Below are positions 1-64,000 of a stretch of DNA of 64,000 nucleotides, one piece after another. The stretch lies in NCBI RefSeq assembly GCF_003074135.1, contig NZ_PPDK01000001.1:558001-622000 (forward strand), in the 5' to 3' direction. The stretch's first letter is position 1. Every line of letters starts with the position of its first letter. The position numbers and the translations under genes were made by a program. The stretch comes from Euzebya tangerina (GTDB lineage: Bacteria; Actinomycetota; Nitriliruptoria; Euzebyales; Euzebyaceae). The notes below the pieces were generated by a model. That model saw only the letters and a list, made by a program, of their open reading frames with translations. It ran no database searches and had not been told where the DNA came from.

Positions 1-1
1 G

Positions 2-652
2 CTCCTGCCGCAGTACAGCGCCGAGGAACTGGCGGCGGTGGCCGACGAAGCCACCCGTCGAGGCAGCTACGTGGCCGCGCACGCCTACTCACCCGCCGCG
101 ATCTCGCACTCCGTCAGGAACGGCGTCCGCTCCATCGAACACGGCAACCTGCTCGACCGGCCGACCGCAGACGAGATGTCTGCACGCGACGCCGTGCTGG
201 TGCCGACCCTGGCGACCTACGCCGCCATGGAGGCCCACGGCGCAGATCTGGGCATGACTCCGGTCCAGATCGACAAGAACGCCATGGTCCTGACTGCGGG
301 GCAGGACGCGATCCGCATCGCACAGGACGTCGGTGTGGCGGTGGGCTTCGGCACCGACCTGATGGGTTCGCTGGAGGTGCATCAGCTGGAGGGGTTGCGC
401 CTGCAGGTGGAGGCGCACGGGGTCCTCGAGACGCTCCGTTCAGCCACCTCCCGTGCGGCCGCCCTGATCGGGGACGCGGATCTCGGCCGGATCGGACGCG
501 ACGCACACGCCGACCTCATCCTGCTCGACCGGGATCCCTTCGTCGACCCATCGGCCCTCTGGGACCCGACGCCCTCCACCCGGACCGTCTTCCAGGCCGG
601 TCGGAGGGTGCCGCCGTTGGAGCCCGGAGACGCCGTCCCGCTGCCGGCCTGA
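2..652 (+). CDS. Amidohydrolase, imidazolonepropionase/Xaa-Pro dipeptidase-like (C-terminal part)
   Basis: The reading frame is open from the first full codon of the window, so the gene begins upstream and only about 216 C-terminal residues are seen. Metal-dependent hydrolase of the amidohydrolase superfamily; substrate unknown. Visible motifs are a metal-ligand His in VAAHAY, the SIEHG stretch with the next His ligand, and GFGTD carrying the catalytic Asp, followed by a C-terminal segment typical of this family (GRIGRDAHADLILLDRDP) that forms the small beta-domain. It converges on the ABC permease gene, with 21 bp between the stops. The N-terminal HxH metal site is outside the window, so substrate class cannot be judged. 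Confidence 0.85.
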   Translation, partial: LLPQYSAEELAAVADEATRRGSYVAAHAYSPAAISHSVRNGVRSIEHGNLLDRPTADEMSARDAVLVPTLATYAAMEAHGADLGMTPVQIDKNAMVLTAGQDAIRIAQDVGVAVGFGTDLMGSLEVHQLEGLRLQVEAHGVLETLRSATSRAAALIGDADLGRIGRDAHADLILLDRDPFVDPSALWDPTPSTRTVFQAGRRVPPLEPGDAVPLPA

Positions 653-673
653 GCGCCGGCGCAACCGCTCGGG

Positions 674-1474
674 TCAGGACAGATCGCGGCGCTGGAAGGC
701 CACGACACCGATCGCGATCACGGCGACGGAGATGAGAGCGAAGACCACGAGGATGCCAGCCTCCACACCCTCAGCCAGTGCCAGCGTGCCGTCGTAGCGG
801 GTGAAGGGGCTGAGTTCCGCGGCCGTCGCCAGACCGTCGACGAGACCACCCAGGCCCGTCAGCAGGAACAGTCCGAGTGCCAGCCCCGCACTGACGGCTA
901 CGGCCAGGCCGCGGGCCCCGGTCATCGCCCCAACCGTGAAGGCCAGTGACCCGAACATGCCCGCCAGCAGGAACAGCCCGGCGGAGGCCTGGACGACCTC
1001 GGCCGTCCCGAACTCGAGGCCGGCCGGCGGCCCGGTGACCAGCAGGATCACCATCTGCACGACGACCAGGAGGGCCAGCAGCCCGAGCATGCCGATCACC
1101 CGCTCGACCGCGATCGCAGTCCGCGTCCGCGGCTGCGTCACCAGCAGTTCCAGGGTTCCCTGTTGCTCCTCCCCCGCGATGGCCCGGGCGCCCCGCGATA
1201 CCGCGTAGCCGATGAAGATCGCCAGGCCCACCGACCCGAACAGGCGAGAACCGACGACCCCTGCCGCCGAGAAGTCCGCGATCCCCTCTCCGAAGAAGGC
1301 GGTCAGGGCGTCCGGGAGGTTGTCCAGCACCTGGGCGAAGTCCTCCGTGGACCCTTCGACGGCCGGCCATGACCCGATGGTGACGACGGACAGCAGTGTG
1401 ATGCCGATCAGCCATCCGAGGAGTGGACGCCGCTCGCTGCGGACGGTCCGACGCAGGAGCGGCAGGTGGCTCAT
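674..1474 (-). CDS. ABC-2 type transporter permease
   Basis: Membrane subunit of an ABC exporter, 266 residues with about six hydrophobic segments: one near the N-terminus, then clustered helices from about residue 70 to the end. The segment RAIAGEEQQGTLELLVTQP after the second helix is the hallmark of ABC-2 permeases. The start codon overlaps the stop of the ATPase gene upstream by 4 bp (ATGA), so the two are translationally coupled and should form a two-component exporter. The substrate is not indicated; pairs of this kind often export drugs, antimicrobial peptides or lipids. Confidence 0.88.
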   Translation of the reverse strand: MSHLPLLRRTVRSERRPLLGWLIGITLLSVVTIGSWPAVEGSTEDFAQVLDNLPDALTAFFGEGIADFSAAGVVGSRLFGSVGLAIFIGYAVSRGARAIAGEEQQGTLELLVTQPRTRTAIAVERVIGMLGLLALLVVVQMVILLVTGPPAGLEFGTAEVVQASAGLFLLAGMFGSLAFTVGAMTGARGLAVAVSAGLALGLFLLTGLGGLVDGLATAAELSPFTRYDGTLALAEGVEAGILVVFALISVAVIAIGVVAFQRRDLS

Positions 1475-2400
1475 GGTGCAGCCCCCTCAGCCTGAGGCGT
1501 GTCACCGCTCTCGGCGTAGTACTGCAGGAAGACCTGCTCCAGATCAGCATCGCTCCCCCGGAGCGCCTCAACCGGGTGAGCGGCCAGGGCCTTCACGAAC
1601 GCGTCCATGGACCCGCTGACCCGGTAGCGGGCTCGTGGCCCATCGCGGAGCACCACCTCGACACCCTCGATGTCATCCATGCGTCCCGGTGCCTCCCCCG
1701 CGAAGGTGACGTCGAACTCCTGGGCCGATCGGGACCGCAGTTCGGCGACGTCGAGGACGTCGACCAGGTGGCCCCGCCGGATGATTCCGACGCGATCGGC
1801 CACGTGCTCCACCTCACTGAGGACGTGGGAGGACAACAGGACGGCTGAACCCTCGGCGACCGCCTCGGCCACCACGTGCTGGAACTCGACCTGGAGCAGC
1901 GGATCGAGCCCGGAGGTCGGCTCGTCCAGGATCAGCAGATCGTGGCGCCTGGCGAATGCGGCGACGAGACCGACCTTCTGCTTGTTGCCCTTCGACAGAT
2001 CGCTGATCGCCCGGTCAAGATCGAGCTGGAAGCGTTCGGCGAGCCCCGCGATCCGGCTCGGCTCGAAGCCCCGGTGCATGGCACCCAGGAAGTCGAGGAT
2101 CTGCCGACCCGTCCAGCCGGACCACAGGGCCAACTCACCTGGCACGTAGCCGATGCGACGTCGCACCGAGACACCCTCGGCAGGAGGAACACCAAGAACC
2201 TCAGCCCGTCCACGTGTCGGTCGAACCATGTCCAGCAGCATGCGGATCGTCGTGGACTTGCCAGCTCCGTTGGGACCCAGGTAGCCGACCACCTCCCCCG
2301 CATGGACGACGAGCTCGAGGTCGAACACGCCGCGTCCGTCCCCGTAATCCTTGGTCAGCCCCTCCGTTCGGATCACCGCAGCGGTCACGGGCCGGTCCAT
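1471..2400 (-). CDS. ABC transporter ATP-binding protein (ABC-2 exporter)
   Basis: Cytoplasmic ATPase of the exporter whose permease follows with a 4-bp overlap. The 309 residues show Walker A GPNGAGKST near residue 43, a signature region LSKGNKQK, and Walker B LLILDEPTSGLDP with the catalytic Glu. The signature has Lys for the usual Gly (LSKGN), common in the ABC-2/CcmA-like group. The C-terminal 80 residues resemble the accessory domain of drug-exporter ATPases. The start ATG gives an N-terminus that runs quickly into the first beta strand (VIRTEGLTKDYGDG). It is divergent from msrA, separated by 227 bp that hold two inverted repeats. Confidence 0.9.
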   Translation of the reverse strand: MDRPVTAAVIRTEGLTKDYGDGRGVFDLELVVHAGEVVGYLGPNGAGKSTTIRMLLDMVRPTRGRAEVLGVPPAEGVSVRRRIGYVPGELALWSGWTGRQILDFLGAMHRGFEPSRIAGLAERFQLDLDRAISDLSKGNKQKVGLVAAFARRHDLLILDEPTSGLDPLLQVEFQHVVAEAVAEGSAVLLSSHVLSEVEHVADRVGIIRRGHLVDVLDVAELRSRSAQEFDVTFAGEAPGRMDDIEGVEVVLRDGPRARYRVSGSMDAFVKALAAHPVEALRGSDADLEQVFLQYYAESGDTPQAEGAAP

Positions 2401-2504
2401 CCTGTTCTGGCTCTGTGGGTGCGCCGTTCACCGTACTCCAAAACCGAAACAACCCCCGCTGGCTGCGGCGGAGGTTACTTCGGGACTGATCTGTGAAAGC
2501 TGCG

Positions 2505-2575
2505 AGAGAACACCTGTCTCTCTGTAATGCATTCGAACCCAGCGTGAGATCGGATTGGAGAGATCACAGGTCTCT
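2505..2575. promoter_or_regulatory. Paired inverted repeats upstream of msrA
   Basis: Two copies of AGAGA-N7-TCTCT lie at 2505-2521 and 2559-2575, 54 bp apart, close to five helical turns. The first has six-base arms (GAGAGA/TCTCTC). They sit between the divergent ABC exporter and msrA genes. The spacing and near identity suggest a dimeric regulator binding two sites, perhaps redox-responsive given msrA; the regulator is unknown. The copies would also form small hairpins in a transcript starting upstream. Confidence 0.45.
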
Positions 2576-2627
2576 TACAACTGGCCGAGATGGGTATCGT
2601 TTGATCACGGACCCCGTTGGAGACCCC

Positions 2628-3317
2628 ATGTTCAAGTTCCTCTCTGGCAACAAGACCACCATGGTCAGCAAGGCCGATGCCCTGCCTGGCCGCGACACGC
2701 CCATCGACCCCGGCTCGACCCACGTGGTGCTGGGCACGCCCCTCCAGGGGCCGTGGCCCGATGGCATGGAGATCATCTACGTCGCCATGGGCTGCTTCTG
2801 GGGAGCCGAGCGGATCTTCTGGAAGCTGGACGGGGTCTACTCCACCGCCGTGGGGTACATGGGTGGTTGGACCACCAACCCCACGTACGAGGAGACCTGC
2901 ACCGCGCAGACGGGTCACACCGAGGCCGTCCAGGTCGTCTACGACCCGAGCACGATCGACGTCGAGACGTTGATGAAGGCGTTCTGGGAGAACCACGACC
3001 CCACCACGCCGAACCGGCAGGGCAACGACGTCGGGACGCAGTACCGCTCGGCCATCTACCCCACCACCGAAGCCCAGATGACGGCCGTCCAGGCCAGTGC
3101 CGACCGCTACCAGATGGCCCTCGAGGAGGCCGGGTACGGCGCAATCTCGACCGAGATCAAGCCGGCCGACGAGGCCGGCGACGGCACCTTCTACTTCGCG
3201 GAGGAGTACCACCAGGGCTACCTGCACAAGAATCCCCGCGGGTACTGCAACCACGGCTTCTGCCAAGTCGGGTACGACCTCGAAGCGCATGGCCAGACCG
3301 GGACCGGGGTGGCCTGA
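2628..3317 (+). CDS. msrA: Peptide-methionine (S)-S-oxide reductase MsrA
   Basis: Reduces the S epimer of methionine sulfoxide in proteins and peptides, repairing oxidative damage in the cytoplasm. The 229-residue product has the catalytic motif GCFWG with Cys56, followed by GVYSTAVGYMGG and a C-terminal GYCNHGFC carrying the likely resolving cysteines (Cys207, Cys212). The ATG at 2628 was chosen because a GGAG lies about 6 nt upstream and the protein then starts like longer-form MsrA; an in-frame GTG at 2493 would add 45 residues unlike the family and would overlap the inverted repeats. Likely monocistronic. Confidence 0.95.
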   Translation: MFKFLSGNKTTMVSKADALPGRDTPIDPGSTHVVLGTPLQGPWPDGMEIIYVAMGCFWGAERIFWKLDGVYSTAVGYMGGWTTNPTYEETCTAQTGHTEAVQVVYDPSTIDVETLMKAFWENHDPTTPNRQGNDVGTQYRSAIYPTTEAQMTAVQASADRYQMALEEAGYGAISTEIKPADEAGDGTFYFAEEYHQGYLHKNPRGYCNHGFCQVGYDLEAHGQTGTGVA

Positions 3318-3325
3318 GCCCACGG

Positions 3326-4348
3326 TCAGCGGCTGGCCATCATCTTCTCGACCCAACGCTCCAGCAGCGGGGGTGTGCCCTGCAGCAGCTTGAGCAGCGC
3401 ACGCTCGCGTCGGTCGTACAGCGAGGACGTCCGGGACGCACGCCAGGCCGCTGCGAGGTCCTCGACAGGGGCCGTGATCACGTCCGGGTGGACGTAGCTC
3501 CCGCGAGCGACCGCACGCGTGTTTCCGAGCACCTCGGCTGCTGCGTCGACGGCCTCGATCTCTGAGGCACCCTCGACCCGAGCTTCGAGCGCGATCGCAG
3601 ATCCACCCCAGGTCCGGAAGTCCTTGCACGTGACCGGTGTGCGCGTCATCTCGTCCAAGAGGGCGTTAGCGTCCGACGCTCGCAGTCGCCTCGTGCCGTC
3701 CAGATCCCGGAGGACGAAGATCTCCTCATTCGCGGCATCGAGGTCGGCGACGACGTCCGCCAACATCTGGTCCTCGATGACGATCTCCCGGTCGACGCCG
3801 GACTTGCCCGGGTAGGCGAGCGTGATGGTGTCGCCATCCACCTCGACGTGGTCGGCCGTGAGCGTCGAGACGCCGAAGTGCCCGAATTCGCGAGCTGAGC
3901 GCCGTCCGCCGATCCGAGCGACGCCGGTGTCGACCAGACGCACCATGGCTGCGACCGCCCGTCGCTCGGGGTCACGGTCGTCGGCCAACATCTGGTCCAG
4001 CCGCTTCCGGATGGCGCCCAAGCGTGAGCCGATGTCCGCCAGCCGATCGAAGTTCAGCAGTCGACGACCCTCGGTCCATCGGTCGTGATACCGGTACTGC
4101 AGTCGACCGGCCTCGTCGGAGCCGCGGGCCTGCAGATGGCCGTCTGCGGTCTCGCAGATCCAGACGTCCTGCCACGCCGGTGGCACGACCAAGGCCTCGC
4201 ACCGGTCTCGATCGGGGCCCTGCAGCAACCCTCCACCGGGGTCGTGGTAGCTCCAGCCACGGCCCCGGCGGGTTCGGGTGATGCCTGGCTCATCGCCGGA
4301 GATGTATCGCAACCGGAGACTGGTTGCGAAGGCCTCGCCCGCATCCAC
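3326..4348 (-). CDS. DNA topoisomerase IB
   Basis: Relaxes supercoiled DNA by a transient 3'-phosphotyrosine nick, without ATP. The 340-residue protein has the bacterial/poxvirus topoisomerase IB layout: an N-terminal domain with LRYISGDEPGITR and PPAWQDVWIC, then the catalytic domain. Likely catalytic residues are Arg145 (TGVARIGG), Lys182 in the YPGKSG hairpin, Arg245 (KDFRTWG), Asn276 (LGNTRAV, where eukaryotic enzymes have His) and the nucleophile Tyr285 in GSYVHP. The GTG at 4348 was chosen: it lies 7 bp after the stop of the upstream lipoprotein gene. A longer open frame to 4666 runs antiphase through that gene and has no homologous look. Confidence 0.93.
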   Translation of the reverse strand: MDAGEAFATSLRLRYISGDEPGITRTRRGRGWSYHDPGGGLLQGPDRDRCEALVVPPAWQDVWICETADGHLQARGSDEAGRLQYRYHDRWTEGRRLLNFDRLADIGSRLGAIRKRLDQMLADDRDPERRAVAAMVRLVDTGVARIGGRRSAREFGHFGVSTLTADHVEVDGDTITLAYPGKSGVDREIVIEDQMLADVVADLDAANEEIFVLRDLDGTRRLRASDANALLDEMTRTPVTCKDFRTWGGSAIALEARVEGASEIEAVDAAAEVLGNTRAVARGSYVHPDVITAPVEDLAAAWRASRTSSLYDRRERALLKLLQGTPPLLERWVEKMMASR

Positions 4349-4355
4349 GGTGCGC

Positions 4356-4844
4356 TCAGCCTGACAGCTGCAGCGAGAACTGGGAGTCGTCCTGTTCGAG
4401 TGGGGCTGCTGAGATGAGCAGCTCCTGGTCACCCATGGCCCAGCGCGACTGCAACTGCTGCTCACCGTCGTCGTTGTCGTCACCGCTGGCGTCAGCGTCG
4501 ATCTGTGACCAGCCGAGCGGCGGCAGCACCTCCTCGAAGTGCGCGATCGCGTCTTCGACGGACGATGCACGCAGCGAGAAGGTCTGGACCGTGACGCCGT
4601 CCTCCTGGCTCGCGGGCGACAGGGGTTGGGAGGCCGTCGGCAGCGGGATCTCGGCGAGTTCACCATCTACGACGGTGTCCGGTCCTGCGGCCGGCATTTC
4701 CTCCCCGGCCTCTGGGAGCCCGAGTTCCGGCTGCGTCTCGGCTCCGGCGATGGCCGCGTCTTCGTCGAGTATCTCGTTGCCGCTGTCGTCGCACCCGGTC
4801 AGGAGGAACAGCAGCACCGCTGCCAGGATCATCGCGTGTCTCAT
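4356..4844 (-). CDS. Putative lipoprotein of unknown function
   Basis: A 162-residue protein with a short basic start, a hydrophobic stretch and a lipobox LLTGC ending at Cys18, so it is probably lipidated and anchored to the outer face of the membrane. A low-complexity acidic/Pro linker (residues about 20-75) leads to a C-terminal domain of about 80 residues starting near VTVQTFSLRA with a run of Asp/Asn (DASGDDNDDG). No family is recognised. It is 7 bp upstream of the topoisomerase IB gene and probably co-transcribed with it, but no functional link is evident. Confidence 0.8.
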   Translation of the reverse strand: MRHAMILAAVLLFLLTGCDDSGNEILDEDAAIAGAETQPELGLPEAGEEMPAAGPDTVVDGELAEIPLPTASQPLSPASQEDGVTVQTFSLRASSVEDAIAHFEEVLPPLGWSQIDADASGDDNDDGEQQLQSRWAMGDQELLISAAPLEQDDSQFSLQLSG

Positions 4845-4914
4845 ACGGTCGACCTACCCCGGGCCGATGCGGTGTCAACCCGGGGACTGGCATCGGTGCA
4901 ACATTCAGACGCGA

Positions 4915-4947
4915 CGACGGCGGCCGCAGGTGTCACGGCCGCCGTCG
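4915..4947 (-). terminator. Hairpin downstream of the Rho-N tail protein gene
   Basis: A perfect 12-bp GC-rich stem (4915-4926 with 4936-4947) around a 9-nt loop, starting 35 bp after the stop of the leftward gene at 4982. There is no U-tract, which is common in GC-rich actinobacteria. It separates that gene from the lipoprotein/topoisomerase pair. Confidence 0.5.
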
Positions 4948-4981
4948 GTGTCCTGGCCCGGGGCCTGGACGGTGGGTGGTG

Positions 4982-5578
4982 CTAGCGGAGCGCCTTGATC
5001 AGCTCGTCCTTGTTCATGCCCGAGCGACCCTCGATGTCACGCTTGGTGGCCATCTCGTACAGCTCGGCCTTCGTCATGTCCTGCAGCGCGGCGTCGCTGT
5101 CCTTGCCGATGGTGTCGGTGGCGCTGGACGCGGCCTCGACCACGCTCTCGCTGGTCTCGGTCGCGGACGTCCCCACGGCCTTGATGCGGCTGAGCACGTT
5201 GGTGGCGCTGTTGCGGAGCGCGGTGACGGCGGCCAGAACACCCTGCCGGGTCTGATCCGCATCGTCCTTGACGTCGTCCAGGTCGTCGTCGGCGGACAGG
5301 CGCTCGATCAGGAGACGACCGCGAGCGGTGAGCTCCTCGAACCCCTTGCCGGCCTCGGTGCGGCGCTTCTTGGTCTCGGTGCCGACGTTCTCGACGGCGT
5401 CCTCGAGTGCGGAACGCAGCTGCTCGATGGCATCGGTCAGGCGGGCGGTGACGTTCTCGGGCAGGTCGTCGGAGCTCTCGGCCAGTTGGCGTGCACGGGC
5501 GATGAGTGCATCGCCGGCGCCGAGGGTGGCGTAGCCGAGGTCGGAGATGTTGATGCGGTCCTTGGGAGTGGTAGCCAT
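4982..5578 (-). CDS. Helical protein with C-terminal Rho-N/SAP-like domain
   Basis: A 198-residue protein, mostly Ala/Glu/Asp/Arg-rich helix in residues 20-155 with heptad-like spacing, resembling HBHA/phasin-type coiled-coil proteins. The last 35 residues (MTKAELYEMATKRDIEGRSG then MNKDELIKALR) match the small Rho termination-factor N-terminal/SAP-like fold, a nucleic-acid-binding module often appended to chromatin or stress proteins. It could be a nucleoid- or polymer-associated coiled coil tethered to DNA. A strong GGAGGGAT precedes the ATG. The gene is alone, with a hairpin downstream. Exact role unknown. Confidence 0.75.
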   Translation of the reverse strand: MATTPKDRINISDLGYATLGAGDALIARARQLAESSDDLPENVTARLTDAIEQLRSALEDAVENVGTETKKRRTEAGKGFEELTARGRLLIERLSADDDLDDVKDDADQTRQGVLAAVTALRNSATNVLSRIKAVGTSATETSESVVEAASSATDTIGKDSDAALQDMTKAELYEMATKRDIEGRSGMNKDELIKALR

Positions 5579-5644
5579 GGGTGATCCCTCCAGGATCGTG
5601 GTGAGTTGAGCTTCGCAATCCGGTGCAGTGAACTTTGGTGGGTC

Positions 5645-5672
5645 TTGTAGCTACCGGAGTGATAACTATAGT
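5645..5672 (+). promoter_or_regulatory. Candidate promoter for the DsbA-family gene
   Basis: TTGTAG at 5645-5650 and TATAGT at 5667-5672 are 16 bp apart. The -10 lies within a perfect palindrome AACTATAGTT (5664-5673), so on the other strand it also supplies a TATAGT for the divergent gene at 5578. About 100 nt to the start at 5779. Read by eye only. Confidence 0.3.
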
Positions 5673-5778
5673 TCCCACTCGACCGTCTTTCACCCCTCTT
5701 CGTCGGCGTCGGGGTGTCCGTTCGGGCGAGTGGTCGCTGGTGTGGAATGGCGGCGGCGTCGCGCGCGTTCGCCTAGAC

Positions 5779-6480
5779 ATGCTGGTTGAGATCTGGTCCG
5801 ACGTCGTGTGTCCCTGGTGCGCCATCGGCAAGGCCCGCTTCGACAAGGCGCTCGCTGCGTTCCCCCGCGCGCAGGAGGTGGAGGTGGCGTGGCGCAGCTT
5901 CGAACTGGACCGCCACGCCGGCCCGAGCAGCGATGCCGGTATCAGTTACGCGTCACGACTGGCGCAGAAGTACCGGACCTCCGTCGATCAGGCCAACGTG
6001 ATGATCGATCGGATGACCGAGCAGGCCGCCCAGGAAGGGTTGACGTTCGACTTCTCCATCGCGAACCCCGGCAACACCTTCGACGCGCACCGCGTGATCC
6101 ACCTGGCCGCCGACCGCGATCGTCAACACCAGGTGAAGGCTCGGTTCATGCAGGGCTATCTGTCGGAGGGAGCGGCGATCAGCCGGCACGAGGTCCTGGT
6201 CGACCTGGCGACCGAGGCGGGGCTGGAGCGTGACGAGGTCGAGGACACCCTGGCGGGCGAGGCCTACGCCGACGCCGTGAGAGCAGACGAGGCGCAAGCC
6301 ATGGAGTACGGCATCTCGGGCGTGCCCTTCTTCGTCCTCGACGGACGGATCGGGGTCTCTGGTGCACAACCGGTCGAAGCGCTGGTTGCGGCACTCGACA
6401 AGGCGCTTCCCGCCGCGTCACCCCTGGAGATGGCTGGTACCGATCCGGAGGCTGCCGCCTGCGGGATCGACGGCTGCTGA
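5779..6480 (+). CDS. DsbA-family (FrnE-like) thiol oxidoreductase
   Basis: A 233-residue cytoplasmic protein with a thioredoxin fold and helical insertion. The active site CPWC (Cys11 and Cys14) follows the first strand MLVEIWSDVV, exactly as in FrnE-type 2-hydroxychromene-2-carboxylate isomerase/DSBA-domain proteins. A cis-Pro loop is visible in GISGVPFFVLDG near residue 177. It probably handles disulfides or protects against oxidative stress. No signal peptide. ATG at 5779 was chosen because the motif always sits near residue 11; the open frame extends 48 residues further with no matching sequence. It converges on fba. Confidence 0.88.
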   Translation: MLVEIWSDVVCPWCAIGKARFDKALAAFPRAQEVEVAWRSFELDRHAGPSSDAGISYASRLAQKYRTSVDQANVMIDRMTEQAAQEGLTFDFSIANPGNTFDAHRVIHLAADRDRQHQVKARFMQGYLSEGAAISRHEVLVDLATEAGLERDEVEDTLAGEAYADAVRADEAQAMEYGISGVPFFVLDGRIGVSGAQPVEALVAALDKALPAASPLEMAGTDPEAAACGIDGC

Positions 6481-6493
6481 CGCCGGGACCGCG

Positions 6494-7522
<1,029 letters not shown>

Positions 7523-7719
7523 GGAGGCTCCGATTGGTCACGGCTGGCGTCGTTCTCCGTGAGCGTAACCTCCAGCGCCACGGCGGGAAACGCCCAGGAA
7601 TGTTCGGCTGATGTAACAAACCGGATACCCAAACGAACGGTCGTCAGATAGGTTTCGGCTGCTCGACCACATCACCGCGGGCCCGTCGTACCTGATCCCG
7701 CGAGAAAAGAGATCGTCAC

Positions 7720-10700
7720 ATGCGCCGCTCCTTGCTCTACGCCCTGGTCCTGATCCTGGTCGGATCACTGACCGTGGCACCCCTCTCCGCACAGGACGAG
7801 GAGGATGGTGAGCCCGCGGCTGGTTCGGCTGGCGACACGCCCACCGACACCGAGGTCATCCGGTTGGCCGGTGATGGTCGGGCCGCCACGGCCGCTGCGA
7901 TCGCCTTGGCTGACGACACTCCAACCGACACGCCGACAGACACCCCGACGGACACCGTCCTGATCGCCCGCGATGACGCGTTCCCGGATGCGCTGGTTGG
8001 CTCGGTCCTCGCGGGAGCACTGGACGCACCCATCCTGCTGGCGTCGACGTCAGGCGTTCCGGACGTGACCCTGGACGCGATCGATCAGCTGGGTGCGACC
8101 ACCGCCGTGCTCCTCGGTGGTGTAGCCGCCCTCGGCCCCCAGGTTGAGTCTGACCTCGGCGCGGCTGGCCTGACCGTGGACCGGTTGGCCGGCGACACGC
8201 GACTCGAGACCGCTCAGGCCGTGGTCCAAGCGGCCGACTCGGCCAGTGAGACGGTTCCGGGATTGGTCGGCGGTGACCTGGTCGGGTTGGTGGCGAGCGC
8301 GAATGACTTCCCCGACGCGCTCGTTGGTGGGGCTGCCGCTGCGGGAGCTGGACTACCGCTTCTCCTGGTCACACCCGAGGGTGTTCCGAGCGAGACGGCT
8401 GAGCTGATCGAGGACCTCGACCTCGATGGCGTGGTCATACTCGGCGGCACAGCTGCCGTCCCGGAAGCGGTTGCCATCGAGCTGGAGAACCTGGGTGTCG
8501 ATGTGAGCCGCCTGGCCGGCGACACCCGCCAAGCCACCGCCGCAGCCGTCGCCAACTGGACCGTGGACACCCTGAACTGGCGGCCGACGGGCGCCGTGCT
8601 GGCCCGGCCTGACGACTTCCCCGACGCGCTGGCTGCGGCACCGTTCGCCGGAGACATCAACGCACCGATCCTGTTGGCCGGATCGGACGACGCGGCCGAA
8701 GTCCTGGGGTCGGTGAGCGGCTGCACCGTGACGACGCTCTACGTCGCCGGTGGAGAGCTCGCGGTCAGTGATGCCGATGCCCAGGCGGCGGCCGAGGCGG
8801 CCGGATCGAGCGATGCCTGCGGCATGGACGTCCGCGCCTTCCCGCAGCAGGCCGTGGTGCCGGTAGGTGCCGACTACACCGTGACGGCGGACCTCTTGGA
8901 CCGCGAGCGGATGGAGTTCACGCAGACCACGGACCTCCAGGCCACCTTCACGGTCAGCGCTGACACCTTCAGCGTCGGCGTCGCGACACCCACGATCGGG
9001 CAGACGACCGTGCCCATGTCGGATGCCGGCACCGCGGCGGCCACCTTCACCTCCAACTCACCCGGGTTGGTCGTGGTCGAGGTCTGCGGCTCAGGCGCAG
9101 ACGGCGATGAGGTCTGTGACACGACGGCCGTCCGCTTCACCGCACGGTACGCCGCTGAGATCGAAGGCCAGATCGGCTACGTCGACATCATCGACGGACG
9201 CGTGTGCGTCGCGGCAACGCCCGCCACCATTCCGTCAGTGACGTTCGTCGGTCCCGACCGCGAGTACAGCTTCGACGGCTCGACCGGGTGCGCCGATGCG
9301 GCCGGTCTGACGTCCGCGGTGGTTGATGCCAACCCGGATGACTATGGCTTCGTGCTCGGCACCACCCCCGCCGGTCCTGTCGTGCCCATCGGCAACGACT
9401 ACCGGGAGTGGAGCCCGACCGAGGCTCCGCCGCTGATGGAGAGCGATGCAACGGTCAGCGGAGTCGACTTGCTGGCCAGCCTTCCCGAGACCAACGGCTC
9501 CACAGCCCTCAACTTCATGACGGCTGGTGGGCTGGACATCATGGTCGCCAACGGGCAGTACGGGCTGAAGCTGTACGACATGGCTGACCCGACGGCACCG
9601 GTGCTGCTGGATGCGTTCATCATGCCCGACTTCTGGCAGAACGAGGACGTCGACCTCGATGACGACCGAGACCTCGTGTTCCTCTCCCGCGACCCCCGCG
9701 CGTTCGACGGCACCACTGATGACGGCGTGGCCGGCCTGTACATCTTCGACGTGTCCGATCCAACCGACATCGTGCGGATCGGCTTCCACGAGCTCCCAGC
9801 CGGCCACACGGCATCGTGTGTCCCCACCGAAGACGCAGCCTGCGACTTCCTCTGGTCTGGTGGTCCGGCGACGGGTTTGCACCAGCCCAGCGATTGGGGC
9901 GGCCGGCCGGTCTTCGTGACCGACGTCAGAGACCCGGCCAAGCCCTTCACCTATCCCCAGCCCCTTCTCACTGAGCAGAACGACGGGATCACCGACTACG
10001 CACACGACGTCCAGGTGGACGCTGACAACGTCGCCTGGGTCTCCTCCCGAGGCGGTGTGTACGGCTTCCACACGATGGGGGAGCACACCGATCCCCTGAC
10101 CGGCATGACCCGTCAGGCCACCCCGACGGACCCGATTCCTGTGGCTGGTGGCGGCCTCCGTGACGCCGACGCCCCCTCGCGCTTCATGCACAACTCCTAC
10201 CGACCGGTCGGCGAGACCGCCGACGAGGGAGCTGACCTCGAGGCCGGGGGCTACGACGAGGGCGAGTTGCTCTACATCACCGAAGAGGCCTTCTCGACCG
10301 CGTGTGAGAGCGACGGTCGCCTACTGATCGCGAGCCTGGATGGCAGCGAGTCGGGCGATGGGTTCATCTCGACACCGGAGGATCCCTTCCGCCTTGAGAC
10401 AGTCGGGATCTGGTCACCGATCAACGCAGAAGGGCCGTCGGAGGGTCTGTTCTGCAGCGCTCACTACTTCGAGGTGCAGGACTCGGTCCTGGTGCAGTCC
10501 TGGTACTCCCAGGGCACCCGGTTCCTCGACGTCTCCGATCCGGCCAACCCGCGACAGATCGCCTACTACCGACCGAACGCCGGAGTCAGCTTCGCACCGT
10601 ACTTCTACGAGGACTATGTGATCGTCGCGGACTTCACCCGGGGGATCGAGATCCTGGAATTGAACGACGATGCCGCGGCAGCGCAGGCCGGCTCGGACGA

Positions 10701-10833
10701 GGTCCTTGCCCCGACGTTGCCGGCCATGAGCTTCGCCGATCACCAGGCTCTGGGGACTGCGATGGCCAGTCCAGACGCGTGGGCGGCTGACGCGGTGTAC
10801 GGCTACTCCTGCGCCATCCCGTTGGACCTGTAG
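7720..10833 (+). CDS. Secreted CWB2-repeat protein with LVIVD-like beta-propeller
   Basis: A 1037-residue exported protein. Residues 1-24 are a signal peptide ending in LSAQ. Residues about 45-370 hold three CWB2 (PF04122-type) repeats, shown by RLAGDGRAATAAAI, FPDALVGSVLAG and LLGGVAALGPQV and their later copies; these should fix it to the cell wall. A beta-rich, Ig-like stretch covers about 370-460. From about 560 to 1010 come repeated blades such as GLKLYDMADPTAPVLLDAF, GLYIFDVSDPTDIVRIGFHE and TRFLDVSDPANPRQIAYYRP, typical of LVIVD/choice-of-anchor propellers. Two cysteine pairs suggest disulfides. The function is unknown; perhaps surface binding or an extracellular enzyme scaffold. A TPTD microrepeat interrupts the first CWB2 unit. 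Confidence 0.88.
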   Translation: MRRSLLYALVLILVGSLTVAPLSAQDEEDGEPAAGSAGDTPTDTEVIRLAGDGRAATAAAIALADDTPTDTPTDTPTDTVLIARDDAFPDALVGSVLAGALDAPILLASTSGVPDVTLDAIDQLGATTAVLLGGVAALGPQVESDLGAAGLTVDRLAGDTRLETAQAVVQAADSASETVPGLVGGDLVGLVASANDFPDALVGGAAAAGAGLPLLLVTPEGVPSETAELIEDLDLDGVVILGGTAAVPEAVAIELENLGVDVSRLAGDTRQATAAAVANWTVDTLNWRPTGAVLARPDDFPDALAAAPFAGDINAPILLAGSDDAAEVLGSVSGCTVTTLYVAGGELAVSDADAQAAAEAAGSSDACGMDVRAFPQQAVVPVGADYTVTADLLDRERMEFTQTTDLQATFTVSADTFSVGVATPTIGQTTVPMSDAGTAAATFTSNSPGLVVVEVCGSGADGDEVCDTTAVRFTARYAAEIEGQIGYVDIIDGRVCVAATPATIPSVTFVGPDREYSFDGSTGCADAAGLTSAVVDANPDDYGFVLGTTPAGPVVPIGNDYREWSPTEAPPLMESDATVSGVDLLASLPETNGSTALNFMTAGGLDIMVANGQYGLKLYDMADPTAPVLLDAFIMPDFWQNEDVDLDDDRDLVFLSRDPRAFDGTTDDGVAGLYIFDVSDPTDIVRIGFHELPAGHTASCVPTEDAACDFLWSGGPATGLHQPSDWGGRPVFVTDVRDPAKPFTYPQPLLTEQNDGITDYAHDVQVDADNVAWVSSRGGVYGFHTMGEHTDPLTGMTRQATPTDPIPVAGGGLRDADAPSRFMHNSYRPVGETADEGADLEAGGYDEGELLYITEEAFSTACESDGRLLIASLDGSESGDGFISTPEDPFRLETVGIWSPINAEGPSEGLFCSAHYFEVQDSVLVQSWYSQGTRFLDVSDPANPRQIAYYRPNAGVSFAPYFYEDYVIVADFTRGIEILELNDDAAAAQAGSDEVLAPTLPAMSFADHQALGTAMASPDAWAADAVYGYSCAIPLDL
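7918..7953 (+). repeat. 12-bp microrepeat encoding Thr-Pro-Thr-Asp
   Basis: Three in-frame 12-bp units encode TPTD-TPTD-TPTD inside the loop between the first helix and second strand of the first CWB2 repeat (residues 67-78). A partial copy of the motif (DTPTD) also occurs 24 residues earlier. Copy-number change would lengthen the loop without a frameshift. Confidence 0.75.
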
Positions 10834-10849
10834 TCGCAGGTGAGGGCCG

Positions 10850-11485
10850 TCAGGCGCGCTGGCGGCCCCAGCGCGGATGGCCCTCCAACCCAGGAACGAT
10901 CAAGGTCCCGATCTGCTGGTGCATCACCTCGACCGTGTCGTACGATCCCGCCGGATCTGGGACCCCGTTCAGGTAGATCGCCGTTGCGCCGTGGACGATC
11001 GACCACAGCGAGATCGCGATGTCCCAGACGTCCGGATCCTGCAGGTCGTCGGTCCCGAGCGACCGGGCGATCTCTTCGACCAATACCTGGAGTGACCGCT
11101 TCTCCGGGGATTCCAAGTCGGCGTCATCGTGCAGGACGTCCTTCCGGAACATGATCTGGAAGACGCCGGGGTTGGCCGCGCCGAACTGCATGTAGGCAAG
11201 CCCCGCGGCCGCGATGCGGTCAGTGGCCGTGGCTGACTCGCCGGCCGACTCGAGTGCGGTGATCAGATCGTGCGCCAGACGGTCGTGCGCCCGCATGGCT
11301 ACGGCGGCCAACAAGCCGGTCAGGTCGCCGAAGTGGTGCGCGGGGGCGGCGTGGGAGACGCCGACCCGCCTGGCCGCCTTGCGGAGCGAGACGGCTTGGA
11401 CGCCCTCGTCGACCACGATCGCCTCAACCGCGTCCATCAACGCCGTCGGCAGATCGCCGTGGTGGTACTGGGTCTTGTCGGCCAT
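10850..11485 (-). CDS. TetR/AcrR-family transcriptional regulator
   Basis: A 211-residue repressor with an N-terminal helix-turn-helix (about residues 28-52, VSLRKAARRVGVSHAAPAHHF) and an all-helical ligand domain; the HHF at the end of the recognition helix and the later GFQ/WSIVHG elements resemble the TetR subfamily with a WHG-type C-terminal domain. It is divergent from the MMPL/RND exporter 104 bp away, and two near-identical operators lie in between (11520-11564), so it most likely represses both genes until an exporter substrate binds. Converges on the CWB2/LVIVD gene. Confidence 0.9.
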   Translation of the reverse strand: MADKTQYHHGDLPTALMDAVEAIVVDEGVQAVSLRKAARRVGVSHAAPAHHFGDLTGLLAAVAMRAHDRLAHDLITALESAGESATATDRIAAAGLAYMQFGAANPGVFQIMFRKDVLHDDADLESPEKRSLQVLVEEIARSLGTDDLQDPDVWDIAISLWSIVHGATAIYLNGVPDPAGSYDTVEVMHQQIGTLIVPGLEGHPRWGRQRA

Positions 11486-11519
11486 GACTCCATCATAGAT
11501 CTAGACGATGTAAAGATTT

Positions 11520-11564
11520 AACTTGACGTCGTCAAGATCAAGTGTAACTTGACGGTGTCAAGTT
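11520..11564. promoter_or_regulatory. Two TetR-type operators between regulator and exporter
   Basis: AACTTGAC-N3-GTCAAG(AT) at 11520-11538 and AACTTGAC-N3-GTCAAGTT at 11546-11564, centres 26 bp apart. The second has perfect 8-bp arms. On the minus strand, TTGACG within the first operator is followed after 17 bp by TACATC at 11507-11512, a plausible promoter for the regulator that the operator would block. Confidence 0.75.
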
Positions 11565-11588
11565 GCTGCTGATCAGTAGGAGAATCCC

Positions 11589-14465
11589 ATGTCCGCCGAC
11601 CGCCTCGTCCACTTCCTGATCGGACATGTCCGAGCCGTTGCGGTCGCCGTGATGGTGGTGACCGCCGCAATCGTCGTGCCGTTCCTCGGCATGCAGCCGA
11701 CGTCGACGGCTTCACCCGAACCCGACGGCCCCGTGTTCGACGCCCGAGACCGCATCGACGAGCGCTTCGAGACCCAGGTGTTCACAACGTTCACCGTCAT
11801 CGAGGCCGAGCAGGGCAACGTCCTCGACCCTGACGTCCTGCGAGACCTGGCAGATGCCGAGGAGGCACTGCGGGCCGACGATGTGGTCGGCCCCCTGCTG
11901 TGGACGGCCTTCGACCGTGACCTCCAAGCACCGATCGACGGCATCAGGACGCTGGCCGACGGCGTTTCAGAGGCGCTGGTCGCCCAGGGCACGACCCTGG
12001 AGTCCGCTTCCGACGAGCAGGTCTCCGCGGTCGTGGACCAGATCATCGATCAGGTGGGTCCGGTTGCCGTCGGGCTCTCCCAGGACGCCAGTGCAGACCG
12101 GGAGGGAACGTGGTCGGCCGAGGCCCTCACGGCCGCGGTGCTCGCGGACAACCAGGCACTCGGGGGTGGTAGCAACGCCATCACGATCGGCACCGACGAC
12201 ACGACCAAGGAGACGTTCGCGCGGGATGTGGTGGATGCACTCCAGGCCGGTGCAGACACCTACACCGTGTTCGGCGTCGCAGCGGATGCCAACCTGACGG
12301 CAGCGGAGGAGGGCGAACGGGCGGGGCCGTTCATCGGCCTGACCATCGCCGCGGTGCTCGTGATCGTGGGGTTCACCTTCCGGTCGTACTGGTCGGTCGC
12401 TGTGATCGGTGGGGCCCTGGCCATCCTGATCGTGTGGCTGCGAGGTCTGAGCAACCTGGTGGGTCTGGAGGCAGACCAGGTGCTGGACACCATCGTGCCG
12501 ATCGCGCTGATCTCGTTCGGGGTCGACTTCGCCTTCCACGCGCTCGGACGGATCCGGGAGGAGCAGAGCGCAACGGAACCACGTGGGGCCGTGCGGGCCG
12601 TCCGGGTCGGTCTGGTGGCTGTCCTCGGCGCCCTCGGGCTTGCTCTCGCGAGCGACACCGCGGCCTTCCTGTCCAACGCCGCGGCCGGGATCGAGAGCAT
12701 CGTCCAGTTCGGCGTTGCCGCCTCCATCGGCCTGACCAGCGCGTTCGTGCTGCTCGGCGTCATCGCTCCGGTCGTCATCACCCACCTCGAAGGCCTCAGC
12801 AGCGGGGGCGGACGACGCTGGGTCACCGTTCTCGCCTCGGGCACAGCCATCAGCACCGTGACGGCGGCCGTCCTGCTCAGCGTCTTCGTCCTCCCAGCCG
12901 TCGGGGTGGGGATCCTGGCGGCGTACCTGGTTGGCTTCATCGCGGTGCCGTGGCTCGTCCTCGAGCGTCGCGGTGGCCCCGCGGCGGAGCCGGCCCGGCC
13001 GGTCCGGGCCTCCGGCACGGTGCTGGACCGCCTGTCGGTGGTGCTCGGCCACCTCTCCGCCAGCGCTGGCGCACGCCCGTGGGTGGTGTTGCCGGTCACG
13101 GCCGTGGTGACCGTGGTCCTGGGGTTCTTCGCCCTTCAGATCCCGACCGAGTTCGACGTGCGGGACTTCTTCTCCGACGACACCGACTTCGTGATCGGCC
13201 TGGACAAGTTGGACGAGCACGTCGGCGACCAGGGCGGCGAGCCCGGACAGGTGCTGGTGGAGGGCCCGCTCGATACGGTCGCCGGCCTGCAGGCCGTGGC
13301 CGACTTCCAGAGCACGGTCGAGGGATTGGACACCCCCCGTCTGGCCCGCGATGCCGCCGGGCAGGTGCTGTTCGACGCCGGCATCCTGGACGTGGTCCGG
13401 GCCGCAGTCGCCGCTCCGCCTGCCGCGGATCTGGTTGCGGAGACGACCGGCGTGGCCGTGACGGATGAGGATGGCGATGGCCTGCCGGACTCCGACGTAC
13501 AGGTAGCGGCGCTGCTCGATTTCGCCACCTCCGACGGGGTGCCCTTCGATGGTGAGGCACTGAGCTACTCAGCCGCCGACGTGCGTGAGATCTTCGACGG
13601 GGCCGCTGAGGGGCTCCCGGCTGCAACGATCGTCACGGTGGAGTTGCCGGGCAGTCGCGCGAACGAGAACGTGGTCGCCGCCGGGGAGGTCCTGGCCGAT
13701 CCCGTTGCGCAGCTGGCCAGCGAGATGGGGGCGCTCGACGAGCGCGGCTCTGCCACCCTGACCGGGTCGCCGTTCGTGCGCTCGGGCGGCCTGGACGCGA
13801 TCACGCGTTCGCTGCTCATCAGCCTGCCGATCGCGATCCTGGCCTGCTTCGTCATCGGTGCGGCGTTCATGCGCAGCGTCCGGTACGGGCTGGTGGCCGT
13901 CACCCCGATCCTCTTGGTCGTCGCCTGGCTCTACGGGGTGATGGAGCTGACCGGGTTCGCGATCAACCTCGTGACCGGCACGATCGGTGCGGTCTCGATC
14001 GGGATCGGAATCGACTTCGCGATCCACTACATCATGCGGTTTCGAGAGGAGCTCGTGCAGCCGGGCGAGAATCCCGCGGGCTCGGAGTCCGGCGACTCGG
14101 CGCAAGCGACCATCCGTAGCGAGGAACTCGAGGTCCAGCCCGATCCCACCGCAGCGCTGCGGGCGACGGGCGAGGGGACCGGTGTTGCGCTGGTGACCTC
14201 GGCCGCATCCTCCATCGTCGGCTTCGCCATCCTCGCGTTCGCCCCCATGCCGTTGTTCGCCTCATACGGCCTGCTGACGGCGGTGATGATCGCCATGGCG
14301 CTGACGGCCACCCTGCTGGTGCTCCCGCCCCTGCTGCTCCTCGCGGCTCCTGAGCGGGTCGAGCCGACGCGCGCGGCCGGCAGCACGGTCGAGCTGACCG
14401 ACCCCGCGGATCCAGCCGCGGACCTGGCCGGGGTGGGTGGACCTCCCACCCCGCAGGAGGGGTAG
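11589..14465 (+). CDS. MMPL/RND-family exporter
   Basis: A 958-residue inner-membrane transporter of the RND superfamily (MMPL/hydrophobe-amphiphile type). Layout is the duplicated one: one helix at residues about 12-35, an extracytoplasmic domain to about 235, five helices to about 385, a loop, then a second helix near 500, a second external domain and five helices from about 735 to 905. Typical segments are IALISFGVDFAFHALGRIREE and VSIGIGIDFAIHYIMRFREE, with charged residues in helix 4/10 for proton coupling. It may export lipids or small hydrophobic compounds. The AGGAG before the ATG fits. Controlled by the divergent TetR gene. Confidence 0.92.
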   Translation: MSADRLVHFLIGHVRAVAVAVMVVTAAIVVPFLGMQPTSTASPEPDGPVFDARDRIDERFETQVFTTFTVIEAEQGNVLDPDVLRDLADAEEALRADDVVGPLLWTAFDRDLQAPIDGIRTLADGVSEALVAQGTTLESASDEQVSAVVDQIIDQVGPVAVGLSQDASADREGTWSAEALTAAVLADNQALGGGSNAITIGTDDTTKETFARDVVDALQAGADTYTVFGVAADANLTAAEEGERAGPFIGLTIAAVLVIVGFTFRSYWSVAVIGGALAILIVWLRGLSNLVGLEADQVLDTIVPIALISFGVDFAFHALGRIREEQSATEPRGAVRAVRVGLVAVLGALGLALASDTAAFLSNAAAGIESIVQFGVAASIGLTSAFVLLGVIAPVVITHLEGLSSGGGRRWVTVLASGTAISTVTAAVLLSVFVLPAVGVGILAAYLVGFIAVPWLVLERRGGPAAEPARPVRASGTVLDRLSVVLGHLSASAGARPWVVLPVTAVVTVVLGFFALQIPTEFDVRDFFSDDTDFVIGLDKLDEHVGDQGGEPGQVLVEGPLDTVAGLQAVADFQSTVEGLDTPRLARDAAGQVLFDAGILDVVRAAVAAPPAADLVAETTGVAVTDEDGDGLPDSDVQVAALLDFATSDGVPFDGEALSYSAADVREIFDGAAEGLPAATIVTVELPGSRANENVVAAGEVLADPVAQLASEMGALDERGSATLTGSPFVRSGGLDAITRSLLISLPIAILACFVIGAAFMRSVRYGLVAVTPILLVVAWLYGVMELTGFAINLVTGTIGAVSIGIGIDFAIHYIMRFREELVQPGENPAGSESGDSAQATIRSEELEVQPDPTAALRATGEGTGVALVTSAASSIVGFAILAFAPMPLFASYGLLTAVMIAMALTATLLVLPPLLLLAAPERVEPTRAAGSTVELTDPADPAADLAGVGGPPTPQEG

Positions 14466-14467
14466 AG

Positions 14468-14509
14468 CCACCCACCGGCCCCGGCCGGCACCACCGGCCC
14501 GACGGGTGG
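14468..14509 (+). terminator. Candidate terminator after the RND exporter gene
   Basis: A GGCCGG/CCGGCC stem (14483-14488 with 14494-14499, 5-nt loop) is enclosed by CCACCC (14468-14473) pairing with GGGTGG (14504-14509). It begins immediately after the stop at 14465. No U-tract. Confidence 0.4.
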
Positions 14510-14528
14510 GCGCGTTGGGACCAGAATC

Positions 14529-14560
14529 GGACTCCCCCGGCTACTCTGTCGGGGGAGTCC
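14529..14560 (+). promoter_or_regulatory. Perfect 11-bp inverted repeat flanking a -10-like box, guaB leader
   Basis: Arms 14529-14539 and 14550-14560 are perfectly complementary, with a 10-nt centre holding TACTCT at 14542-14547. It lies 42 bp before the guaB start. It could be an operator around the -10, a leader hairpin, or a terminator of the preceding gene; the lack of a T-run argues against the last. Confidence 0.45.
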
Positions 14561-14602
14561 CTGCACACCGCCAGCGCACCTGGCACACCGTAAGGAATCC
14601 CT

Positions 14603-16069
14603 GTGGTCGACATCCGCGACGCCCTCTCCTACGACGACGTACTCCTCCTGCCGGGACCCTCGTCGGTCATCCCTCGCGACGTGTCGATCCAGACCAGCCT
14701 GACGCCCGGACTGAACCTGCGGACGCCGATCCTCTCGGCCGCCATGGACAAGGTCACCGAGCAGTCGATGGCGATCGCCATGGCGCGGCAGGGCGGCATC
14801 GGGATCATCCACAAGAACGCCAACGTCGACGACCAGGCCCACATGGTGGAGGGGGTGAAGCGCTCGGAGTCCGGGTTCATCTCGGACCCGGTGACCCTCA
14901 TGGCGGACGACCCGGTGCAGCGGTCCTTCGACCTCATGGCCCGCTACAAGGTGTCGGGGTTCCCGGTCGTCGACGGCAACCGCAAGTTGGTCGGCATCGT
15001 GACCAATCGGGACCTTCGCAACGACGCCGACCCCACGAAGCCGGTCCGTGACTACATGACCGCGGACCAGTTGGTCACGGCCCAGCCGGGGACGACCCTC
15101 GACCAGGCGCGGATCACCATGCAGGACGCCCGGGTCGAGAAGCTGCCCATCGTCGATGCCGACGGTCGTCTGACGGGGATGTTCACCTTCAAGGACATCG
15201 AGAAGGTGCGGCGGTACCCCCACTCCGCCAAGGATGACAGCGGCCGACTGCTGGTCGGAGCAGCCATCGGTGTCGGAGGGGACGGAGACGAGCGCGCCGA
15301 GGCCCTGGTCCGCTCCGGTGTCGACCTGCTCGCCATCGACTCGGCCCATGGCCACTCGGCTGGGATCCTCGAGTTCGCGGCGAAGATCAAGGACCGGTAC
15401 CCGGACACGCCGCTGATGGTCGGCAACGTCGCCACTGGCGAGGCGGTTCGCGCCTGCGTCGACCACGGGGCAGACATCGTCAAGGTCGGCGTCGGCCCCG
15501 GGTCGATCTGCACGACCCGGATCGTGACGGGGGTCGGCGTCCCGCAGTTCACCGCAGTGGCGGATGCGTCGGAGGTTGCGGCGGAGCTCGGCATCTCCGC
15601 GATCGCCGACGGGGGCATCCGCTACTCCGGCGACATCGTCAAGGCCCTCGGGGCCGGCGCCACCGCGGTCATGATCGGCAACCTCCTGGCCGGGACCGAC
15701 GAGAGTCCCGGCGATCTGGTTCTGGTCGGAGGGCGGCGGTACAAGGAGTACCGCGGGATGGGCTCGACCGACGCCATGCGCGAGGGGTCGGCCGACCGAT
15801 ACTTCCAGCGCGACGAGGAGCCGACCAAGCTGGTGCCCGAAGGGGTGTCCGGGCTGTTGCCCTACCGCGGGTCGGTGGGTGAGGTCATCGACCAGCTGGC
15901 CGGCGGCCTGCGCTCCGGGATGGGGTACGTCGGGGCGCCCAACCTGCGTGAGCTCTCCACCCGAGCGCGATTCGTCAAGCAGTCCGCGGCCGGAGCCCGG
16001 GAGTCCCACGTGCACGACCTCGACGTGGTGCACGAAGCACCCAACTACCAGGTGCCCGGCAAGAGCTAG
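14603..16069 (+). CDS. guaB: Inosine-5'-monophosphate dehydrogenase
   Basis: Oxidises IMP to XMP with NAD+, the committed step of GMP synthesis. 488 residues: TIM-barrel halves enclosing two CBS domains (about residues 90-205, e.g. [20 protein letters not shown]). The catalytic Cys303 is in [13 protein letters not shown]; the substrate region [20 protein letters not shown] and the flap [13 protein letters not shown] are intact. A GTG start at 14603 follows AAGGA with normal spacing. The upstream leader carries a perfect inverted repeat. The next gene lies 23 bp downstream on the same strand and may be co-transcribed. Confidence 0.97.
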
Positions 16070-16092
16070 GCGCACCGGGCCTCGGAACCGGG

Positions 16093-16881
16093 ATGGACTT
16101 CCCGACCCACGTCGCAGACGAATCGGCACGATTCGAGGCGGTCTTGCGTGACGCCGTGCCGACCACCGCAGTGCCGACGTGCCCCGACTGGACCGCAGCC
16201 GATCTGCTGTGGCACCTGACCGAGGTCCAGCTGTTCTGGGGTGCGATCGTGCGGGACCGCCTCGACGATCCCCAGGCCGCCGAACGCGCCAAGCCCGGCC
16301 GGCCGAGTGACCCGGACGAGCTGGCCAACCTCTTCTCCACCGCATCGGCGACCCTGGTGGAGGTGCTGTCGACGACGCCGGCGGCGACACCGATGTGGAT
16401 GTGGAACGCCGACGGTCGGCACGCCGGCTACATCGCTCGCCGGCAGGCGCACGAGGCCCTGATCCATCGAGTGGACGCCGAGATGACCGTTGGGCGGCCC
16501 TCACCGCTCGATCCGGAACTCGCAACGGACGGGATCGATGAGGTGCTGTCGATCATGTACGGCCCCGCTGACTGGGGGACCGTCCTGCCGTCCGGTCCCA
16601 CCGGCCAGATCCTCACGACGGACACAGAAACCAGCTGGACCTTCCGAGTTGCGCAGTTCCGCGGCACCGACCCAGATTCGGGCAAGACCTACTTCGAGCC
16701 GGTCGTCGAGTTGCTCGATGGGCGGTCTGCACCGTCATCGATCGACTTCACGGTTCGTGGAACGGCCGGTCAGCTGGATACGGCGCTGTGGAATCGGGCG
16801 CCGCTGGCCGACCTCGACGTGCGCGGCGACAACGCCGCCTTCACCGCCCTGGCCGACGTGATCGGGCAGGGCATCGACTAG
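16093..16881 (+). CDS. Maleylpyruvate isomerase family, mycothiol-dependent enzyme
   Basis: A 262-residue protein of the DinB-like family that contains mycothiol-dependent maleylpyruvate isomerase. The N-terminal four-helix bundle begins with VPTCPDWTAADLLWHLTEV; the probable metal ligands are His41, Glu121 and His125 (the latter two in RRQAHEALIHRVDAE). The C-terminal domain from about residue 175 resembles the SCP2-like MDMPI C-terminal domain. Such proteins transfer or use mycothiol, supporting an actinobacterial host. The actual substrate cannot be read. It follows guaB by 23 bp. Confidence 0.88.
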   Translation: MDFPTHVADESARFEAVLRDAVPTTAVPTCPDWTAADLLWHLTEVQLFWGAIVRDRLDDPQAAERAKPGRPSDPDELANLFSTASATLVEVLSTTPAATPMWMWNADGRHAGYIARRQAHEALIHRVDAEMTVGRPSPLDPELATDGIDEVLSIMYGPADWGTVLPSGPTGQILTTDTETSWTFRVAQFRGTDPDSGKTYFEPVVELLDGRSAPSSIDFTVRGTAGQLDTALWNRAPLADLDVRGDNAAFTALADVIGQGID

Positions 16882-16919
16882 CGGTGCGTCTACCTCTCAT
16901 CGCCCGTGCAAGTCTCACG

Positions 16920-18068
16920 TCAGGGGCGGTCGGCGACCCAGCCGGCGATCCGCCGGCCCGCCTCGGCGATGACGTCGGGAGACTCCGAGACGCTGAACCG
17001 CATCCACCGGTGACCCTGCTCGGGGTCGAAGTCGATGCCCGGCGTCGCGGCCACGCCGATGTCGTGGAGCCACGCCGTCGACAGCTGTCGAGAATCGTCG
17101 GTCAGATCGCTCACGTCGACCCAGAGGTAGAACGCGCCGTCCGTCGGTGCCATCCGGTCCAGGCCGCACGCCTCCAGCGACGCCCGGAGCGTTGCGATGT
17201 TGGCGGAGTAGCGCGCGACGTTCGACTCCAACTCCTCCCGACAGTCGAAAGCGGCGATGCCGGCGACCTGCGACAGGGCCGGCGGGCAGATGAACAGGTT
17301 CTGGCTGAGGCGTTCGGTCGCGACACGCAGATCGGCCGGAACCACGTTCCAGCCCAGCCGCCAGCCGGTCATCGAGAAGTACTTGCTGAAGCTCTGCACC
17401 ACGATCGCGCGGTCCGTGTGGGCCAGCGCCGTGGGGGCGTCGTGGGCCGTGGTGATGCCGTGGTAGATCTCGTCGGAGATCATCCGGACGTCGTTCCTGT
17501 CGCACCAACTGCCGACCGTCGCCATCTCCTCCGCCGTCATCGTCGTCCCGGTGGGGTTGGACGGGGAGGCAACGACCACACCGTCAAGCGGTCCCGCGGC
17601 CTCCAGGGCGTCCGCCGCTGCGACCCAACGGGTGGTCTCGTCGACCCGAATGGGGACGACCTCCAGGCCCAGGGCATCCAGGATGTTGCGGTAGGCGGCG
17701 TAGCCGGGGAACGTCATCGCCACGCGGTCGCCGACGTCGAAGGCGGCCAGAAGGGCAATCACGAACCCGCCGGACGCGCCCACCGTTGCGACGACCCGAT
17801 CGGGGTCGACGTCCACGCCGTACTGCTCGGCGTAGAAGGCGGCGATCCGCCCACGCAACTCCGGGATGCCGGTGGCACCCGTGTACCCCAGTCTCTCGGT
17901 CTCCAGGGCTCGAGCGGCTGACGTGAGCACGCCCGAGGGGGCCGGAGTCATCGGCTGGCCGACCTCGAGGTGCAGGACGTCCCCTCCGGCGGCCTCGCGC
18001 TCCTCGGCCGCCCGCATCACCTCCATCACGACGAAGGGGGAGACACCGCCGCGGTCTGATGGGCCCAT
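16920..18068 (-). CDS. Class I/II PLP-dependent aminotransferase
   Basis: A 382-residue fold-type I aminotransferase. The PLP lysine is in VQSFSKYFSMTGWRLGW, the phosphate/ring-binding elements are GASGGFVIAL, SPSNPTGT and ISDEIYHGI, and a substrate Arg is near the end in RFSVSES. It probably transaminates an aspartate, alanine or aromatic keto acid; which one is not clear. The ATG at 18068 was chosen because the protein then starts with SDRGGVSPFVVMEVMRAA as in relatives; a longer frame continues through the adjacent minisatellite and is rejected. It lies 37 bp after the GH13 gene on the same strand. Confidence 0.9.
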   Translation of the reverse strand: MGPSDRGGVSPFVVMEVMRAAEEREAAGGDVLHLEVGQPMTPAPSGVLTSAARALETERLGYTGATGIPELRGRIAAFYAEQYGVDVDPDRVVATVGASGGFVIALLAAFDVGDRVAMTFPGYAAYRNILDALGLEVVPIRVDETTRWVAAADALEAAGPLDGVVVASPSNPTGTTMTAEEMATVGSWCDRNDVRMISDEIYHGITTAHDAPTALAHTDRAIVVQSFSKYFSMTGWRLGWNVVPADLRVATERLSQNLFICPPALSQVAGIAAFDCREELESNVARYSANIATLRASLEACGLDRMAPTDGAFYLWVDVSDLTDDSRQLSTAWLHDIGVAATPGIDFDPEQGHRWMRFSVSESPDVIAEAGRRIAGWVADRP

Positions 18069-18105
18069 GGTCGGCAACGCTACCTGGCCATCGGGCCGAC
18101 AACGC

Positions 18106-20118
18106 CTACGGGCCGGAGCGGAGCAGACGCCAGATCCCGACGGCGGGACCGTGGCCGGGGAGGGTGAGGAGTCCGGCCACAAGGTCAGGTTCCCCGCCAG
18201 AGTCAGGTTCCCCACCAGGGAGGTCAGGTTCCCCACCAGAGTCAGGTTCCCCACCAGAGTCAGGTTCCCCACCAGGGAGGCCAGGTTCACCGGCGAGCAG
18301 GTCGACCAGCCCGGAGGTGTCCAGGTCGGCGGCCCGGACGGAGACCGGTGAGACCGCGGCGCGGCGCAGGTGGACCAGGACGCGCTCGTCGGGGTGCTCC
18401 CGCAGGAAGGTCACCGAGTCCGCCGTCGCGTCCAGCGGTCGGAACCCGCCGTGCAGCAGCGCCGGGCTTGCTCGCCGGACGGCCAGCGCCTGCCGGTAGG
18501 TCTCGACCAACGACGGGTCCGGCTCCTGACCGCCATCAGTGGACTGGTCCCAGGGCATGGGCACCCGCGACTCCTCGCCGTCCCAGCCCTGCAGGCCCCA
18601 CTCGTCACCGGCGAAGACCACCGGGACCCCGGGCAGCGTGACCAGGCACCACACCGCGAGCCGATGCACCTCCGGGTCGCCGGTCAGGGTCGCCGTGCGC
18701 ATGGTGTCGTGTGAGGCGAGTTGGTTCCACTGGCGGGTGGCCACGGACCAGGGGATGGCCCCGAGGAAGGCTCGCAGACCGGCCAGCATCTCGACCCCGC
18801 CGTGGGGATCCAGCCAGGGCATGCTCTGCTCCGGCCCGAAGGCCTCCGTGCCGGTGACCGGGTGGGTCAGGTCCTCCGCCCGCAACCAGCCCCACACCGG
18901 CCCGGCGAACCCGGCGTAGTTCATCGCCGCATCCCACCCGTCGCCCTGCAGCGATGACGACGCGTCGTAGCCGTGTTCAGCTACGACGACGGCGTCCGGA
19001 TCCGCGGCGCGAACGGTCGCCTGCAACCCCCGTGCCACGTCCGCGTTGTGATCAGCGGCACCAAACCGACCGGTCTGGTTGGCAACGTCGACCCGCCAGC
19101 CGTGGAAGCCGTCCGGTCCGATCCACCGGGCCGCCACCGATCCGGGACCGTCCCACAGGCGCTGACGCAGCGCAGCCGAGCCGTGGTCGAGCTTCGGCAG
19201 CGACGGCACCCCGAACCAGCGGGCGAAGCCGTCCGGATGTGCCTCGGCAGCGGTGTCCCGGACGTAGTAGTCGGCTTCCTCACTGGTGGGATCGGTCACG
19301 GCGGCGGCGAACCACTCGTGCGCGCTGCCCGTGTGGTTGGCCGTCAGGTCGCCGATCAGTCGGACGCCGGCCGCGTCGCAGGCTCGTCGCAGTCGTCGCA
19401 GCGCGTCATCCCCGCCGAGGAGCGGATCGACGGTGTCGAAGGAGGCTGCGTCGTAGCGGTGGTTCGACTCCGCCGGGAAGATCGGGGTCAGCCAGATGGT
19501 GTCGACGCCGAGTCCGGTGATGTGGTCCAGGTGGTCCGCAATCCCATCCAGGTCGCCGCCGAAGAGCTGCTGGGACCGGCCGGGCTGCTCTCGCTCGACC
19601 GGGTCTCCCCACGTGGCGGGAATCGCCCACTCCGGCCAGGAGCGGTGCGCCGCGAGGGCTGAGCGAGCGAAGCGATCCGGGAAGACCTGGTACACCGCCG
19701 CCTCGGCCGTCCAGGCTGCGGGTGGCGCGTGAGTGCTGATGACGAAGTCGGTGGCGTCGGTCGGGGTGTGACCCACCTCACCGATCGCCGTCACCCACGT
19801 GGTCCGACGACGACCACCCCGTGGGCGCCGCAGCTGCCAGCGGTAGCGCACGACCGGGTTGTGGACGGGCAGGTCGGCAGACCACCACGCCGTGTGCCCC
19901 TGCGACCGGTGAGGATCCTCGGTCGCTCTGACGACGGACCCCTCACCGTCGTGGGTGTAGCGCAGCAGGACCTCGGCCACGGCAGCCGACCGCGGCACGG
20001 TCAGCCAGACGGTGAGCCTGTCCCCGAGCTGGGGTGACCCCTCCGGCACGTACATCGGCGAGCCGTCGTGGTGTGGTTCCACCACGACGGTCCGCCCACC
20101 CGTCGACCGAGGAGCCAC
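18106..20118 (-). CDS. GH13 alpha-glucan hydrolase (cyclomaltodextrinase/neopullulanase-like)
   Basis: A 670-residue cytoplasmic glycoside hydrolase that probably cuts imported maltodextrins. An N-terminal beta domain (to about 130) with the DRLTVWLTVP and YRWQLRRP strands is typical of the cyclomaltodextrinase group; the barrel starts at AVYQVFPDRFARS. Catalytic residues are the nucleophile Asp344 (GWRVDVAN), acid/base Glu381 (VVVAEHGYD) and the stabiliser Asp471 (LASHDTMR). No signal peptide. The C-terminal beta domain is interrupted by a Gly-Glu-Pro-Asp tandem repeat (18184-18300). It is the last gene of the malEFG unit, 20 bp after malG. Confidence 0.92.
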   Translation of the reverse strand: MAPRSTGGRTVVVEPHHDGSPMYVPEGSPQLGDRLTVWLTVPRSAAVAEVLLRYTHDGEGSVVRATEDPHRSQGHTAWWSADLPVHNPVVRYRWQLRRPRGGRRRTTWVTAIGEVGHTPTDATDFVISTHAPPAAWTAEAAVYQVFPDRFARSALAAHRSWPEWAIPATWGDPVEREQPGRSQQLFGGDLDGIADHLDHITGLGVDTIWLTPIFPAESNHRYDAASFDTVDPLLGGDDALRRLRRACDAAGVRLIGDLTANHTGSAHEWFAAAVTDPTSEEADYYVRDTAAEAHPDGFARWFGVPSLPKLDHGSAALRQRLWDGPGSVAARWIGPDGFHGWRVDVANQTGRFGAADHNADVARGLQATVRAADPDAVVVAEHGYDASSSLQGDGWDAAMNYAGFAGPVWGWLRAEDLTHPVTGTEAFGPEQSMPWLDPHGGVEMLAGLRAFLGAIPWSVATRQWNQLASHDTMRTATLTGDPEVHRLAVWCLVTLPGVPVVFAGDEWGLQGWDGEESRVPMPWDQSTDGGQEPDPSLVETYRQALAVRRASPALLHGGFRPLDATADSVTFLREHPDERVLVHLRRAAVSPVSVRAADLDTSGLVDLLAGEPGLPGGEPDSGGEPDSGGEPDLPGGEPDSGGEPDLVAGLLTLPGHGPAVGIWRLLRSGP
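18184..18300 (-). repeat. In-frame minisatellite (18/21-bp units) within the GH13 gene
   Basis: Six head-to-tail units beginning GTCAGGTTCCCC on the plus strand start at 18184, 18202, 18223, 18241, 18259 and a degenerate one at 18280, with lengths 18-21-18-18-21-21. The coding strand reads GEPDSG (18 bp) or GEPDLPG (21 bp). Units are nearly identical at DNA level, so the array is recent and probably variable in length while keeping frame. Confidence 0.9.
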
Positions 20119-20138
20119 GCCGTCAGCCCATCACCCGG

Positions 20139-20984
20139 TCAGCCCTTCACCGAGCCCTGGGTGAGCCCACTGACGATGTACTTCTGCAGGAACATGAACA
20201 GGAACACGGTGGGGATCGAGCCGATCACGGCACCGGCGCTGAACGGGCCCCAACGCGCGCCATAGCGGTCGTCGATGTAGCGGAACAGCCCGATCGAGAG
20301 GGTCCACGAGTCGGAGTTCTGGCTCAGCACGGCGTTGGCGATGACGAAGTCGTTCAGGATCGCCACGAATGCCAACAGCCCGACGACGGCCAGGATCGGC
20401 GCGGCCAACGGCATGATGATCCTCGAGTACACCTGCCAGTGGGTTGCCCCGTCGACCAGCGCCGACTCGTCGAGGTCCTTGGGGATGGTGTCGAAGAACC
20501 CCTTGATGAGCCAGGTGTTCACACCCATCGCCCCGCCCAGGTAGACCAGGATGAGGCCGGCGATCGTGCCGGTCCCGATGGCAGGAGCGACGTCCCCGAT
20601 GGCGATCATCATGAGGAAGATCGCCACGAAGGCCAACAGCTGCGGGAACATCTGCACCAGCAGCAGGGACAGCAGTCCCGTCCGGCGACCCCGAAAGCGC
20701 AGCCGCGAGAAGGCGTAGGCGGCCAGCGCCGCCAGCAGTACGGTGCCGAGCGCCCCGGTGCCCGCGACGATCAGCGAGTTCCGGAACCACAACCAGAAGT
20801 CGGTCGCGAAGAGGGCTCGGAAGTTCTCCAGCGTCGGTTCGGCGGGGATGAGCTGCTGCCCGGCCAGGGTCCCGGTCGGGTTGACCGAGGCGGACAGCAC
20901 CCAGGCGACGGGGAAGAGTGCGAACAGCAGCGCCACGACCCCGACGAGGTGTCGCCAACCGATGTCTTGGAACCAGCGGGTCAT
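20139..20984 (-). CDS. malG: Maltose/maltodextrin ABC transporter permease MalG
   Basis: A 281-residue inner-membrane permease with six predicted helices. The EAA loop, the contact site for the ATPase, reads DLDESALVDGATHWQVYSRIIMPLA. It pairs with MalF, whose stop overlaps its start by 4 bp. The ATG at 20984 gives MTRWFQDIGWRHLVG then the first helix; the open frame continues upstream only as antiphase sequence of malF. The trans-acting ATPase is not in this window. Confidence 0.93.
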   Translation of the reverse strand: MTRWFQDIGWRHLVGVVALLFALFPVAWVLSASVNPTGTLAGQQLIPAEPTLENFRALFATDFWLWFRNSLIVAGTGALGTVLLAALAAYAFSRLRFRGRRTGLLSLLLVQMFPQLLAFVAIFLMMIAIGDVAPAIGTGTIAGLILVYLGGAMGVNTWLIKGFFDTIPKDLDESALVDGATHWQVYSRIIMPLAAPILAVVGLLAFVAILNDFVIANAVLSQNSDSWTLSIGLFRYIDDRYGARWGPFSAGAVIGSIPTVFLFMFLQKYIVSGLTQGSVKG

Positions 20985-22609
20985 GCGATCTCCTCCAGTG
21001 CCTGGGTGTAGCGGAAGCTGTAGGCCGAGATGCCGGCGACCATGATGAAGATGAGGACCGCGATGGCGGCGGCGAAGCCGTAGTCGGCGCCTCGTCCGGA
21101 CTCGAAGGCGATCCGGTAGACGTAGCTGACGAGGATGTCGGTGTGGCCGGCTGGCGTCTGGGCGCCCTGGATCGGCGGCCCACCTCGTGTCACCAGGTAG
21201 ACGGTGTTGAAGTTGTTGAAGTTGAAGGCGAACGAGGCGATCAGCAGCGGGGCGACGGTGATCATCAGGTTGGGCAGCGTGATCCTGGAGAACTTCTGCC
21301 ACACCCCTGCCCCGTCGACGGAGGCCGCCTCGAGCATGTCACTCGGGATCGCTTGCAGCGCCCCGGTCGTGACGAGGAACATGTAGGGGAACCCGAGCCA
21401 CAGGTTGACGAGCAGGATCGAGATCTTGGCCAGCCACGGATCCGTGAGCCACGGCAGGTCCGCGCCGAGCAGCCCGTTGACGGCCCCGAACTCGGTGTTC
21501 AGCAGGCCGGTCCACACCAGGGCGGTGAGGAACGAGGGCAGGGCGTAGGGGATGACCAGCAGCGAGCGGTAGAGCCGGCGGCTGCGCATCCGCGGCTCGT
21601 TCAGCGCGAGCGCGAGCCCGAGCCCGAGGACGAAGGTCAGGAAGACCGACCCGATGGCGAAGGCGTAGTTCCAGATGAAGACCCGGATGAACGGGCCGCG
21701 GATCAGCGGGGACGTGAAGGCGCGGGTGAAGTTCTCCGTCCCCTTGATGGCCACCCAGCCGGGCGTCAGCACATCACCATCGTCGGAGACGAAGTTGCCT
21801 TCGACGGGCCGGTACTCAACGCCGGTGACCGTGTCGGTCACCAGGTCTTGCTCCTCGTCGTAGACCCGGGTGCTCTCGGCGCGAGCGGCCGTGGTCAGCG
21901 ACTGCAGTTGGATCGCGCCGTCGTCGGTCGGGACTCGGAGCTCCTGCAGTTCGGACGCGAACTCCTGCGCGTCCACCAGGCTGAGGCGCTCGAAGGCGCC
22001 GACAGCAGTCACCTGCTCACCCTCGGTCGTGACATCGCCCAGGTCGTCGAGCGGTGTCAACTCCTCCGACGTGCCGAACAGCTGCTCGCCGTCGGGGTCG
22101 GTGAGCAGCAGGGCCAGTGCACCGGTCTCATCGGCGAAGGCGGTGCTGTCGTAGCGAATGGCATCGGGGGGGACCCGTGTGGCCTGCGCCTGGAGCTGCT
22201 CGATGGCCGTGGGCTTGTCCAGGACGTTGCCGGTCCCGAAGTTGGTGAAGGCGATGTAGCCGGTGTAGAGCACCGGGTAGATCTGGAAGACCAGCAGGAA
22301 GATGGTGCCGGGGACGATGAACTTGGCCGGGATCCGACCGGGCCGCGTGAACAGCCAGACCAGACCCACGGTGGCCAACCACATGGCCCCGAGCGCCAGC
22401 CACGCGCGCTCGTCGACCAGCCGCGCGGTGAAGACGACGGCGTTGTAGACGACCAGTCCGAGCAGGCTGATGCGGAGCAGGACGACCAGGGGGGACCCGC
22501 CGCCGGTGATCCGCTCCAACCAGCTGGGATCGGACCCGTCGCCGGACCCCCGGCCGGGGGAGCGCGATGCTCCCCCGGCGGGGTCGACCTTGGTGTCGGT
22601 TGTCGACAT
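20981..22609 (-). CDS. malF: Maltose/maltodextrin ABC transporter permease MalF
   Basis: A 542-residue permease. After a disordered N-terminus there are two helices (about 40-85), a third near 95-115, then a large extracytoplasmic insertion (about 120-305) corresponding to the MalF P2 loop that contacts the binding protein, then five helices. The EAA loop reads DMLEAASVDGAGVWQKFSRITLPNLM. Together with MalG it forms the channel. The P2 insertion places it with maltodextrin rather than generic sugar permeases. It overlaps malG by 4 bp and follows malE by 34 bp. Confidence 0.93.
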   Translation of the reverse strand: MSTTDTKVDPAGGASRSPGRGSGDGSDPSWLERITGGGSPLVVLLRISLLGLVVYNAVVFTARLVDERAWLALGAMWLATVGLVWLFTRPGRIPAKFIVPGTIFLLVFQIYPVLYTGYIAFTNFGTGNVLDKPTAIEQLQAQATRVPPDAIRYDSTAFADETGALALLLTDPDGEQLFGTSEELTPLDDLGDVTTEGEQVTAVGAFERLSLVDAQEFASELQELRVPTDDGAIQLQSLTTAARAESTRVYDEEQDLVTDTVTGVEYRPVEGNFVSDDGDVLTPGWVAIKGTENFTRAFTSPLIRGPFIRVFIWNYAFAIGSVFLTFVLGLGLALALNEPRMRSRRLYRSLLVIPYALPSFLTALVWTGLLNTEFGAVNGLLGADLPWLTDPWLAKISILLVNLWLGFPYMFLVTTGALQAIPSDMLEAASVDGAGVWQKFSRITLPNLMITVAPLLIASFAFNFNNFNTVYLVTRGGPPIQGAQTPAGHTDILVSYVYRIAFESGRGADYGFAAAIAVLIFIMVAGISAYSFRYTQALEEIA

Positions 22610-22643
22610 GTCGAGGAGCTCCTCGATCGTCAGCGGTGGCCGA

Positions 22644-24059
22644 TCAACCTTCCGCGATGAGGTTGCGGATCTGGGCGGCAGCGGCCTCGAAGTTCTCCGT
22701 CGGCGTACCTTCCTGGTCGTAGATCAGCTCGTAGGCGTCGGTCCAGGCCGTCCAGACCGACCCCATCTCGGGGATGGCGGGCAGCGGCTGACCGTTCTGG
22801 CCGGCTTCACCGAACCCTTGGACGTCGGGGTCGTCGGAGACCTGCTCGAACGCGGACAGCAGTGCCGGCGGGCGACCGCCGTTCTCGAAGAGCGCGAGCT
22901 GGACCTCCTCGGTCCCGATGAAGTCCTGGACGAATGTCTGGGCCAGCAGGCCCTGCTCGGAGAAGGAGGAGATCATCAGACCCTGGACACCGACGAACGG
23001 AGCGGGTGTGCCGCCGTCCACGGGGGGAATCGGGGTGATCTCGTAGTTGACGCCCTGGGCGCGGAACCCGGGCGGGTCCTCCTGGCTGACCGCCCAGGGG
23101 CCGGTGATGGCGAAGGCGGCGTTGCCGGAGGCGAAGGACTCGACCATCACGTCGTAGGTGACGGACGGATTGATGAGGCCGGACTCGACCCACTCGCCGA
23201 ACTTCTGAGCCGACTCGAGGGCCTCGGGGGAGTCGATGCCGAGCTCGTCCGGGTTGTAGGTCCCGTCGTCGTTGATGCCGAACACGCTGGCGCCGGTGGA
23301 GGTGAAGAGCGGGTAGTTGTGGAAGGGGTCGGCGGGGTCGGCCTGCAGCGCGAGACCGATCTCGACCTCACCGCTCTCCTGCAGCTCGAGCGCGGTCTGC
23401 TCCAACTCCTCGAAGGTGGCGGGCACCTCCGGCACCAGGTCGGTGTTGCGGACCAGTGCGATGTTCTCGATCGCGTAGGGAACGCCGTAGAGCTGACCCT
23501 CGTAGGTCATGGCCTCGATGGCCACGTCGGCGTAGTCGTCGGGGTTGGCCAGGTCGACGGGAGCAACGAGGCCGTTGGTGACCAGCTGGCCAAGCCAGTC
23601 GTGGGCGCCGACGATGATGTCCGGGCCCTCACCAGCCGGCCCGGCGGTGGAGAACTGGTCGCGGATCTCGTCGAAGGCGAGCTCCTGCAGGGCGACGGTG
23701 ATGCCGTTCTCCTCACCGAACTGGTCGACGAAGGGCTGGAGGGCATCCACGCGGGTGTCGTCGGCCCAGATGACAAGGTCGGCGTCGGCGCGGACGACGG
23801 CCTCGGTGGCCTCCTCCTCAGGAGCGGCCTCCTCCTCAGCGGCCTCCGCTTCGGTGGCCTCTGCCTCGGTCGCCTCCTCGTCCATCGCCTCGCCGTCGGC
23901 TTCGGCGTCCTCGGTCCCCTCGTCCTCGGCGGCCGACTCCTCGGTGGCCTCAGCCCCGGTGTCGGCGTCGTCGGTGCTGTCCTCTGTGTCTCCCCCACTG
24001 CAGGCGCCCGCGAACAACGCGAGGACCAACAGCAGGGCGGCGAGTGTGCGCGTGCGCAT
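22644..24059 (-). CDS. malE: Maltodextrin-binding lipoprotein MalE
   Basis: Extracellular solute-binding protein of the family-1 type, 471 residues, presented as a lipoprotein: signal MRTRTLAALLLVLALFAGAC with modified Cys20. A strongly acidic, Glu/Ala-rich linker of about 65 residues then separates the anchor from the binding domain starting at DLVIWADDTR. The body has family segments EENGITVALQEL, GPDIIVGAHDWLGQL, AFAITGPWAV and PAIPEMGSVW. The ATG at 24059 is preceded by AGGAGA. It heads the malE-malF-malG-GH13 operon and is divergent from the LacI regulator. Confidence 0.94.
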   Translation of the reverse strand: MRTRTLAALLLVLALFAGACSGGDTEDSTDDADTGAEATEESAAEDEGTEDAEADGEAMDEEATEAEATEAEAAEEEAAPEEEATEAVVRADADLVIWADDTRVDALQPFVDQFGEENGITVALQELAFDEIRDQFSTAGPAGEGPDIIVGAHDWLGQLVTNGLVAPVDLANPDDYADVAIEAMTYEGQLYGVPYAIENIALVRNTDLVPEVPATFEELEQTALELQESGEVEIGLALQADPADPFHNYPLFTSTGASVFGINDDGTYNPDELGIDSPEALESAQKFGEWVESGLINPSVTYDVMVESFASGNAAFAITGPWAVSQEDPPGFRAQGVNYEITPIPPVDGGTPAPFVGVQGLMISSFSEQGLLAQTFVQDFIGTEEVQLALFENGGRPPALLSAFEQVSDDPDVQGFGEAGQNGQPLPAIPEMGSVWTAWTDAYELIYDQEGTPTENFEAAAAQIRNLIAEG

Positions 24060-24113
24060 CGTAGTGGCTCGTCTCCTAGGTGGTTGTGAGTAGTACGTCG
24101 GCGCACCATAACC

Positions 24114-24163
24114 CAAGAAAGAACAAACGTAAACAAGAACTGCAAGAAATTTCAGGTTAGACT
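24114..24163. promoter_or_regulatory. malE/lacI intergenic repeats and leaderless -10 box
   Basis: Three CAAGAA elements at 24114, 24134 and 24143 (TTCTTG on the malE strand) are candidate sites for the LacI-type regulator. TAGACT at 24158-24163 ends 7 nt before the lacI ATG, so that mRNA is probably leaderless. The region has a local drop in GC, fitting a shared divergent promoter. Confidence 0.5.
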
Positions 24164-24170
24164 GCACTGT

Positions 24171-25193
24171 ATGCGACCCAGGCTGAAGGATGTTGCAGCG
24201 CTTGCGGATGTGAGCACTGCGACGGTGAGCCGTGTCGTCAACGACCGCCCGGGAGTCAGTGACACGGTCCGGGACCGGGTGACCGATGCCCTCCGCCAAC
24301 TGCGCTGGGAGCCATCCGGCATCAAGGGCGGACGACAGGCACGATCGGTCGGACTGCTGTTCCCCGAGTTGACCAACCCCATCTTCCCGATCTTCGCACA
24401 GGGCATCGAGTGGCGTCTGGGGCTTGGCGGGATGATCACCGTCCTGTGCACGTCCTCACCCGACGGGGTCAACGAGCAGGAGCACGTGGACGAACTGCTC
24501 GACATGGGCATCGCGGCGCTGGTGTTCGTCGCCGGGAGTCACGCCGACAACTCCGCGGATCACGGGATGTACACCTCGATCGTCGAGCGGGGTGTCCCGA
24601 CCATCGTCGTCAACGGTCGAGCTGACGGGCTCGAGCACGTCGCCAGCGTCACCTGTGACGACGTCGAGTCCGGCCGGATGGCGACCGAGCACCTGACTCG
24701 GCTGGGGCACCGCCGCGTCGGCCTGGCGGCGGGTCGGCTCGACTACGTCGCGGGGCGAAACCGCCGCGCAGGCTGGGAGCGGGCGCTGGAGCAGGCCGAC
24801 GTGACGGTGGATGGTCGGACCCCGGTGCATGAGGACTCCTACACCGTCGATGGGGGTCGGCGGGCGGGAGAGGCGCTCCTCGATCAGGGCGTGACCGGCG
24901 TCGTGTGTGCCTCCGACGTCATCGCCATCGGTGTGATGGAGGCCGCCCAGGCTCGAGGTCTGCGAATCCCCGAGGACATCTCCGTGGTCGGGTATGACGA
25001 CAGCATGCTGATGCGTTACCTGAACCCTCCACTGACCACGGTGCGACAGCCGATCGACGCGATGTGCAGCGCGATCGCGCGGCTGTGCACGGACGCCACC
25101 GAGGGCCGTGACCTGGCCACGCAAGAGTTTGCGTACCTGCCCGAGTTGATCGCCCGCAGTTCGACCGGCCCGGTGCAAGCGGTGGTCAGCTGA
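24171..25193 (+). CDS. LacI-family transcriptional regulator (MalR-like)
   Basis: A 340-residue regulator. The N-terminal helix-turn-helix and hinge (LKDVAALADVSTATVSRVVN, then VSDTVRDRVTDALRQLRWEP) are classical LacI; the rest is a periplasmic-binding-protein-like sensor (VGLLFPELTNPIFPIFAQGI, VVGYDDSMLMRYLNPPLTTVRQP). By position it should repress malE-malF-malG-GH13 and itself until a maltooligosaccharide binds. The ATG is 7 nt after a TAGACT box and has no Shine-Dalgarno, so it is probably translated as a leaderless message. Its 3' end overlaps the convergent DUF1697 gene by 8 bp. Confidence 0.93.
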   Translation: MRPRLKDVAALADVSTATVSRVVNDRPGVSDTVRDRVTDALRQLRWEPSGIKGGRQARSVGLLFPELTNPIFPIFAQGIEWRLGLGGMITVLCTSSPDGVNEQEHVDELLDMGIAALVFVAGSHADNSADHGMYTSIVERGVPTIVVNGRADGLEHVASVTCDDVESGRMATEHLTRLGHRRVGLAAGRLDYVAGRNRRAGWERALEQADVTVDGRTPVHEDSYTVDGGRRAGEALLDQGVTGVVCASDVIAIGVMEAAQARGLRIPEDISVVGYDDSMLMRYLNPPLTTVRQPIDAMCSAIARLCTDATEGRDLATQEFAYLPELIARSSTGPVQAVVS

Positions 25194-25722
25194 GGTACTT
25201 CCCGGCGAGGCGCACGACGGTGTTCCTGGTGCGGACGGTGCAGGGTCCGATGATGGCATCGAGCGCCGTGAGGTCGAGCGAACTGGTCGAGATGCCGCTC
25301 TGAGGTAGCCAGTGGAGGTGACGACCGTCTGGGACGAGCAGCTCCCCGGCAGGTGTCAGCTCGGCAAGCCGGTCGTGGTGATCCTCGCGGATCGGAGACG
25401 TCAGGAACATGACCTGTGGCTTGCCCTCGGGACTGCCGCCACGCCCCTGGAACGGCGTCGCGGCCGACAGCTCGCGCACCTCGGCAGCGGGACGGACGAA
25501 CGCCGGGACCTCATACCCCAGCGAGCCCTCTAGCCCCTCCTCCAGTGCCGCGACGACGTCCTCCTCGTCACGGACATCCGAGCCGAAGACCACGTTGCCG
25601 CTGGCCAGGAACGTCCGGACGTCACGCATCCCGCAGGCCCCGACGGCCTCGGCCAGCTGCTGGTTGGTCAACCGACGACCACCCACGTTGAGCGCCCGCA
25701 GGAACGCAACCCAGGTGGTCAT
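25186..25722 (-). CDS. DUF1697 family protein
   Basis: A 178-residue protein matching the DUF1697 family: it begins WVAFLRALNVGGRRLTNQQL, with the conserved FLASGNVVF and a middle VMFLTSP. The family has a two-layer alpha/beta fold and no established function. It stands alone and its stop region overlaps that of the LacI gene in the opposite direction, so co-regulation with the maltodextrin genes is unlikely. Confidence 0.9.
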   Translation of the reverse strand: MTTWVAFLRALNVGGRRLTNQQLAEAVGACGMRDVRTFLASGNVVFGSDVRDEEDVVAALEEGLEGSLGYEVPAFVRPAAEVRELSAATPFQGRGGSPEGKPQVMFLTSPIREDHHDRLAELTPAGELLVPDGRHLHWLPQSGISTSSLDLTALDAIIGPCTVRTRNTVVRLAGKYLS

Positions 25723-25771
25723 GTCGAGAGGGTAGGGCCTCGGTCAACGCTTGGCGGGTTTCGATCCCAGG

Positions 25772-25791
25772 GGCGGCGGGTTGCAGCCGCC
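25772..25791 (-). terminator. Small GC hairpin after the membrane GT gene
   Basis: GGCGGC (25772-25777) pairs with GCCGCC (25786-25791) around an 8-nt loop, just past the stop at 25799 of the leftward gene. Short and without a U-tract. Confidence 0.3.
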
Positions 25792-25798
25792 GTCGTCG

Positions 25799-27370
25799 TC
25801 ACTCACCGGCTGCGCGAGCCGCCACCCACTCGTCCAGGTCCATGACCTGTCCCGCAGGCTCTGAGGCGTCGACGTCGACGACGTAGTCGATGTCGAAGAG
25901 TCGGAGATCATCGATGTCGACCAGGTCCGCGTCGCCGATCTTGCCGAGGTAGGCGCAGTCGGCACGAACGCACACCGCCAGCGTCTCGGCCCAGGCGTCG
26001 GTGGCGACGACCCGTGCCCCGTCGAGTTGGGTGTGCTCGGCCGCGATCGCATCCAGCTCCTGATGGTCGCCGAGGCGTGTGAGCATGGCCTGACCCGACC
26101 CGAGCCACGACGTCGCGATCACGCCGGTCAGGAGTGTCATCGTCAGCGCGCGACGTCGTCGTTCTGCGTCCGCGGGAACCAGGCTGGCGCCGAAGGTCGC
26201 CACCAGGGTGAGCGCGATCATCGTGAACCAGAGATAGCGCTCGATGACCAGGACGACCGCATAGCCGGCCGTCGTGCCGGCGGCGAGCAGGACCACGGAG
26301 ACGAGCACCGGGGGGAGCCGTCTCCACGCCAACAGGACGGTGGCGGCAGCGAGCACCAGCGCGACGGGAACGCGTCTGCCCAGGCTGCCGAGGGCGACGC
26401 GGACGCTGTCGACCAATCGCTCGGGGCGGGTGCGCTGCTCTGCGGGCAGGTCCAGGTCCCCCGGCGGCGCCCACCGCGTGGCGTCGATGGTCTCCGTTGG
26501 GTCGTCCCACGCGCTGCGGGCGTCGTCGAACGGGAGCGGGTATAGGCCGGCATAGAGCAGGGGGTTCCCTCGTGAGCCGACCAGGTCATCGTTGAACCCG
26601 ACGGCCGTGGAGAAGGTGGGACGGTCGTAGGTGGCGGACAGGACGCCGATCCATGGTCCGGCGACGACGGCCAGGCCGACGAGGGCGGCCAGGAGACGTC
26701 GGACGGCCGTCGTCCGGCGGGTCACGGCGGCCACGAGCAGCACGAGGATCAGATGGCCGGTGATGAGCGGCAACGCCGCCGCCTTGCACAGGTAGGCGAT
26801 GCCGCCCAGTGCGCCCGCCGCGGCCAACCGTCGCGCTGATGCCTGCATCGGGTCCCCCAGGGCCAGGCAGTAGGCCAGCAACGCGGCGATGAGGAGCGTC
26901 TCCGGGTAAGCCCCGAAGCTCGCGCTCCAGACCGCGACCGGTGCCACCGCCAGCGTGCCCGCGCCCGCCCAGGCCGGTCGCAGGCCAGCCCGGTCCAGCA
27001 GTCGACGACTGATGACGACGACCAGGACGGCTGCCAGGCCGAGGACGACGCGGACGGCCACGAGTGGCTCGACGCCGATCCGGAGGACCGGAACGAGCAG
27101 CCAGGAGTACAGCGGACCCCAGTAGCCGCTGACGGCATCGTCGAAGGCTCCGGCGGCCCACTGGTCGGCCAGTGACAGGTATGCCGCACCGTCCGGGTTG
27201 AGGTACTCACCGGCGACGAGGCCGGCCGCGATGAGGGCTGCGAGTGTGACGAGCGGGGCCGTGCCCGGCGCCGCAACGACCCCTACCACACCGCCCCGAG
27301 GCACCACTGACCATCCCGCCGGTTGCGGTGCAGGGCCGAGCCGGCGATGCTCTGTGCTCAAGATCGCCAC
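25799..27370 (-). CDS. Integral membrane glycosyltransferase-like protein (GT-C fold)
   Basis: A 523-residue polytopic protein with about ten hydrophobic helices and a C-terminal non-membrane domain of about 110 residues. The first external loop has NPDGAAYLSLADQW, with Asp60 where GT-C enzymes of the ArnT/PMT type hold a catalytic acid, followed by GYWGPLYSWLL and GAYPETLLIA. Such enzymes use polyprenyl-phosphate sugars outside the membrane. It lies at the left edge of the glycan locus, so it may transfer a lipid-linked sugar to the glycan or wall. Membership is by pattern only, and the start could be at an internal codon. Confidence 0.65.
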   Translation of the reverse strand: MAILSTEHRRLGPAPQPAGWSVVPRGGVVGVVAAPGTAPLVTLAALIAAGLVAGEYLNPDGAAYLSLADQWAAGAFDDAVSGYWGPLYSWLLVPVLRIGVEPLVAVRVVLGLAAVLVVVISRRLLDRAGLRPAWAGAGTLAVAPVAVWSASFGAYPETLLIAALLAYCLALGDPMQASARRLAAAGALGGIAYLCKAAALPLITGHLILVLLVAAVTRRTTAVRRLLAALVGLAVVAGPWIGVLSATYDRPTFSTAVGFNDDLVGSRGNPLLYAGLYPLPFDDARSAWDDPTETIDATRWAPPGDLDLPAEQRTRPERLVDSVRVALGSLGRRVPVALVLAAATVLLAWRRLPPVLVSVVLLAAGTTAGYAVVLVIERYLWFTMIALTLVATFGASLVPADAERRRRALTMTLLTGVIATSWLGSGQAMLTRLGDHQELDAIAAEHTQLDGARVVATDAWAETLAVCVRADCAYLGKIGDADLVDIDDLRLFDIDYVVDVDASEPAGQVMDLDEWVAARAAGE

Positions 27371-27522
27371 GCTAGGGGTGTTCCGTCAGGGTCGCAAAGG
27401 ACCCTGCCGGACAGCGTCGGCCAGACCCGGGAGAGCACCGTCTGGCGTCACCGTTGGGCCTCCCACGCGTCGGAGTGCCCCTCCACTACGTTCAAATCCT
27501 TCCCCATCACAAGGATTCATCC

Positions 27523-28560
27523 ATGCGCCAGCACCTGGCCCCCGTCCGCAGCCGCATCGTGGACATGGGGTCCCGCCGTCCCCGTGTTGTCATCGCATCG
27601 CGTCAGGGTCGCGCCGGTCTCGAGCGACACGGTCTGTCCGACCTCGAGGCCGTTGCCGACCTGCGGTTCCTCAGCGCCGAGTCGACGATCCCGACCGAGG
27701 AGGCGATCTTCGGCCTCCGCGACGCGGAGATCGTGGCCGTCACACCACTGGTGTCCCCCGACTGGAACGACCGGCTGCTCGGTGCGCTTCCGAACTTGCG
27801 GGCGATCAGCCTCCACGCCACGGGTTATGACTTCATCGACATCGCCCGGCTGTCCGAGTACGACGTCAAGCTCACCGTTCTGGGGGAGTACTCCACACGC
27901 GCCGTCGCCGAACACACCATCGGGATGCTCCTGGCGTTGGCGCGCCGGATCCACTTGGCCAACGATCGGTCCCGCGGGCTGGTCGCCCACGAGGTCAGTC
28001 TTCGCGGCTTCGAGTTGGCCGGCCGGACACTCGGCGTCATCGGACTCGGACGAATCGGCTCCGTCGTCGCCCGCCTGGCCCTGGCCTTCGACATGGAGGT
28101 GGTGGCCACGGACCGGCACGAGCGGACCGTCGACGGGGTCACCATGGTCGACTTCGACGAGCTGCTCTCCCGATCGCACTGCGTCGCCATCACGGCGTCG
28201 ATGGACCATGACGCCCAGCCGATCATCGGTCGAGCCGAGCTGTCGCGGCTGCCGAAGGGCGCGGTCGTCGTGAACACCAGCCGGTCCGGCCTGGTCGACA
28301 CCGAGGCCATCGCGGGCGCTCTGCGGTCGCGGCACCTGCGTGGGTACGCCGTGGACGATGCCATCTTCGACCCCCTCGAGCACGGCGACCTGCTCAGGGA
28401 AGGGCGTGTCATGCAGACGGGTCACAGCGCCTGGTGGGCGGACGAAGCCCTGGATCGCGGGTCGCGCCACTGGGTCGAGAGTCTGTGCGCACTCGCGGAG
28501 GGTCGTCCTGTCCCGGTCATCGACGGCCGGCCCAGGTCTGCGGCCAGCAACACCGCCTGA
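27523..28560 (+). CDS. D-isomer-specific 2-hydroxyacid dehydrogenase
   Basis: A 345-residue NAD(P)-dependent dehydrogenase. The Rossmann motif GLGRIG is at residues 174-179 in LGVIGLGRIGSVVARLA, with Asp197 at the end of strand 2 favouring NAD. Catalytic residues are Arg254 (NTSRSGLVD) and His301 (TGHSAWW). The usual catalytic Glu of the DVFxxEP motif aligns with Asp283 (AIFDP), an atypical choice. The ATG at 27523 has AAGGA 7 nt upstream; an in-frame start at 27454 is less likely. It converges on wecB and may supply or remove a hydroxyacid for the neighbouring glycan pathway; the substrate is unknown. Confidence 0.88.
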   Translation: MRQHLAPVRSRIVDMGSRRPRVVIASRQGRAGLERHGLSDLEAVADLRFLSAESTIPTEEAIFGLRDAEIVAVTPLVSPDWNDRLLGALPNLRAISLHATGYDFIDIARLSEYDVKLTVLGEYSTRAVAEHTIGMLLALARRIHLANDRSRGLVAHEVSLRGFELAGRTLGVIGLGRIGSVVARLALAFDMEVVATDRHERTVDGVTMVDFDELLSRSHCVAITASMDHDAQPIIGRAELSRLPKGAVVVNTSRSGLVDTEAIAGALRSRHLRGYAVDDAIFDPLEHGDLLREGRVMQTGHSAWWADEALDRGSRHWVESLCALAEGRPVPVIDGRPRSAASNTA

Positions 28561-28589
28561 CGCGTGCGAGAGTCCTGACGCGGGCGAGG

Positions 28590-29729
28590 TCAGTCGGTCG
28601 GGTGCGGTGAGCCGTTGGCGACGAAGACCTCGATGGCATCCACGGTCCGCTGGGCTGCACGTCCGTCCCACAGCGCTGGTCGCCGCGGCTCGCCTGGGTT
28701 CTTCAGACGGGCCTCGATGACGGCGCGGACGACGGTTGGACGTGTTCCCGCGATCTGGTTGGTGCCGTCGGTCACCGTGATCGGCCGCTCCGTGCTCGGC
28801 CGAACGGTGACGCAGGGCACGCCGAGAGCGGTGGTCTCCTCCTGGATTCCGCCGGAGTCCGTCACCACGATCGTCGCGGCCGCCTGCAGCGCGAGGGAGT
28901 CGAGGTAGCCGACGGGCTCGAGCACCGTGAGTCGCGACACGGTCGACACCAGCGCGCTGTTCGGCGGCTGTGCAGCGACGATGGCCCGCACCCGCGGGTG
29001 CATCGGGAACACCACATCGCGACCTGCGGCCGCGTCGGCTACGGCCGCTAGCAGGTCGGCGAGGTGAGCCGGGTCATCGACGTTGGCCGGCCGGTGCATG
29101 GTCAACAGGACGAAGCCATCTGCCAATCCCAGGTCGGCCACCACGGGTCGGCGGACGGCCCGGTCGCGCTGCTGCAGCAGCGTGTCGATCATGACGTTGC
29201 CGACCAGATGGATCCGTGAGGCCGCCATCCCCTCGGCCCGCAGGTTATCCACCGCATCGGCCGACGGTGCGAACAGCAGGCTGGACAGGCGGTCCGTCAC
29301 GACGCGATTGACCTCCTCCGGCATGGCCCAGTCCCGGCTGCGCAGGCCGGCTTCCACATGACCGACCGGGATGGTCAGCTTCGCGGCCGTCAGCGCTGCC
29401 GCCACCGTGGAGTTGACGTCGCCCACGACGATCAGCACATCCGGCGACTCGGCTCTGAGGAGCGGGTCGAGCGCGAGCATGACGCCGGCCGTCTGCGCTG
29501 CGTGGCTTCCCGATCCCACGACCAGGTGGTGGTCGGGCTCAGCGATGCCCAGCTCGTCGAAGAAGACCTCGCTCATGGCATCGTCGTAGTGCTGACCGGT
29601 GTGGACCAGCGACGCCGCGTGCTCGCGCTCACGCAGCGCCCGGAGGACCGGTGCGACCTTCATGAAGTTCGGACGTGCTCCGGCGACGACCATCGTCGAC
29701 AGCCGCGACGCGGGCACTCGCCGGCTCAT
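28590..29729 (-). CDS. wecB: Non-hydrolysing UDP-N-acetylglucosamine 2-epimerase
   Basis: Converts UDP-GlcNAc to UDP-ManNAc for surface polysaccharides. The 379 residues start MSRRVPASRLSTMVVAGARPNFMKVAPV, the characteristic GxRPx(F/E)xK opening. GHVEAGLRSRD, MPEEVNRVVTDRLSSLLFAPS, TMHRPANVD and VTDSGGIQEETTALGVPCVTVRPSTERP are all intact, so it should be active. The ATG at 29729 overlaps the stop of the preceding GT2 gene (ATGA); the longer frame upstream is antiphase coding. Last gene of the six-gene leftward glycan operon. It implies a ManNAc-type sugar or derivative in the product. Confidence 0.95.
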   Translation of the reverse strand: MSRRVPASRLSTMVVAGARPNFMKVAPVLRALREREHAASLVHTGQHYDDAMSEVFFDELGIAEPDHHLVVGSGSHAAQTAGVMLALDPLLRAESPDVLIVVGDVNSTVAAALTAAKLTIPVGHVEAGLRSRDWAMPEEVNRVVTDRLSSLLFAPSADAVDNLRAEGMAASRIHLVGNVMIDTLLQQRDRAVRRPVVADLGLADGFVLLTMHRPANVDDPAHLADLLAAVADAAAGRDVVFPMHPRVRAIVAAQPPNSALVSTVSRLTVLEPVGYLDSLALQAAATIVVTDSGGIQEETTALGVPCVTVRPSTERPITVTDGTNQIAGTRPTVVRAVIEARLKNPGEPRRPALWDGRAAQRTVDAIEVFVANGSPHPTD

Positions 29730-30598
29730 GGCTGGCGCACGTGGTCGAGCGCCCTGGTCACCGTCGCGCGGGTCACGCCGACGGCCACTGCGGCCTGGCT
29801 GAGCACGACACGCGCGGACAGCCCCGCACCGCCGCTCCGCCAGGCCGTGCGGAGCATGCGTGCCCGGTCGGATGCCGACATGCGACGAGCGTCGGCAGCA
29901 TCGTCGTCGAGTGCGGCGGCGGCACGGCCGAACCGCTGGTGCTGCCGCCAGAAGCCACGCAGATCGAGCTGATGGGCATGCCGGACGACGGCGTCGGGGC
30001 ACCGCACGATCGCTCCACCGGCTGCGACGAACGCGGCTGCCAGTGCGCGGTCCTCTCCCGCGGGTCCGTCGAACGCCTCGTCGAAGCCGCCGATGTCGAC
30101 CAGTCGCTGTCGCGCGGCGGCTGCATTGTTCGATGTGACGAAGTTGGTTGCCACCTCCGCTGATTCGGCGATGAGCTCACTGGCTGCAGACCAGTCGTTG
30201 TCCGCGAGGACGTTGATGCAGCGACCTCCGAGGAGCGCATCCGGATGGGCGGCCGCACACCGGTCGAGGGCCATCAACCAGCCGGGGGCTGGCGCACAGT
30301 CATCATCGGTGAAGGCGATCCAGGTACCCCGACTGGCGCGCAGCCCGGTGTTCCTCGCCGCCGCGGGCCCTCGATTGACCTGCTGCTCCAGTCGAAGGTC
30401 GAGCAGCCCGGCGAACTCCAGGATGCGGTCGGCGTAGGGCTGTTCGCTGCCATCGTCGACGACGATGACCTCGAAGGACCCAGGTGCGGGATCCAGCCGG
30501 GTGAGCGCATCCAGCAGTCGGCAGATCTGCGCGGGACGATCCTTGGTCGGGACGACGACGGACCACCGGATGGGAGCGGCGGCGCTCAAGCCCGCCAT
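29726..30598 (-). CDS. Family 2 glycosyltransferase
   Basis: A 290-residue GT-A enzyme: nucleotide-sugar binding WSVVVPTKDRPAQICRLLDA, EVIVVDDGSE, the DxD-type metal site FTDDDCAPAPGW, and the acceptor-side GEDRALAAAFVAAGG with the catalytic acid. No transmembrane helix, though the C-terminal 60 residues are basic. Donor and acceptor are unknown. It overlaps the amidohydrolase gene by 13 bp upstream and wecB by 4 bp downstream, so it is in a tightly coupled operon. Confidence 0.9.
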   Translation of the reverse strand: MAGLSAAAPIRWSVVVPTKDRPAQICRLLDALTRLDPAPGSFEVIVVDDGSEQPYADRILEFAGLLDLRLEQQVNRGPAAARNTGLRASRGTWIAFTDDDCAPAPGWLMALDRCAAAHPDALLGGRCINVLADNDWSAASELIAESAEVATNFVTSNNAAAARQRLVDIGGFDEAFDGPAGEDRALAAAFVAAGGAIVRCPDAVVRHAHQLDLRGFWRQHQRFGRAAAALDDDAADARRMSASDRARMLRTAWRSGGAGLSARVVLSQAAVAVGVTRATVTRALDHVRQP

Positions 30599-31443
30599 CC
30601 GTCGGGACGGTCATCCGGGTCGATGCCGAAGAGCCGGCAGGGGGTGTACCACCCGATCTGCTCCAGGAGCGCGTCGTCCTGCACCGCGACACGGAGGTGA
30701 TGCCAGGCCACGAGCGGATGGGTGAGGGGCGCGTCGGAGCCGAACACCAGCTTCTCGCCGACCTTCTCGGCCGCGTAGGTGAGGAACGCCGCCAGCCACA
30801 CGCCGGAGGTGTCGAGGTACACCCGCTCGTGGCGGCGCGCGACCGTGACGGCCTGCACGAGTTCGTGGTCACCGGCCGGGAAGGCGCCGAGGTGTGCGAT
30901 GATCACAGGCCCGGTGGTCCGCGACACGACCTCGGACTCGATCCACTCGGCGGTCACGTGGATGCCGCCGTGGACGATGATCGGGAGGCCGAGCTCGTTG
31001 ATCCGGTTGAACGTCGCATCGTCGGGCAGACCGTCGAGGTGGGGCAGCAGCTTGACGCCGGCGAAGCGGGACAGGTCGCCGACATCGGGCCGTCGGATGC
31101 TGAGCTTGCCGCGCAGCTTGCGGCGGAGCTGCCAGAGCTGGTGTGTCGTCCACGGGATCTCCCCGCCCAGTCGGGCCACGGGGAGGACCGCCCCACCGGT
31201 ACCGGCAGCCCAGTCAGCCAACGCCTCGTTCGCCCGGAGGTAGGAGTCACGCAACGGCGGGAAGACACACGATCGGGCCACCCCGCCGGAGGCGATGATG
31301 GTCTCCCACTCCGAGGGCTGCATGTTGGGGTAGAAGAGCTCACCGGTGTCGCTCGGACCGACGTGGACGTGGACGTCGAACAGCGGCGTGGCCGGTGGTG
31401 CCAGGTCGGGACGGAGGACGGTGACGGCTGGCGGCTCAGACAT
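30586..31443 (-). CDS. Amidohydrolase_2 family metal-dependent hydrolase
   Basis: A 285-residue TIM-barrel protein of the amidohydrolase_2 (ACMSD-like) family. Metal ligands are His25 and His27 in DVHVHVG, a His in IVHGG, a His in IAHLG, and the Asp in FGSDAPLTHP. Relatives are decarboxylases and hydrolases of small carboxylated molecules; an enzyme of this type inside a glycosyltransferase operon is unusual and could trim or modify a sugar substituent. ATG at 31443 overlaps the GT4 stop by 8 bp; a frame 20 residues longer exists but lies inside the GT4 gene. Confidence 0.85.
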   Translation of the reverse strand: MSEPPAVTVLRPDLAPPATPLFDVHVHVGPSDTGELFYPNMQPSEWETIIASGGVARSCVFPPLRDSYLRANEALADWAAGTGGAVLPVARLGGEIPWTTHQLWQLRRKLRGKLSIRRPDVGDLSRFAGVKLLPHLDGLPDDATFNRINELGLPIIVHGGIHVTAEWIESEVVSRTTGPVIIAHLGAFPAGDHELVQAVTVARRHERVYLDTSGVWLAAFLTYAAEKVGEKLVFGSDAPLTHPLVAWHHLRVAVQDDALLEQIGWYTPCRLFGIDPDDRPDGWRA

Positions 31444-32626
31444 GGCTCGTCTCCCACCGTTTCGCCGCAGCACGGTAGACCTCCTCGTACCGCGGGATCT
31501 CACGTCTCCAGGACCGTTCGAGCTGCTCTGGCCGGCTACGGGGCAGGGGGTCGTCGACGGCGGCGGCGATGGCGGCGGCCAGCCCCTCGGTGGTCGGCGG
31601 GCAGAACCGGACAGCGGGATTGTCGCCCAGCAACTCGCGGAGTGCAGGAAGGTCGGTGGAGAGGACGGGAACGCCGCACGCCAGTGCCTCGAGCGGCTTC
31701 AGCGGCGTCGTGTCCTGGGCCACGGCTGCGTGGCGACGCGGCACGACGAACAGGTCGAGGTCTGCCAGCAGCTCCGGCATCTGGTGGTAGGGCACGAATC
31801 CGGGTAGCGAGAGCCACGACTCCGCAGAAAGGTCACGACGCAGCTGCTCGATGGCTGGCCACTCTCGTCCCGTTCCGGCCAGGACGACGTCGGGACGTGA
31901 TGCCTCCGGCAGTCGCGACCGGGCCAGGTCGAGCGCCCGCACCAGACCATCGAGTGCCTCGATCGGCTCGAAGCGGGTGGCGTACCCGATCCGCAACCGG
32001 CCGGCATCGGGTGCGGTCGCCGGCGGACGGAAGCGGGTGACGTCCACGGAGTTGCGCACGACGTGGACCTGGCTGATGCCCTGGCCACGGATGCGGCGGG
32101 CCAACCCCTGGGAGATGGTGACCACGGCATCGGCTTCCTGACAGCGGCGGTACTCGAGCTGGTTGTACCGAGGGCCGCGCACCGACCGGAACCAGGGATG
32201 ACGCCGATCCAGGTCGTAGTCGCCGTTGAAGCAGCGGACCTCATAGACCCAGGGGACCTCCAGTTCGGCGGCAGCATCGCGTGCAGCGGCCCCGATGACG
32301 TGGGGATGGTGGGCGTGGATGACGTCTGGCCGCCACGTCCGTCCCAGCGTCACGAGATCGTCGACCATGCTCCGGTGTGCGTGTGGCGCCAGGCCGATCC
32401 CGGGTCGCTCGATGACCAGCGCCTCACCGATCGGGATCTGCTCCGGACCCCACGCAGCCGTCCTGAACTGCGGGTCGACCGCGTCGGTGAATGGTGGGAA
32501 GGGCCCGACGGCGACACGGGTGTCGTAGCCGAGGTGGCGGCTCTGCGCGTCGACCAGACCCGAGGTTCGGACGGTGTATCCGTCGATGGCCGGCCAGCCG
32601 TAGTTGACGACGTGCAGGACCCTCAT
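31436..32626 (-). CDS. Family 4 glycosyltransferase
   Basis: A 396-residue GT-B enzyme. N-terminal domain starts MRVLHVVNYGWPAIDGYTVR, with DVIHAHHPHVIGAAA; the C-terminal donor domain shows IGYATRFEPIEALDGLVRAL, LFVVPRR and EALACGVPVLSTDLPALREL. It builds part of the glycan from an unknown nucleotide sugar. It is a paralogue-like counterpart of the GT4 at 36304 on the other arm of the locus (both start RVLHVV and share DLFVxPRR then PLKxLEA). Its stop overlaps the next gene by 8 bp and its start overlaps the ABC exporter gene by 4 bp. Confidence 0.9.
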   Translation of the reverse strand: MRVLHVVNYGWPAIDGYTVRTSGLVDAQSRHLGYDTRVAVGPFPPFTDAVDPQFRTAAWGPEQIPIGEALVIERPGIGLAPHAHRSMVDDLVTLGRTWRPDVIHAHHPHVIGAAARDAAAELEVPWVYEVRCFNGDYDLDRRHPWFRSVRGPRYNQLEYRRCQEADAVVTISQGLARRIRGQGISQVHVVRNSVDVTRFRPPATAPDAGRLRIGYATRFEPIEALDGLVRALDLARSRLPEASRPDVVLAGTGREWPAIEQLRRDLSAESWLSLPGFVPYHQMPELLADLDLFVVPRRHAAVAQDTTPLKPLEALACGVPVLSTDLPALRELLGDNPAVRFCPPTTEGLAAAIAAAVDDPLPRSRPEQLERSWRREIPRYEEVYRAAAKRWETSHV

Positions 32627-34311
32627 CGGTGCATCACCTCGCCGAAGGTGACCCGGTCGTCGGCCTCATCGACCCAAGGACAGCGGCGGTGGGAGATCAC
32701 CAGCGTCACCCTACGTCGACACCACTCCATCAGCGCAGCCTGCACTCGAGCCTCGCTCGGCATGTCCAAGGCCGACGTCGCTTCGTCGAAGATGACGAAC
32801 CCCGGGTTCCGGACCCAGGCCCTGGCCACCCCCACGAGTTGGGCCTGCCCGGAGGAGAGCCCGGTCCCGTTCGGTCCGATCAGCGGCGCAGCGAGGTCCA
32901 GCGGGTCACCGTCGAGCAGCCCGAAGAGGTCCTCGAGCGCCGCGAGGTCCAGCCGGTCCGTGGGGCGGAACAGATTGTCCAGGATGGATCCCTCCATCAG
33001 CGTCGGCCGGGATCCGATGTAGAGGCAGTCGGGACGCTGCCCTGGCTCGAGGCCGGTTCCATCGACGACCACCTGACCCGAACCTGGCTGCAGGATGCCG
33101 GCGAGCACCAGAGCCAGCGTGCTCTTGCCTGCGCCGCTGGCCCCGGTCATGGTCGTCACCGAGTCGGACCGCACCGTCAGTGACGCGTCCTGCAGGACGT
33201 CGTGCGTTCCGTCGTAGGAGAAGCTCAGCCCCACGCCCTCGACACGATCCTGGGGGCGCCGCACCAGGCCGTCATCGAGCCGAACAGGGTCGGCGTCCCA
33301 GTAGGCCAGCAGCCGACGCCCCGCCTTGGCGGTCTCGGCCGCACGATAGGAGAACTCACCCAACTGCTGCACGGCGACCAGCAACTGCGAGACGACGTAG
33401 AGGACGACGATGAGCTCGGCCACACCCAGCCCACCGCCGGAGAGTTCGGCAGCCCCGACCACGATCGTGATGAGGAAGGCAACACCGTTCAGGCCGAGCA
33501 GCGACGCCCGAAGGGTTGCGGTGATCCGCTCCTGCGCCAGGCTGACGTCGACGTAGGTGTGGTGTGCGCGGAGGAAGGTGTCGACGAAGCGTTCGCCCAA
33601 CCCCAACTGTCGCGCCAGGATGACACGCTCGACCTCCACCACCTCGCGGGCGCGCTGGGACAGGTCCGCAAGAGCCGCGAATCGATCTCCCGCGAGATCC
33701 AGGTGGCGACGCACCGACCGGGCCATGACCGTGCCGATGACCAGGGCCGCAAGCGCGAGGACCGCCAGGAGGGGAGGGCTCAACACAGCGGTGACGACCA
33801 CCGATGCCGCCATCCAGGCGCCGATGACCACGGTGCTCGCCACCAGGTCGACCCCGAACCGATAGGCGAAGTCGACGTCGGTCATCAGGATCTCTCTTAG
33901 TGCGGCCATGGGCACCGCCATGAGATCCTCGGCCGGAGCGCCGTTGATGCGCCGGGCCAGCCGGTCGACGGCACGCTGTCGACAGGCGAAGACGATGCGC
34001 TGCTGGGTGAGGTGCCGCTGCCGTGCAGCCGCGAAGGACCCGACCGCGGCCACCGCGGCGATGCCGACCCACGCCCACGCCACGCCCGGAGCCCCGTCCG
34101 TCGCTCGACCGATGAGCACACGTGCGGAGAGTGCGACGACGATCCCGGCACCGACCTCGGCCGCAGTCAGCGCGACGATGGTCCCGATCGCGCGACGAGC
34201 CTGCGGGACCTCCTCACGCAGTGCCAGCAGGATGATTCGCAGGTCCCCCAGGCTCGGTCTGCCGCGCAGCACCTCTTCGATGGTGATCGCTCGGCGTGAG
34301 GTGCGGTTCAC
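32623..34311 (-). CDS. ABC exporter, fused membrane and ATPase domains
   Basis: A 562-residue half-transporter: six helices in residues about 42-320, then the nucleotide-binding domain. Walker A GASGAGKST is at 390-398, the signature is LSSGQ (485-489), Walker B ends FVIFDEATSALD with Glu510, and the switch His is His541. The usual Q-loop Gln is replaced: the segment reads YIGSRPTLMEGSIL, so gating may differ. Flanked by a sulfotransferase and GT4, it probably acts as a homodimer flipping a lipid-linked glycan or exporting the polymer. Overlaps of 4 bp with both neighbours. Confidence 0.9.
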   Translation of the reverse strand: MNRTSRRAITIEEVLRGRPSLGDLRIILLALREEVPQARRAIGTIVALTAAEVGAGIVVALSARVLIGRATDGAPGVAWAWVGIAAVAAVGSFAAARQRHLTQQRIVFACRQRAVDRLARRINGAPAEDLMAVPMAALREILMTDVDFAYRFGVDLVASTVVIGAWMAASVVVTAVLSPPLLAVLALAALVIGTVMARSVRRHLDLAGDRFAALADLSQRAREVVEVERVILARQLGLGERFVDTFLRAHHTYVDVSLAQERITATLRASLLGLNGVAFLITIVVGAAELSGGGLGVAELIVVLYVVSQLLVAVQQLGEFSYRAAETAKAGRRLLAYWDADPVRLDDGLVRRPQDRVEGVGLSFSYDGTHDVLQDASLTVRSDSVTTMTGASGAGKSTLALVLAGILQPGSGQVVVDGTGLEPGQRPDCLYIGSRPTLMEGSILDNLFRPTDRLDLAALEDLFGLLDGDPLDLAAPLIGPNGTGLSSGQAQLVGVARAWVRNPGFVIFDEATSALDMPSEARVQAALMEWCRRRVTLVISHRRCPWVDEADDRVTFGEVMHR

Positions 34312-35138
34312 AGTTGCTCAGCCCAGTGATCATCGGTCGTGTAGCCCCAGTGCCGACAAGCGCTCAGCACCTCGGGAGCCCGTCGGACGACCTCCCGCAT
34401 TCGCTCCCGGTGGGACGCTGCGGCCCATCTGCCGGTCGGGGGCGGCTGGAGCGGACGCACACCGCCCAGGGCGCCGACGTCGATGGCAGGCAGCTCGGTC
34501 GAGGCACGGGCTCGCTCGTGGAACCGCTCGAAGGGGATGGAGAGCGACCAGCCGAGCTCGGCACCGAGCCGAGCCTCGACGTCCGAGGGCTGGCCGGTGA
34601 GCTCTTCGTACGACACGACCACGACGTCGGGGTCCGCCTCGATCGCGCGGATACGCCGATGCACGTCCTGCCAACGCTCGATCTCGCAGTAGTAGCCCCG
34701 GCTGGGCGGGTAGCCCTTGTGGGTGGACGTGAGCACCTCACGCGGGTCCCGCACGGTGACGAGGAACACGGCCCGGCCCGGGTTGCGGGTGTACCAGCAG
34801 CGGACATCGTCGACGGCGGTGATGTCAGCTGGGCGCTTGGTCAACAACCAGCGGTGGTTGCGGTTGGCGAACTGCGCAGCCCACCGCGCCTCCACCTCAC
34901 CGACGAAGGAGCAGACGTCGTGGACGCAGGCGTCCACCACCAGCTGCAGCAGCGTGGATCCCGAGCGCGGAAAGCCACAGATGACGAGATGGGCGTCGAG
35001 GGGGGTGGTCCCGGGCAGGCCGCGATCGACGGCGGCGCGGAGCAGTCGCTTGGCCACCCGTCGGTGGACTGGTGTGGGGGGCGCCACCCCGACCGGTCCC
35101 GCGTCCGTCGCCCGTAGATCACCCGGCCACTCACCCAT
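34308..35138 (-). CDS. Sulfotransferase (PAPS-dependent)
   Basis: A 276-residue sulfotransferase fold. The 5'-phosphosulfate loop is CGFPRSGSTLL (residues about 54-64) and the 3'-phosphate site is VTVRDPREVLTSTHKG, both diagnostic. It should transfer sulfate from PAPS to a hydroxyl or amine of a sugar or lipid. It is the first gene of the six-gene leftward operon (sulfotransferase, ABC, GT4, amidohydrolase, GT2, wecB) and thus points to a sulfated surface glycan. The first 45 residues are poorly conserved in look, so the true start may be slightly internal. Confidence 0.9.
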   Translation of the reverse strand: MGEWPGDLRATDAGPVGVAPPTPVHRRVAKRLLRAAVDRGLPGTTPLDAHLVICGFPRSGSTLLQLVVDACVHDVCSFVGEVEARWAAQFANRNHRWLLTKRPADITAVDDVRCWYTRNPGRAVFLVTVRDPREVLTSTHKGYPPSRGYYCEIERWQDVHRRIRAIEADPDVVVVSYEELTGQPSDVEARLGAELGWSLSIPFERFHERARASTELPAIDVGALGGVRPLQPPPTGRWAAASHRERMREVVRRAPEVLSACRHWGYTTDDHWAEQL

Positions 35139-35251
35139 CTAGTGGTCTCCAACGACCCGCGACGCCAGCCTCCGCTGACCGGCGAGGCGTGGCGGTGGGC
35201 AGCGGCATCGGCGAGGCGCTGATCATGCGGACCAGTAGGTTACCGTCCGCC

Positions 35252-36307
35252 ATGGCCGCTCCCCGACCCACCCCGATCAACGACGCTGCCGCCCCTGCGC
35301 CGGCCCTGATCTCTCCCGACCGGACCGGTGCCGTGGCTCGTGCGGTGTCCGGCGTCGTCCGCGTGACCGATGATGTGCTCGTCAGGGCGACGGGCCGCCG
35401 TCCCCTCGCCTCAGCGTTGATCGATCGGACCCTGTGGGGTCCGCTCCAACGGGGCGAGCCCGTGATCCGGCCCGCCCGGCCGCTGCTCGGGCTGTCGTTC
35501 GACTGCGACTACCAGGAGGACACCGATGCGCTCCCGCTGCTCGGGGAGGTGCTGGCCGAGGTCGGCGTCACCGCGAGCATCTGCGCCATCGGCAAGCTCG
35601 TGGAGCGCGACCCGAATCCGTATGGTGCGCTGGTGGCCGCTGGCCACGAGTTGGTGAACCACACCCACACGCACCCGGACAATCCGGTGCTGAACCCCGA
35701 CCGGGAGTTCTGGGATCTCTCGGAGGCCGAGATGGCCGAGGAGATCGGCACGGCCCAGGACGCCTTCGAACGGCAGGTGGGAATCCGTCCGACGGGCTTC
35801 CGCTCGCCGCACTTCAAGGACGCACACCGCATGCTCGCCGCGATCGAGCGGTTCGAGGAGATGGCGTATCTGAGCACGGTGCTGCAGGGCAAGACCCCCA
35901 GCGGTCTGCCCTACCGACCGGCACGTGACGCTGCCGTCCTGTCTGACCGCTCACACTTCGTCAGCTCACCGGACCCCGCAGGCAACTCCCGACTGGTCCA
36001 GCTGCCGCTCACACCATGTCCGGACCACCGGTGGTCGCCGCTGTGCTCCTACCACACGATCCGTCGTCCGCGGCTTGACGCCACCGGGCAGGGCATGCAT
36101 CCGGCCGAGCAGTTCCCGCAGCTGTGGGAGCGGATGCTCGACCGGGCCGCGTCCGACCGCTACGCACTCGTCTACTTCGACCCCAAGGACGTGGCCGGAT
36201 CCGCCGAGGCCGCCAGCGTGTTCGGCGAGATGCTCCGCATTGCCGTCGCAGCGGGTTGGCAGGTCACGACGATGGCTGCCGTGGCAGACCTCTGGCCTCT
36301 GCCGTGA
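35252..36307 (+). CDS. Polysaccharide deacetylase (NodB homology domain)
   Basis: A 351-residue carbohydrate esterase family 4 protein without a clear signal peptide. Motifs: LSFDCDYQED (metal and catalytic Asp), HTHTHPDNP (His metal ligands), TGFRSPHFKD (catalytic Arg), and a late VYFDPKD. It would remove acetyl groups from GlcNAc-like residues. It opens the rightward glycan operon, divergent from the sulfotransferase. A TAGGTT box at 35237-35242, 10 nt before the ATG at 35252, favours that start; another ATG at 35225 is possible. It ends in GTGA, overlapping the next start. Confidence 0.85.
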   Translation: MAAPRPTPINDAAAPAPALISPDRTGAVARAVSGVVRVTDDVLVRATGRRPLASALIDRTLWGPLQRGEPVIRPARPLLGLSFDCDYQEDTDALPLLGEVLAEVGVTASICAIGKLVERDPNPYGALVAAGHELVNHTHTHPDNPVLNPDREFWDLSEAEMAEEIGTAQDAFERQVGIRPTGFRSPHFKDAHRMLAAIERFEEMAYLSTVLQGKTPSGLPYRPARDAAVLSDRSHFVSSPDPAGNSRLVQLPLTPCPDHRWSPLCSYHTIRRPRLDATGQGMHPAEQFPQLWERMLDRAASDRYALVYFDPKDVAGSAEAASVFGEMLRIAVAAGWQVTTMAAVADLWPLP

Positions 36308-37503
36308 CCACCAACCGCGTCCTGCACGTGGTGGAGAGCTGGCCCCCGGTCCCCTCGGGCTACGCCCGGCGCAGTCACGCGCTGGTCGCTGCGCAGTCCC
36401 GCCAGGCGGCCATCGATCCCGCTGTCCTCGTGACCTCCCGTCAGTGGGTCTACACCGACGACGTGACCAGCACGCCGGACCACGACCTCGTCGTCTGCCG
36501 GTCGTCGCCGAGCGAAGATCGGTGGCGTCGCATCCGGCCCTTCCACGTCGATGTCGCGCGACTACGAGACGAGGTCGTGTCGGCAGCCAGGGCTCACGAT
36601 GCGACGATCGTGCACGTGCACTGGTCCAGTGGGATCGGTCGGGCCGCAGCCATGGCAGCGACGAGGCTGGGGCTGCCCCTGGTGGCCGAGGTGCGCTTCG
36701 ACCTCGCCGGCGCTGTCGTGGCCCAGGGAGCGGTGACGCCGGAGGTCATCGAGTCCGCCCTTCGACGCCGCTTCGAGTCCCACCTCGACGACGCGGCGGT
36801 GGTGATCGCTGCCTCGCATCCGACCGCCGAACTCGTGCGACGGACCACAGGCCTCGCCGTCGAGGTCGTGGAGAACGCGGTCGAACCGGGGGGCTTCGAG
36901 GCCCCCGACGGGGCGGGCGCTGCAGAGCGCCAGGACCTCGGCATACGGCCTGAGCGGGTCGTTGTCGGCTCCACCGCCAAGCAGTTGCGCTACGAGGGCC
37001 TGGATCTGCTGCTCAGCGCTGCCGCGGCCTGCGAGTCCCCGCCGGTCGTCCTGTTGATCGGCACCGGTCCGGAGGCGTCTCGCCTGCGCCGGGAAGCGGC
37101 GACGACCGGCATCGACGTCCGGCTCACGGGTGCGGTGCCGGCCGCCAGGATTCCGGGTCTGCTTGCTGCCATGGATCTCTTCGTGGCCCCTCGACGCGAC
37201 ACGTCCATCACGCGCTGGGCCAGCCCCCTCAAGGTCCTCGAGGCCATGGACGCCGGCGTGGCCGTCGTCGGCAGTGCGGTCGGCGACATTCCGCGCCTCC
37301 TCGCAGGTGGACGGGGGTTCATCGTGGCAGCTGGTGCCGTGCACGAGCTAACGGCCGTGCTCGACGAGGCGATGACGCGACCCGACCTGCGTCAGGGTCG
37401 TGCGACCGCCGCCCAGGCCTGGATTCGTCAGCAGGGTGACTGGGACGCCGCCGCCGCCCGATACGCCGAGATCTACCGCACGGTGCCGCGCGTCCAGCGT
37501 TGA
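36304..37503 (+). CDS. Family 4 glycosyltransferase
   Basis: A 399-residue GT-B enzyme starting at a GTG that overlaps the deacetylase stop (GTGA). N-terminal NRVLHVVESWPPVPSGYARR, donor domain VGSTAKQLRYEGLDLLLSAA, LLIGTGPEASRLRREA, LFVAPRRD and SPLKVLEAMDAGVAVVGSAVG. Similar in plan to the GT4 at 31436 on the opposite arm. The activity (sugar and linkage) cannot be assigned. The next gene starts 66 bp downstream on the same strand. Confidence 0.9.
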   Translation: MTTNRVLHVVESWPPVPSGYARRSHALVAAQSRQAAIDPAVLVTSRQWVYTDDVTSTPDHDLVVCRSSPSEDRWRRIRPFHVDVARLRDEVVSAARAHDATIVHVHWSSGIGRAAAMAATRLGLPLVAEVRFDLAGAVVAQGAVTPEVIESALRRRFESHLDDAAVVIAASHPTAELVRRTTGLAVEVVENAVEPGGFEAPDGAGAAERQDLGIRPERVVVGSTAKQLRYEGLDLLLSAAAACESPPVVLLIGTGPEASRLRREAATTGIDVRLTGAVPAARIPGLLAAMDLFVAPRRDTSITRWASPLKVLEAMDAGVAVVGSAVGDIPRLLAGGRGFIVAAGAVHELTAVLDEAMTRPDLRQGRATAAQAWIRQQGDWDAAAARYAEIYRTVPRVQR

Positions 37504-37569
37504 TGTCCTCGCCGGCTCCGAACACCGGTCGGCAGATTCAGATTGGCACGACGGGGTAAGGCCAGGTGT

Positions 37570-38628
37570 GTGCCGACGCCATCGCCCGCCGTAGTTGACA
37601 CACCAGCACCGCCCGATCGACGACCCCGCATCGCAGTCGTCATGCCGGCCCATCGCGCCGGACCAGAACTCGACATGTGCCTGGCACACCTGCACGCGCT
37701 CGACCCCGCGCCCGATGAGATCCGCATCGCGGTCGATGGTGCCAACTCCGCCGTCGTCCACGCCGCGGCCCGGGTCACCAACCGGATTGTGACGCTCCCG
37801 CAGCAGTCAGGACCTGCCGCGGCACGCAACCTGGCCGCGTCCGGGTCGAGCGCCGACGTGCTGCTGTTCGTCGACGCAGACGTGGCGGTCCCACGCGATC
37901 TCGTCGCCCGTGTCGCCGCGGCGTTCTCCGACGATCCCACGCTGGATGCCCTGGTGGGGAGCTACGACGCCGCACCGACCGCTCCCAACCTGCTCTCCCA
38001 GTACAAGAACCTGCAGCACCACTACACCCACCAGCACGCGTCTGAGGATGCCCAGACGTTCTGGGGTGCGTGTGGGGCCATCCGTCGCCAGATCTTCGAG
38101 TCCCTCGACGGCTTCGACGCCGAGCGCTACCGGCATCCTTCCGTGGAGGACATCGAGCTCGGCTACCGGCTCCACGCGGCCGGGGGGCGCATCCGGCTGG
38201 ACCCCTCCATCCAGGTCACGCACCTCAAGACCTGGCGGGCGTGGGACCTCCTCCGCACCGAGGTGCTGCGGCGGGCGATCCCGTGGAGTCGGCTCATGCT
38301 GGAACGAGGTGAGCTCCAGTCCGACCTCGGCGTCGGAGCGGCAGGCCGTGCCAGGGTGGGCGCCGCCTGGGTGCTGACACTCAGCGCTCCGGCCGCGCTC
38401 CGCTCACGCCAAGCACGCCGCATCGCGGCCGCGGCCGTGCTGGCCCTGGTGGGGCTGGACTGGCAGCTGGCCCGATTCCTCTCCGCTCACCTCTCGCCGA
38501 CCAGGCTCGCCGCCAGCCTGGCGTGGCACTGGTTCGCCCATCTCTACAGCGGAGTCGGGTTTGCCTGGGCGGTGGGCGAACGCCTGTGGGGAGCAACCCA
38601 ATCGACGTCCGGACGCCGCAGTGGGTGA
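37570..38628 (+). CDS. Family 2 glycosyltransferase with C-terminal membrane segment
   Basis: A 352-residue GT-A enzyme: RIAVVMPAHRAGPELDMCL, LLFVDADVAVPRDLV (DxD), WGACGAIRRQIFESLDGFD, and HPSVEDIELGYRLHAAG (ED acid). Two hydrophobic segments near residues 265-285 and 310-335 should anchor it to the inner leaflet, suggesting lipid-linked or processive synthesis. The GTG at 37570 was chosen (AAGG upstream); a TTG at 37543 is an alternative. It precedes a second GT2 with a 37-bp gap (or an overlap if that gene starts at 38621). Confidence 0.87.
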   Translation: MPTPSPAVVDTPAPPDRRPRIAVVMPAHRAGPELDMCLAHLHALDPAPDEIRIAVDGANSAVVHAAARVTNRIVTLPQQSGPAAARNLAASGSSADVLLFVDADVAVPRDLVARVAAAFSDDPTLDALVGSYDAAPTAPNLLSQYKNLQHHYTHQHASEDAQTFWGACGAIRRQIFESLDGFDAERYRHPSVEDIELGYRLHAAGGRIRLDPSIQVTHLKTWRAWDLLRTEVLRRAIPWSRLMLERGELQSDLGVGAAGRARVGAAWVLTLSAPAALRSRQARRIAAAAVLALVGLDWQLARFLSAHLSPTRLAASLAWHWFAHLYSGVGFAWAVGERLWGATQSTSGRRSG

Positions 38629-38665
38629 GTCCGCGGACCGTCGTCCGGCGAGGCTCGAGGAGTCC

Positions 38666-39571
38666 GTGATCGTCGACCGACGCACAGACCGACCTCCGGT
38701 GCAGGCACCCGACGTGTCGGTCATCATCCCGACGCGAAACCGGCCGCAGTGGCTGGGACGATGCCTGACCGCACTGGCTGACGCGACGGCGCCCTCCACG
38801 AGCGTGGAGGTCATCGTGGTCGACGACGCGGGCGAGCACCCCCTGGCCCCCGTGCTCGATCGGGTGAGCGACGGGTTGGACATCACGCTCCTGCGCCGGC
38901 CCTCCAGCGGAGGTGCATCGCTGGCATGCAACACGGGGGCATCGTTTGCCCGAGGCGAGGTCCTGGCATTCACCAGTGCCGACTGTGCACCACAACGCGG
39001 GTGGGTCGAGGCCCTCAATCTTGCGGCCACCCAGTACCCGGGCAGCCTGATCGCCGGTCGGACGGAGACGGCGAAGACGGCCCACCGGTGGGTCCTGGTG
39101 AGCGACGCCATCACCCAACACCTGCAGCGCTGGTCGGCCGTCCACAACGTCCCACCGTTTGCTCCGATCCACAACATGGCCCTTCCCCGCCGACGGTTCG
39201 AGGCGATCGGCGGCTTCGCCGGGACCGCTGACACGCCCCGCGGCGAGGACCGCGACCTGGTGGCGCGGTGGGCCGAGAAGGGCTGGGAGACTGCCGTCGC
39301 CGAGCAGGCACTGGTGGTCCACGACCGGGACCTCTCCTACCGCGACTTCCTTCGGCAACACCATCGATATGGCCGTGCGAGCTTCCACTTCTCCGAACAG
39401 CTTCGACGGCGCCAGCAGGACCCCCGACTCTTCAAGGGCATCTGGTTCTACCTGGTGATGCTCTACCGTGCGTATCGGGCCGCCGGATGGCTGGGACTGC
39501 CGGCCGTCGCCGTGGCCCAGATCGCCACCGCGGTCGGCTACCTGCGGGAGCGTGTCTCGCAACGGACCTGA
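38666..39571 (+). CDS. Family 2 glycosyltransferase
   Basis: A 301-residue GT-A enzyme with VSVIIPTRNRPQWLGRCLTA, EVIVVDDAGEHP, FTSADCAPQRGW in place of the usual DxD run, and TPRGEDRDLVARWAEKGWE with the catalytic acid. It resembles the GT2 at 29726 in length and motif spacing, so each arm of the locus carries a GT4 and a GT2 of the same kinds. GTG at 38666 follows GAGGAG but with short spacing; GTG at 38621, overlapping the preceding stop, is equally possible. Confidence 0.87.
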   Translation: MIVDRRTDRPPVQAPDVSVIIPTRNRPQWLGRCLTALADATAPSTSVEVIVVDDAGEHPLAPVLDRVSDGLDITLLRRPSSGGASLACNTGASFARGEVLAFTSADCAPQRGWVEALNLAATQYPGSLIAGRTETAKTAHRWVLVSDAITQHLQRWSAVHNVPPFAPIHNMALPRRRFEAIGGFAGTADTPRGEDRDLVARWAEKGWETAVAEQALVVHDRDLSYRDFLRQHHRYGRASFHFSEQLRRRQQDPRLFKGIWFYLVMLYRAYRAAGWLGLPAVAVAQIATAVGYLRERVSQRT

Positions 39572-39664
39572 CCGGCCACGATGGCCTCCGCTGTGGCAAG
39601 GTCCCGCGCCGATAGGGTCGTGTGGACGTCCTTCCCGTGGGACCGACGCCGACCGGAGGATGGC

Positions 39665-41248
39665 GTGCCGAACAAGACGAGAACTGCCGCCGTGATCGGG
39701 GCCGGGCCCGCCGGCCTGACGGCCGCCCACGAACTGCTCTCGCGGACGGACGTGGTGCCCGTGGTGTTCGAGGCGACCGACCGCATCGGGGGCATCTCCT
39801 GCACGGTCGAGCACAACGGCAATCGGCTCGACATCGGCGGCCACCGCTTCTTCTCCAAGTCCGATCGGGTCATGTCGTGGTGGCTGGAGCGAATGCCGCT
39901 GCAGAAGCTTCCCGAGGACCACATCGACATCGCCTACCAGGGTCAGCAGCGCGGTCTTGCCGTTCCCGACGCCGGGGTGGATCCGCACACGACGGACCGC
40001 GTCATGCTGCTTCGAGAGCGGACGTCGCGGATCTTCTGGCATGACCGGCTCTTCGAGTATCCCCTCAGTCTGAGCGGGTCGACGATGCGAAACCTCGGGC
40101 CGGAACGGCTCTTCCGGTCGGCGGTGAGCTATCTGCGGTCCATGTCAGCACCCATCCGGGATGAGGACACCCTCGAGGACTTCTTGATCAACCGGTTCGG
40201 CCGTGAGCTCTACCAGACCTTCTTCCAGAGCTACACCGAGAAGGTCTGGGGCGTGGCCTGCGACGAGATCCCCGCGGAGTGGGGTGCGCAGCGCATCAAG
40301 GGACTGAGCATCCGGAAGGCACTGCTGCACGCGGTCGACAAGGCCCGCGGCGGCGTCGCCTCGGATGCGGTCGCGCAGCGGGAGGTCGAGACGTCACTCA
40401 TCGAGCGGTTCCTCTACCCCAAGTTCGGGCCCGGCCAGATGTGGGAGGTCGTGGCCCAGGAGGTCCGCGATCGTGGCGGCGAGGTCCTGATGAACCAGCG
40501 GGTGGTGGGCGTCCGGACGACCGAGGGACACGTCACCGCCGTCGTCTCGGCGGACACCCGAACCGGGGAGCAGACGACCACCGCGGTCGACATGGCGGTG
40601 TCGTCGATGCCGATCCCCGCACTGGTGGACGCCATCGACATCGCGGCACCACGCTCAGTTGCGGACGTCGCCCGGGGCCTGCCCTTCCGTGACTTCTTCA
40701 CCGTGGGACTGTTGGTCGACGGCCTGCGGCTGCCGCCAGCACCCGGCGACGACCTGATCAAGGACAACTGGATCTACATCCAGGAACCCGGGGTGCAGAT
40801 CGGGCGCCTGCAGATCTTCAACAACTGGAGTCCGTGGATGGTGGCTGACCCGTCCACGGTGTGGCTGGGGCTGGAGTACTTCTGCTACGACACCGATCCG
40901 ATCTGGCGTCAGCCCGATGCGGAGCTGACCAGGCTGGGCGTCACGGAGCTGAGCAAGATCGGCATCATCGAGCGCGAGTCGGTCCTCGACAGCTGTGTCG
41001 TCCGGGTCCCCAAGACCTACCCCGCCTACTTCGGCAGCTATGGCGACTTCGACGTGGTGCGGGGGTGGCTGCAGGAGATCCCGAACCTGCACTGCGTCGG
41101 CCGCAACGGTCAGCACCGCTACAACAACCAGGACCACTCGATGCTGACGGCCATGCTGATGGTCGATCAGCTGACCGGCGAGGACCCGACAGCAGACATC
41201 TGGGACGTCAACACCGAAGAGGAGTACCACGAGCAGCGCTCGTCATGA
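39665..41248 (+). CDS. FAD-dependent oxidoreductase, Glf/HemY-like
   Basis: A 527-residue flavoprotein: the dinucleotide-binding GAGPAG (12-17), an Arg/Gly motif [10 protein letters not shown], then the [18 protein letters not shown] stretch characteristic of a family found in polysaccharide clusters and related to UDP-galactopyranose mutase and protoporphyrinogen oxidase. It may rearrange or oxidise a sugar, but this group is not canonical Glf. GTG at 39665 follows GGAGGA. Last gene of the rightward glycan operon; it overlaps the convergent DMT gene by 6 bp. Confidence 0.85.
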
Positions 41249-42241
41249 CCCCCGATCCCGCTTGACCAACCACACCCCACCCAGTATGGCGAACCCGCCG
41301 ATGACCTGGATCAGTCCGAGTCGTTGGTCGAGGAGGACCCAGGCGAAGACGACGGCGAAGACCACCTCGGACAGGCCGACGAACGAGGCGACCCGCGCCC
41401 CCAGCCGCTTCGCCGCGGCGATGCCGAAGGTGTAGGCGGCCACCGTGGAGATGAGGATCATGGCGGCCGCCGCCCAGGGCCAGGTCATCGTCACGCCACC
41501 GAGCTCGACCGGCGCCTCCGAAGCAGCCAACGGGAGCACCTCAGCGACCCCGAGGATCGCCAGGACCAGGCTGCCGACGAGGAGTCCGGTGCCGGCCAAC
41601 GTGAGCGCCGACATGGTCGGCAGCTCGCGAGCCGACAGCGTGTAGTAGGCCGCCAGACCCACCGCCGCAGCGAGCGCCCAGGCCAGGCCGCTGGCGCTGA
41701 TGGACGCGACCCCCGTCAGGTCGAGGACCAGCACCAGACCGACGAGGGAGAGAGCGGTGCCGGCCACGGTGGGGGAGGCGGGCGGCTTCCTCGTGCGAGC
41801 CCACGTGGCCAGCACGATCAGCGTCGGTGCCAGGTACTCGATCAGCAGGGCGATGCCGACGGGCAGTGTGGCGATGGCGTTGAAGAACGCGAACTGCACG
41901 CCGGCCACCGCCACCACCCCGTAGACCATCGCGACCCGCAGGTCGGTCGCGCTCGGTCGTCGGCGGGCGAAGCCGATGACGGTGACGGGCAGCATGACGA
42001 CGGCGCCACCGCCAAGCCGAAGCAGTGCGGTGGCCGACGGCGACCAGCCCGCCTCGAGCAGGGCCGCCGCGATCGGACCCGAGCTGGCGAAGGCGGCTGC
42101 TGACACGACCGCCATGAGCAGGCCGGCACGCGTCGTCCTGCGGTCCTCGAACACAAGAGATCCGGGGATGTTCTCGACGGTCACGGTCGGCCGACTTCCC
42201 GCGTGAGGATCCGATGCCGGATCCCCGATGTGTGGGCCCAT
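41243..42241 (-). CDS. EamA/DMT-superfamily transporter
   Basis: A 332-residue membrane protein with ten predicted helices made of two EamA repeats; the first begins [26 protein letters not shown] and the second [21 protein letters not shown]. Members export amino acids, nucleobases or other metabolites. The ATG at 42241 has TATGCT at -12 to -7, so it is probably leaderless, and this excludes the longer open frame upstream. It is divergent from the unknown gene at 42289 with about 47 bp between them. Confidence 0.9.
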
Positions 42242-42247
42242 CCCGGA

Positions 42248-42253
42248 AGCATA
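42248..42253 (-). promoter_or_regulatory. -10 box for a leaderless DMT transporter mRNA
   Basis: TATGCT on the minus strand ends 6 nt before the ATG at 42241, placing the expected transcription start on the A of the start codon. No Shine-Dalgarno is visible. Confidence 0.5.
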
Positions 42254-42288
42254 CGAAGACGACGATCCTCTATGCCATGATGCGACCG

Positions 42289-43773
42289 ATGGCGCAGGGA
42301 TCGACGCATCGTGGAGGGCCGGACCGGGGCGTGGTGTTCGCCCGGGATGGGAACGGGCGCAGGAGCACATCAGCCGTCGGGCAGACCGTGGTCTCGACGG
42401 CGTTGGCTGAGGTGGATTCGACGGGCGCCGAGGCCGCCCGCCGCGAGACCAGCTGGCGATCCGGGTACCTGCCGCACATCCGTCGGCTGACACTGGCAGG
42501 CCTTGGGTCCCGACCTGACGCGGAGCAGTTCGCCCGCGACGGTCTGGCCGCCTTGGATCTGGGGATGGCCTGGGCGGCGCCGGACGGTGATCGGCCCATC
42601 ACCGACCTGCTGTCGGCCGAGCCCGACGTGGGGGTGGCCCAGTCCGAGGTCGCCGGGTCTGGGGATCCGGAGGGTGAGCTCACGGTGCCCTACCGCGGCA
42701 CCCGTCTGGCGGGGACGTCGTTGCGCGACCGACTGGAGAGTTGGGTCGCCGATGGGATCGTCGAGCCGTCCTTCGCCGACGCCATCACCACCGTCATGGA
42801 CAACCCCGCGTGGCTGCGGTTGGACGGTCGGACCGTTGCCGTCCTCGGTGCCGGTGCCGAGATGGGGCCCGCCCAGGCGCTGTTGCGGTGGGGTGCCAGT
42901 GTGGCGGCGCTGGACCTGCCCGGGGCGCCCGGTTGGGAGCCGCTGATCGAGCACGCGCGGCGCTCGGGCGGGCGGCTGCTGGTCCCCACGGCGGAGGGGG
43001 CCTCCGGTCCTGGTCTGGACCTGATCGAGCACGTTCCGGCCATTGCGAGTTGGCTGGTCGACATCGATGACGACCTGGTGATCAGCAACGACGTCTACGC
43101 GCCGGGATCGGCGTTCGTCAGGGTGGCCCTGGCCGCGGACGCCGTCAGCCGCCGGGTCGCCACGGCCAGGCCGACGACCGCGCTCGCCTTCCTGGCCACA
43201 CCGACCGACACCTACGGGGTGCCGGAGCGGGTCGTCGAGTCGGCGGTGGCGGAGTACCGCGGCCGGTCGCGCTGGGCCAAGCTACTCGGTCGACCACTGC
43301 GGACGCTCAGCGGCGGGCGACTGCTGCGGCGTCCGTATGCGGAGTCGGTCAAGCCGGGCATCTGCGACGCGCTGGTCCCGCAGCAGGGCCCGAACTACGC
43401 ACTGGCGAAGCGCCTGCAGCGGTGGCGTGCGACGGAGGCTCGGCGATCGGGAACGGTGGTCTCGCTGCACGTCGCGCCGGCCACGCGGACCCGGTCGGTG
43501 ACGAGGAATCGGGCCTTGGCGGCGGCGTATGCCGGGGCGCACCGCTTCGGCGTAGAGGTCTTCGAGCCCGGTACGACCAACACGTTGATGGCGGCGTTGC
43601 TGGTCCACGACCTGCATGCAGGGCCATTGTCGCAGGGGCGATCCAGTCTCGATCAGGTGTGGCAGGACGAGGCGTACGCGGCGGCGCACGGCGGGATCTG
43701 GACGTGCCGGTACGCCCCGCGGAGCGTCCTGGGCATGGCCGCACTGCTGGGCCTGGGCGGCGCCCGGGGCTGA
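42289..43773 (+). CDS. Conserved-looking protein of unknown function with Rossmann motif
   Basis: Not recognised. A soluble protein of about 494 residues. The central region has RTVAVLGAGAEMG (GxGxxxG at 187-193) with Asp209 at the end of the next strand (VAALDLPG), a dinucleotide-binding pattern. Other blocks that look constrained are RSGYLPHIRRLTL, SVKPGICDALVPQQGPNYAL and GVEVFEPGTTNTLMAALLVHDL. No signal peptide or membrane helix. ATG at 42289 is one of three close starts (42277, 42280). Divergent from a DMT exporter, ending 3 bp before the cbiO stop. A reductase, epimerase or dehydrogenase is possible but unproven. Confidence 0.8.
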   Translation: MAQGSTHRGGPDRGVVFARDGNGRRSTSAVGQTVVSTALAEVDSTGAEAARRETSWRSGYLPHIRRLTLAGLGSRPDAEQFARDGLAALDLGMAWAAPDGDRPITDLLSAEPDVGVAQSEVAGSGDPEGELTVPYRGTRLAGTSLRDRLESWVADGIVEPSFADAITTVMDNPAWLRLDGRTVAVLGAGAEMGPAQALLRWGASVAALDLPGAPGWEPLIEHARRSGGRLLVPTAEGASGPGLDLIEHVPAIASWLVDIDDDLVISNDVYAPGSAFVRVALAADAVSRRVATARPTTALAFLATPTDTYGVPERVVESAVAEYRGRSRWAKLLGRPLRTLSGGRLLRRPYAESVKPGICDALVPQQGPNYALAKRLQRWRATEARRSGTVVSLHVAPATRTRSVTRNRALAAAYAGAHRFGVEVFEPGTTNTLMAALLVHDLHAGPLSQGRSSLDQVWQDEAYAAAHGGIWTCRYAPRSVLGMAALLGLGGARG

Positions 43774-43776
43774 GGA

Positions 43777-44541
43777 TCAGGCGGAGCGGCGGGCCGCCGC
43801 ACCGGACCGCGGGTCGAAGCCGAGCGGGAGCTCCAGCCGGTTGGCGTGCAGCAGCGCCTCGTCCGACAGCACCTCGACCACGGCGTCGTCCGCCACCACC
43901 CGCCCATCGTTGACCACAACAGCGCGGTCGCAGAGTTCCAGCGCGAACGGCAGGTCGTGCGTGATCAACACCTGGGTGATGTCGAGGGAGTCCAGGACCG
44001 CGGCGACCTCGCGTCGGCCGGCCGGGTCGAGGCCGGACGTGGGCTCATCGAGGACGAGCACGTCCGGCCGCATGGCCAGAACCGTCGCGAGCGCCACCCG
44101 ACGTCGCTCGCCACCGCTGAGGTGGTGGGGCGTTCGGTCGATCAGCGCTAGGGCGCCGACCTGCTCCAGGGCCTCGGCCACTCGCTGGTCCAACGCCGCG
44201 CCCTCGACGCCGAGGTTGGCGGGTCCGAACTCGACGTCCTCTCGGACGGTGCCCATGAACAGCTGGTCGTCGGTGTTCTGGAACACCAGGCCGACCCGCC
44301 GCCGGATGTCCCGAAGGTTCCGGTCGGTGACGGCGAGTCCGGAGACGTGGACCGAGCCCTCCTGGACCTCGTGGATTCCGTTGAGGTGCAGCGCCAACGT
44401 GGTCTTCCCGGCCCCGTTCGGGCCCAGCAGCGCCACCCGTTCACCCTCTTCGATGGAGAGGTCGACCCCGTCCAGCGCCGTGTGGCCATCGGGGTAGGTG
44501 AACCGCAAGCCGGTCACCAGGAGCGTCGGGGTCGCGGTCAC
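43777..44541 (-). CDS. cbiO: ECF metal transporter ATPase CbiO/NikO-type
   Basis: A 254-residue energy-coupling ATPase: Walker A GPNGAGKTT, Q-loop VFQNTDDQLFMGTV (the QNxDDQLF form is typical of ECF ATPases), signature LSGGERRRVALA, Walker B VLVLDEPTSGLDPAG. It drives uptake of cobalt or nickel with CbiQ and CbiM. The GTG at 44541 overlaps the cbiQ stop (GTGA). It is the last gene of fur-cbiM-cbiQ-cbiO. A single ATPase gene implies a homodimer. Confidence 0.93.
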   Translation of the reverse strand: MTATPTLLVTGLRFTYPDGHTALDGVDLSIEEGERVALLGPNGAGKTTLALHLNGIHEVQEGSVHVSGLAVTDRNLRDIRRRVGLVFQNTDDQLFMGTVREDVEFGPANLGVEGAALDQRVAEALEQVGALALIDRTPHHLSGGERRRVALATVLAMRPDVLVLDEPTSGLDPAGRREVAAVLDSLDITQVLITHDLPFALELCDRAVVVNDGRVVADDAVVEVLSDEALLHANRLELPLGFDPRSGAAARRSA

Positions 44542-45302
44542 GACACCACCACCCCGATGAGGAGTGCGACGAGCGCCGCGACAGGCAGGGCCAGCGCTGC
44601 CAGCCACTCCCGAGGTGTCGCCGTCGGGTGTCGTGAGGCCGGCATCTGACCGGTGAACCCACGCGCCAGCATGGCGTTGTGGACTCGCTCGCTGCGCTCG
44701 TAGGAGCGGATGAACAGCGTCCCTGCCGACTGGGCGATCGGCTTGGCCTGCCACAGCCACCGGGGGTCGTAGGCCCGGGCGGTCATGGCCGTCCGCATGC
44801 GGCCGAGCTCCGCGGTGAGGGTCTCGAGGTAGCGAAGCATGAACATCGCGATCGTCGTGAGCAGCGAGGGGACCTTGAGTCGGTTCAGCCCGCGCATGAT
44901 GGCCGGTAACTCGGTCGTGGCTGCCAGGATGATCGAGACGGTCACACCGATGAGCGAGCGGATCAGGATGGTCCGAGCCGCCGCGAGACCTTCAGCCGAC
45001 ACCGAGAGACCGAGGATCTCGGTCCGCTCCCCACTGGCCACGAACGGGATCAGCACGATGAATGCGATGAAGGGCAGCACAACAACGGCACGTTTGAGGA
45101 CGAAGAGCGGTCGGAGGCGGGCCACCACGACCACGGCCACGAGCAACCCGGCATGCGCAGCGAAGACCCAGAGCCGGTCTGCAGGGGTCACCGCTACCAC
45201 GGCGACGAACGCAAACGCTGCCGCCAGCTTCGCTTCGGGTGCCAGGCGATGGACGGGGGAGTGCCCGTGGACGAACAGTGGGTGGGCATGACCCGCGGCC
45301 AT
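44538..45302 (-). CDS. cbiQ: ECF transporter T component CbiQ/NikQ-type
   Basis: A 254-residue membrane protein with about five helices and two coupling-helix ARx motifs, ARAYDPR and MLARGFTG, which bind the ATPase grooves. The N-terminal HxxHxHxPVHRL segment is His-rich and typical of metal-type EcfT proteins. It links CbiO to the substrate component. It starts 11 bp after cbiM and overlaps cbiO by 4 bp. Confidence 0.92.
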   Translation of the reverse strand: MAAGHAHPLFVHGHSPVHRLAPEAKLAAAFAFVAVVAVTPADRLWVFAAHAGLLVAVVVVARLRPLFVLKRAVVVLPFIAFIVLIPFVASGERTEILGLSVSAEGLAAARTILIRSLIGVTVSIILAATTELPAIMRGLNRLKVPSLLTTIAMFMLRYLETLTAELGRMRTAMTARAYDPRWLWQAKPIAQSAGTLFIRSYERSERVHNAMLARGFTGQMPASRHPTATPREWLAALALPVAALVALLIGVVVS

Positions 45303-45313
45303 GTGTGCGGGCC

Positions 45314-46327
45314 CTACGAGGCGGGGGTGACCGACTCGTCAGGCAGGTCGGCCGGCTCGGCAGCCCGCCGGTCACGCACGGCGATCGCCAGGCCGAGGCC
45401 CACGGCGCCCGTCACGATGACACCCACCAGACCCGCCAGGGCGAGGCTCAGGGTCTCGTTACCGACACCGGCCGTCGCGTAGTCCGAGAAGATGAAGGAG
45501 TCGAGCGCGTGGTCCTCGCCCGCCTCGATGAAGCCCTCATCCTCCGCGACCCGCTCCAACCCGTCCGGGTTGTCGACCGCGAACTGGCTGACCACGGTGG
45601 CGAACAGCACGCTGACCAGAACCCCCGCGATGATGAACGCCTTGGCTCCGACCTTGGGTCGGTCGGCCATCTGCGTCCGGTCCAGGTCGCGGGCGCCGTA
45701 GACCAGATCGGGCCGAGCCGCCATCACGGCGCCGATGGCCAGCCCGGTGATGATCCCCTCGCCGATGCCGATGAGCAGGTGGACCCCGACCATCGCCCCG
45801 AAGACGGTGTCGAAGGGCACCGGAGCCGAGGCGCCGAACAGCCACTGGATGCTGAAGGCCATCGCGGAGAACACCACGCTCAGGCCTGCGGCGATGCCCG
45901 AGGCGGCGATCACGCCGGCGGCGTTGGCGGGGAAGACCCGACGCAGCAGACGGAAGGCGGCGTAGCCTCCGAAGGCCGTGACGATGGCCATGTTGAAGAC
46001 GTTGTAGCCCAGAGCCGTCAACCCGCCGTCGGCGAAGCCGAGCGCTTGGACGATCACCACGACGCTGACGACGATCGCCCCCATCGAGGGGCCGAGGAGG
46101 ATGGCGGCGAGAGCCCCGCCGAGCAGATGCCCGGTCGTCCCGGCCGCCACCGGGAAGTTGAACATCTGGGCGGCGAAGATGAAGGCTGCGGCGATTCCGG
46201 CGAGCGGGACCTGCTTGTCCTTGATCGTCTCCTTGGCCTTCGCCACCGAGACCCCGATCGCAGAGGTAGAGATCACGCCCGTCGCAACGGCCGTCCCGGC
46301 GGTCAGGAACCCATCTGGTGCATGCAT
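45314..46327 (-). CDS. cbiM: ECF transporter substrate-binding component CbiM/NikM with fused NikN-like domain
   Basis: A 337-residue membrane protein starting MHAPDGFL, the N-terminal metal-binding motif of CbiM/NikM (free amino group and His2). Seven hydrophobic helices follow, with the FNFPVAAGTTGHLLGG segment. The C-terminal third (from about 220) adds two helices around a PDGLE-type motif (NPDGLERVAEDEGF), the CbiN/NikN-like domain fused in. Ala replaces the usual Ile3. ATG at 46327 was taken because the motif must be N-terminal. It follows the Fur-family gene by 31 bp. Cobalt or nickel cannot be told apart here. Confidence 0.92.
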   Translation of the reverse strand: MHAPDGFLTAGTAVATGVISTSAIGVSVAKAKETIKDKQVPLAGIAAAFIFAAQMFNFPVAAGTTGHLLGGALAAILLGPSMGAIVVSVVVIVQALGFADGGLTALGYNVFNMAIVTAFGGYAAFRLLRRVFPANAAGVIAASGIAAGLSVVFSAMAFSIQWLFGASAPVPFDTVFGAMVGVHLLIGIGEGIITGLAIGAVMAARPDLVYGARDLDRTQMADRPKVGAKAFIIAGVLVSVLFATVVSQFAVDNPDGLERVAEDEGFIEAGEDHALDSFIFSDYATAGVGNETLSLALAGLVGVIVTGAVGLGLAIAVRDRRAAEPADLPDESVTPAS

Positions 46328-46357
46328 GGGCCGCAGCTTACTGCGACCTGTTCGCAA

Positions 46358-46780
46358 TTACGAGGCAACGACGCACCGCGTGCACAGGCCAGTGACGATC
46401 AGCTCCACCTGTTCGGCTTGGAACCCATGCCCCGCAAGGTGGTCCGTCACCGCCTGAACCAGGCTGCCGCGGTGGTGGTCGACGGTGCCGCACGCCCGGC
46501 ACACCATGTGGAAGTGCTCGTCAGGATGCGCGATCTCCCAGCGCGCACCACCGTCGCCGAGCTGGCTCTGTCGGGCGATGCCGAGCTCCTCGAACAGCCC
46601 CAGGGACCGGTAGACCGATGCCACGTTGACCGTCGGGTCGATGGCCTCGACGTGGCCGGCCAGCTCCTCCGCGGTGAGGTGCCCATCGGATTCGGTCAGC
46701 GCGCGCCAGACAGCCAACCGGGGCCCGGTGACCCGGTGTCCCTCGGACCGCAGGGCGGACTCCACGTCGGATGCGCTCAC
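46358..46780 (-). CDS. Fur-family metalloregulator
   Basis: A 140-residue regulator: winged helix in residues 10-80 (VNVASVYRSLGLFEELG is the DNA-recognition region) and a dimer domain with HPDEHFHMVC (His85, His89, His91), structural zinc pairs Cys94-x2-Cys97 and Cys133-x2-Cys136, and His102/His103. The set resembles Fur/Zur/Nur members; by position it should sense the metal imported by cbiMQO and repress that operon. The GTG start lies 6 nt after TAGGGT, so the operon mRNA is probably leaderless. Confidence 0.9.
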   Translation of the reverse strand: MSASDVESALRSEGHRVTGPRLAVWRALTESDGHLTAEELAGHVEAIDPTVNVASVYRSLGLFEELGIARQSQLGDGGARWEIAHPDEHFHMVCRACGTVDHHRGSLVQAVTDHLAGHGFQAEQVELIVTGLCTRCVVAS

Positions 46781-46786
46781 AGCCTC

Positions 46787-46792
46787 ACCCTA
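46787..46792 (-). promoter_or_regulatory. -10 box for leaderless fur-cbiMQO mRNA
   Basis: TAGGGT on the minus strand ends 6 nt before the GTG start at 46780. No Shine-Dalgarno precedes that GTG. Confidence 0.45.
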
Positions 46793-46916
46793 TGACCTCC
46801 ACCCAGCGGGCGTCCCATGGCCACCTCCGCTCTCGCAGCGGTCCATAGGTGTTGCGAACTGTTGACGGCCCACCCCTACGGTCCCGCGTCCGCCATGTCC
46901 AGAGGAGGACGACGAC

Positions 46917-48323
46917 ATGTCCATCGCGAGAGCCATCAGAACCAGCCCATGGTGGCGGGCGGTGTCCGCCGCGCTTGTCCTGGCCCTAGCCGCCGCGCTG
47001 CTGAGCTTCGGCGCTGCCGAGGCGCAGGAGATCTCCTGCGACGTCCAGATCACGGACCCGATCGAGGGCTCCAGCACATCCAGCAATGACATCGCCGAGG
47101 CCTGTGGACTGGTCGAGGACGGGGAACTCAGCCTCGCCATCCGCACCCAGGACCGCGTCGAGCGTGGCTGGGAGGCCTACGTCAACGCCGACGGCCGCGA
47201 GTACGACGTCGCCGTCGAAGCCGACGGCGCCACCTTCCGCTCGGTCGTCACCTCGCGGGACAGCGGGGCGTTGACCTGCACCGGCGATGCGACGTTCGGC
47301 GGCGACACGTGGCGCTACAGCACGGGTCTGGTCCTTGAGGAGTGCTTCGGCGGCGAGGACACGACCCCGCTGTCCGTGGTCTGGAGGTCGGGCAGCGACT
47401 CCGCCCCGGACGACGCGGCCGAGGAGGTTGCGGCCGGGGACGGCGACGACGACGGCAACCCCGACGGGGACGGACCGCTCTCGGGTGGCTGTACCACCCG
47501 GGTCGCCGACCCGATCGAGGGCTCCAGCACGGCTAGCAACGACATCGCCGAGGCCTGTGCGGAGTACGACGGAACAACCCTCGACCTCTCGATCCGCACG
47601 CAGGGGTACGTGCGCCGCGAGTGGTCGGTGCAACTGCAGGTCGACTCGCAACCCTTCACCGCCGCGGTGCAGGTGGCCAGAGAGACACCGGCTCGGGCCA
47701 TCCTCACCAACGCGGCTGGCGACGTCATCTGCGAAGCCGACGTCGCGTGGGGGCCAGGAGACGAGTTCCGCCACATCCGAAACATCGATCTGCAGTCCTG
47801 CTTCGGGGCGACCGACCTGCCCATCTCCGCCCGGTGGGTGTCGGGTAATGACACGGCCCCGGACGGTGAGCAGGACGAACCGATCGAGGGTGGGGACGGC
47901 ACCGGCTCGCTGCCAGGCGGCCCGGGCGACCCGGGCGACCCGGGTGACCCGGGTGACCCTGGCGATCCCGGTGATCCCGGCAGCCCCGGCGACAACCCGA
48001 ACCCGTCATCGCCCACGCTGCCCGCGGCGCCTGACGGACTGCGGCTGTCCGGCGCGAGCCGCTTCGAGACATCGGCCAACGTGGCCCTGTACGCCTGGCC
48101 CGACGGCGCGGCCGAGGTCTACCTGGCCCGGGCCGACAATCCGGCCGACGCCCTTTCCGGGGGATCCCTGCCCTACGGGCCGGTCCTGCTGGTACCGACC
48201 TGCGACGGCATCCCCGACCCGATCGCGGCTGCCATCACACAACTCGGACCTGAGCGAGTCATCGCCCTGGGCGGCGAGGCAGCGGTGTGCCAGGCAACCC
48301 TGGACGCGGCCAACGCACTCTGA
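46917..48323 (+). CDS. Secreted protein with duplicated module, Gly-Asp-Pro tract and one CWB2 unit
   Basis: A 468-residue exported protein; signal peptide ends near residue 38 (GAAEAQ). Two copies of a module of about 120 residues follow (about 40-160 and 190-315), each opening with Cys...DPIEGSST(S/A)SNDIAEAC and ending near SGSD/SGND-APD, with conserved cysteines that should form disulfides. A linker of six Gly-Asp-Pro triplets leads to a single CWB2-like unit (GLRLSGASRFETSANVALYA, NPADALSGG, VIALGGEAAV). One CWB2 unit instead of three is unusual, so wall anchoring may need oligomerisation. Function unknown. GAGGAGG precedes the ATG. Confidence 0.85.
   Translation: MSIARAIRTSPWWRAVSAALVLALAAALLSFGAAEAQEISCDVQITDPIEGSSTSSNDIAEACGLVEDGELSLAIRTQDRVERGWEAYVNADGREYDVAVEADGATFRSVVTSRDSGALTCTGDATFGGDTWRYSTGLVLEECFGGEDTTPLSVVWRSGSDSAPDDAAEEVAAGDGDDDGNPDGDGPLSGGCTTRVADPIEGSSTASNDIAEACAEYDGTTLDLSIRTQGYVRREWSVQLQVDSQPFTAAVQVARETPARAILTNAAGDVICEADVAWGPGDEFRHIRNIDLQSCFGATDLPISARWVSGNDTAPDGEQDEPIEGGDGTGSLPGGPGDPGDPGDPGDPGDPGDPGSPGDNPNPSSPTLPAAPDGLRLSGASRFETSANVALYAWPDGAAEVYLARADNPADALSGGSLPYGPVLLVPTCDGIPDPIAAAITQLGPERVIALGGEAAVCQATLDAANAL
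47055..47558 (+). repeat. Intragenic direct repeat (51 bp, twice)
   Basis: 47055-47105 and 47508-47558 match at 47 of 51 bases, 453 bp apart in frame, marking the start of the two duplicated modules. Most of the rest of the modules has diverged, so this segment is either under strong constraint or has been homogenised by gene conversion. Confidence 0.85.
47925..47987 (+). repeat. 9-bp tandem repeat encoding Gly-Asp-Pro
   Basis: Seven 9-bp units encode six GDP triplets followed by GSP in the linker of the secreted protein. The collagen-like Gly-X-Pro spacing is too short for a stable triple helix by itself; a flexible wall-spanning spacer is more likely. Copy number could vary without frameshift. 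Confidence 0.85.
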
Positions 48324-48345
48324 CCGAGATGCCTTGAGCGTCGGC

Positions 48346-48383
48346 GGAGGGGCCTGCTGAGCTGCACGTCAGCAGGTTCCTCC
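48346..48383. terminator. Strong hairpin between convergent genes
   Basis: GGAGGGGCCTGCTGA (48346-48360) pairs with 48369-48383 through 15 positions including two G-U pairs, with an 8-nt loop. It fills the gap between the stop of the secreted-protein gene (48323) and gltD (48386), and would serve transcripts from either side. Confidence 0.6.
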
Positions 48384-48385
48384 AG

Positions 48386-49843
48386 CTACCGGAGCGGTCG
48401 GGCGGTCGGCGGGATCGGGAACGGGAGCGCCGTCGTGCCCATGAGGTGCTCATCCACGGCCGAGGCGCAGGCCCGGCCCTCTGCGATGGCCCAGACGATC
48501 AGGGACTGACCGCGACCCATGTCGCCGGCTACGAAGACGTTCTCGACGTTCGTGGCGTACTGCTCGTCCCTGACCGCATTGGACCTGCCGTCACGCTCGA
48601 CGCCGAACTCGTCCAGCACGCCTCCCTCGTCGGGCCCGAGGAAGCCCATCGCGAGGAGGACCAGGTCCGCGTCGTAGGTGAAGTCGGTCCCCTCGACCTT
48701 GTGGAACCGGCCATCGCGGAACTCGACCTCGTGGCCCTTCAAGGCCGTCACGCGACCGTCCTCGCCGATGAACTCCTCGGTGTTGACCGAGTACACTCGT
48801 TCCCCACCCTCGTCGTGGGCTGAGGTGACCTTGTACGTCATCGCATAGGTGGGCCACGGCTGGGAGCTCGGCCGCTCGTCCGGTGGGCGAGGCATGATCT
48901 CGAACTGTCGGATCGACGCGGCCCCCTGCCGGTGGGACGTTCCCAGGCAGTCTGCGCCCGTGTCGCCGCCGCCGATGATGATGACGTGCTTGCCCTCAGC
49001 GGTGATGGGCACGTCGCGGGGGTCGAGGTCGCCCTCTTGGGCCTTGTTCGCCCATGGCAGGAACTCCATCGCCTGGTGGATGCCGTCGAGCTCCCGACCG
49101 GGGACGGGCAGGTCACGCCAGTTGGTGGCACCCCCGGCCAGGACGATGGCGTCGAAGCTCTCCTGGAGCGAGCTGACCGAGACGTTGCCTCCGATGTCGG
49201 CGTTGGTCCGGAAGACCGTCCCCTCCTCGGTCATCTGCTCCAGCCGCCGGTCCAGGTGGCGCTTCTCCATCTTGAACTCGGGGATCCCGTAGCGGAGCAG
49301 GCCCCCGATGCGGTCGGCTCGCTCGAACACGGTGACGTCGTGGCCGGCCCGGGTCAGTTGCTGGGCAGCTGCCAGGCCCGCTGGCCCCGATCCGACGACA
49401 GCGACGGACTTGCCGGTCCTGATCGACGGGGGCAGGGGCTTGACCCAGCCCTCTTCCCAGGCCCGGTCGATGATCTCGACCTCGACCTGCTTGATCGTGA
49501 CGGGCGGCTGGTTGATGCCGAGCACACACGCCTGCTCACACGGTGCGGGACAGAGGCGACCGGTGAACTCCGGGAAGTTGTTGGTTGCGTGCAGACGGTC
49601 GATCGCCTTGTGCCACTGGTCCCGGTAGACCAGGTCGTTCCAGTCGGGGATCAGGTTGCCGAGGGGACAGCCGTTGTTGCAGAAGGGGATGCCACAGTCC
49701 ATGCAGCGGCTGGCCTGCTCCTTCAGCACCTCCTCGTCGTGGTCGGTGTAGACCTCATTCCAGTCGTTCACGCGTTCGTTGCGTGCCCGATAGATCGGGA
49801 GCCGGCGCTCGCGGACCTTCAAAAACCCTCGTGTGTCACCCAT
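48386..49843 (-). CDS. gltD: Glutamate synthase small subunit
   Basis: Beta subunit of NADPH-dependent glutamate synthase (GOGAT), 485 residues; it takes electrons from NADPH and passes them to the large subunit. An N-terminal iron-sulfur region has Cys clusters CMDCGIPFCNNGCP and CPAPCEQAC. FAD site: SGPAGLAAAQQL with VTVFERADRIGGLLRYGIPEFKMEK; NADPH site: IIGGGDTGADCLGTS; a late ATNVENVFVAGDMGRGQS. It follows gltB by 12 bp, so the two are one operon. Confidence 0.97.
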   Translation of the reverse strand: MGDTRGFLKVRERRLPIYRARNERVNDWNEVYTDHDEEVLKEQASRCMDCGIPFCNNGCPLGNLIPDWNDLVYRDQWHKAIDRLHATNNFPEFTGRLCPAPCEQACVLGINQPPVTIKQVEVEIIDRAWEEGWVKPLPPSIRTGKSVAVVGSGPAGLAAAQQLTRAGHDVTVFERADRIGGLLRYGIPEFKMEKRHLDRRLEQMTEEGTVFRTNADIGGNVSVSSLQESFDAIVLAGGATNWRDLPVPGRELDGIHQAMEFLPWANKAQEGDLDPRDVPITAEGKHVIIIGGGDTGADCLGTSHRQGAASIRQFEIMPRPPDERPSSQPWPTYAMTYKVTSAHDEGGERVYSVNTEEFIGEDGRVTALKGHEVEFRDGRFHKVEGTDFTYDADLVLLAMGFLGPDEGGVLDEFGVERDGRSNAVRDEQYATNVENVFVAGDMGRGQSLIVWAIAEGRACASAVDEHLMGTTALPFPIPPTARPLR

Positions 49844-49855
49844 TGGTCGTCTCTC

Positions 49856-52800
49856 CTATCCGTGCGCCGACGCCATGATCGCCTCATCGACGTCGCGGCC
49901 TTGCTCTTCTGCGAGGGCGGCTGCGTCCAGCACCCGGCGGTAGTCGGCCGGCATCACCTTGCGGAAGTGCCGCACGTTGGTGCGCCAGCGGTCCAGGATC
50001 TTCGCCGCCACCAATGAGTTGGTCTCGCGGAGGTGACTGCGCACCACGTCGCGGAGGAACTCGATGTCGTCCTCCTCCATCGACTCCAGGTTCACCATGT
50101 CGGTGTTGACGTCCTTCTCGAAGTTGTTCGACGGGTCGTAGACGTAGGCGATCCCGCCGCTCATCCCGGCCGCGAAGTTCCGCCCGGTGTCGCCGAGCAC
50201 CACCACACGTCCGCCGGTCATGTACTCGCACCCGTGGTCACCGATCCCCTCCACCACGGCCAGCGCACCCGAGTTGCGGACGCAGAACCGCTCGCCGACG
50301 ACGCCGCGGATGAACATCTCTCCACCAGTGGCGCCGTAGCCGATCACGTTGCCGGCGATGATGTTCTCGGACGCGACGAAGTCCTCGTGCCGGTCATCGG
50401 GGGGCCGGACGATCACACGACCGCCGGAGAGGCCCTTGCCGACGTAGTCGTTGGCGTCACCCTCCAGCCGCAGGGTCACGCCCTTCGGCAGGAAGGCACC
50501 GAACGACTGGCCGGCCGAGCCGGTCAGGTTCACCTCGATGGTGTCGTCTGGCAGGCCAAGGGAGCCGTACCGCTTGGAGATCTCATGCCCCAGCATCGTC
50601 CCAACCGTCCGGTTGAGGTTGCGGATGGGCAGGTCGATCTGGACGCGCTGCCCCCGTTCCAGCGCCGGCTCGGACGTGCGGATCAACTCCACGTCCATCG
50701 CCTTGTCCAAGCCGTGGTCCTGCCCCGTGGAGCAGAACGAGTTCTGTTCCCACGGGGACTCGGGCCTCGCCAGGATGGGGGAGAGGTCGAGGCCGGATGC
50801 CTTCCAGTGGTCCTCAGCAGCGGAGGTGTCGAGGGCGTCGACCTGCCCGATGGCCTCCTCCAGCGTCCGGAAGCCGAGCTGGGCCAGATACTCCCGGACC
50901 TCCTCGGCGATGTAGGTGAAGAACGTCTCGACGAACTCCGGCTTGCCGGTGAAGCGCGCCCGGAGCTCCGGGTTCTGCGTGGCCACGCCCACCGGACAGG
51001 TGTCGAGGTGGCAGACCCGCATCATGATGCAGCCGGACACGACCAGCGGCGCTGTCGCGAAGCCGTACTCCTCCGCCCCCAGCAGCGCCGCGATCATCAC
51101 GTCCCGGCCGGTCTTCAGCTGCCCGTCGGTCTGGACCACGATCCGGTCGCGCAGTCCGTTGATCATCAGGGTCTGCTGCGTCTCGGCGAGGCCCAGCTCC
51201 CACGGCGTCCCGGCGTGCTTGAGGGAGTTCAGTGGCGACGCGCCGGTCCCACCGTCGTGTCCAGAGATCAGGACCACATCGGCCTTGGCCTTGGAGACCC
51301 CGGCCGCGACCGTCCCCACGCCGACCTCACTGACCAGCTTCACGTGGACCCGCGCCTTGGGGTTGGCGTTCTTCAGATCATGGATCAGCTGCTTCAGATC
51401 CTCGATCGAGTAGATGTCGTGGTGCGGCGGCGGCGAGATCAACCCTACGCCCGGGGTCGAGTGCCGGGTCTTGGCGATCCACGGCCACACCTTCTGCCCG
51501 GGTAGCTGGCCGCCCTCGCCGGGCTTGGCGCCCTGGGCCATCTTGATCTGGATGTCGTCGGAGTTGGTCAGGTAGTTGGAGGTCACCCCGAACCGGCCGG
51601 AGGCCACCTGCTTGATGGCGCTGCGCCGCAGGTCACCGTTGGAGTCGGGGACGTAGCGCTCCTCGTCCTCCCCGCCCTCCCCGGTGTTCGACTTGGCACC
51701 CAACCGGTTCATGGCGATGGCCAGGGTCTCGTGCGCCTCCGCGGAGATGGACCCGTAGCTCATCGCGCCCGTCGAGAACCGGGCGATGATGCTGGAAGCC
51801 GACTCGACCTCCTCCAGCGGGATCGGCGGGCGCACCCCCTCGGCGAAGCCGAAGAGCCCACGGAGGGTCGCGAGCTTCTCGGCCTGCCCATCGACCAGGG
51901 CGGTGTACTCCTTGAAGATCTCGTACTGCTTGGACCGGGTGGCGTGCTGCAGCTTGAACACGGTCTCGGGGTTGAACAGGTGGTACTCGCCTTCGCGGCG
52001 CCACTGGTACTCGCCACCCACCCACAGGTCGCGGTGGGCGGCCTCCGTCGGGTTGTCCAGGTAGGCGAAGCTGTGCCGGGCCGCGACCTCCTCCGCGATG
52101 AGGTCCAGGTCGATGCCGCCGAGCTTGGTCGAGGTGCCGGTGAAGTAGGCGTCCACGACGCCCGTCGAGAGCCCGACGCACTCGAAGACCTGCGCACCGC
52201 GGTACGACGCGACGGTCGAGATCCCCATCTTCGACATGACCTTGAGCACGCCCTTGGTCATCGCCTTGATGTAGTTGCGCACCGCCTTCTTGACCGGCAG
52301 TCCGCCGAGTTGGTTCTCGTCGGCCAGCACCTGGATCGACTCGAACGCCAGATACGGGTTGATCGCAGCGGCGCCGTAGCCGATCAGCAGCGCCATGTGC
52401 TGGACCTCGCGCGCGTCGCCGCACTCGATGACCAGCCCGCAGCGGCTGCGAAGCTTCTCCCGGACCAGATGGTGGTGGACTGCTCCGGTGAGGAGCAGGG
52501 AGGGGATCGGAGCCAACTCCTCGGTGGAGTACCGGTCGGAGAGGATCACGGTCGCGGCCCCGTCACGGACGGCCTGGGCGACCGTGTCACAGATCTCAGT
52601 CAGTGCCTTCTCCATGGCGTCGCCGCCACCCTCGACCGGGAAGAGGCCGTCGATGGCGAAGACCTCGAAGCCGGGCCGGTCACCATCGTCGTTGATGTAG
52701 GCGATCTTGGCGAACTCGGAGTTGGAGATGATCGGCGTCGACAGCACGATCTGCTGGCAGGCCTCGGGGCCCGGCTCGAGGAGGTTCGACTGCGGCCCCA

Positions 52801-54382
52801 GCGTGGTCATCATCGAGGTGACCATCTCCTCCCGGATCGCGTCGAGCGGCGGGTTGGTGACCTGCGCGAACATCTGCTTGAAGTAGTCGAAGAGCATGCG
52901 CGGCCGCTCGGAGAGCACCGCGATCGGGGTGTCCGTTCCCATCGAGCCGATGGGCTCGGCGCCCGTCCGCGCCTCCGGACCGAGCAGGATCTTGAGATCC
53001 TCGTTGGTCCACCCGAACGTCCGCTGGTGGGTGATGACGGAGGAGTGCTGCGGCGTCAGCATGAAGCGAGGCGGGAGGTCCTCCAGGTAGACCGACCCGG
53101 CCTCCAACCAGTCGCCGTACGGCTCGGCATCGGCCAGGGAGCGCTTGATCTCCTCGTCCTCGACGATCCGGCCTTGTGCGGTGTCGACCAGGAACATCCG
53201 CCCCGGCTGCAATCGACCCTTGCGGATGACCGTCGACTGATCGATGTCGAGCACGCCGACCTCGGAGGCCATGACGACCAGCCCGTCCTCGGTGACCCAG
53301 TAGCGGGAGGGGCGTAGACCGTTGCGGTCCAGCACCGCACCGACGACCGTGCCATCGGTGAAGGTGATGGAGGCCGGGCCGTCCCAGGGCTCGATGAGCG
53401 CGGCGTGGTAGCGGTAGAAGTCGCGCTTCCAGTCCGGCATCGCGGGCTGGTTCTCCCACGCCTCCGGCACCATCATCAGGACGGCGTGCGGCAGGCTGCG
53501 ACCGGCCAGGTGCAGCAACTCGAGCGCCTCGTCGAAGCTCGCGGTGTCGCTGGCGTCGGGCGTCATGATCGGGAACGCCTGCTCGAGTTGCTCGCCGAAG
53601 ACCTTCGACTTGAAGCGCCCCTCGCGACTGCGCATCCAGTTGCGGTTGCCCATGACGGTGTTGATCTCACCGTTGTGGGCGACCATCCGGTAGGGGTGGG
53701 CCAGCGGCCAGCTCGGGAAGGTGTTGGTGGAGAAGCGGGAGTGCACCAGTGCCAGGCCCGTCTCGTACCGCTCGTCGGAGAGGTCATCGAAGAACTCGCG
53801 GAGCTGCTGCGTCGTCAGCATGCCCTTGTAGACCAGCGTGCGGCAGGACAGCGACGGGAAGTAGACGTCCACCTCGTGCTCGATGCGCTTCCGGGCGACG
53901 AAGGTGAGCCGGTCGAGGTCGATCCCGCCTGCCCCGTTCTCGGCGGCCAGGAAGAGCTGGCGGAACACCGGCTGGGCGTTGCTGGCGAACGACCCGATCC
54001 CACTGTCGTCGATCGGCACCTCCCGCCAGCCGAGGACCTCGAGTTCCTGCTCGGCGGCGATGGTCTCGATAGCCGCTGCGGCCTCGTCGGTGCCCTCCGT
54101 GGGCAGGAAGGCCATTCCCACGGCGTACGACCCGGGGCCGGGCAGCTCGAAGTCGCAGACCTCGGCGAACATCCGATGGGGGATCTGGGTGAGGATCCCC
54201 GCGCCGTCGCCGACGTTCTCCTCCGCGCCGGTCGCCCCGCGGTGGTCCAGGTTGTGCAACGCGGTCAGCGCCTTGACCACCATGTCGTGGCTCGCGGTGC
54301 CGTTCAGGTCGGCGACGAAGGCCACCCCACAGGCGTCGTGCTCGTATGCGGGGTCGTACAGGCCGAAGGTCGGGTGGGTCAT
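49856..54382 (-). CDS. gltB: Glutamate synthase large subunit
   Basis: Alpha subunit of glutamate synthase, 1508 residues. It forms glutamate from 2-oxoglutarate with ammonia released from glutamine. Order: class II glutaminase domain with the nucleophile Cys18 after a 17-residue propeptide (EHDACGVAF), a central domain, the FMN/3Fe-4S synthase domain ([30 protein letters not shown]) and the C-terminal beta-helix ([21 protein letters not shown]). ATG at 54382 was chosen because it gives the standard short propeptide; the longer frame adds 23 odd residues. Start of the gltBD operon. Confidence 0.97.
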
Positions 54383-54515
54383 GTCCACATCCAGTGCAGT
54401 AGTCGAACGTTGCGGTTCAGGCTCTTGCAGTGTGGGACATCGTTGGCCCAACAGCGCACCGAATCACAACCGTAGCGCACACCGGAAAATCGGGCCAATC
54501 GACCCGCTCCGGAGG

Positions 54516-54524
54516 TTGTCCACA
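54516..54524 (+). promoter_or_regulatory. Single DnaA-box match
   Basis: TTGTCCACA matches the actinobacterial DnaA box exactly. It sits in the 232-bp space between gltB and the CWB2 gene, about 100 bp before the latter. No cluster of boxes is seen, so it is not an origin; a DnaA-controlled promoter or chance are the options. Confidence 0.35.
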
Positions 54525-54614
54525 GGTGGGAACCTCGTGGGTCGCGGCGACGTCCTACGGTGTGTCATGCTGGATTCGAGCGCGCGACCGCGCCCGCAAC
54601 GGACGGAGAAGATG

Positions 54615-55664
54615 ATGGGGCAGTCGGCGAGGAACGGGACACGAGCGGGGGTAGTAGTCCTGCTCATCGTGGCCATGATCATGACCCTTCCTGGTGGTGT
54701 GGAGGCTGCGGACGGTGAACGCGCGGGCGGCATCGATCGGGTTGCGACGGCGGTCCGGATCGCTACCGAGGCGTTCCCCGACGGGTCGGCCAATGTCGTC
54801 CTCGCGCGGGCCGACGACTACCCCGACGCGCTGACGGCCACCTCGCTGGCCGGGGTGCTGGACGCCCCCGTGCTGCTGACCTACGGCGACAGCCTGCCCA
54901 GCGACACGCTGCAAGCCATCCAGCGACTGCGGCCCCAGGAGATCTTCCTGCTCGGCGGGTCCGGGGCCGTCAGCCTGACCGTCGAGAACGTGCTCCTGCG
55001 GAACTACATCGTCCGGCGGGTGTCCGGGGGCGATCGGTACGGCACCGCCGCGGCGATCGCGCGCGACACCATCAGCAGGAACGGTGGCGAGGTGGGGACC
55101 TATCAGGGCAGGACCACGGTCCTCATGGCATCGGCCGAGAGCTTCGCCGACACGCTGACCGGTGCGCCCCTGGCCTACGGCAACAACCTGCCGGTCCTGC
55201 TCACCCGCGCCGAGGCCATGCCGACGAGCACCAGGGCGGCGCTGACGGCCGCAGACCCCGAGGCCGTGATCATCCTGGGCGGCACCGCCGCGATCTCCGG
55301 TGACGTGGCCACTTCGATCCAGGCCATGGGCATCGAGGTGAGCCGCATCGGCGGCAACAACCGGTCAGAGACGTCACTGCAGTTCAACGAGTTCGTCTCG
55401 GCGACGTTCGATCAGGAACGGCCCAACGTGATCGTCGCACGGGGCGACAACTTCCCCGACGCGCTCGTGGGGGCAACCCTGGCCGGCCGAGCATCCACGC
55501 CGATCATCCTCGCCGACTCCCCGGCCGTGCTCGGACGCTCAGCCGAGACCTACCTGCGGGACCGGTGCGGACGGATCGAACAGGTGCAGGCACTTGGTGG
55601 GAACCTCGCCGTTTCCGAGAGCGTGCTGAACCGGGCCGTCGGGTTGGCGACGGACTGCCCCTAG
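54615..55664 (+). CDS. Secreted protein made of three CWB2 repeats
   Basis: A 349-residue exported protein. The signal peptide (to about residue 32, VAMIMTLPGGVEAA) is followed by almost nothing but three CWB2 units: DRVATAVRIATEAFP with YPDALTATSLAG and FLLGGSGAVS; then RVSGGDRYGTAAAIA with FADTLTGAPLAYG and ILGGTAAIS; then RIGGNNRSETSLQFNE with FPDALVGATLAG and QALGGNLAVSE. Without an effector domain it may be a minimal wall-binding protein or a partner for others. ATG at 54615 has GGAGA 6 nt upstream; ATG at 54567 would add 16 residues. Confidence 0.88.
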   Translation: MGQSARNGTRAGVVVLLIVAMIMTLPGGVEAADGERAGGIDRVATAVRIATEAFPDGSANVVLARADDYPDALTATSLAGVLDAPVLLTYGDSLPSDTLQAIQRLRPQEIFLLGGSGAVSLTVENVLLRNYIVRRVSGGDRYGTAAAIARDTISRNGGEVGTYQGRTTVLMASAESFADTLTGAPLAYGNNLPVLLTRAEAMPTSTRAALTAADPEAVIILGGTAAISGDVATSIQAMGIEVSRIGGNNRSETSLQFNEFVSATFDQERPNVIVARGDNFPDALVGATLAGRASTPIILADSPAVLGRSAETYLRDRCGRIEQVQALGGNLAVSESVLNRAVGLATDCP

Positions 55665-55694
55665 GTCACGCACTTACCCCGGGTTCGTGATCGC

Positions 55695-56678
55695 TCAGCG
55701 CTCCAGGGCCAGGGCGCTCATGATCGCCGTTGCCGCGTCCGGGCCGTAGGAGGCTTCCAGCCGTTCGTCCAAGGCCTGGGGCTTGACCTGGTAGCCCTGC
55801 GGACCGGGGGTCTCCAGGGCCATCGTGGCGATCGCACAGCCCAGGTGCGCCGAGCGGACGTCGTCCATGCCCGCCGCAAGGCCGGAGAGGAACCCTGCGC
55901 GGAAGGCATCCCCTGCACCGGTCGGCTCGAGCACGGCGTCCTCGGCCGGGGCCACCGCCGGGATCGTCGTGGTCTCCACGCCCGCCACCGTCACCCCCTT
56001 GGCACCGTGCGTGGTGATGAGTGTGGTCACCCGGGCGCGGAGCTCGTTGTGATTCCAGCCGGTCTTGCCCACGATCAGCTCCCGCTCGTAGTCGTTGCAG
56101 ACCAGGTACGCCGCCCCCTCGATCAGCGGTCGGATCTCGGGCCCACTCATCCGCGAGAGCTGCTGCGACGGGTCGGCCACGAGGGGGACGTCGAACTCGT
56201 GAGCCTGCCGGGTGTGGTGGAGCATCCCCTCGGGGTTGGCGGGTGAGACGATGAGCAGGTCGGCTCGATCCTGACCCGTCAACACCGGCTCCAGGTCGAT
56301 GAGGTGGGAGTCCCCCATCGCGCCGGCGTAGAAGGTCGCGATCTGGCTCTGGGCGTCGTCCGTGGTGCACATGAACCGGGCCGTCGCCTTGTCGGAGATG
56401 TACACACCCGAGCAGTCGACGTCGTGCTGCTCGAGCCACTGCCGGTAGCCGTCGCCGAAGTCCCGGCCGACGGCGCCCAGAAGACGGGGCCGGGCCCCGA
56501 GTTGACCCATGCCGAACGCGATGTTCGCGCCGATGCCACCGCGGTGGTGGGTCAGGTCGTCGGCCAGGAAGCTGAGGCTGAGCCGGTCGAGCTGATCGGG
56601 GATGATCATGTCGGCGAAGCGCCCGGGGAAGGTCAGCAGGTAATCATCGGCGATCGAACCGCTCACGGCGATGCGCAT
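55695..56678 (-). CDS. adoK: Adenosine kinase (PfkB family, actinobacterial type)
   Basis: Phosphorylates adenosine to AMP in purine salvage. The 327-residue sequence is close in plan to mycobacterial AdoK (Rv2202c): it opens IAVSGSIADDYLLTFPGRF, then LSFLADDLTHHRGGIGANIAF, VADPSQQLSRMSG, and the anion-hole/catalytic GAGDAFRAGF with Asp257. Other PfkB sugar kinases are possible, but the LSFLxDDL and HRGG elements favour AdoK. It converges on the CWB2 gene and is not linked to other purine genes. Confidence 0.88.
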   Translation of the reverse strand: MRIAVSGSIADDYLLTFPGRFADMIIPDQLDRLSLSFLADDLTHHRGGIGANIAFGMGQLGARPRLLGAVGRDFGDGYRQWLEQHDVDCSGVYISDKATARFMCTTDDAQSQIATFYAGAMGDSHLIDLEPVLTGQDRADLLIVSPANPEGMLHHTRQAHEFDVPLVADPSQQLSRMSGPEIRPLIEGAAYLVCNDYERELIVGKTGWNHNELRARVTTLITTHGAKGVTVAGVETTTIPAVAPAEDAVLEPTGAGDAFRAGFLSGLAAGMDDVRSAHLGCAIATMALETPGPQGYQVKPQALDERLEASYGPDAATAIMSALALER

Positions 56679-56759
56679 CAGGTGTCCTCGAGGGGTGGGT
56701 CTGCGGGCGGAACAGCAACAGCATAGGTCGATGGTTGCCGTGGTGACCCGACTCCCCGA

Positions 56760-57191
56760 TCAGGTGCCGCCCTCCCCCCAGCGCCACGCGACCGTGACGA
56801 TCACGACGACGATCATGGCCTCGGCGGCGAGGAACAGGATGTCGTCGGCGTCGTGCACCCCACCGGCGATGACGCCGGCCAGCGTGAGCGGGCCGACGAC
56901 GAGGCTGGCGAGCCGAGCCGCTGCGCGCGGTGCGGACCTGGTGACGGGCAACATCCCGATGCCGAGGAGCACACCGATGCCGCCGGCCACGAGTACGCCG
57001 TCACCGATGGCCGTCCCGTTCACGACACCGGCCCGGATCTGGTCGATCAGCCCTGGGCGGAAGAACTCGTGGACGTCCCGGAAGAGGACGGCGAGGAGCA
57101 GAGCCGTCCACAGCGTGACCAGCGTGCTGCGGGTCGTGCTGCGGGCGGAGTGATCCGGCACGGCTGCCGGCGCTGCGCTCGAGCCGCTCAC
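56760..57191 (-). CDS. Small membrane protein of unknown function
   Basis: 143 residues with four predicted helices (about 24-42, 57-80, 90-110, 118-137) and a short hydrophilic N-terminus. The loop VLFRDVHEFFRPGLIDQI resembles no family I can name. It overlaps the upstream DUF2306-like gene by 4 bp (ATGA-type), so it is translationally coupled to it and shares its TetR control. Confidence 0.8.
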   Translation of the reverse strand: MSGSSAAPAAVPDHSARSTTRSTLVTLWTALLLAVLFRDVHEFFRPGLIDQIRAGVVNGTAIGDGVLVAGGIGVLLGIGMLPVTRSAPRAAARLASLVVGPLTLAGVIAGGVHDADDILFLAAEAMIVVVIVTVAWRWGEGGT

Positions 57192-57937
57192 GACCGGGTT
57201 CCCGCCATGATCGACGGCGTCTCCGCGCGGAGGTCCGCGGCTGGCCGGTCAGATCGGCCACGCCGCAGCCAGAGCTCCGCAAGCAGGAGGTTGAGGACCC
57301 AGGCCGCGCCCATGCCGACGGTCCTCGGCAGCGGATCCATGTCGGTCGGGCTCTGCCCGGCCAGGAGCAGCGGTGCCAGCGTCAGGGGCTGAGTGGCTGC
57401 GCCCATGCCGAGCGCCCACCCACGCGTGATCCACCGACGGTGGGATGCCAGGTCACCCCGTCGCGCGGCCGCCACCCCGAGCACCAGTGCCGTGCCCATG
57501 GCAGACGACACGATGACCCGGATGGCGTTGAGCGCATCGCTGTCGTGCTCCGGCAGGTCATACCGCAACGCCATCCAGGCGCCGCTGACCGCCAGCGCCA
57601 GCCCCGAGACGACGACGGCCCGGCCCAGACGGCGGTGCAGTCGGGGCCAGCGCCGGCGCACCCCAGGATGGAACTTCCCCACGCCGCCGAAGACGAAGAT
57701 CGGGACCCCGACCAGGTGGGTGGCGATGGGCCATGGGGACCGCACGAACCGCGCAAGCTCCTCGGGGGCAACGATGCCGCTCCCCGTTCCCGCAGCGATC
57801 AGCTGCGTTGCCCGAATGGCACCGGCACCGACCGGGATCAGGCTCAACAGCACGATCGTTCCCAGGGCAACGGTGTGGCGGGACCACCGGTCGTGGCGCC
57901 TCGACCGGGCGGCTGGCCTTACAGTGTAAGTCTTCAT
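57188..57937 (-). CDS. DUF2306-like membrane protein
   Basis: A 249-residue polytopic membrane protein with about seven helices. The pattern of conserved His (ATHLVGVPIFVFGGVGKFHP, RRRWPRLHRRLGRAV, ASHRRWITRGWALG) matches DUF2306-type predicted haem-binding membrane proteins. ATG at 57937 is preceded by TAAGTT with a 7-nt gap, indicating a leaderless message; a frame extending to 58390 lies antisense to the TetR gene and is rejected. An operator palindrome covers codons 3-7. Divergent from its probable TetR repressor. Confidence 0.82.
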   Translation of the reverse strand: MKTYTVRPAARSRRHDRWSRHTVALGTIVLLSLIPVGAGAIRATQLIAAGTGSGIVAPEELARFVRSPWPIATHLVGVPIFVFGGVGKFHPGVRRRWPRLHRRLGRAVVVSGLALAVSGAWMALRYDLPEHDSDALNAIRVIVSSAMGTALVLGVAAARRGDLASHRRWITRGWALGMGAATQPLTLAPLLLAGQSPTDMDPLPRTVGMGAAWVLNLLLAELWLRRGRSDRPAADLRAETPSIMAGTRS

Positions 57938-57959
57938 GGTGCCGAACTTACGCTGTATG
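57918..57959. promoter_or_regulatory. Two TetR-type operators between DUF2306 and tetR genes
   Basis: CTTACAGTGTAAG (57918-57930), a perfect 6+1+6 palindrome, and the related CTTACGCTGTATG (57947-57959), centres 29 bp apart. The second covers TAAGTT (minus strand, 57945-57950), the -10 box for the leaderless DUF2306 gene, and abuts TATGCT (57956-57961) for the tetR gene. Confidence 0.65.
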
Positions 57960-57992
57960 CTGATCGGCGTCAAGTCCAAGCGCTGGGGAGTC

Positions 57993-58640
57993 ATGGCGAA
58001 CGAGGAGGTACGGCCGCCGCTGTCCCGGCAGCGCGTCATCGATGCCGGTCTCGCGACCGTGGAGGAACGGGGTTTGCCGGGCTTGTCCATGCGCGAGGTG
58101 GCCGCACGGCTCGGGTGCGAGGCCATGTCGCTGTACAACCACGTGGCATCGAAGTCCGATCTGCTGGACGGCATGGTCGACGCCGTGGCGGGACACGTCA
58201 GCCTTCCGGATCCCGCCGCGTCCTGGGACGTCGCGCTGGCAGAGACCTCCCGCTCGACCCGTGGCGTGCTGCGAGCCAATCCGTGGGCGGCGGGCCTGTG
58301 GCTGGGCCGGACACCTGGCCCGGCCCGACTCCGCCACACCGAAGCCGTTCTCGAGACACTGCACCGCAGTGGGCTGCCGCAGGCTGACATCGACCGTGGC
58401 TTTCACGCCCTCACCAACCATGTGGTCGGTCACGCGATCCAGACTGCGACGGCGGACCAGGGCGACCCCATGGCCGCCGAGACCTTCCTGGCGCAGATGG
58501 ATCGCAACCGCTTCCCCCGCTTCGCCGAACACGTGGAGTGGCACGTGACCGGGCAGGTTGACCCGGACGATGCCTTCGAGTTCACACTTGCGGCCATCCT
58601 CGAGGGCTTGCGACGCACGGCTGCCGGAGCCGAGGCCTGA
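57993..58640 (+). CDS. TetR-family transcriptional regulator
   Basis: A 215-residue repressor with HTH in residues about 31-52 (LSMREVAARLGCEAMSLYNHVASKSDLL); the LYNHV end and the C-terminal domain are of the tetracycline-repressor-like type. ATG at 57993 has GGGGAG upstream; a frame beginning at 57936 overlaps the operators and is less likely. It should bind the paired palindromes at 57918-57959 and repress both itself and the DUF2306/small-membrane-protein pair. Confidence 0.9.
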   Translation: MANEEVRPPLSRQRVIDAGLATVEERGLPGLSMREVAARLGCEAMSLYNHVASKSDLLDGMVDAVAGHVSLPDPAASWDVALAETSRSTRGVLRANPWAAGLWLGRTPGPARLRHTEAVLETLHRSGLPQADIDRGFHALTNHVVGHAIQTATADQGDPMAAETFLAQMDRNRFPRFAEHVEWHVTGQVDPDDAFEFTLAAILEGLRRTAAGAEA

Positions 58641-58642
58641 CC

Positions 58643-59482
58643 TCAGCCGGCGGGCCCGACGTCGCTGTCCCGACGCGGCCGAGTCGATCGAGCCAGCGCC
58701 GTCAGCCGTCCCTGTGCGACGAGCGCGAACGGATCACGGTGCACCGCACCGGCCCGGCGGAGCGCTGCAGCCGGGAGCGGCGCCGCGGAGGCCAGCAGGA
58801 AGACGTTCCCCGGGTCGACCAGCCGTGCGACACCGCGTGAGCCGACTGCCGCGATGTGGTCGAAGACCGTCTCTGCAGCGGCCGCGTGCGCGCCGAGTCG
58901 GGACCACGGCTGCTCGTCGACGATGTTGACCACGTAGATGCCGCGTGCCCCGACTGCCCGTCGGACCTCGGTCAGGAACTCCACCGTCATCAGCGGCGGC
59001 GGCGTCTGCTGGCCCACGAAGGCATCCCCGACGACGACATCGACCGCGTCGTCGGGAAGTCGACGCACGGCCGCGCGACCGTCGCCCTTGCGGACGACGA
59101 GGGTCGGTGATCGCCGGAGACCCAGCGACCGCTCCGCCAGACGGATGATGGCTCCGGACCGCTCGACCACGGTCTGGGTCAGGTCGGGTCGGTGGACCTG
59201 GAGCGCACGGGGCACGGCGAAGGCACCGCCGCCGATGTGGAGAACACGGCCACCATGTGGCACCTCGAGGGCCACCAGGATCTGGCAGAGACGCGACTGG
59301 TAGTCGACAGCCAATCGGGTCGGGTTCTCGAGATTCACCTGCCCGTGGATCTCCTCATCCAGCGTCAGACGGCGCTCACCCCCACCCAGGTCGACGACCT
59401 CGGCACGGCCCACACCGGTCTCGACGGTCAAGACGTTCGACGACACCGACCCGGATGACCTCTCATGCCGTCGTCGACCCAT
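58643..59482 (-). CDS. Spermidine synthase-like SAM-fold protein
   Basis: A 279-residue protein with the polyamine aminopropyltransferase/class I methyltransferase fold: VLHIGGGAFAVPRAL, TVVERSGAIIRLAERSLGL, and VDVVVGDAFVGQQTPPPLMT. These match spermidine-synthase-like proteins, in which the first Asp of the GDAF box takes part in catalysis, but the substrate could differ. No membrane domain, unlike fused actinobacterial versions. ATG at 59482 was used. Its stop is 2 bp from the convergent tetR stop. Confidence 0.8.
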   Translation of the reverse strand: MGRRRHERSSGSVSSNVLTVETGVGRAEVVDLGGGERRLTLDEEIHGQVNLENPTRLAVDYQSRLCQILVALEVPHGGRVLHIGGGAFAVPRALQVHRPDLTQTVVERSGAIIRLAERSLGLRRSPTLVVRKGDGRAAVRRLPDDAVDVVVGDAFVGQQTPPPLMTVEFLTEVRRAVGARGIYVVNIVDEQPWSRLGAHAAAAETVFDHIAAVGSRGVARLVDPGNVFLLASAAPLPAAALRRAGAVHRDPFALVAQGRLTALARSTRPRRDSDVGPAG

Positions 59483-59597
59483 CAGATCGAGTGTGGAAGA
59501 AATCAGTCGAACCGACCAATCCACATCACTTTCAGTCGCGAACTAGACACAAGTAGTCACAAGCACCAGTGGCTCACATCATCGAAAGGGACCCGTC

Positions 59598-59693
59598 ATG
59601 CAGACCATCGCTCGCACCATCATCCGGATGACGCTCCTCAGCGGACTGCTCTCCGCCACCCTGGCCCTCACGGCCATGACGTTGCTGGCGTAG
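59598..59693 (+). CDS. 31-residue hydrophobic peptide
   Basis: An ATG at 59598 with AAGGGA 5-6 nt upstream opens a 31-codon frame ending TAG. The peptide starts MQTIARTIIRM and continues with a Leu/Ala/Thr-rich segment ending TLLA, so it has a short basic end and one membrane-length hydrophobic stretch, like a small membrane protein or toxin-like peptide. About 115 bp of otherwise non-coding, less GC-rich DNA lies before it. No family is recognised. Confidence 0.45.
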   Translation: MQTIARTIIRMTLLSGLLSATLALTAMTLLA

Positions 59694-59715
59694 TGGTCGA
59701 CGTGAGCGCCCGGGC

Positions 59716-60873
59716 CTACCAGGGCGCATGAGCGAAGTGGGCCGTGCCCCGGCCCGACACGGTGACGGTGTCCTCCGCACCAACCAGGACGGCCTCTCCC
59801 GTCCTGACCTCACGAGCGGTGTCCTCATCGGACGTCTGCAGCCTCGCCTCGGTGACGAGCAAGATCCCAGGCCCCCGAAGGACGACCGGCGAGGCATCGT
59901 CGACGAGCTCCAGGCGGGTCAGTCCGAAGACCCCGCCAGGGACCTGATAGCTGTGCACTCGACCCGCGGGGGTCTGCACGTCGGGCAGCGACGGCTGGGT
60001 GTCCAGCAGCGCCAGCAGCTCGGCGGTGTCGATGTGCTTGGACGTGAGCCCCGCCCGAACCACGTTGTCGCTCGGACCCATGACCTCCACCCCGACACCG
60101 TCCAGGTAGCTGTGGATGGTCCCGGCACCGAGGAAGAGCGCCTGGCCAGGCTGCAACACGATCAGATTCAACAACAGCCCGACGATGACTCCCACATCGC
60201 CCGGGTACGCCGCCGCCAGACGAGTTGTCCAGCGCAGGACCTCGTCGAAATCGGTCCCCGGACCGACTGACTCGGCAGCCGCTGCAACGGCGTCCGACAG
60301 CTCGGCAACCTCGTCTGGCGGCGAGGAGAACAAGCCCTTCAGAGCCGTCCGGTAGACGGTGGCTGCCCCGCCATCGCTGGCCAGGACCGCTCGCAGCCCA
60401 TCAAGTCGGGGCGTTGGCAGCAGTGCCAGCAGCGCTCGCGCATCGGCAAGCTCCCTGAAGCCGCACAGCGCGGAGAAGGGCGTGAGGGCACAGATCAACT
60501 CCGGCTTGGCATGGGGATCCCGGTAGGTGCGCTCCGATGCGTCGCGAGGGATTTCGGCCGCGTTCTCGCGCTCGAATCCAGCTGCCGCCTGCGCATCGTC
60601 GGGGTGGACCTGGATCGACAGCGGTCCACCTGCGGCGAGGATCTTGGCCAGGAACGGGAACGCCTCATCCTGCGGGCGGAGCAGTGACGGGTCGGCCGCC
60701 ACGGCCGCGTCCAACGCCTGGCCGGTGGCGGCGATGACCGAAGGGCCGCCCGAGTGCGCGCCGAACCAGAGCTCAGCATGAGGGGTGCCATCGGGTTCGC
60801 GACCCAGCCACCGGGGGATGAAGTCGGGCCGCCCCCAGTGGTAGGTCTTGATCGCGCCGTCGAGGAGGTCCAT
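59716..60873 (-). CDS. manA: Mannose-6-phosphate isomerase, class I
   Basis: Interconverts mannose 6-phosphate and fructose 6-phosphate, feeding GDP-mannose synthesis. The 385 residues carry the zinc-site segments SIQVHPDD, DPHAKPEL (Glu ligand) and the later FLGAGTIHSYLDGVGVEVM with the third ligand and active-site region; the N-terminal YHWGRPDFIPRWLG is typical. It lies 11 bp after the gene for a DsbA-like protein on the same strand. Mannose metabolism could feed the surface-glycan genes 20 kb away, but that is inference. Confidence 0.95.
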   Translation of the reverse strand: MDLLDGAIKTYHWGRPDFIPRWLGREPDGTPHAELWFGAHSGGPSVIAATGQALDAAVAADPSLLRPQDEAFPFLAKILAAGGPLSIQVHPDDAQAAAGFERENAAEIPRDASERTYRDPHAKPELICALTPFSALCGFRELADARALLALLPTPRLDGLRAVLASDGGAATVYRTALKGLFSSPPDEVAELSDAVAAAAESVGPGTDFDEVLRWTTRLAAAYPGDVGVIVGLLLNLIVLQPGQALFLGAGTIHSYLDGVGVEVMGPSDNVVRAGLTSKHIDTAELLALLDTQPSLPDVQTPAGRVHSYQVPGGVFGLTRLELVDDASPVVLRGPGILLVTEARLQTSDEDTAREVRTGEAVLVGAEDTVTVSGRGTAHFAHAPW

Positions 60874-60883
60874 CCGGAGCCCG

Positions 60884-61618
60884 CTACTTCTTCTGCCGTC
60901 GGCTGCCGCCGTGCCAATCCTCGGTCTTGCCGACGTCCGACTCGCTCACACCCAGGGCCGGCAGCTGCGGCAATTCCCGAAGCGACCGCTTCATCTCGGC
61001 GAAGCCCGGGAAGGCCGCGAGAGCCACGACGTGGTCCCACAACTCGGCGGCCTGCGCCGGGCTCGGCATCCGACTGATCACGGGGCCGAAGAAGGCCACC
61101 GATGTGCTAGCGCCATCGGTGTCGGTCGGGTGGAAGTTGATGATCGGCGTCCCCACGTCTTTGCCGGTCAGCGCCAACGCCTCATCGGTCTCGGCCTGGA
61201 TGGTGGCGTCGTAGGAGGTGTCGTCCAACGCGGTGGCGAAGGAGCCGTCCAATCCGGCCGCCGAGAGGATCGGTGTGACGTGCGCCGGTCGCCCCATCTG
61301 GTCGCGCTGCTCGCGATCCGGGGGAGGGATCTCGAAGATGTGATCCCCGAAGGCTCGCTGCAGTCGATCCGTCGCCTCCTGCCCCTCGGCCTCGCGCACC
61401 GCCGCCGCCATCCGGAGCATGCGGAGTCCGGCACTGTGTCCGGCCTCGTACTCCGGCGGGAAGTGGGCGTCGTAGTCGATGTGGCTGTTCAGCAGCCGGA
61501 GCGAGATGAAGCGCCACTCGACCTCGTACTCCCGCTCCTCCTGGACCTGGCGGACCCACTTGCTGGTCATCCACGCGAAGGGGCAGACCGGGTCGAAGTA
61601 GAAGGTGATGTCGCTCAT
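60884..61618 (-). CDS. Rv2466c-like DsbA-fold protein with only one active-site Cys
   Basis: A 244-residue thioredoxin-fold protein close to the mycothiol-dependent nitroreductase Rv2466c group: ITFYFDPVCPFAWMTSKWV at the start, then WRFISLRLLNSHIDYD and GTPIINF near residue 155. Relatives have CPWC; here the second Cys is replaced (CPFA, Cys12 then Ala15), so a monothiol mechanism is expected. It is co-directional with manA 11 bp downstream. Divergent from the ICMT-like gene, whose proposed start touches its own. Confidence 0.87.
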   Translation of the reverse strand: MSDITFYFDPVCPFAWMTSKWVRQVQEEREYEVEWRFISLRLLNSHIDYDAHFPPEYEAGHSAGLRMLRMAAAVREAEGQEATDRLQRAFGDHIFEIPPPDREQRDQMGRPAHVTPILSAAGLDGSFATALDDTSYDATIQAETDEALALTGKDVGTPIINFHPTDTDGASTSVAFFGPVISRMPSPAQAAELWDHVVALAAFPGFAEMKRSLRELPQLPALGVSESDVGKTEDWHGGSRRQKK

Positions 61619-62115
61619 TGACTCAGGATACGGTCGCTGATGTGTTGCGGCTGTCCCGGTCCGACATGGCCTGGTTGGCTGGCCAGGTCGTCCTCTTCCT
61701 GCTCGCGTTCGTGATCCTGCCGCGCCTCGACGGCGGACCGGGCCGCGTCGCGCTGGACGCTGCCCGGCCGATCGGTGTGGCGATCATGGGCCTGGGGGTG
61801 GTCGTGTTGGTGATCGCGTTCGCCACGCTCGGCCGGCAGTTGGTCCCTCAGCCGACACCCATCGAGGGTGGTGAGCTCGTGGATCACGGGATCTACGGAC
61901 TGGTTCGCCATCCGATCTACACCGGAGTCCTGCTGCTCATCGTCGGTGGCCTGGTCCGCACGCCGAGCATCTCCGGGTTGCTGGTGATCGTCGCGTCGTG
62001 GGCGTTCTTCGATGCCAAGTCCGCACACGAGGAGCGTCTGCTCAGTGACCGGTACCCGACCTACCAGGCCTACCGTCAGCGCACCCGCTACAAGGTGATG
62101 CCCGGCATCCGCTAG
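61618..62115 (+). CDS. Isoprenylcysteine carboxyl methyltransferase-like membrane protein
   Basis: A 165-residue membrane protein with about four helices. The C-terminal signature GLVRHPIYTGVLLLIVGG followed by EERLLSDRYPTYQAYRQRTRY is the ICMT/PEMT family catalytic region that binds SAM. Substrate unknown; bacterial members methylate lipids or small molecules. The start is uncertain: TTG at 61618 shares its base with the opposite gene's start; GTG at 61642 and ATG at 61666 are alternatives that keep the first helix. Confidence 0.82.
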   Translation: MTQDTVADVLRLSRSDMAWLAGQVVLFLLAFVILPRLDGGPGRVALDAARPIGVAIMGLGVVVLVIAFATLGRQLVPQPTPIEGGELVDHGIYGLVRHPIYTGVLLLIVGGLVRTPSISGLLVIVASWAFFDAKSAHEERLLSDRYPTYQAYRQRTRYKVMPGIR

Positions 62116-62207
62116 TTGACCAGGGTGGTCAACCAGCCCAACCCGACGAGGACCGCGACGGTCAGCAGGAGCACGACCACGCCGACGAGGCCGGTTCGCT
62201 TGAACAC
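62112..62207 (-). CDS. 31-residue membrane peptide
   Basis: A GTG at 62207 with GGAG six nt upstream opens a 31-codon frame ending TAG. It begins MFKRTG and then has an unbroken Val/Leu-rich stretch of about 22 residues (GVVVLLLTVAVLVGLGWL) ending in TTLVN, a textbook single-span membrane peptide with a positive cytoplasmic end. It overlaps the ICMT-like stop by 4 bp. No family is recognised. Confidence 0.6.
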   Translation of the reverse strand: MFKRTGLVGVVVLLLTVAVLVGLGWLTTLVN

Positions 62208-62243
62208 GACCCACTCCTACCCTGTTCAGCGGCGCGTCGATGC

Positions 62244-62268
62244 GTTACAATCTGTTCCGCTTTGTAAC
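62244..62268. promoter_or_regulatory. Inverted repeat upstream of the desaturase gene
   Basis: GTTACAA (62244-62250) and TTGTAAC (62262-62268) form 7-bp arms around 11 nt, 33 bp before the desaturase start, in a local AT-richer patch. It is a candidate operator for a lipid-responsive repressor. Confidence 0.5.
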
Positions 62269-62301
62269 ATTGCTGTTGTGCCAGTTCGATGGAGCCGAAC
62301 C

Positions 62302-63210
62302 ATGACCGACGACGCACCGCTCACCCTGCGCAAACTGCCGAAGCCGGACGTCCCACGCCCTGCAGTTGCGTGGCCGACGGTGGGGCTGGCCGTCGTCAGC
62401 ATCGGAGTGTGGGTAGCGGTCGCAACGCTGGTCGTGAGCGGGGCGGTCCCGACCGCGCTGGCCATCGTCATCAACACGGCGTGTTCGTTCGCGCTGTTCA
62501 CCGTGCTGCACGACTCGGCGCACCGAGGCCTGGGCCGTCTTCGGGTCGCAAACGAGGTCCTGGGACGGCTGGCCGCCCCGTTCGTGACGCTGTACGCGTC
62601 GTTCCCGATGTTCCGGCACATCCACCTCACCCATCACCGATTCGTCAACGAAGGTCCGGACGTGGACCCCGACGACTGGATGGCGCACGGTCCGGTCTGG
62701 CAGTTGCCACTGCGGTGGATGATCGTGGACCTGCACTATCTCCGGTGGTACCTGCCGCGAGCGTCACGCCGACCTCGTGCGGAGCGGCTCGAGTCGTTGC
62801 TCGTCCCCGGCCTCACCTTCGGTGTGATCGCGGCGCTCACTGCGGCAGGGTTCGGCGGCGCGTTCCTCGTGGCCTTCCTCATCCCGCAGCGACTGGCCCT
62901 GATCGTGCTGGCGTGGTGGTTCGACTACCTGCCGCACCACAACCTGGAGGGCACGAACCGCCACAACCGCACCCGGTCGACCCGGAACATCATCGGCCTG
63001 GAGTGGCTGCTGACCCCCCTGATGTTCGGTCAGAACTACCACCTGGTCCACCACCTCCACCCGATCATCCCGTTCTACCGGTACGTCTCGGCGTGGCGAC
63101 AGAACGAGGAGGCCTACCTGACACATGATCCGGCGCTCTCCACGATCTCGGGCAGACCGGTCAGCCCCGAGGAGTACCGGGCCATCAGGGGTCTGGCGGA
63201 GACGACCTAG
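62302..63210 (+). CDS. Fatty acid desaturase/hydroxylase with three His boxes
   Basis: A 302-residue membrane di-iron enzyme. His boxes: HDSAH at 70-74, HIHLTHH at 106-112, and the PHHNLEG and HLVHHLH regions at 211-253, giving HxxHH-type ligands. Two pairs of helices flank them. It could be an acyl-lipid desaturase or a carotenoid hydroxylase; the compact size and spacing fit both. ATG at 62302 has GGAG 7 nt upstream; the longer frame to 62116 covers the operator-like repeat and the antisense peptide. Followed by an inverted repeat and an MFS gene. Confidence 0.88.
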   Translation: MTDDAPLTLRKLPKPDVPRPAVAWPTVGLAVVSIGVWVAVATLVVSGAVPTALAIVINTACSFALFTVLHDSAHRGLGRLRVANEVLGRLAAPFVTLYASFPMFRHIHLTHHRFVNEGPDVDPDDWMAHGPVWQLPLRWMIVDLHYLRWYLPRASRRPRAERLESLLVPGLTFGVIAALTAAGFGGAFLVAFLIPQRLALIVLAWWFDYLPHHNLEGTNRHNRTRSTRNIIGLEWLLTPLMFGQNYHLVHHLHPIIPFYRYVSAWRQNEEAYLTHDPALSTISGRPVSPEEYRAIRGLAETT

Positions 63211-63215
63211 CCCAA

Positions 63216-63282
63216 CCTCGGCCAGAGCACCGCGCCGACCGTCTCGTCGTGTGATCGCGTCGGTGATCGGCCCTGGCCGAGG
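63216..63282 (+). repeat. Long-range inverted repeat after the desaturase gene
   Basis: CCTCGGCCAG (63216-63225) is perfectly complementary to 63273-63282, 47 nt apart. It could close a large RNA stem between the desaturase and MFS genes. The role is not known. Confidence 0.4.
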
Positions 63283-63340
63283 AACTCCACGATCGCGCAC
63301 CATCAGCGACGGCAGGACGTGACGTGGCACTGTGTGCGGC

Positions 63341-64000
63341 GTGCTGGACGTGGTCGAACGCCGGGCGCTGCGGGCGGTCGCCGCGCAGTTCTTCGTCAAC
63401 GGCTTCATCTACGCATCGTTCGTCCCCCGACTGCCCGAGATCCGAGACCGGATCGGGGTCGATCTGGCGGGAATCGGGGTGCTGCTGACCGTCGGCGGAC
63501 TGGCCGGCTTTGCCTCGAGCGTCCTGGTGGGACGGCTGGTGACCCGGTTCGGGACACGCCGACTGCTGATGGGCGCAGGTGTCGCCCTGTCCCTGAGCCT
63601 GCCGGTCATGGGGTTCGCAACCACACCGGCCGTCTTCCTCGTGGGCGCTGCAGCCCTGGGCGCCAGCGATGTCATCGTCGATGTCGCGATGAACGTGCAG
63701 GGTTCACGATTGTCGGAGAAGCGGCACACCCCGGTCATGAACCGCCTCCACGCCCTGTGGAGCGTCGGAACGGTCCTGGGTGGGCTGCTCGCCTCGTGGC
63801 TGGCTGGCCAGGACGTCCCCCTGGAGGCGCATCTGCTGACCGTCGGCCTGGCGTTCACCGCACTGGTCCTCCTGCTGGGTCGGCTGCTGCTGGCCAACGA
63901 CGACCCCCTGGTGGAGCAGGTGGACGTGAAGGCACCCGGCTCCCCCCCGACCTCAAGGCGTCGAGTCGCCATCGTCTTCGGGCTGCTGGGATTCGCCGCG
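63341..64000 (+). CDS. Major facilitator superfamily transporter (N-terminal part)
   Basis: 220 codons are seen; the gene runs off the window. GTG at 63341 (or 63332) opens a polytopic protein of MFS type: helix 1 AVAAQFFVNGFIYASFVPRL, the loop 2-3 region ASSVLVGRLVTRFGTRRLLM, which is the MFS signature area, helix 4-5 with DVIVDVAMNVQGSRL and a conserved His in NRLHALWSVGTVLGG. The FVPRLPEIRDRIG opening resembles YbjJ-like exporters. No clear Shine-Dalgarno; 130 bp downstream of the desaturase gene. Confidence 0.82.
   Translation, partial: MLDVVERRALRAVAAQFFVNGFIYASFVPRLPEIRDRIGVDLAGIGVLLTVGGLAGFASSVLVGRLVTRFGTRRLLMGAGVALSLSLPVMGFATTPAVFLVGAAALGASDVIVDVAMNVQGSRLSEKRHTPVMNRLHALWSVGTVLGGLLASWLAGQDVPLEAHLLTVGLAFTALVLLLGRLLLANDDPLVEQVDVKAPGSPPTSRRRVAIVFGLLGFAA

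Follow-up and report, generated by a model that had tools for sequence, protein, structure and literature searches.

To our knowledge, few sulfated bacterial polysaccharides have been described, most of them from cyanobacteria and certain marine bacteria. The Synechocystis xss (synechan) cluster carries many glycosyltransferases (GTs) and sulfotransferases, and its product has been shown to be sulfated (PMC8205485). The wps-1 locus of Actinoplanes missouriensis is an actinomycete example predicted to make a sulfated exopolysaccharide, with sulfation unproven (PMC13390465). A glycan locus on pRLO149_63 of Roseobacter litoralis places a sulfotransferase amid GT4 and GT2 enzymes, an MsbA-like ABC protein, and a PAPS-synthesis gene. 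Here we describe a locus of Euzebya tangerina at positions 25,799 to 41,248 of the window, the whole 64,000-nucleotide stretch that was analyzed. Like xss, it unites many GTs and a sulfotransferase gene in one cluster. However, xss has Wzx, Wzy, and a co-polymerase (PMC8205485), whereas the E. tangerina locus has no Wzx/Wzy and features an MsbA/CydD-type ABC protein, a deacetylase, WecB, and a UDP-galactopyranose mutase (UGM)-like enzyme. Gene calls and Pfam and NCBIfam profiles with curated cut-offs define its 13 genes as follows.

25,799-27,370, minus strand: GT-C-like integral membrane protein U523, with many hydrophobic segments and conserved motifs DG..Y and YW.P..SW
27,523-28,560, plus strand: 2-hydroxyacid dehydrogenase (HDH) representing a distinct subfamily and divergently paired with U523 (PF02826, 132 bits)
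28,590-29,729, minus strand: WecB, non-hydrolysing UDP-GlcNAc 2-epimerase, predicted to supply UDP-ManNAc (TIGR00236, 309 bits, cut-off 210)
29,726-30,598, minus strand: GT2 glycosyltransferase GT2a, MftF/EpsD-like (PF00535)
30,586-31,443, minus strand: Amidohydro_2 protein (AmH) with HxH, H, H, D metal motifs (PF04909, 57 bits, cut-off 26)
31,436-32,626, minus strand: GT4 glycosyltransferase GT4a (PF13692/PF13439)
32,623-34,311, minus strand: divergent ABC exporter of the CydD/MsbA-like type, full-length, a single chain carrying both the membrane and the ATPase part (PF00005, 68 bits)
34,308-35,138, minus strand: PAPS-type sulfotransferase (ST), Sulfotransfer_3, with FPRSGST and RDP...S motifs (PF13469, 40.6 bits, cut-off 27)
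35,225-36,307, plus strand: NodB-type (CE4) deacetylase, Polysacc_deac_1 (PF01522, 55 bits, cut-off 23)
36,304-37,503, plus strand: GT4 glycosyltransferase GT4b (PF13692; 29% to GT4a)
37,570-38,628, plus strand: GT2 glycosyltransferase GT2b, from a conserved subfamily that pairs with the UGM-like enzyme (homologues, alignment)
38,621-39,571, plus strand, start at 38,621 or 38,666: GT2 glycosyltransferase GT2c (PF00535; 35% to GT2a)
39,665-41,248, plus strand: UGM-like flavoenzyme, probable sugar-nucleotide pyranose/furanose mutase (NF005546, 749 bits, cut-off 418)

The 13 genes appear intact by gene calls, Pfam/NCBIfam profiles, and start-codon inspection. Every gene class named in the initial annotation (sulfotransferase, ABC protein, two GT4, three GT2, WecB, NodB, Amidohydro_2, and flavoenzyme) was recovered with the profiles, and start-codon inspection bore out its six overlapping leftward genes. 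The overlaps are 4 bp for ST/ABC, 4 bp for ABC/GT4a, 8 bp for GT4a/AmH, 13 bp for AmH/GT2a, and 4 bp for GT2a/WecB, with the WecB start at 29,729; on the rightward side, the same inspection gave a 4-bp NodB/GT4b overlap. Since the genes look intact and their codon use and GC resemble those of the remainder of the window, the locus is not a chance reading of open reading frames. Neither codon use nor GC supports a recent horizontal import, although congeners are without the locus. Two features were absent from the initial annotation: the HDH gene, flanked by WecB and the last leftward gene, and the GT-C-like, membrane-protein character of the latter's product.

Pfam and NCBIfam searches of the locus proteins found no Wzx, Wzy, Wzz, ligase, or initiating phosphoglycosyltransferase, and thus none of the Wzx flippase, Wzy polymerase, and Wzz that mark a Wzx/Wzy-dependent polysaccharide locus. 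The wps-1 locus, also a predicted sulfated-glycan locus of the Actinomycetota, is by contrast of the Wzx/Wzy/Wzz type and has two other sulfotransferase families, GH26, and GT26; the accessible part of its description mentions neither a UGM-like enzyme nor an ABC exporter (PMC13390465). The pRLO149_63 locus differs in having a sugar transferase, a chain-length determinant, an O-antigen ligase, and an export protein, and no UGM-like or GT2b homologue was detected there. A Nod-factor locus (nodABC, nodH) was rejected, as no NodC score exceeds 27 bits (cut-off 550) and an acyltransferase domain (NodA) occurs in no locus protein. An XrtA/PEP-CTERM exopolysaccharide locus was rejected as well: TIGR04063 scores 158-167 against 442, TIGR03006 scores 25 against 276, and an exosortase is absent among the locus proteins. 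The initial annotation knew no described system with this gene set; we likewise found the exact set nowhere in the literature searched, although its individual elements all belong to known kinds.

The flavoenzyme belongs among the UGM-like enzymes by its profile and its FAD and substrate contacts. The 20 best PDB matches of its family profile are UDP-galactopyranose mutases, with E values down to about 1e-36. Residues contacting substrate and FAD have been listed for AfUGM (PMC3624792), and the equivalents of H63, Y317, R327, Y419, R447, Y453, N457, and Q458 are retained in the locus flavoenzyme. The Arg182 equivalent, however, is Gln here and Lys in most family members. In further contrast to UGM/Glf, the enzyme falls into a distinct NCBIfam family, NF005546 ("hypothetical protein"), and scores 26 bits on the bacterial Glf equivalog TIGR00031, far under the cut-off of 303.75. 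Of the "Glf/HemY-like" label given earlier, the UGM-like half thus stands, while HemY (protoporphyrinogen oxidase) is rejected at 30 bits on TIGR00562 against a cut-off of 97.85.

GT2b travels with this enzyme. Its homologues, 45-47% identical, occur in three genomes of the class (G032, G058, and G041), with further ones in G010 and G016. Homologues at the same identity are encoded on cyanobacterial and gammaproteobacterial plasmids, Gloeothece Cy782201 and Methylomagnum pRS11DPr1 and pRS11DPr2, in each case adjoining a flavoenzyme gene. On pRS11DPr2 the pair is followed by a 43% identical GT2a relative and an MsbA-like ABC protein; on Cy782201 and pRS11DPr1 the ABC permease and ATPase are separate proteins, encoded as a pair beside many GTs. 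Further GTs and an ABC exporter are the usual company of the cross-phylum module. GT2a is also 44% identical to a G032 cluster gene, 39% to a G041 cluster gene, and 39% to a gene on Gloeothece Cy782203.

Within the class, HDH and U523 are conserved as divergently oriented neighbours. Among 65 other class genomes, U523 homologues were found in G032, G041, and G058 only; the strongest HDH homologues (52-54%, subfamily motif GYAVDD...EGR...TGHSAWW) lie directly beside them in each. That HDH (E<1e-95) and U523 should share exactly the same three genomes has a chance of about 2e-5, and the three strongest GT2b homologues in the class come from these genomes too. Plasmid searches with U523 and with HDH gave no match. 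U523 matches no Pfam or NCBIfam family; its best PDB profile match is a GPI mannosyltransferase (a weak E of 0.44), and its single-sequence AF2 model (pLDDT 43) was too poor for a structure search. A distant relative in another genome of the phylum, G092 (E 6.8e-11), matches PMT_2. We infer that U523 may be a polyprenyl-phosphate-sugar-dependent glycosyltransferase.

Four independent searches, with HDH, U523, the flavoenzyme, and GT2b, had their best matches in G032, which belongs to another genus, at C1:812,820-829,010, and this stretch of about 16 kb also holds a GT2a relative, an MsbA-like ABC protein, and a GT4. The G041 relatives of GT2a, ABC, GT2b, and flavoenzyme and its HDH/GT-C pair are spread over two contigs, with the leftward-type (GT2a, ABC) and rightward-type (GT2b, flavoenzyme) genes on one of them. 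Two operons occurring independently in relatives would have spoken against a single assembly locus, as the initial annotation set out; the core is instead linked in both genomes. These clusters, for which we found no description in the literature searched, differ from the E. tangerina locus in having a Gfo/Idh/MocA protein, an NDP-sugar epimerase, a methyltransferase, and a GMC oxidoreductase; no sulfotransferase or NodB is among the proteins annotated there. The core genes were not found in three congeners, and in one of these, G001, the flanking sugar-ABC/LacI and gltD/gltB blocks are present while the locus is absent.

The candidate modification genes behave differently from the core. The sulfotransferase scores over the PF13469 cut-off and has the 5′-phosphosulfate P-loop-like motif FPRSGST and a 3′-phosphate motif, RDPREVLTS, and the E. 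tangerina genome gave two strong APS-kinase matches. The deacetylase scores over the PF01522 cut-off with FDCD (a variant motif 1), NHTHTHP, and FRSPHF, and has no evident signal peptide. No relative of either turned up in 295 further genomes from the phylum; the amidohydrolase gave weak partial matches in two of these and in one class genome, no match in a plasmid search, and a single-sequence model (pLDDT 39) too poor for a structure search. The sulfotransferase is 25% identical over 229 amino acids to the pRLO149_63 sulfotransferase and had no match in a viral scan. Deacetylase relatives (30-32%) appeared in a scan of named genomes only in two Latescibacterota MAGs, one adjoining GT4 and methyltransferase genes. 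Given this distribution, it is domain content that suggests a sulfated, deacetylated product, and position and overlap that suggest a pathway shared with the core. The earlier proposal of a sulfated, partly deacetylated, ManNAc-containing product is therefore plausible from domains and finds no backing in conservation, G032 and G041 carrying other modification enzymes.

The ABC protein has a Walker A, a signature, and a Walker B motif and is of the same overall one-protein type as PglK, MsbA, and CydD, here inside a glycosyltransferase operon. It falls far short of all their equivalog cut-offs (CydD, 146 bits against 435; MsbA, 128 against 602; the PglK-type flippase NF050066, 71 against 1000), but may work in a PglK-like manner. 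It is not the best-hit orthologue of the G032/G041 ABC proteins, and its conservation is uninformative because many paralogues score similarly in all 61 genomes searched.

We consider it reasonably likely that the region is a genome-variable locus assembling a cell-surface glycan. The surface-glycan reading of the initial annotation is well supported, with relatives of leftward, rightward, and HDH/GT-C genes within about 16 kb in G032 and on two contigs of G041. The glycan probably contains a furanose and a ManNAc-type sugar and is probably sulfated in the cytoplasm and exported by the ABC protein. From the gene content we infer the enzymatic steps, the sulfation, the surface location, and the polymer or glycolipid nature of the product. 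WecB would supply UDP-ManNAc, and the flavoenzyme would supply UDP-Galf or a related furanose sugar nucleotide for transfer by its partner GT2b. GT4a, GT4b, GT2a, and GT2c would add the other sugars on a lipid carrier at the cytoplasmic side. Ahead of export, the deacetylase may trim the lipid-linked glycan and the sulfotransferase may sulfate it, with PAPS made elsewhere in the genome. The MsbA/CydD-type protein would then flip it, and U523 would add a sugar or transfer the glycan outside. The dehydrogenase probably provides a small acid substituent, but this role is a guess, as is any role of the amidohydrolase.

Other readings were weighed. The single MsbA/CydD-type exporter and the lack of Wzy, Wzz, and a ligase in the locus would also suit a glycolipid or secreted small glycoside, in which a lipid-borne sulfated oligosaccharide of fixed length is exported whole, with no polymerase. 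GT21 and HpnI are families that glycosylate lipids, and GT2b gives weak GT21/HpnI-like profile scores. Against this, the related Cy782201 and pRS11DPr1 loci have the permease and ATPase pair usual for polysaccharides, and polymerases may be encoded elsewhere in the genome; we regard this product as possible but doubtful. The PMT_2 match of the distant U523 relative, together with two CWB2-domain proteins within 20 kb (7,720-10,833 and 46,917-48,323), could point to a glycan placed onto S-layer or cell-wall proteins, with the GT-C-like protein as transferase. Yet unrelated genes separate the CWB2 genes from the locus, which has no recognised oligosaccharyltransferase, and GT-C enzymes also act on polymers and lipids, so protein glycosylation seems unlikely.

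It is also quite improbable that two independent operons merely adjoin, with ST-ABC-GT4-AmH-GT2-WecB leftward and NodB-GT4-GT2-GT2-flavoenzyme rightward making separate products. The paralogy within the GT4 and GT2 pairs noted above fits such a division, as does the want of conserved partners for the sulfotransferase, NodB, and amidohydrolase; relatives of GT2a, ABC, GT2b, and the flavoenzyme nevertheless occur together in G032, on one G041 contig, and on pRS11DPr2. Sulfotransferases, deacetylases, amidohydrolases, and hydroxyacid dehydrogenases are also known in specialised-metabolite clusters, and domain content is what backs an aminoglycoside- or nucleoside-like product here. Five GTs, WecB, a UGM-like enzyme, and a GT-C-like protein better fit a surface glycan, and Pfam found no aminocyclitol, PKS, or NRPS genes in the locus; we give a specialised metabolite very little credence.

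Returning to the surface glycan, we suggest only tentatively that the cross-phylum GT2b and UGM-like module directs a furanose-containing surface glycan whose actinobacterial version would be a sulfated, partly N-deacetylated polymer of non-Wzx/Wzy type, outside the cyanobacteria. The recurring pair represents uncharacterised enzymes in three phyla, predicted to carry out ring contraction of a sugar nucleotide and then its transfer. If true, an actinobacterial sulfated glycan that leaves the cell by ABC-type and not Wzx/Wzy-type export would enlarge the known set of sulfated bacterial polysaccharides.

We called genes at 25,799-41,248 by codon-statistics prediction with inspection of start codons, which gave the following features:

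25,799-27,370, minus strand: U523, a GT-C-like membrane protein
27,523-28,560, plus strand: HDH, a 2-hydroxyacid dehydrogenase
35,138 to 28,590, minus strand: six overlapping leftward genes, from the sulfotransferase (35,138) to WecB (28,590)
about 35,225 to 41,248, plus strand: five rightward genes, for a NodB-type deacetylase, the GT4 glycosyltransferase GT4b, the GT2 glycosyltransferases GT2b and GT2c, and a flavoenzyme

Pfam and NCBIfam back each gene class named in the initial annotation, which had left HDH out of its list. The protein sequences carry motifs expected of their classes: the sulfotransferase has FPRSGST and RDP...S, the amidohydrolase HxH/H/H/D and the deacetylase FDCD/HTHTH/RSPH, and the ABC protein has the Walker A, signature and Walker B motifs. 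The GC content and codon use of the locus are like those of the remaining window.

HDH and U523 are divergently oriented neighbors. Of 65 further genomes from the class, only G032, G041 and G058 have U523 homologues, and HDH is found at E<1e-95 in exactly these three; two random sets of three would coincide with a chance of about 2e-5. HDH adjoins U523 in all three genomes, and the pair is conserved. U523 has numerous hydrophobic segments and no family match in Pfam or NCBIfam. It is a putative GT-C protein, as judged by its motifs, by a GPI mannosyltransferase among its PDB profile matches, weak at E 0.44, and by a PMT_2 match of a distant relative. G032 has two more U523 paralogues (L058:9258-10973, L059:8935-10551), which sit in other contexts and are 33% identical to U523 of the window. 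The HDH subfamily motif is GYAVDD...EGR...TGHSAWW, with an unusual C terminus (TGHSAWW and variants; window 27523-28560, L068:8377-9426, L069:1742-2713, L070:9289-10242). In G009, G020 and G021, more distantly related members each directly adjoin a 225- to 258-aa protein; these neighbors are mutually homologous (41-89%) and lack a Pfam family.

The two operons had been proposed to form one locus. Rather than occurring independently in relatives, leftward- and rightward-gene relatives are clustered in G032 and G041. In G032, independent whole-genome searches for HDH, U523, the flavoenzyme and GT2b all have their best matches at C1:812,820-829,010 of a 3.98-Mb contig, a stretch that also contains a GT2a relative (44%), an MsbA-like ABC protein and a GT4. 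G041 repeats this cluster, split over two contigs, at 59-76% identity to G032 for most genes. Outside the class, GT2b (45-47%) adjoins the flavoenzyme (38-41%) on Gloeothece verrucosa Cy782201 and two Methylomagnum ishizawai plasmids, one of which continues with a GT2a relative (43%) and an MsbA-like ABC. On Gloeothece Cy782203, a GT2a relative lies near the flavoenzyme, as does a sulfotransferase of the Sulfotransfer_2 family, which is not the family of the window sulfotransferase. Since core-gene relatives cluster in both genomes and on these plasmids, the core is coherent. The adjacency on cyanobacterium and methanotroph plasmids (L097, L098, L099) suggests that this GT2b subfamily and the UGM-like flavoenzyme form a conserved uncharacterized enzyme pair. 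The window ABC is not the best-hit orthologue of the ABC proteins in related clusters; we call them analogous.

The flavoenzyme (NF005546) had been described as Glf/HemY-like. It is not HemY-like: the 20 best PDB matches of its ten-member family profile are all UDP-galactopyranose mutases (E to 1e-36). It retains equivalents of the AfUGM contact residues (PMC3624792) H63, Y317, R327, Y419, R447, Y453, N457 and Q458; R182 is replaced by Gln, and by Lys in most family members. Its score against the NCBIfam Glf equivalog is under the cut-off. By sequence, it is probably a pyranose/furanose mutase for a sugar nucleotide.

In 295 other genomes sampled from the phylum, the sulfotransferase and the deacetylase have no matches, and the amidohydrolase has weak partial matches in two, none stronger. 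In place of these modification genes, the G032 and G041 clusters carry a Gfo/Idh/MocA enzyme, an epimerase, a methyltransferase and a GMC oxidoreductase. Latescibacterota have relatives of the deacetylase, and near one of these are a GT4, an asparagine synthase and a methyltransferase. A distant sulfotransferase relative lies in a plasmid glycan locus of Roseobacter litoralis with a PAPS-synthesis gene, glycosyltransferases and an ABC protein. That locus (pRLO149_63, L044) has two sulfotransferases of different families, and its PAPS-synthesis gene is bifunctional; its ABC protein is MsbA-like, and it also encodes an O-antigen ligase. PAPS supply is plausible in the window's host, since its genome has two strong APS-kinase matches.

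U523, HDH, GT2b and the flavoenzyme have no homologues in three congeners at the thresholds used. The sugar-ABC/LacI block and gltD/gltB of the window have syntenic counterparts in the congener G001, where about 8 kb of other genes (L088) lie between the block and gltD, versus about 23 kb with the locus in the window (25193-48386). Congeners thus differ in whether they have the locus, as is frequent for surface-glycan loci. Nearby are a 480-aa protein adjoining the locus (42331-43773) without a Pfam or NCBIfam family, cobalt-type uptake genes CbiMQ and ABC with a Fur-family regulator (43777-46780), and two plus-strand CWB2 cell-wall-binding proteins (7720-10833 and 46917-48323), possible glycan-bearing surface proteins.

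Two parallels are known: synechan (PMC8205485) and wps-1 of Actinoplanes, a proposed polymer (PMC13390465). Both are of the Wzx/Wzy type. The best-supported function of the locus is cell-surface glycan assembly. WecB suggests ManNAc in the product, the flavoenzyme's family suggests a furanose step, and just domain content and operon overlap suggest deacetylation and sulfation.
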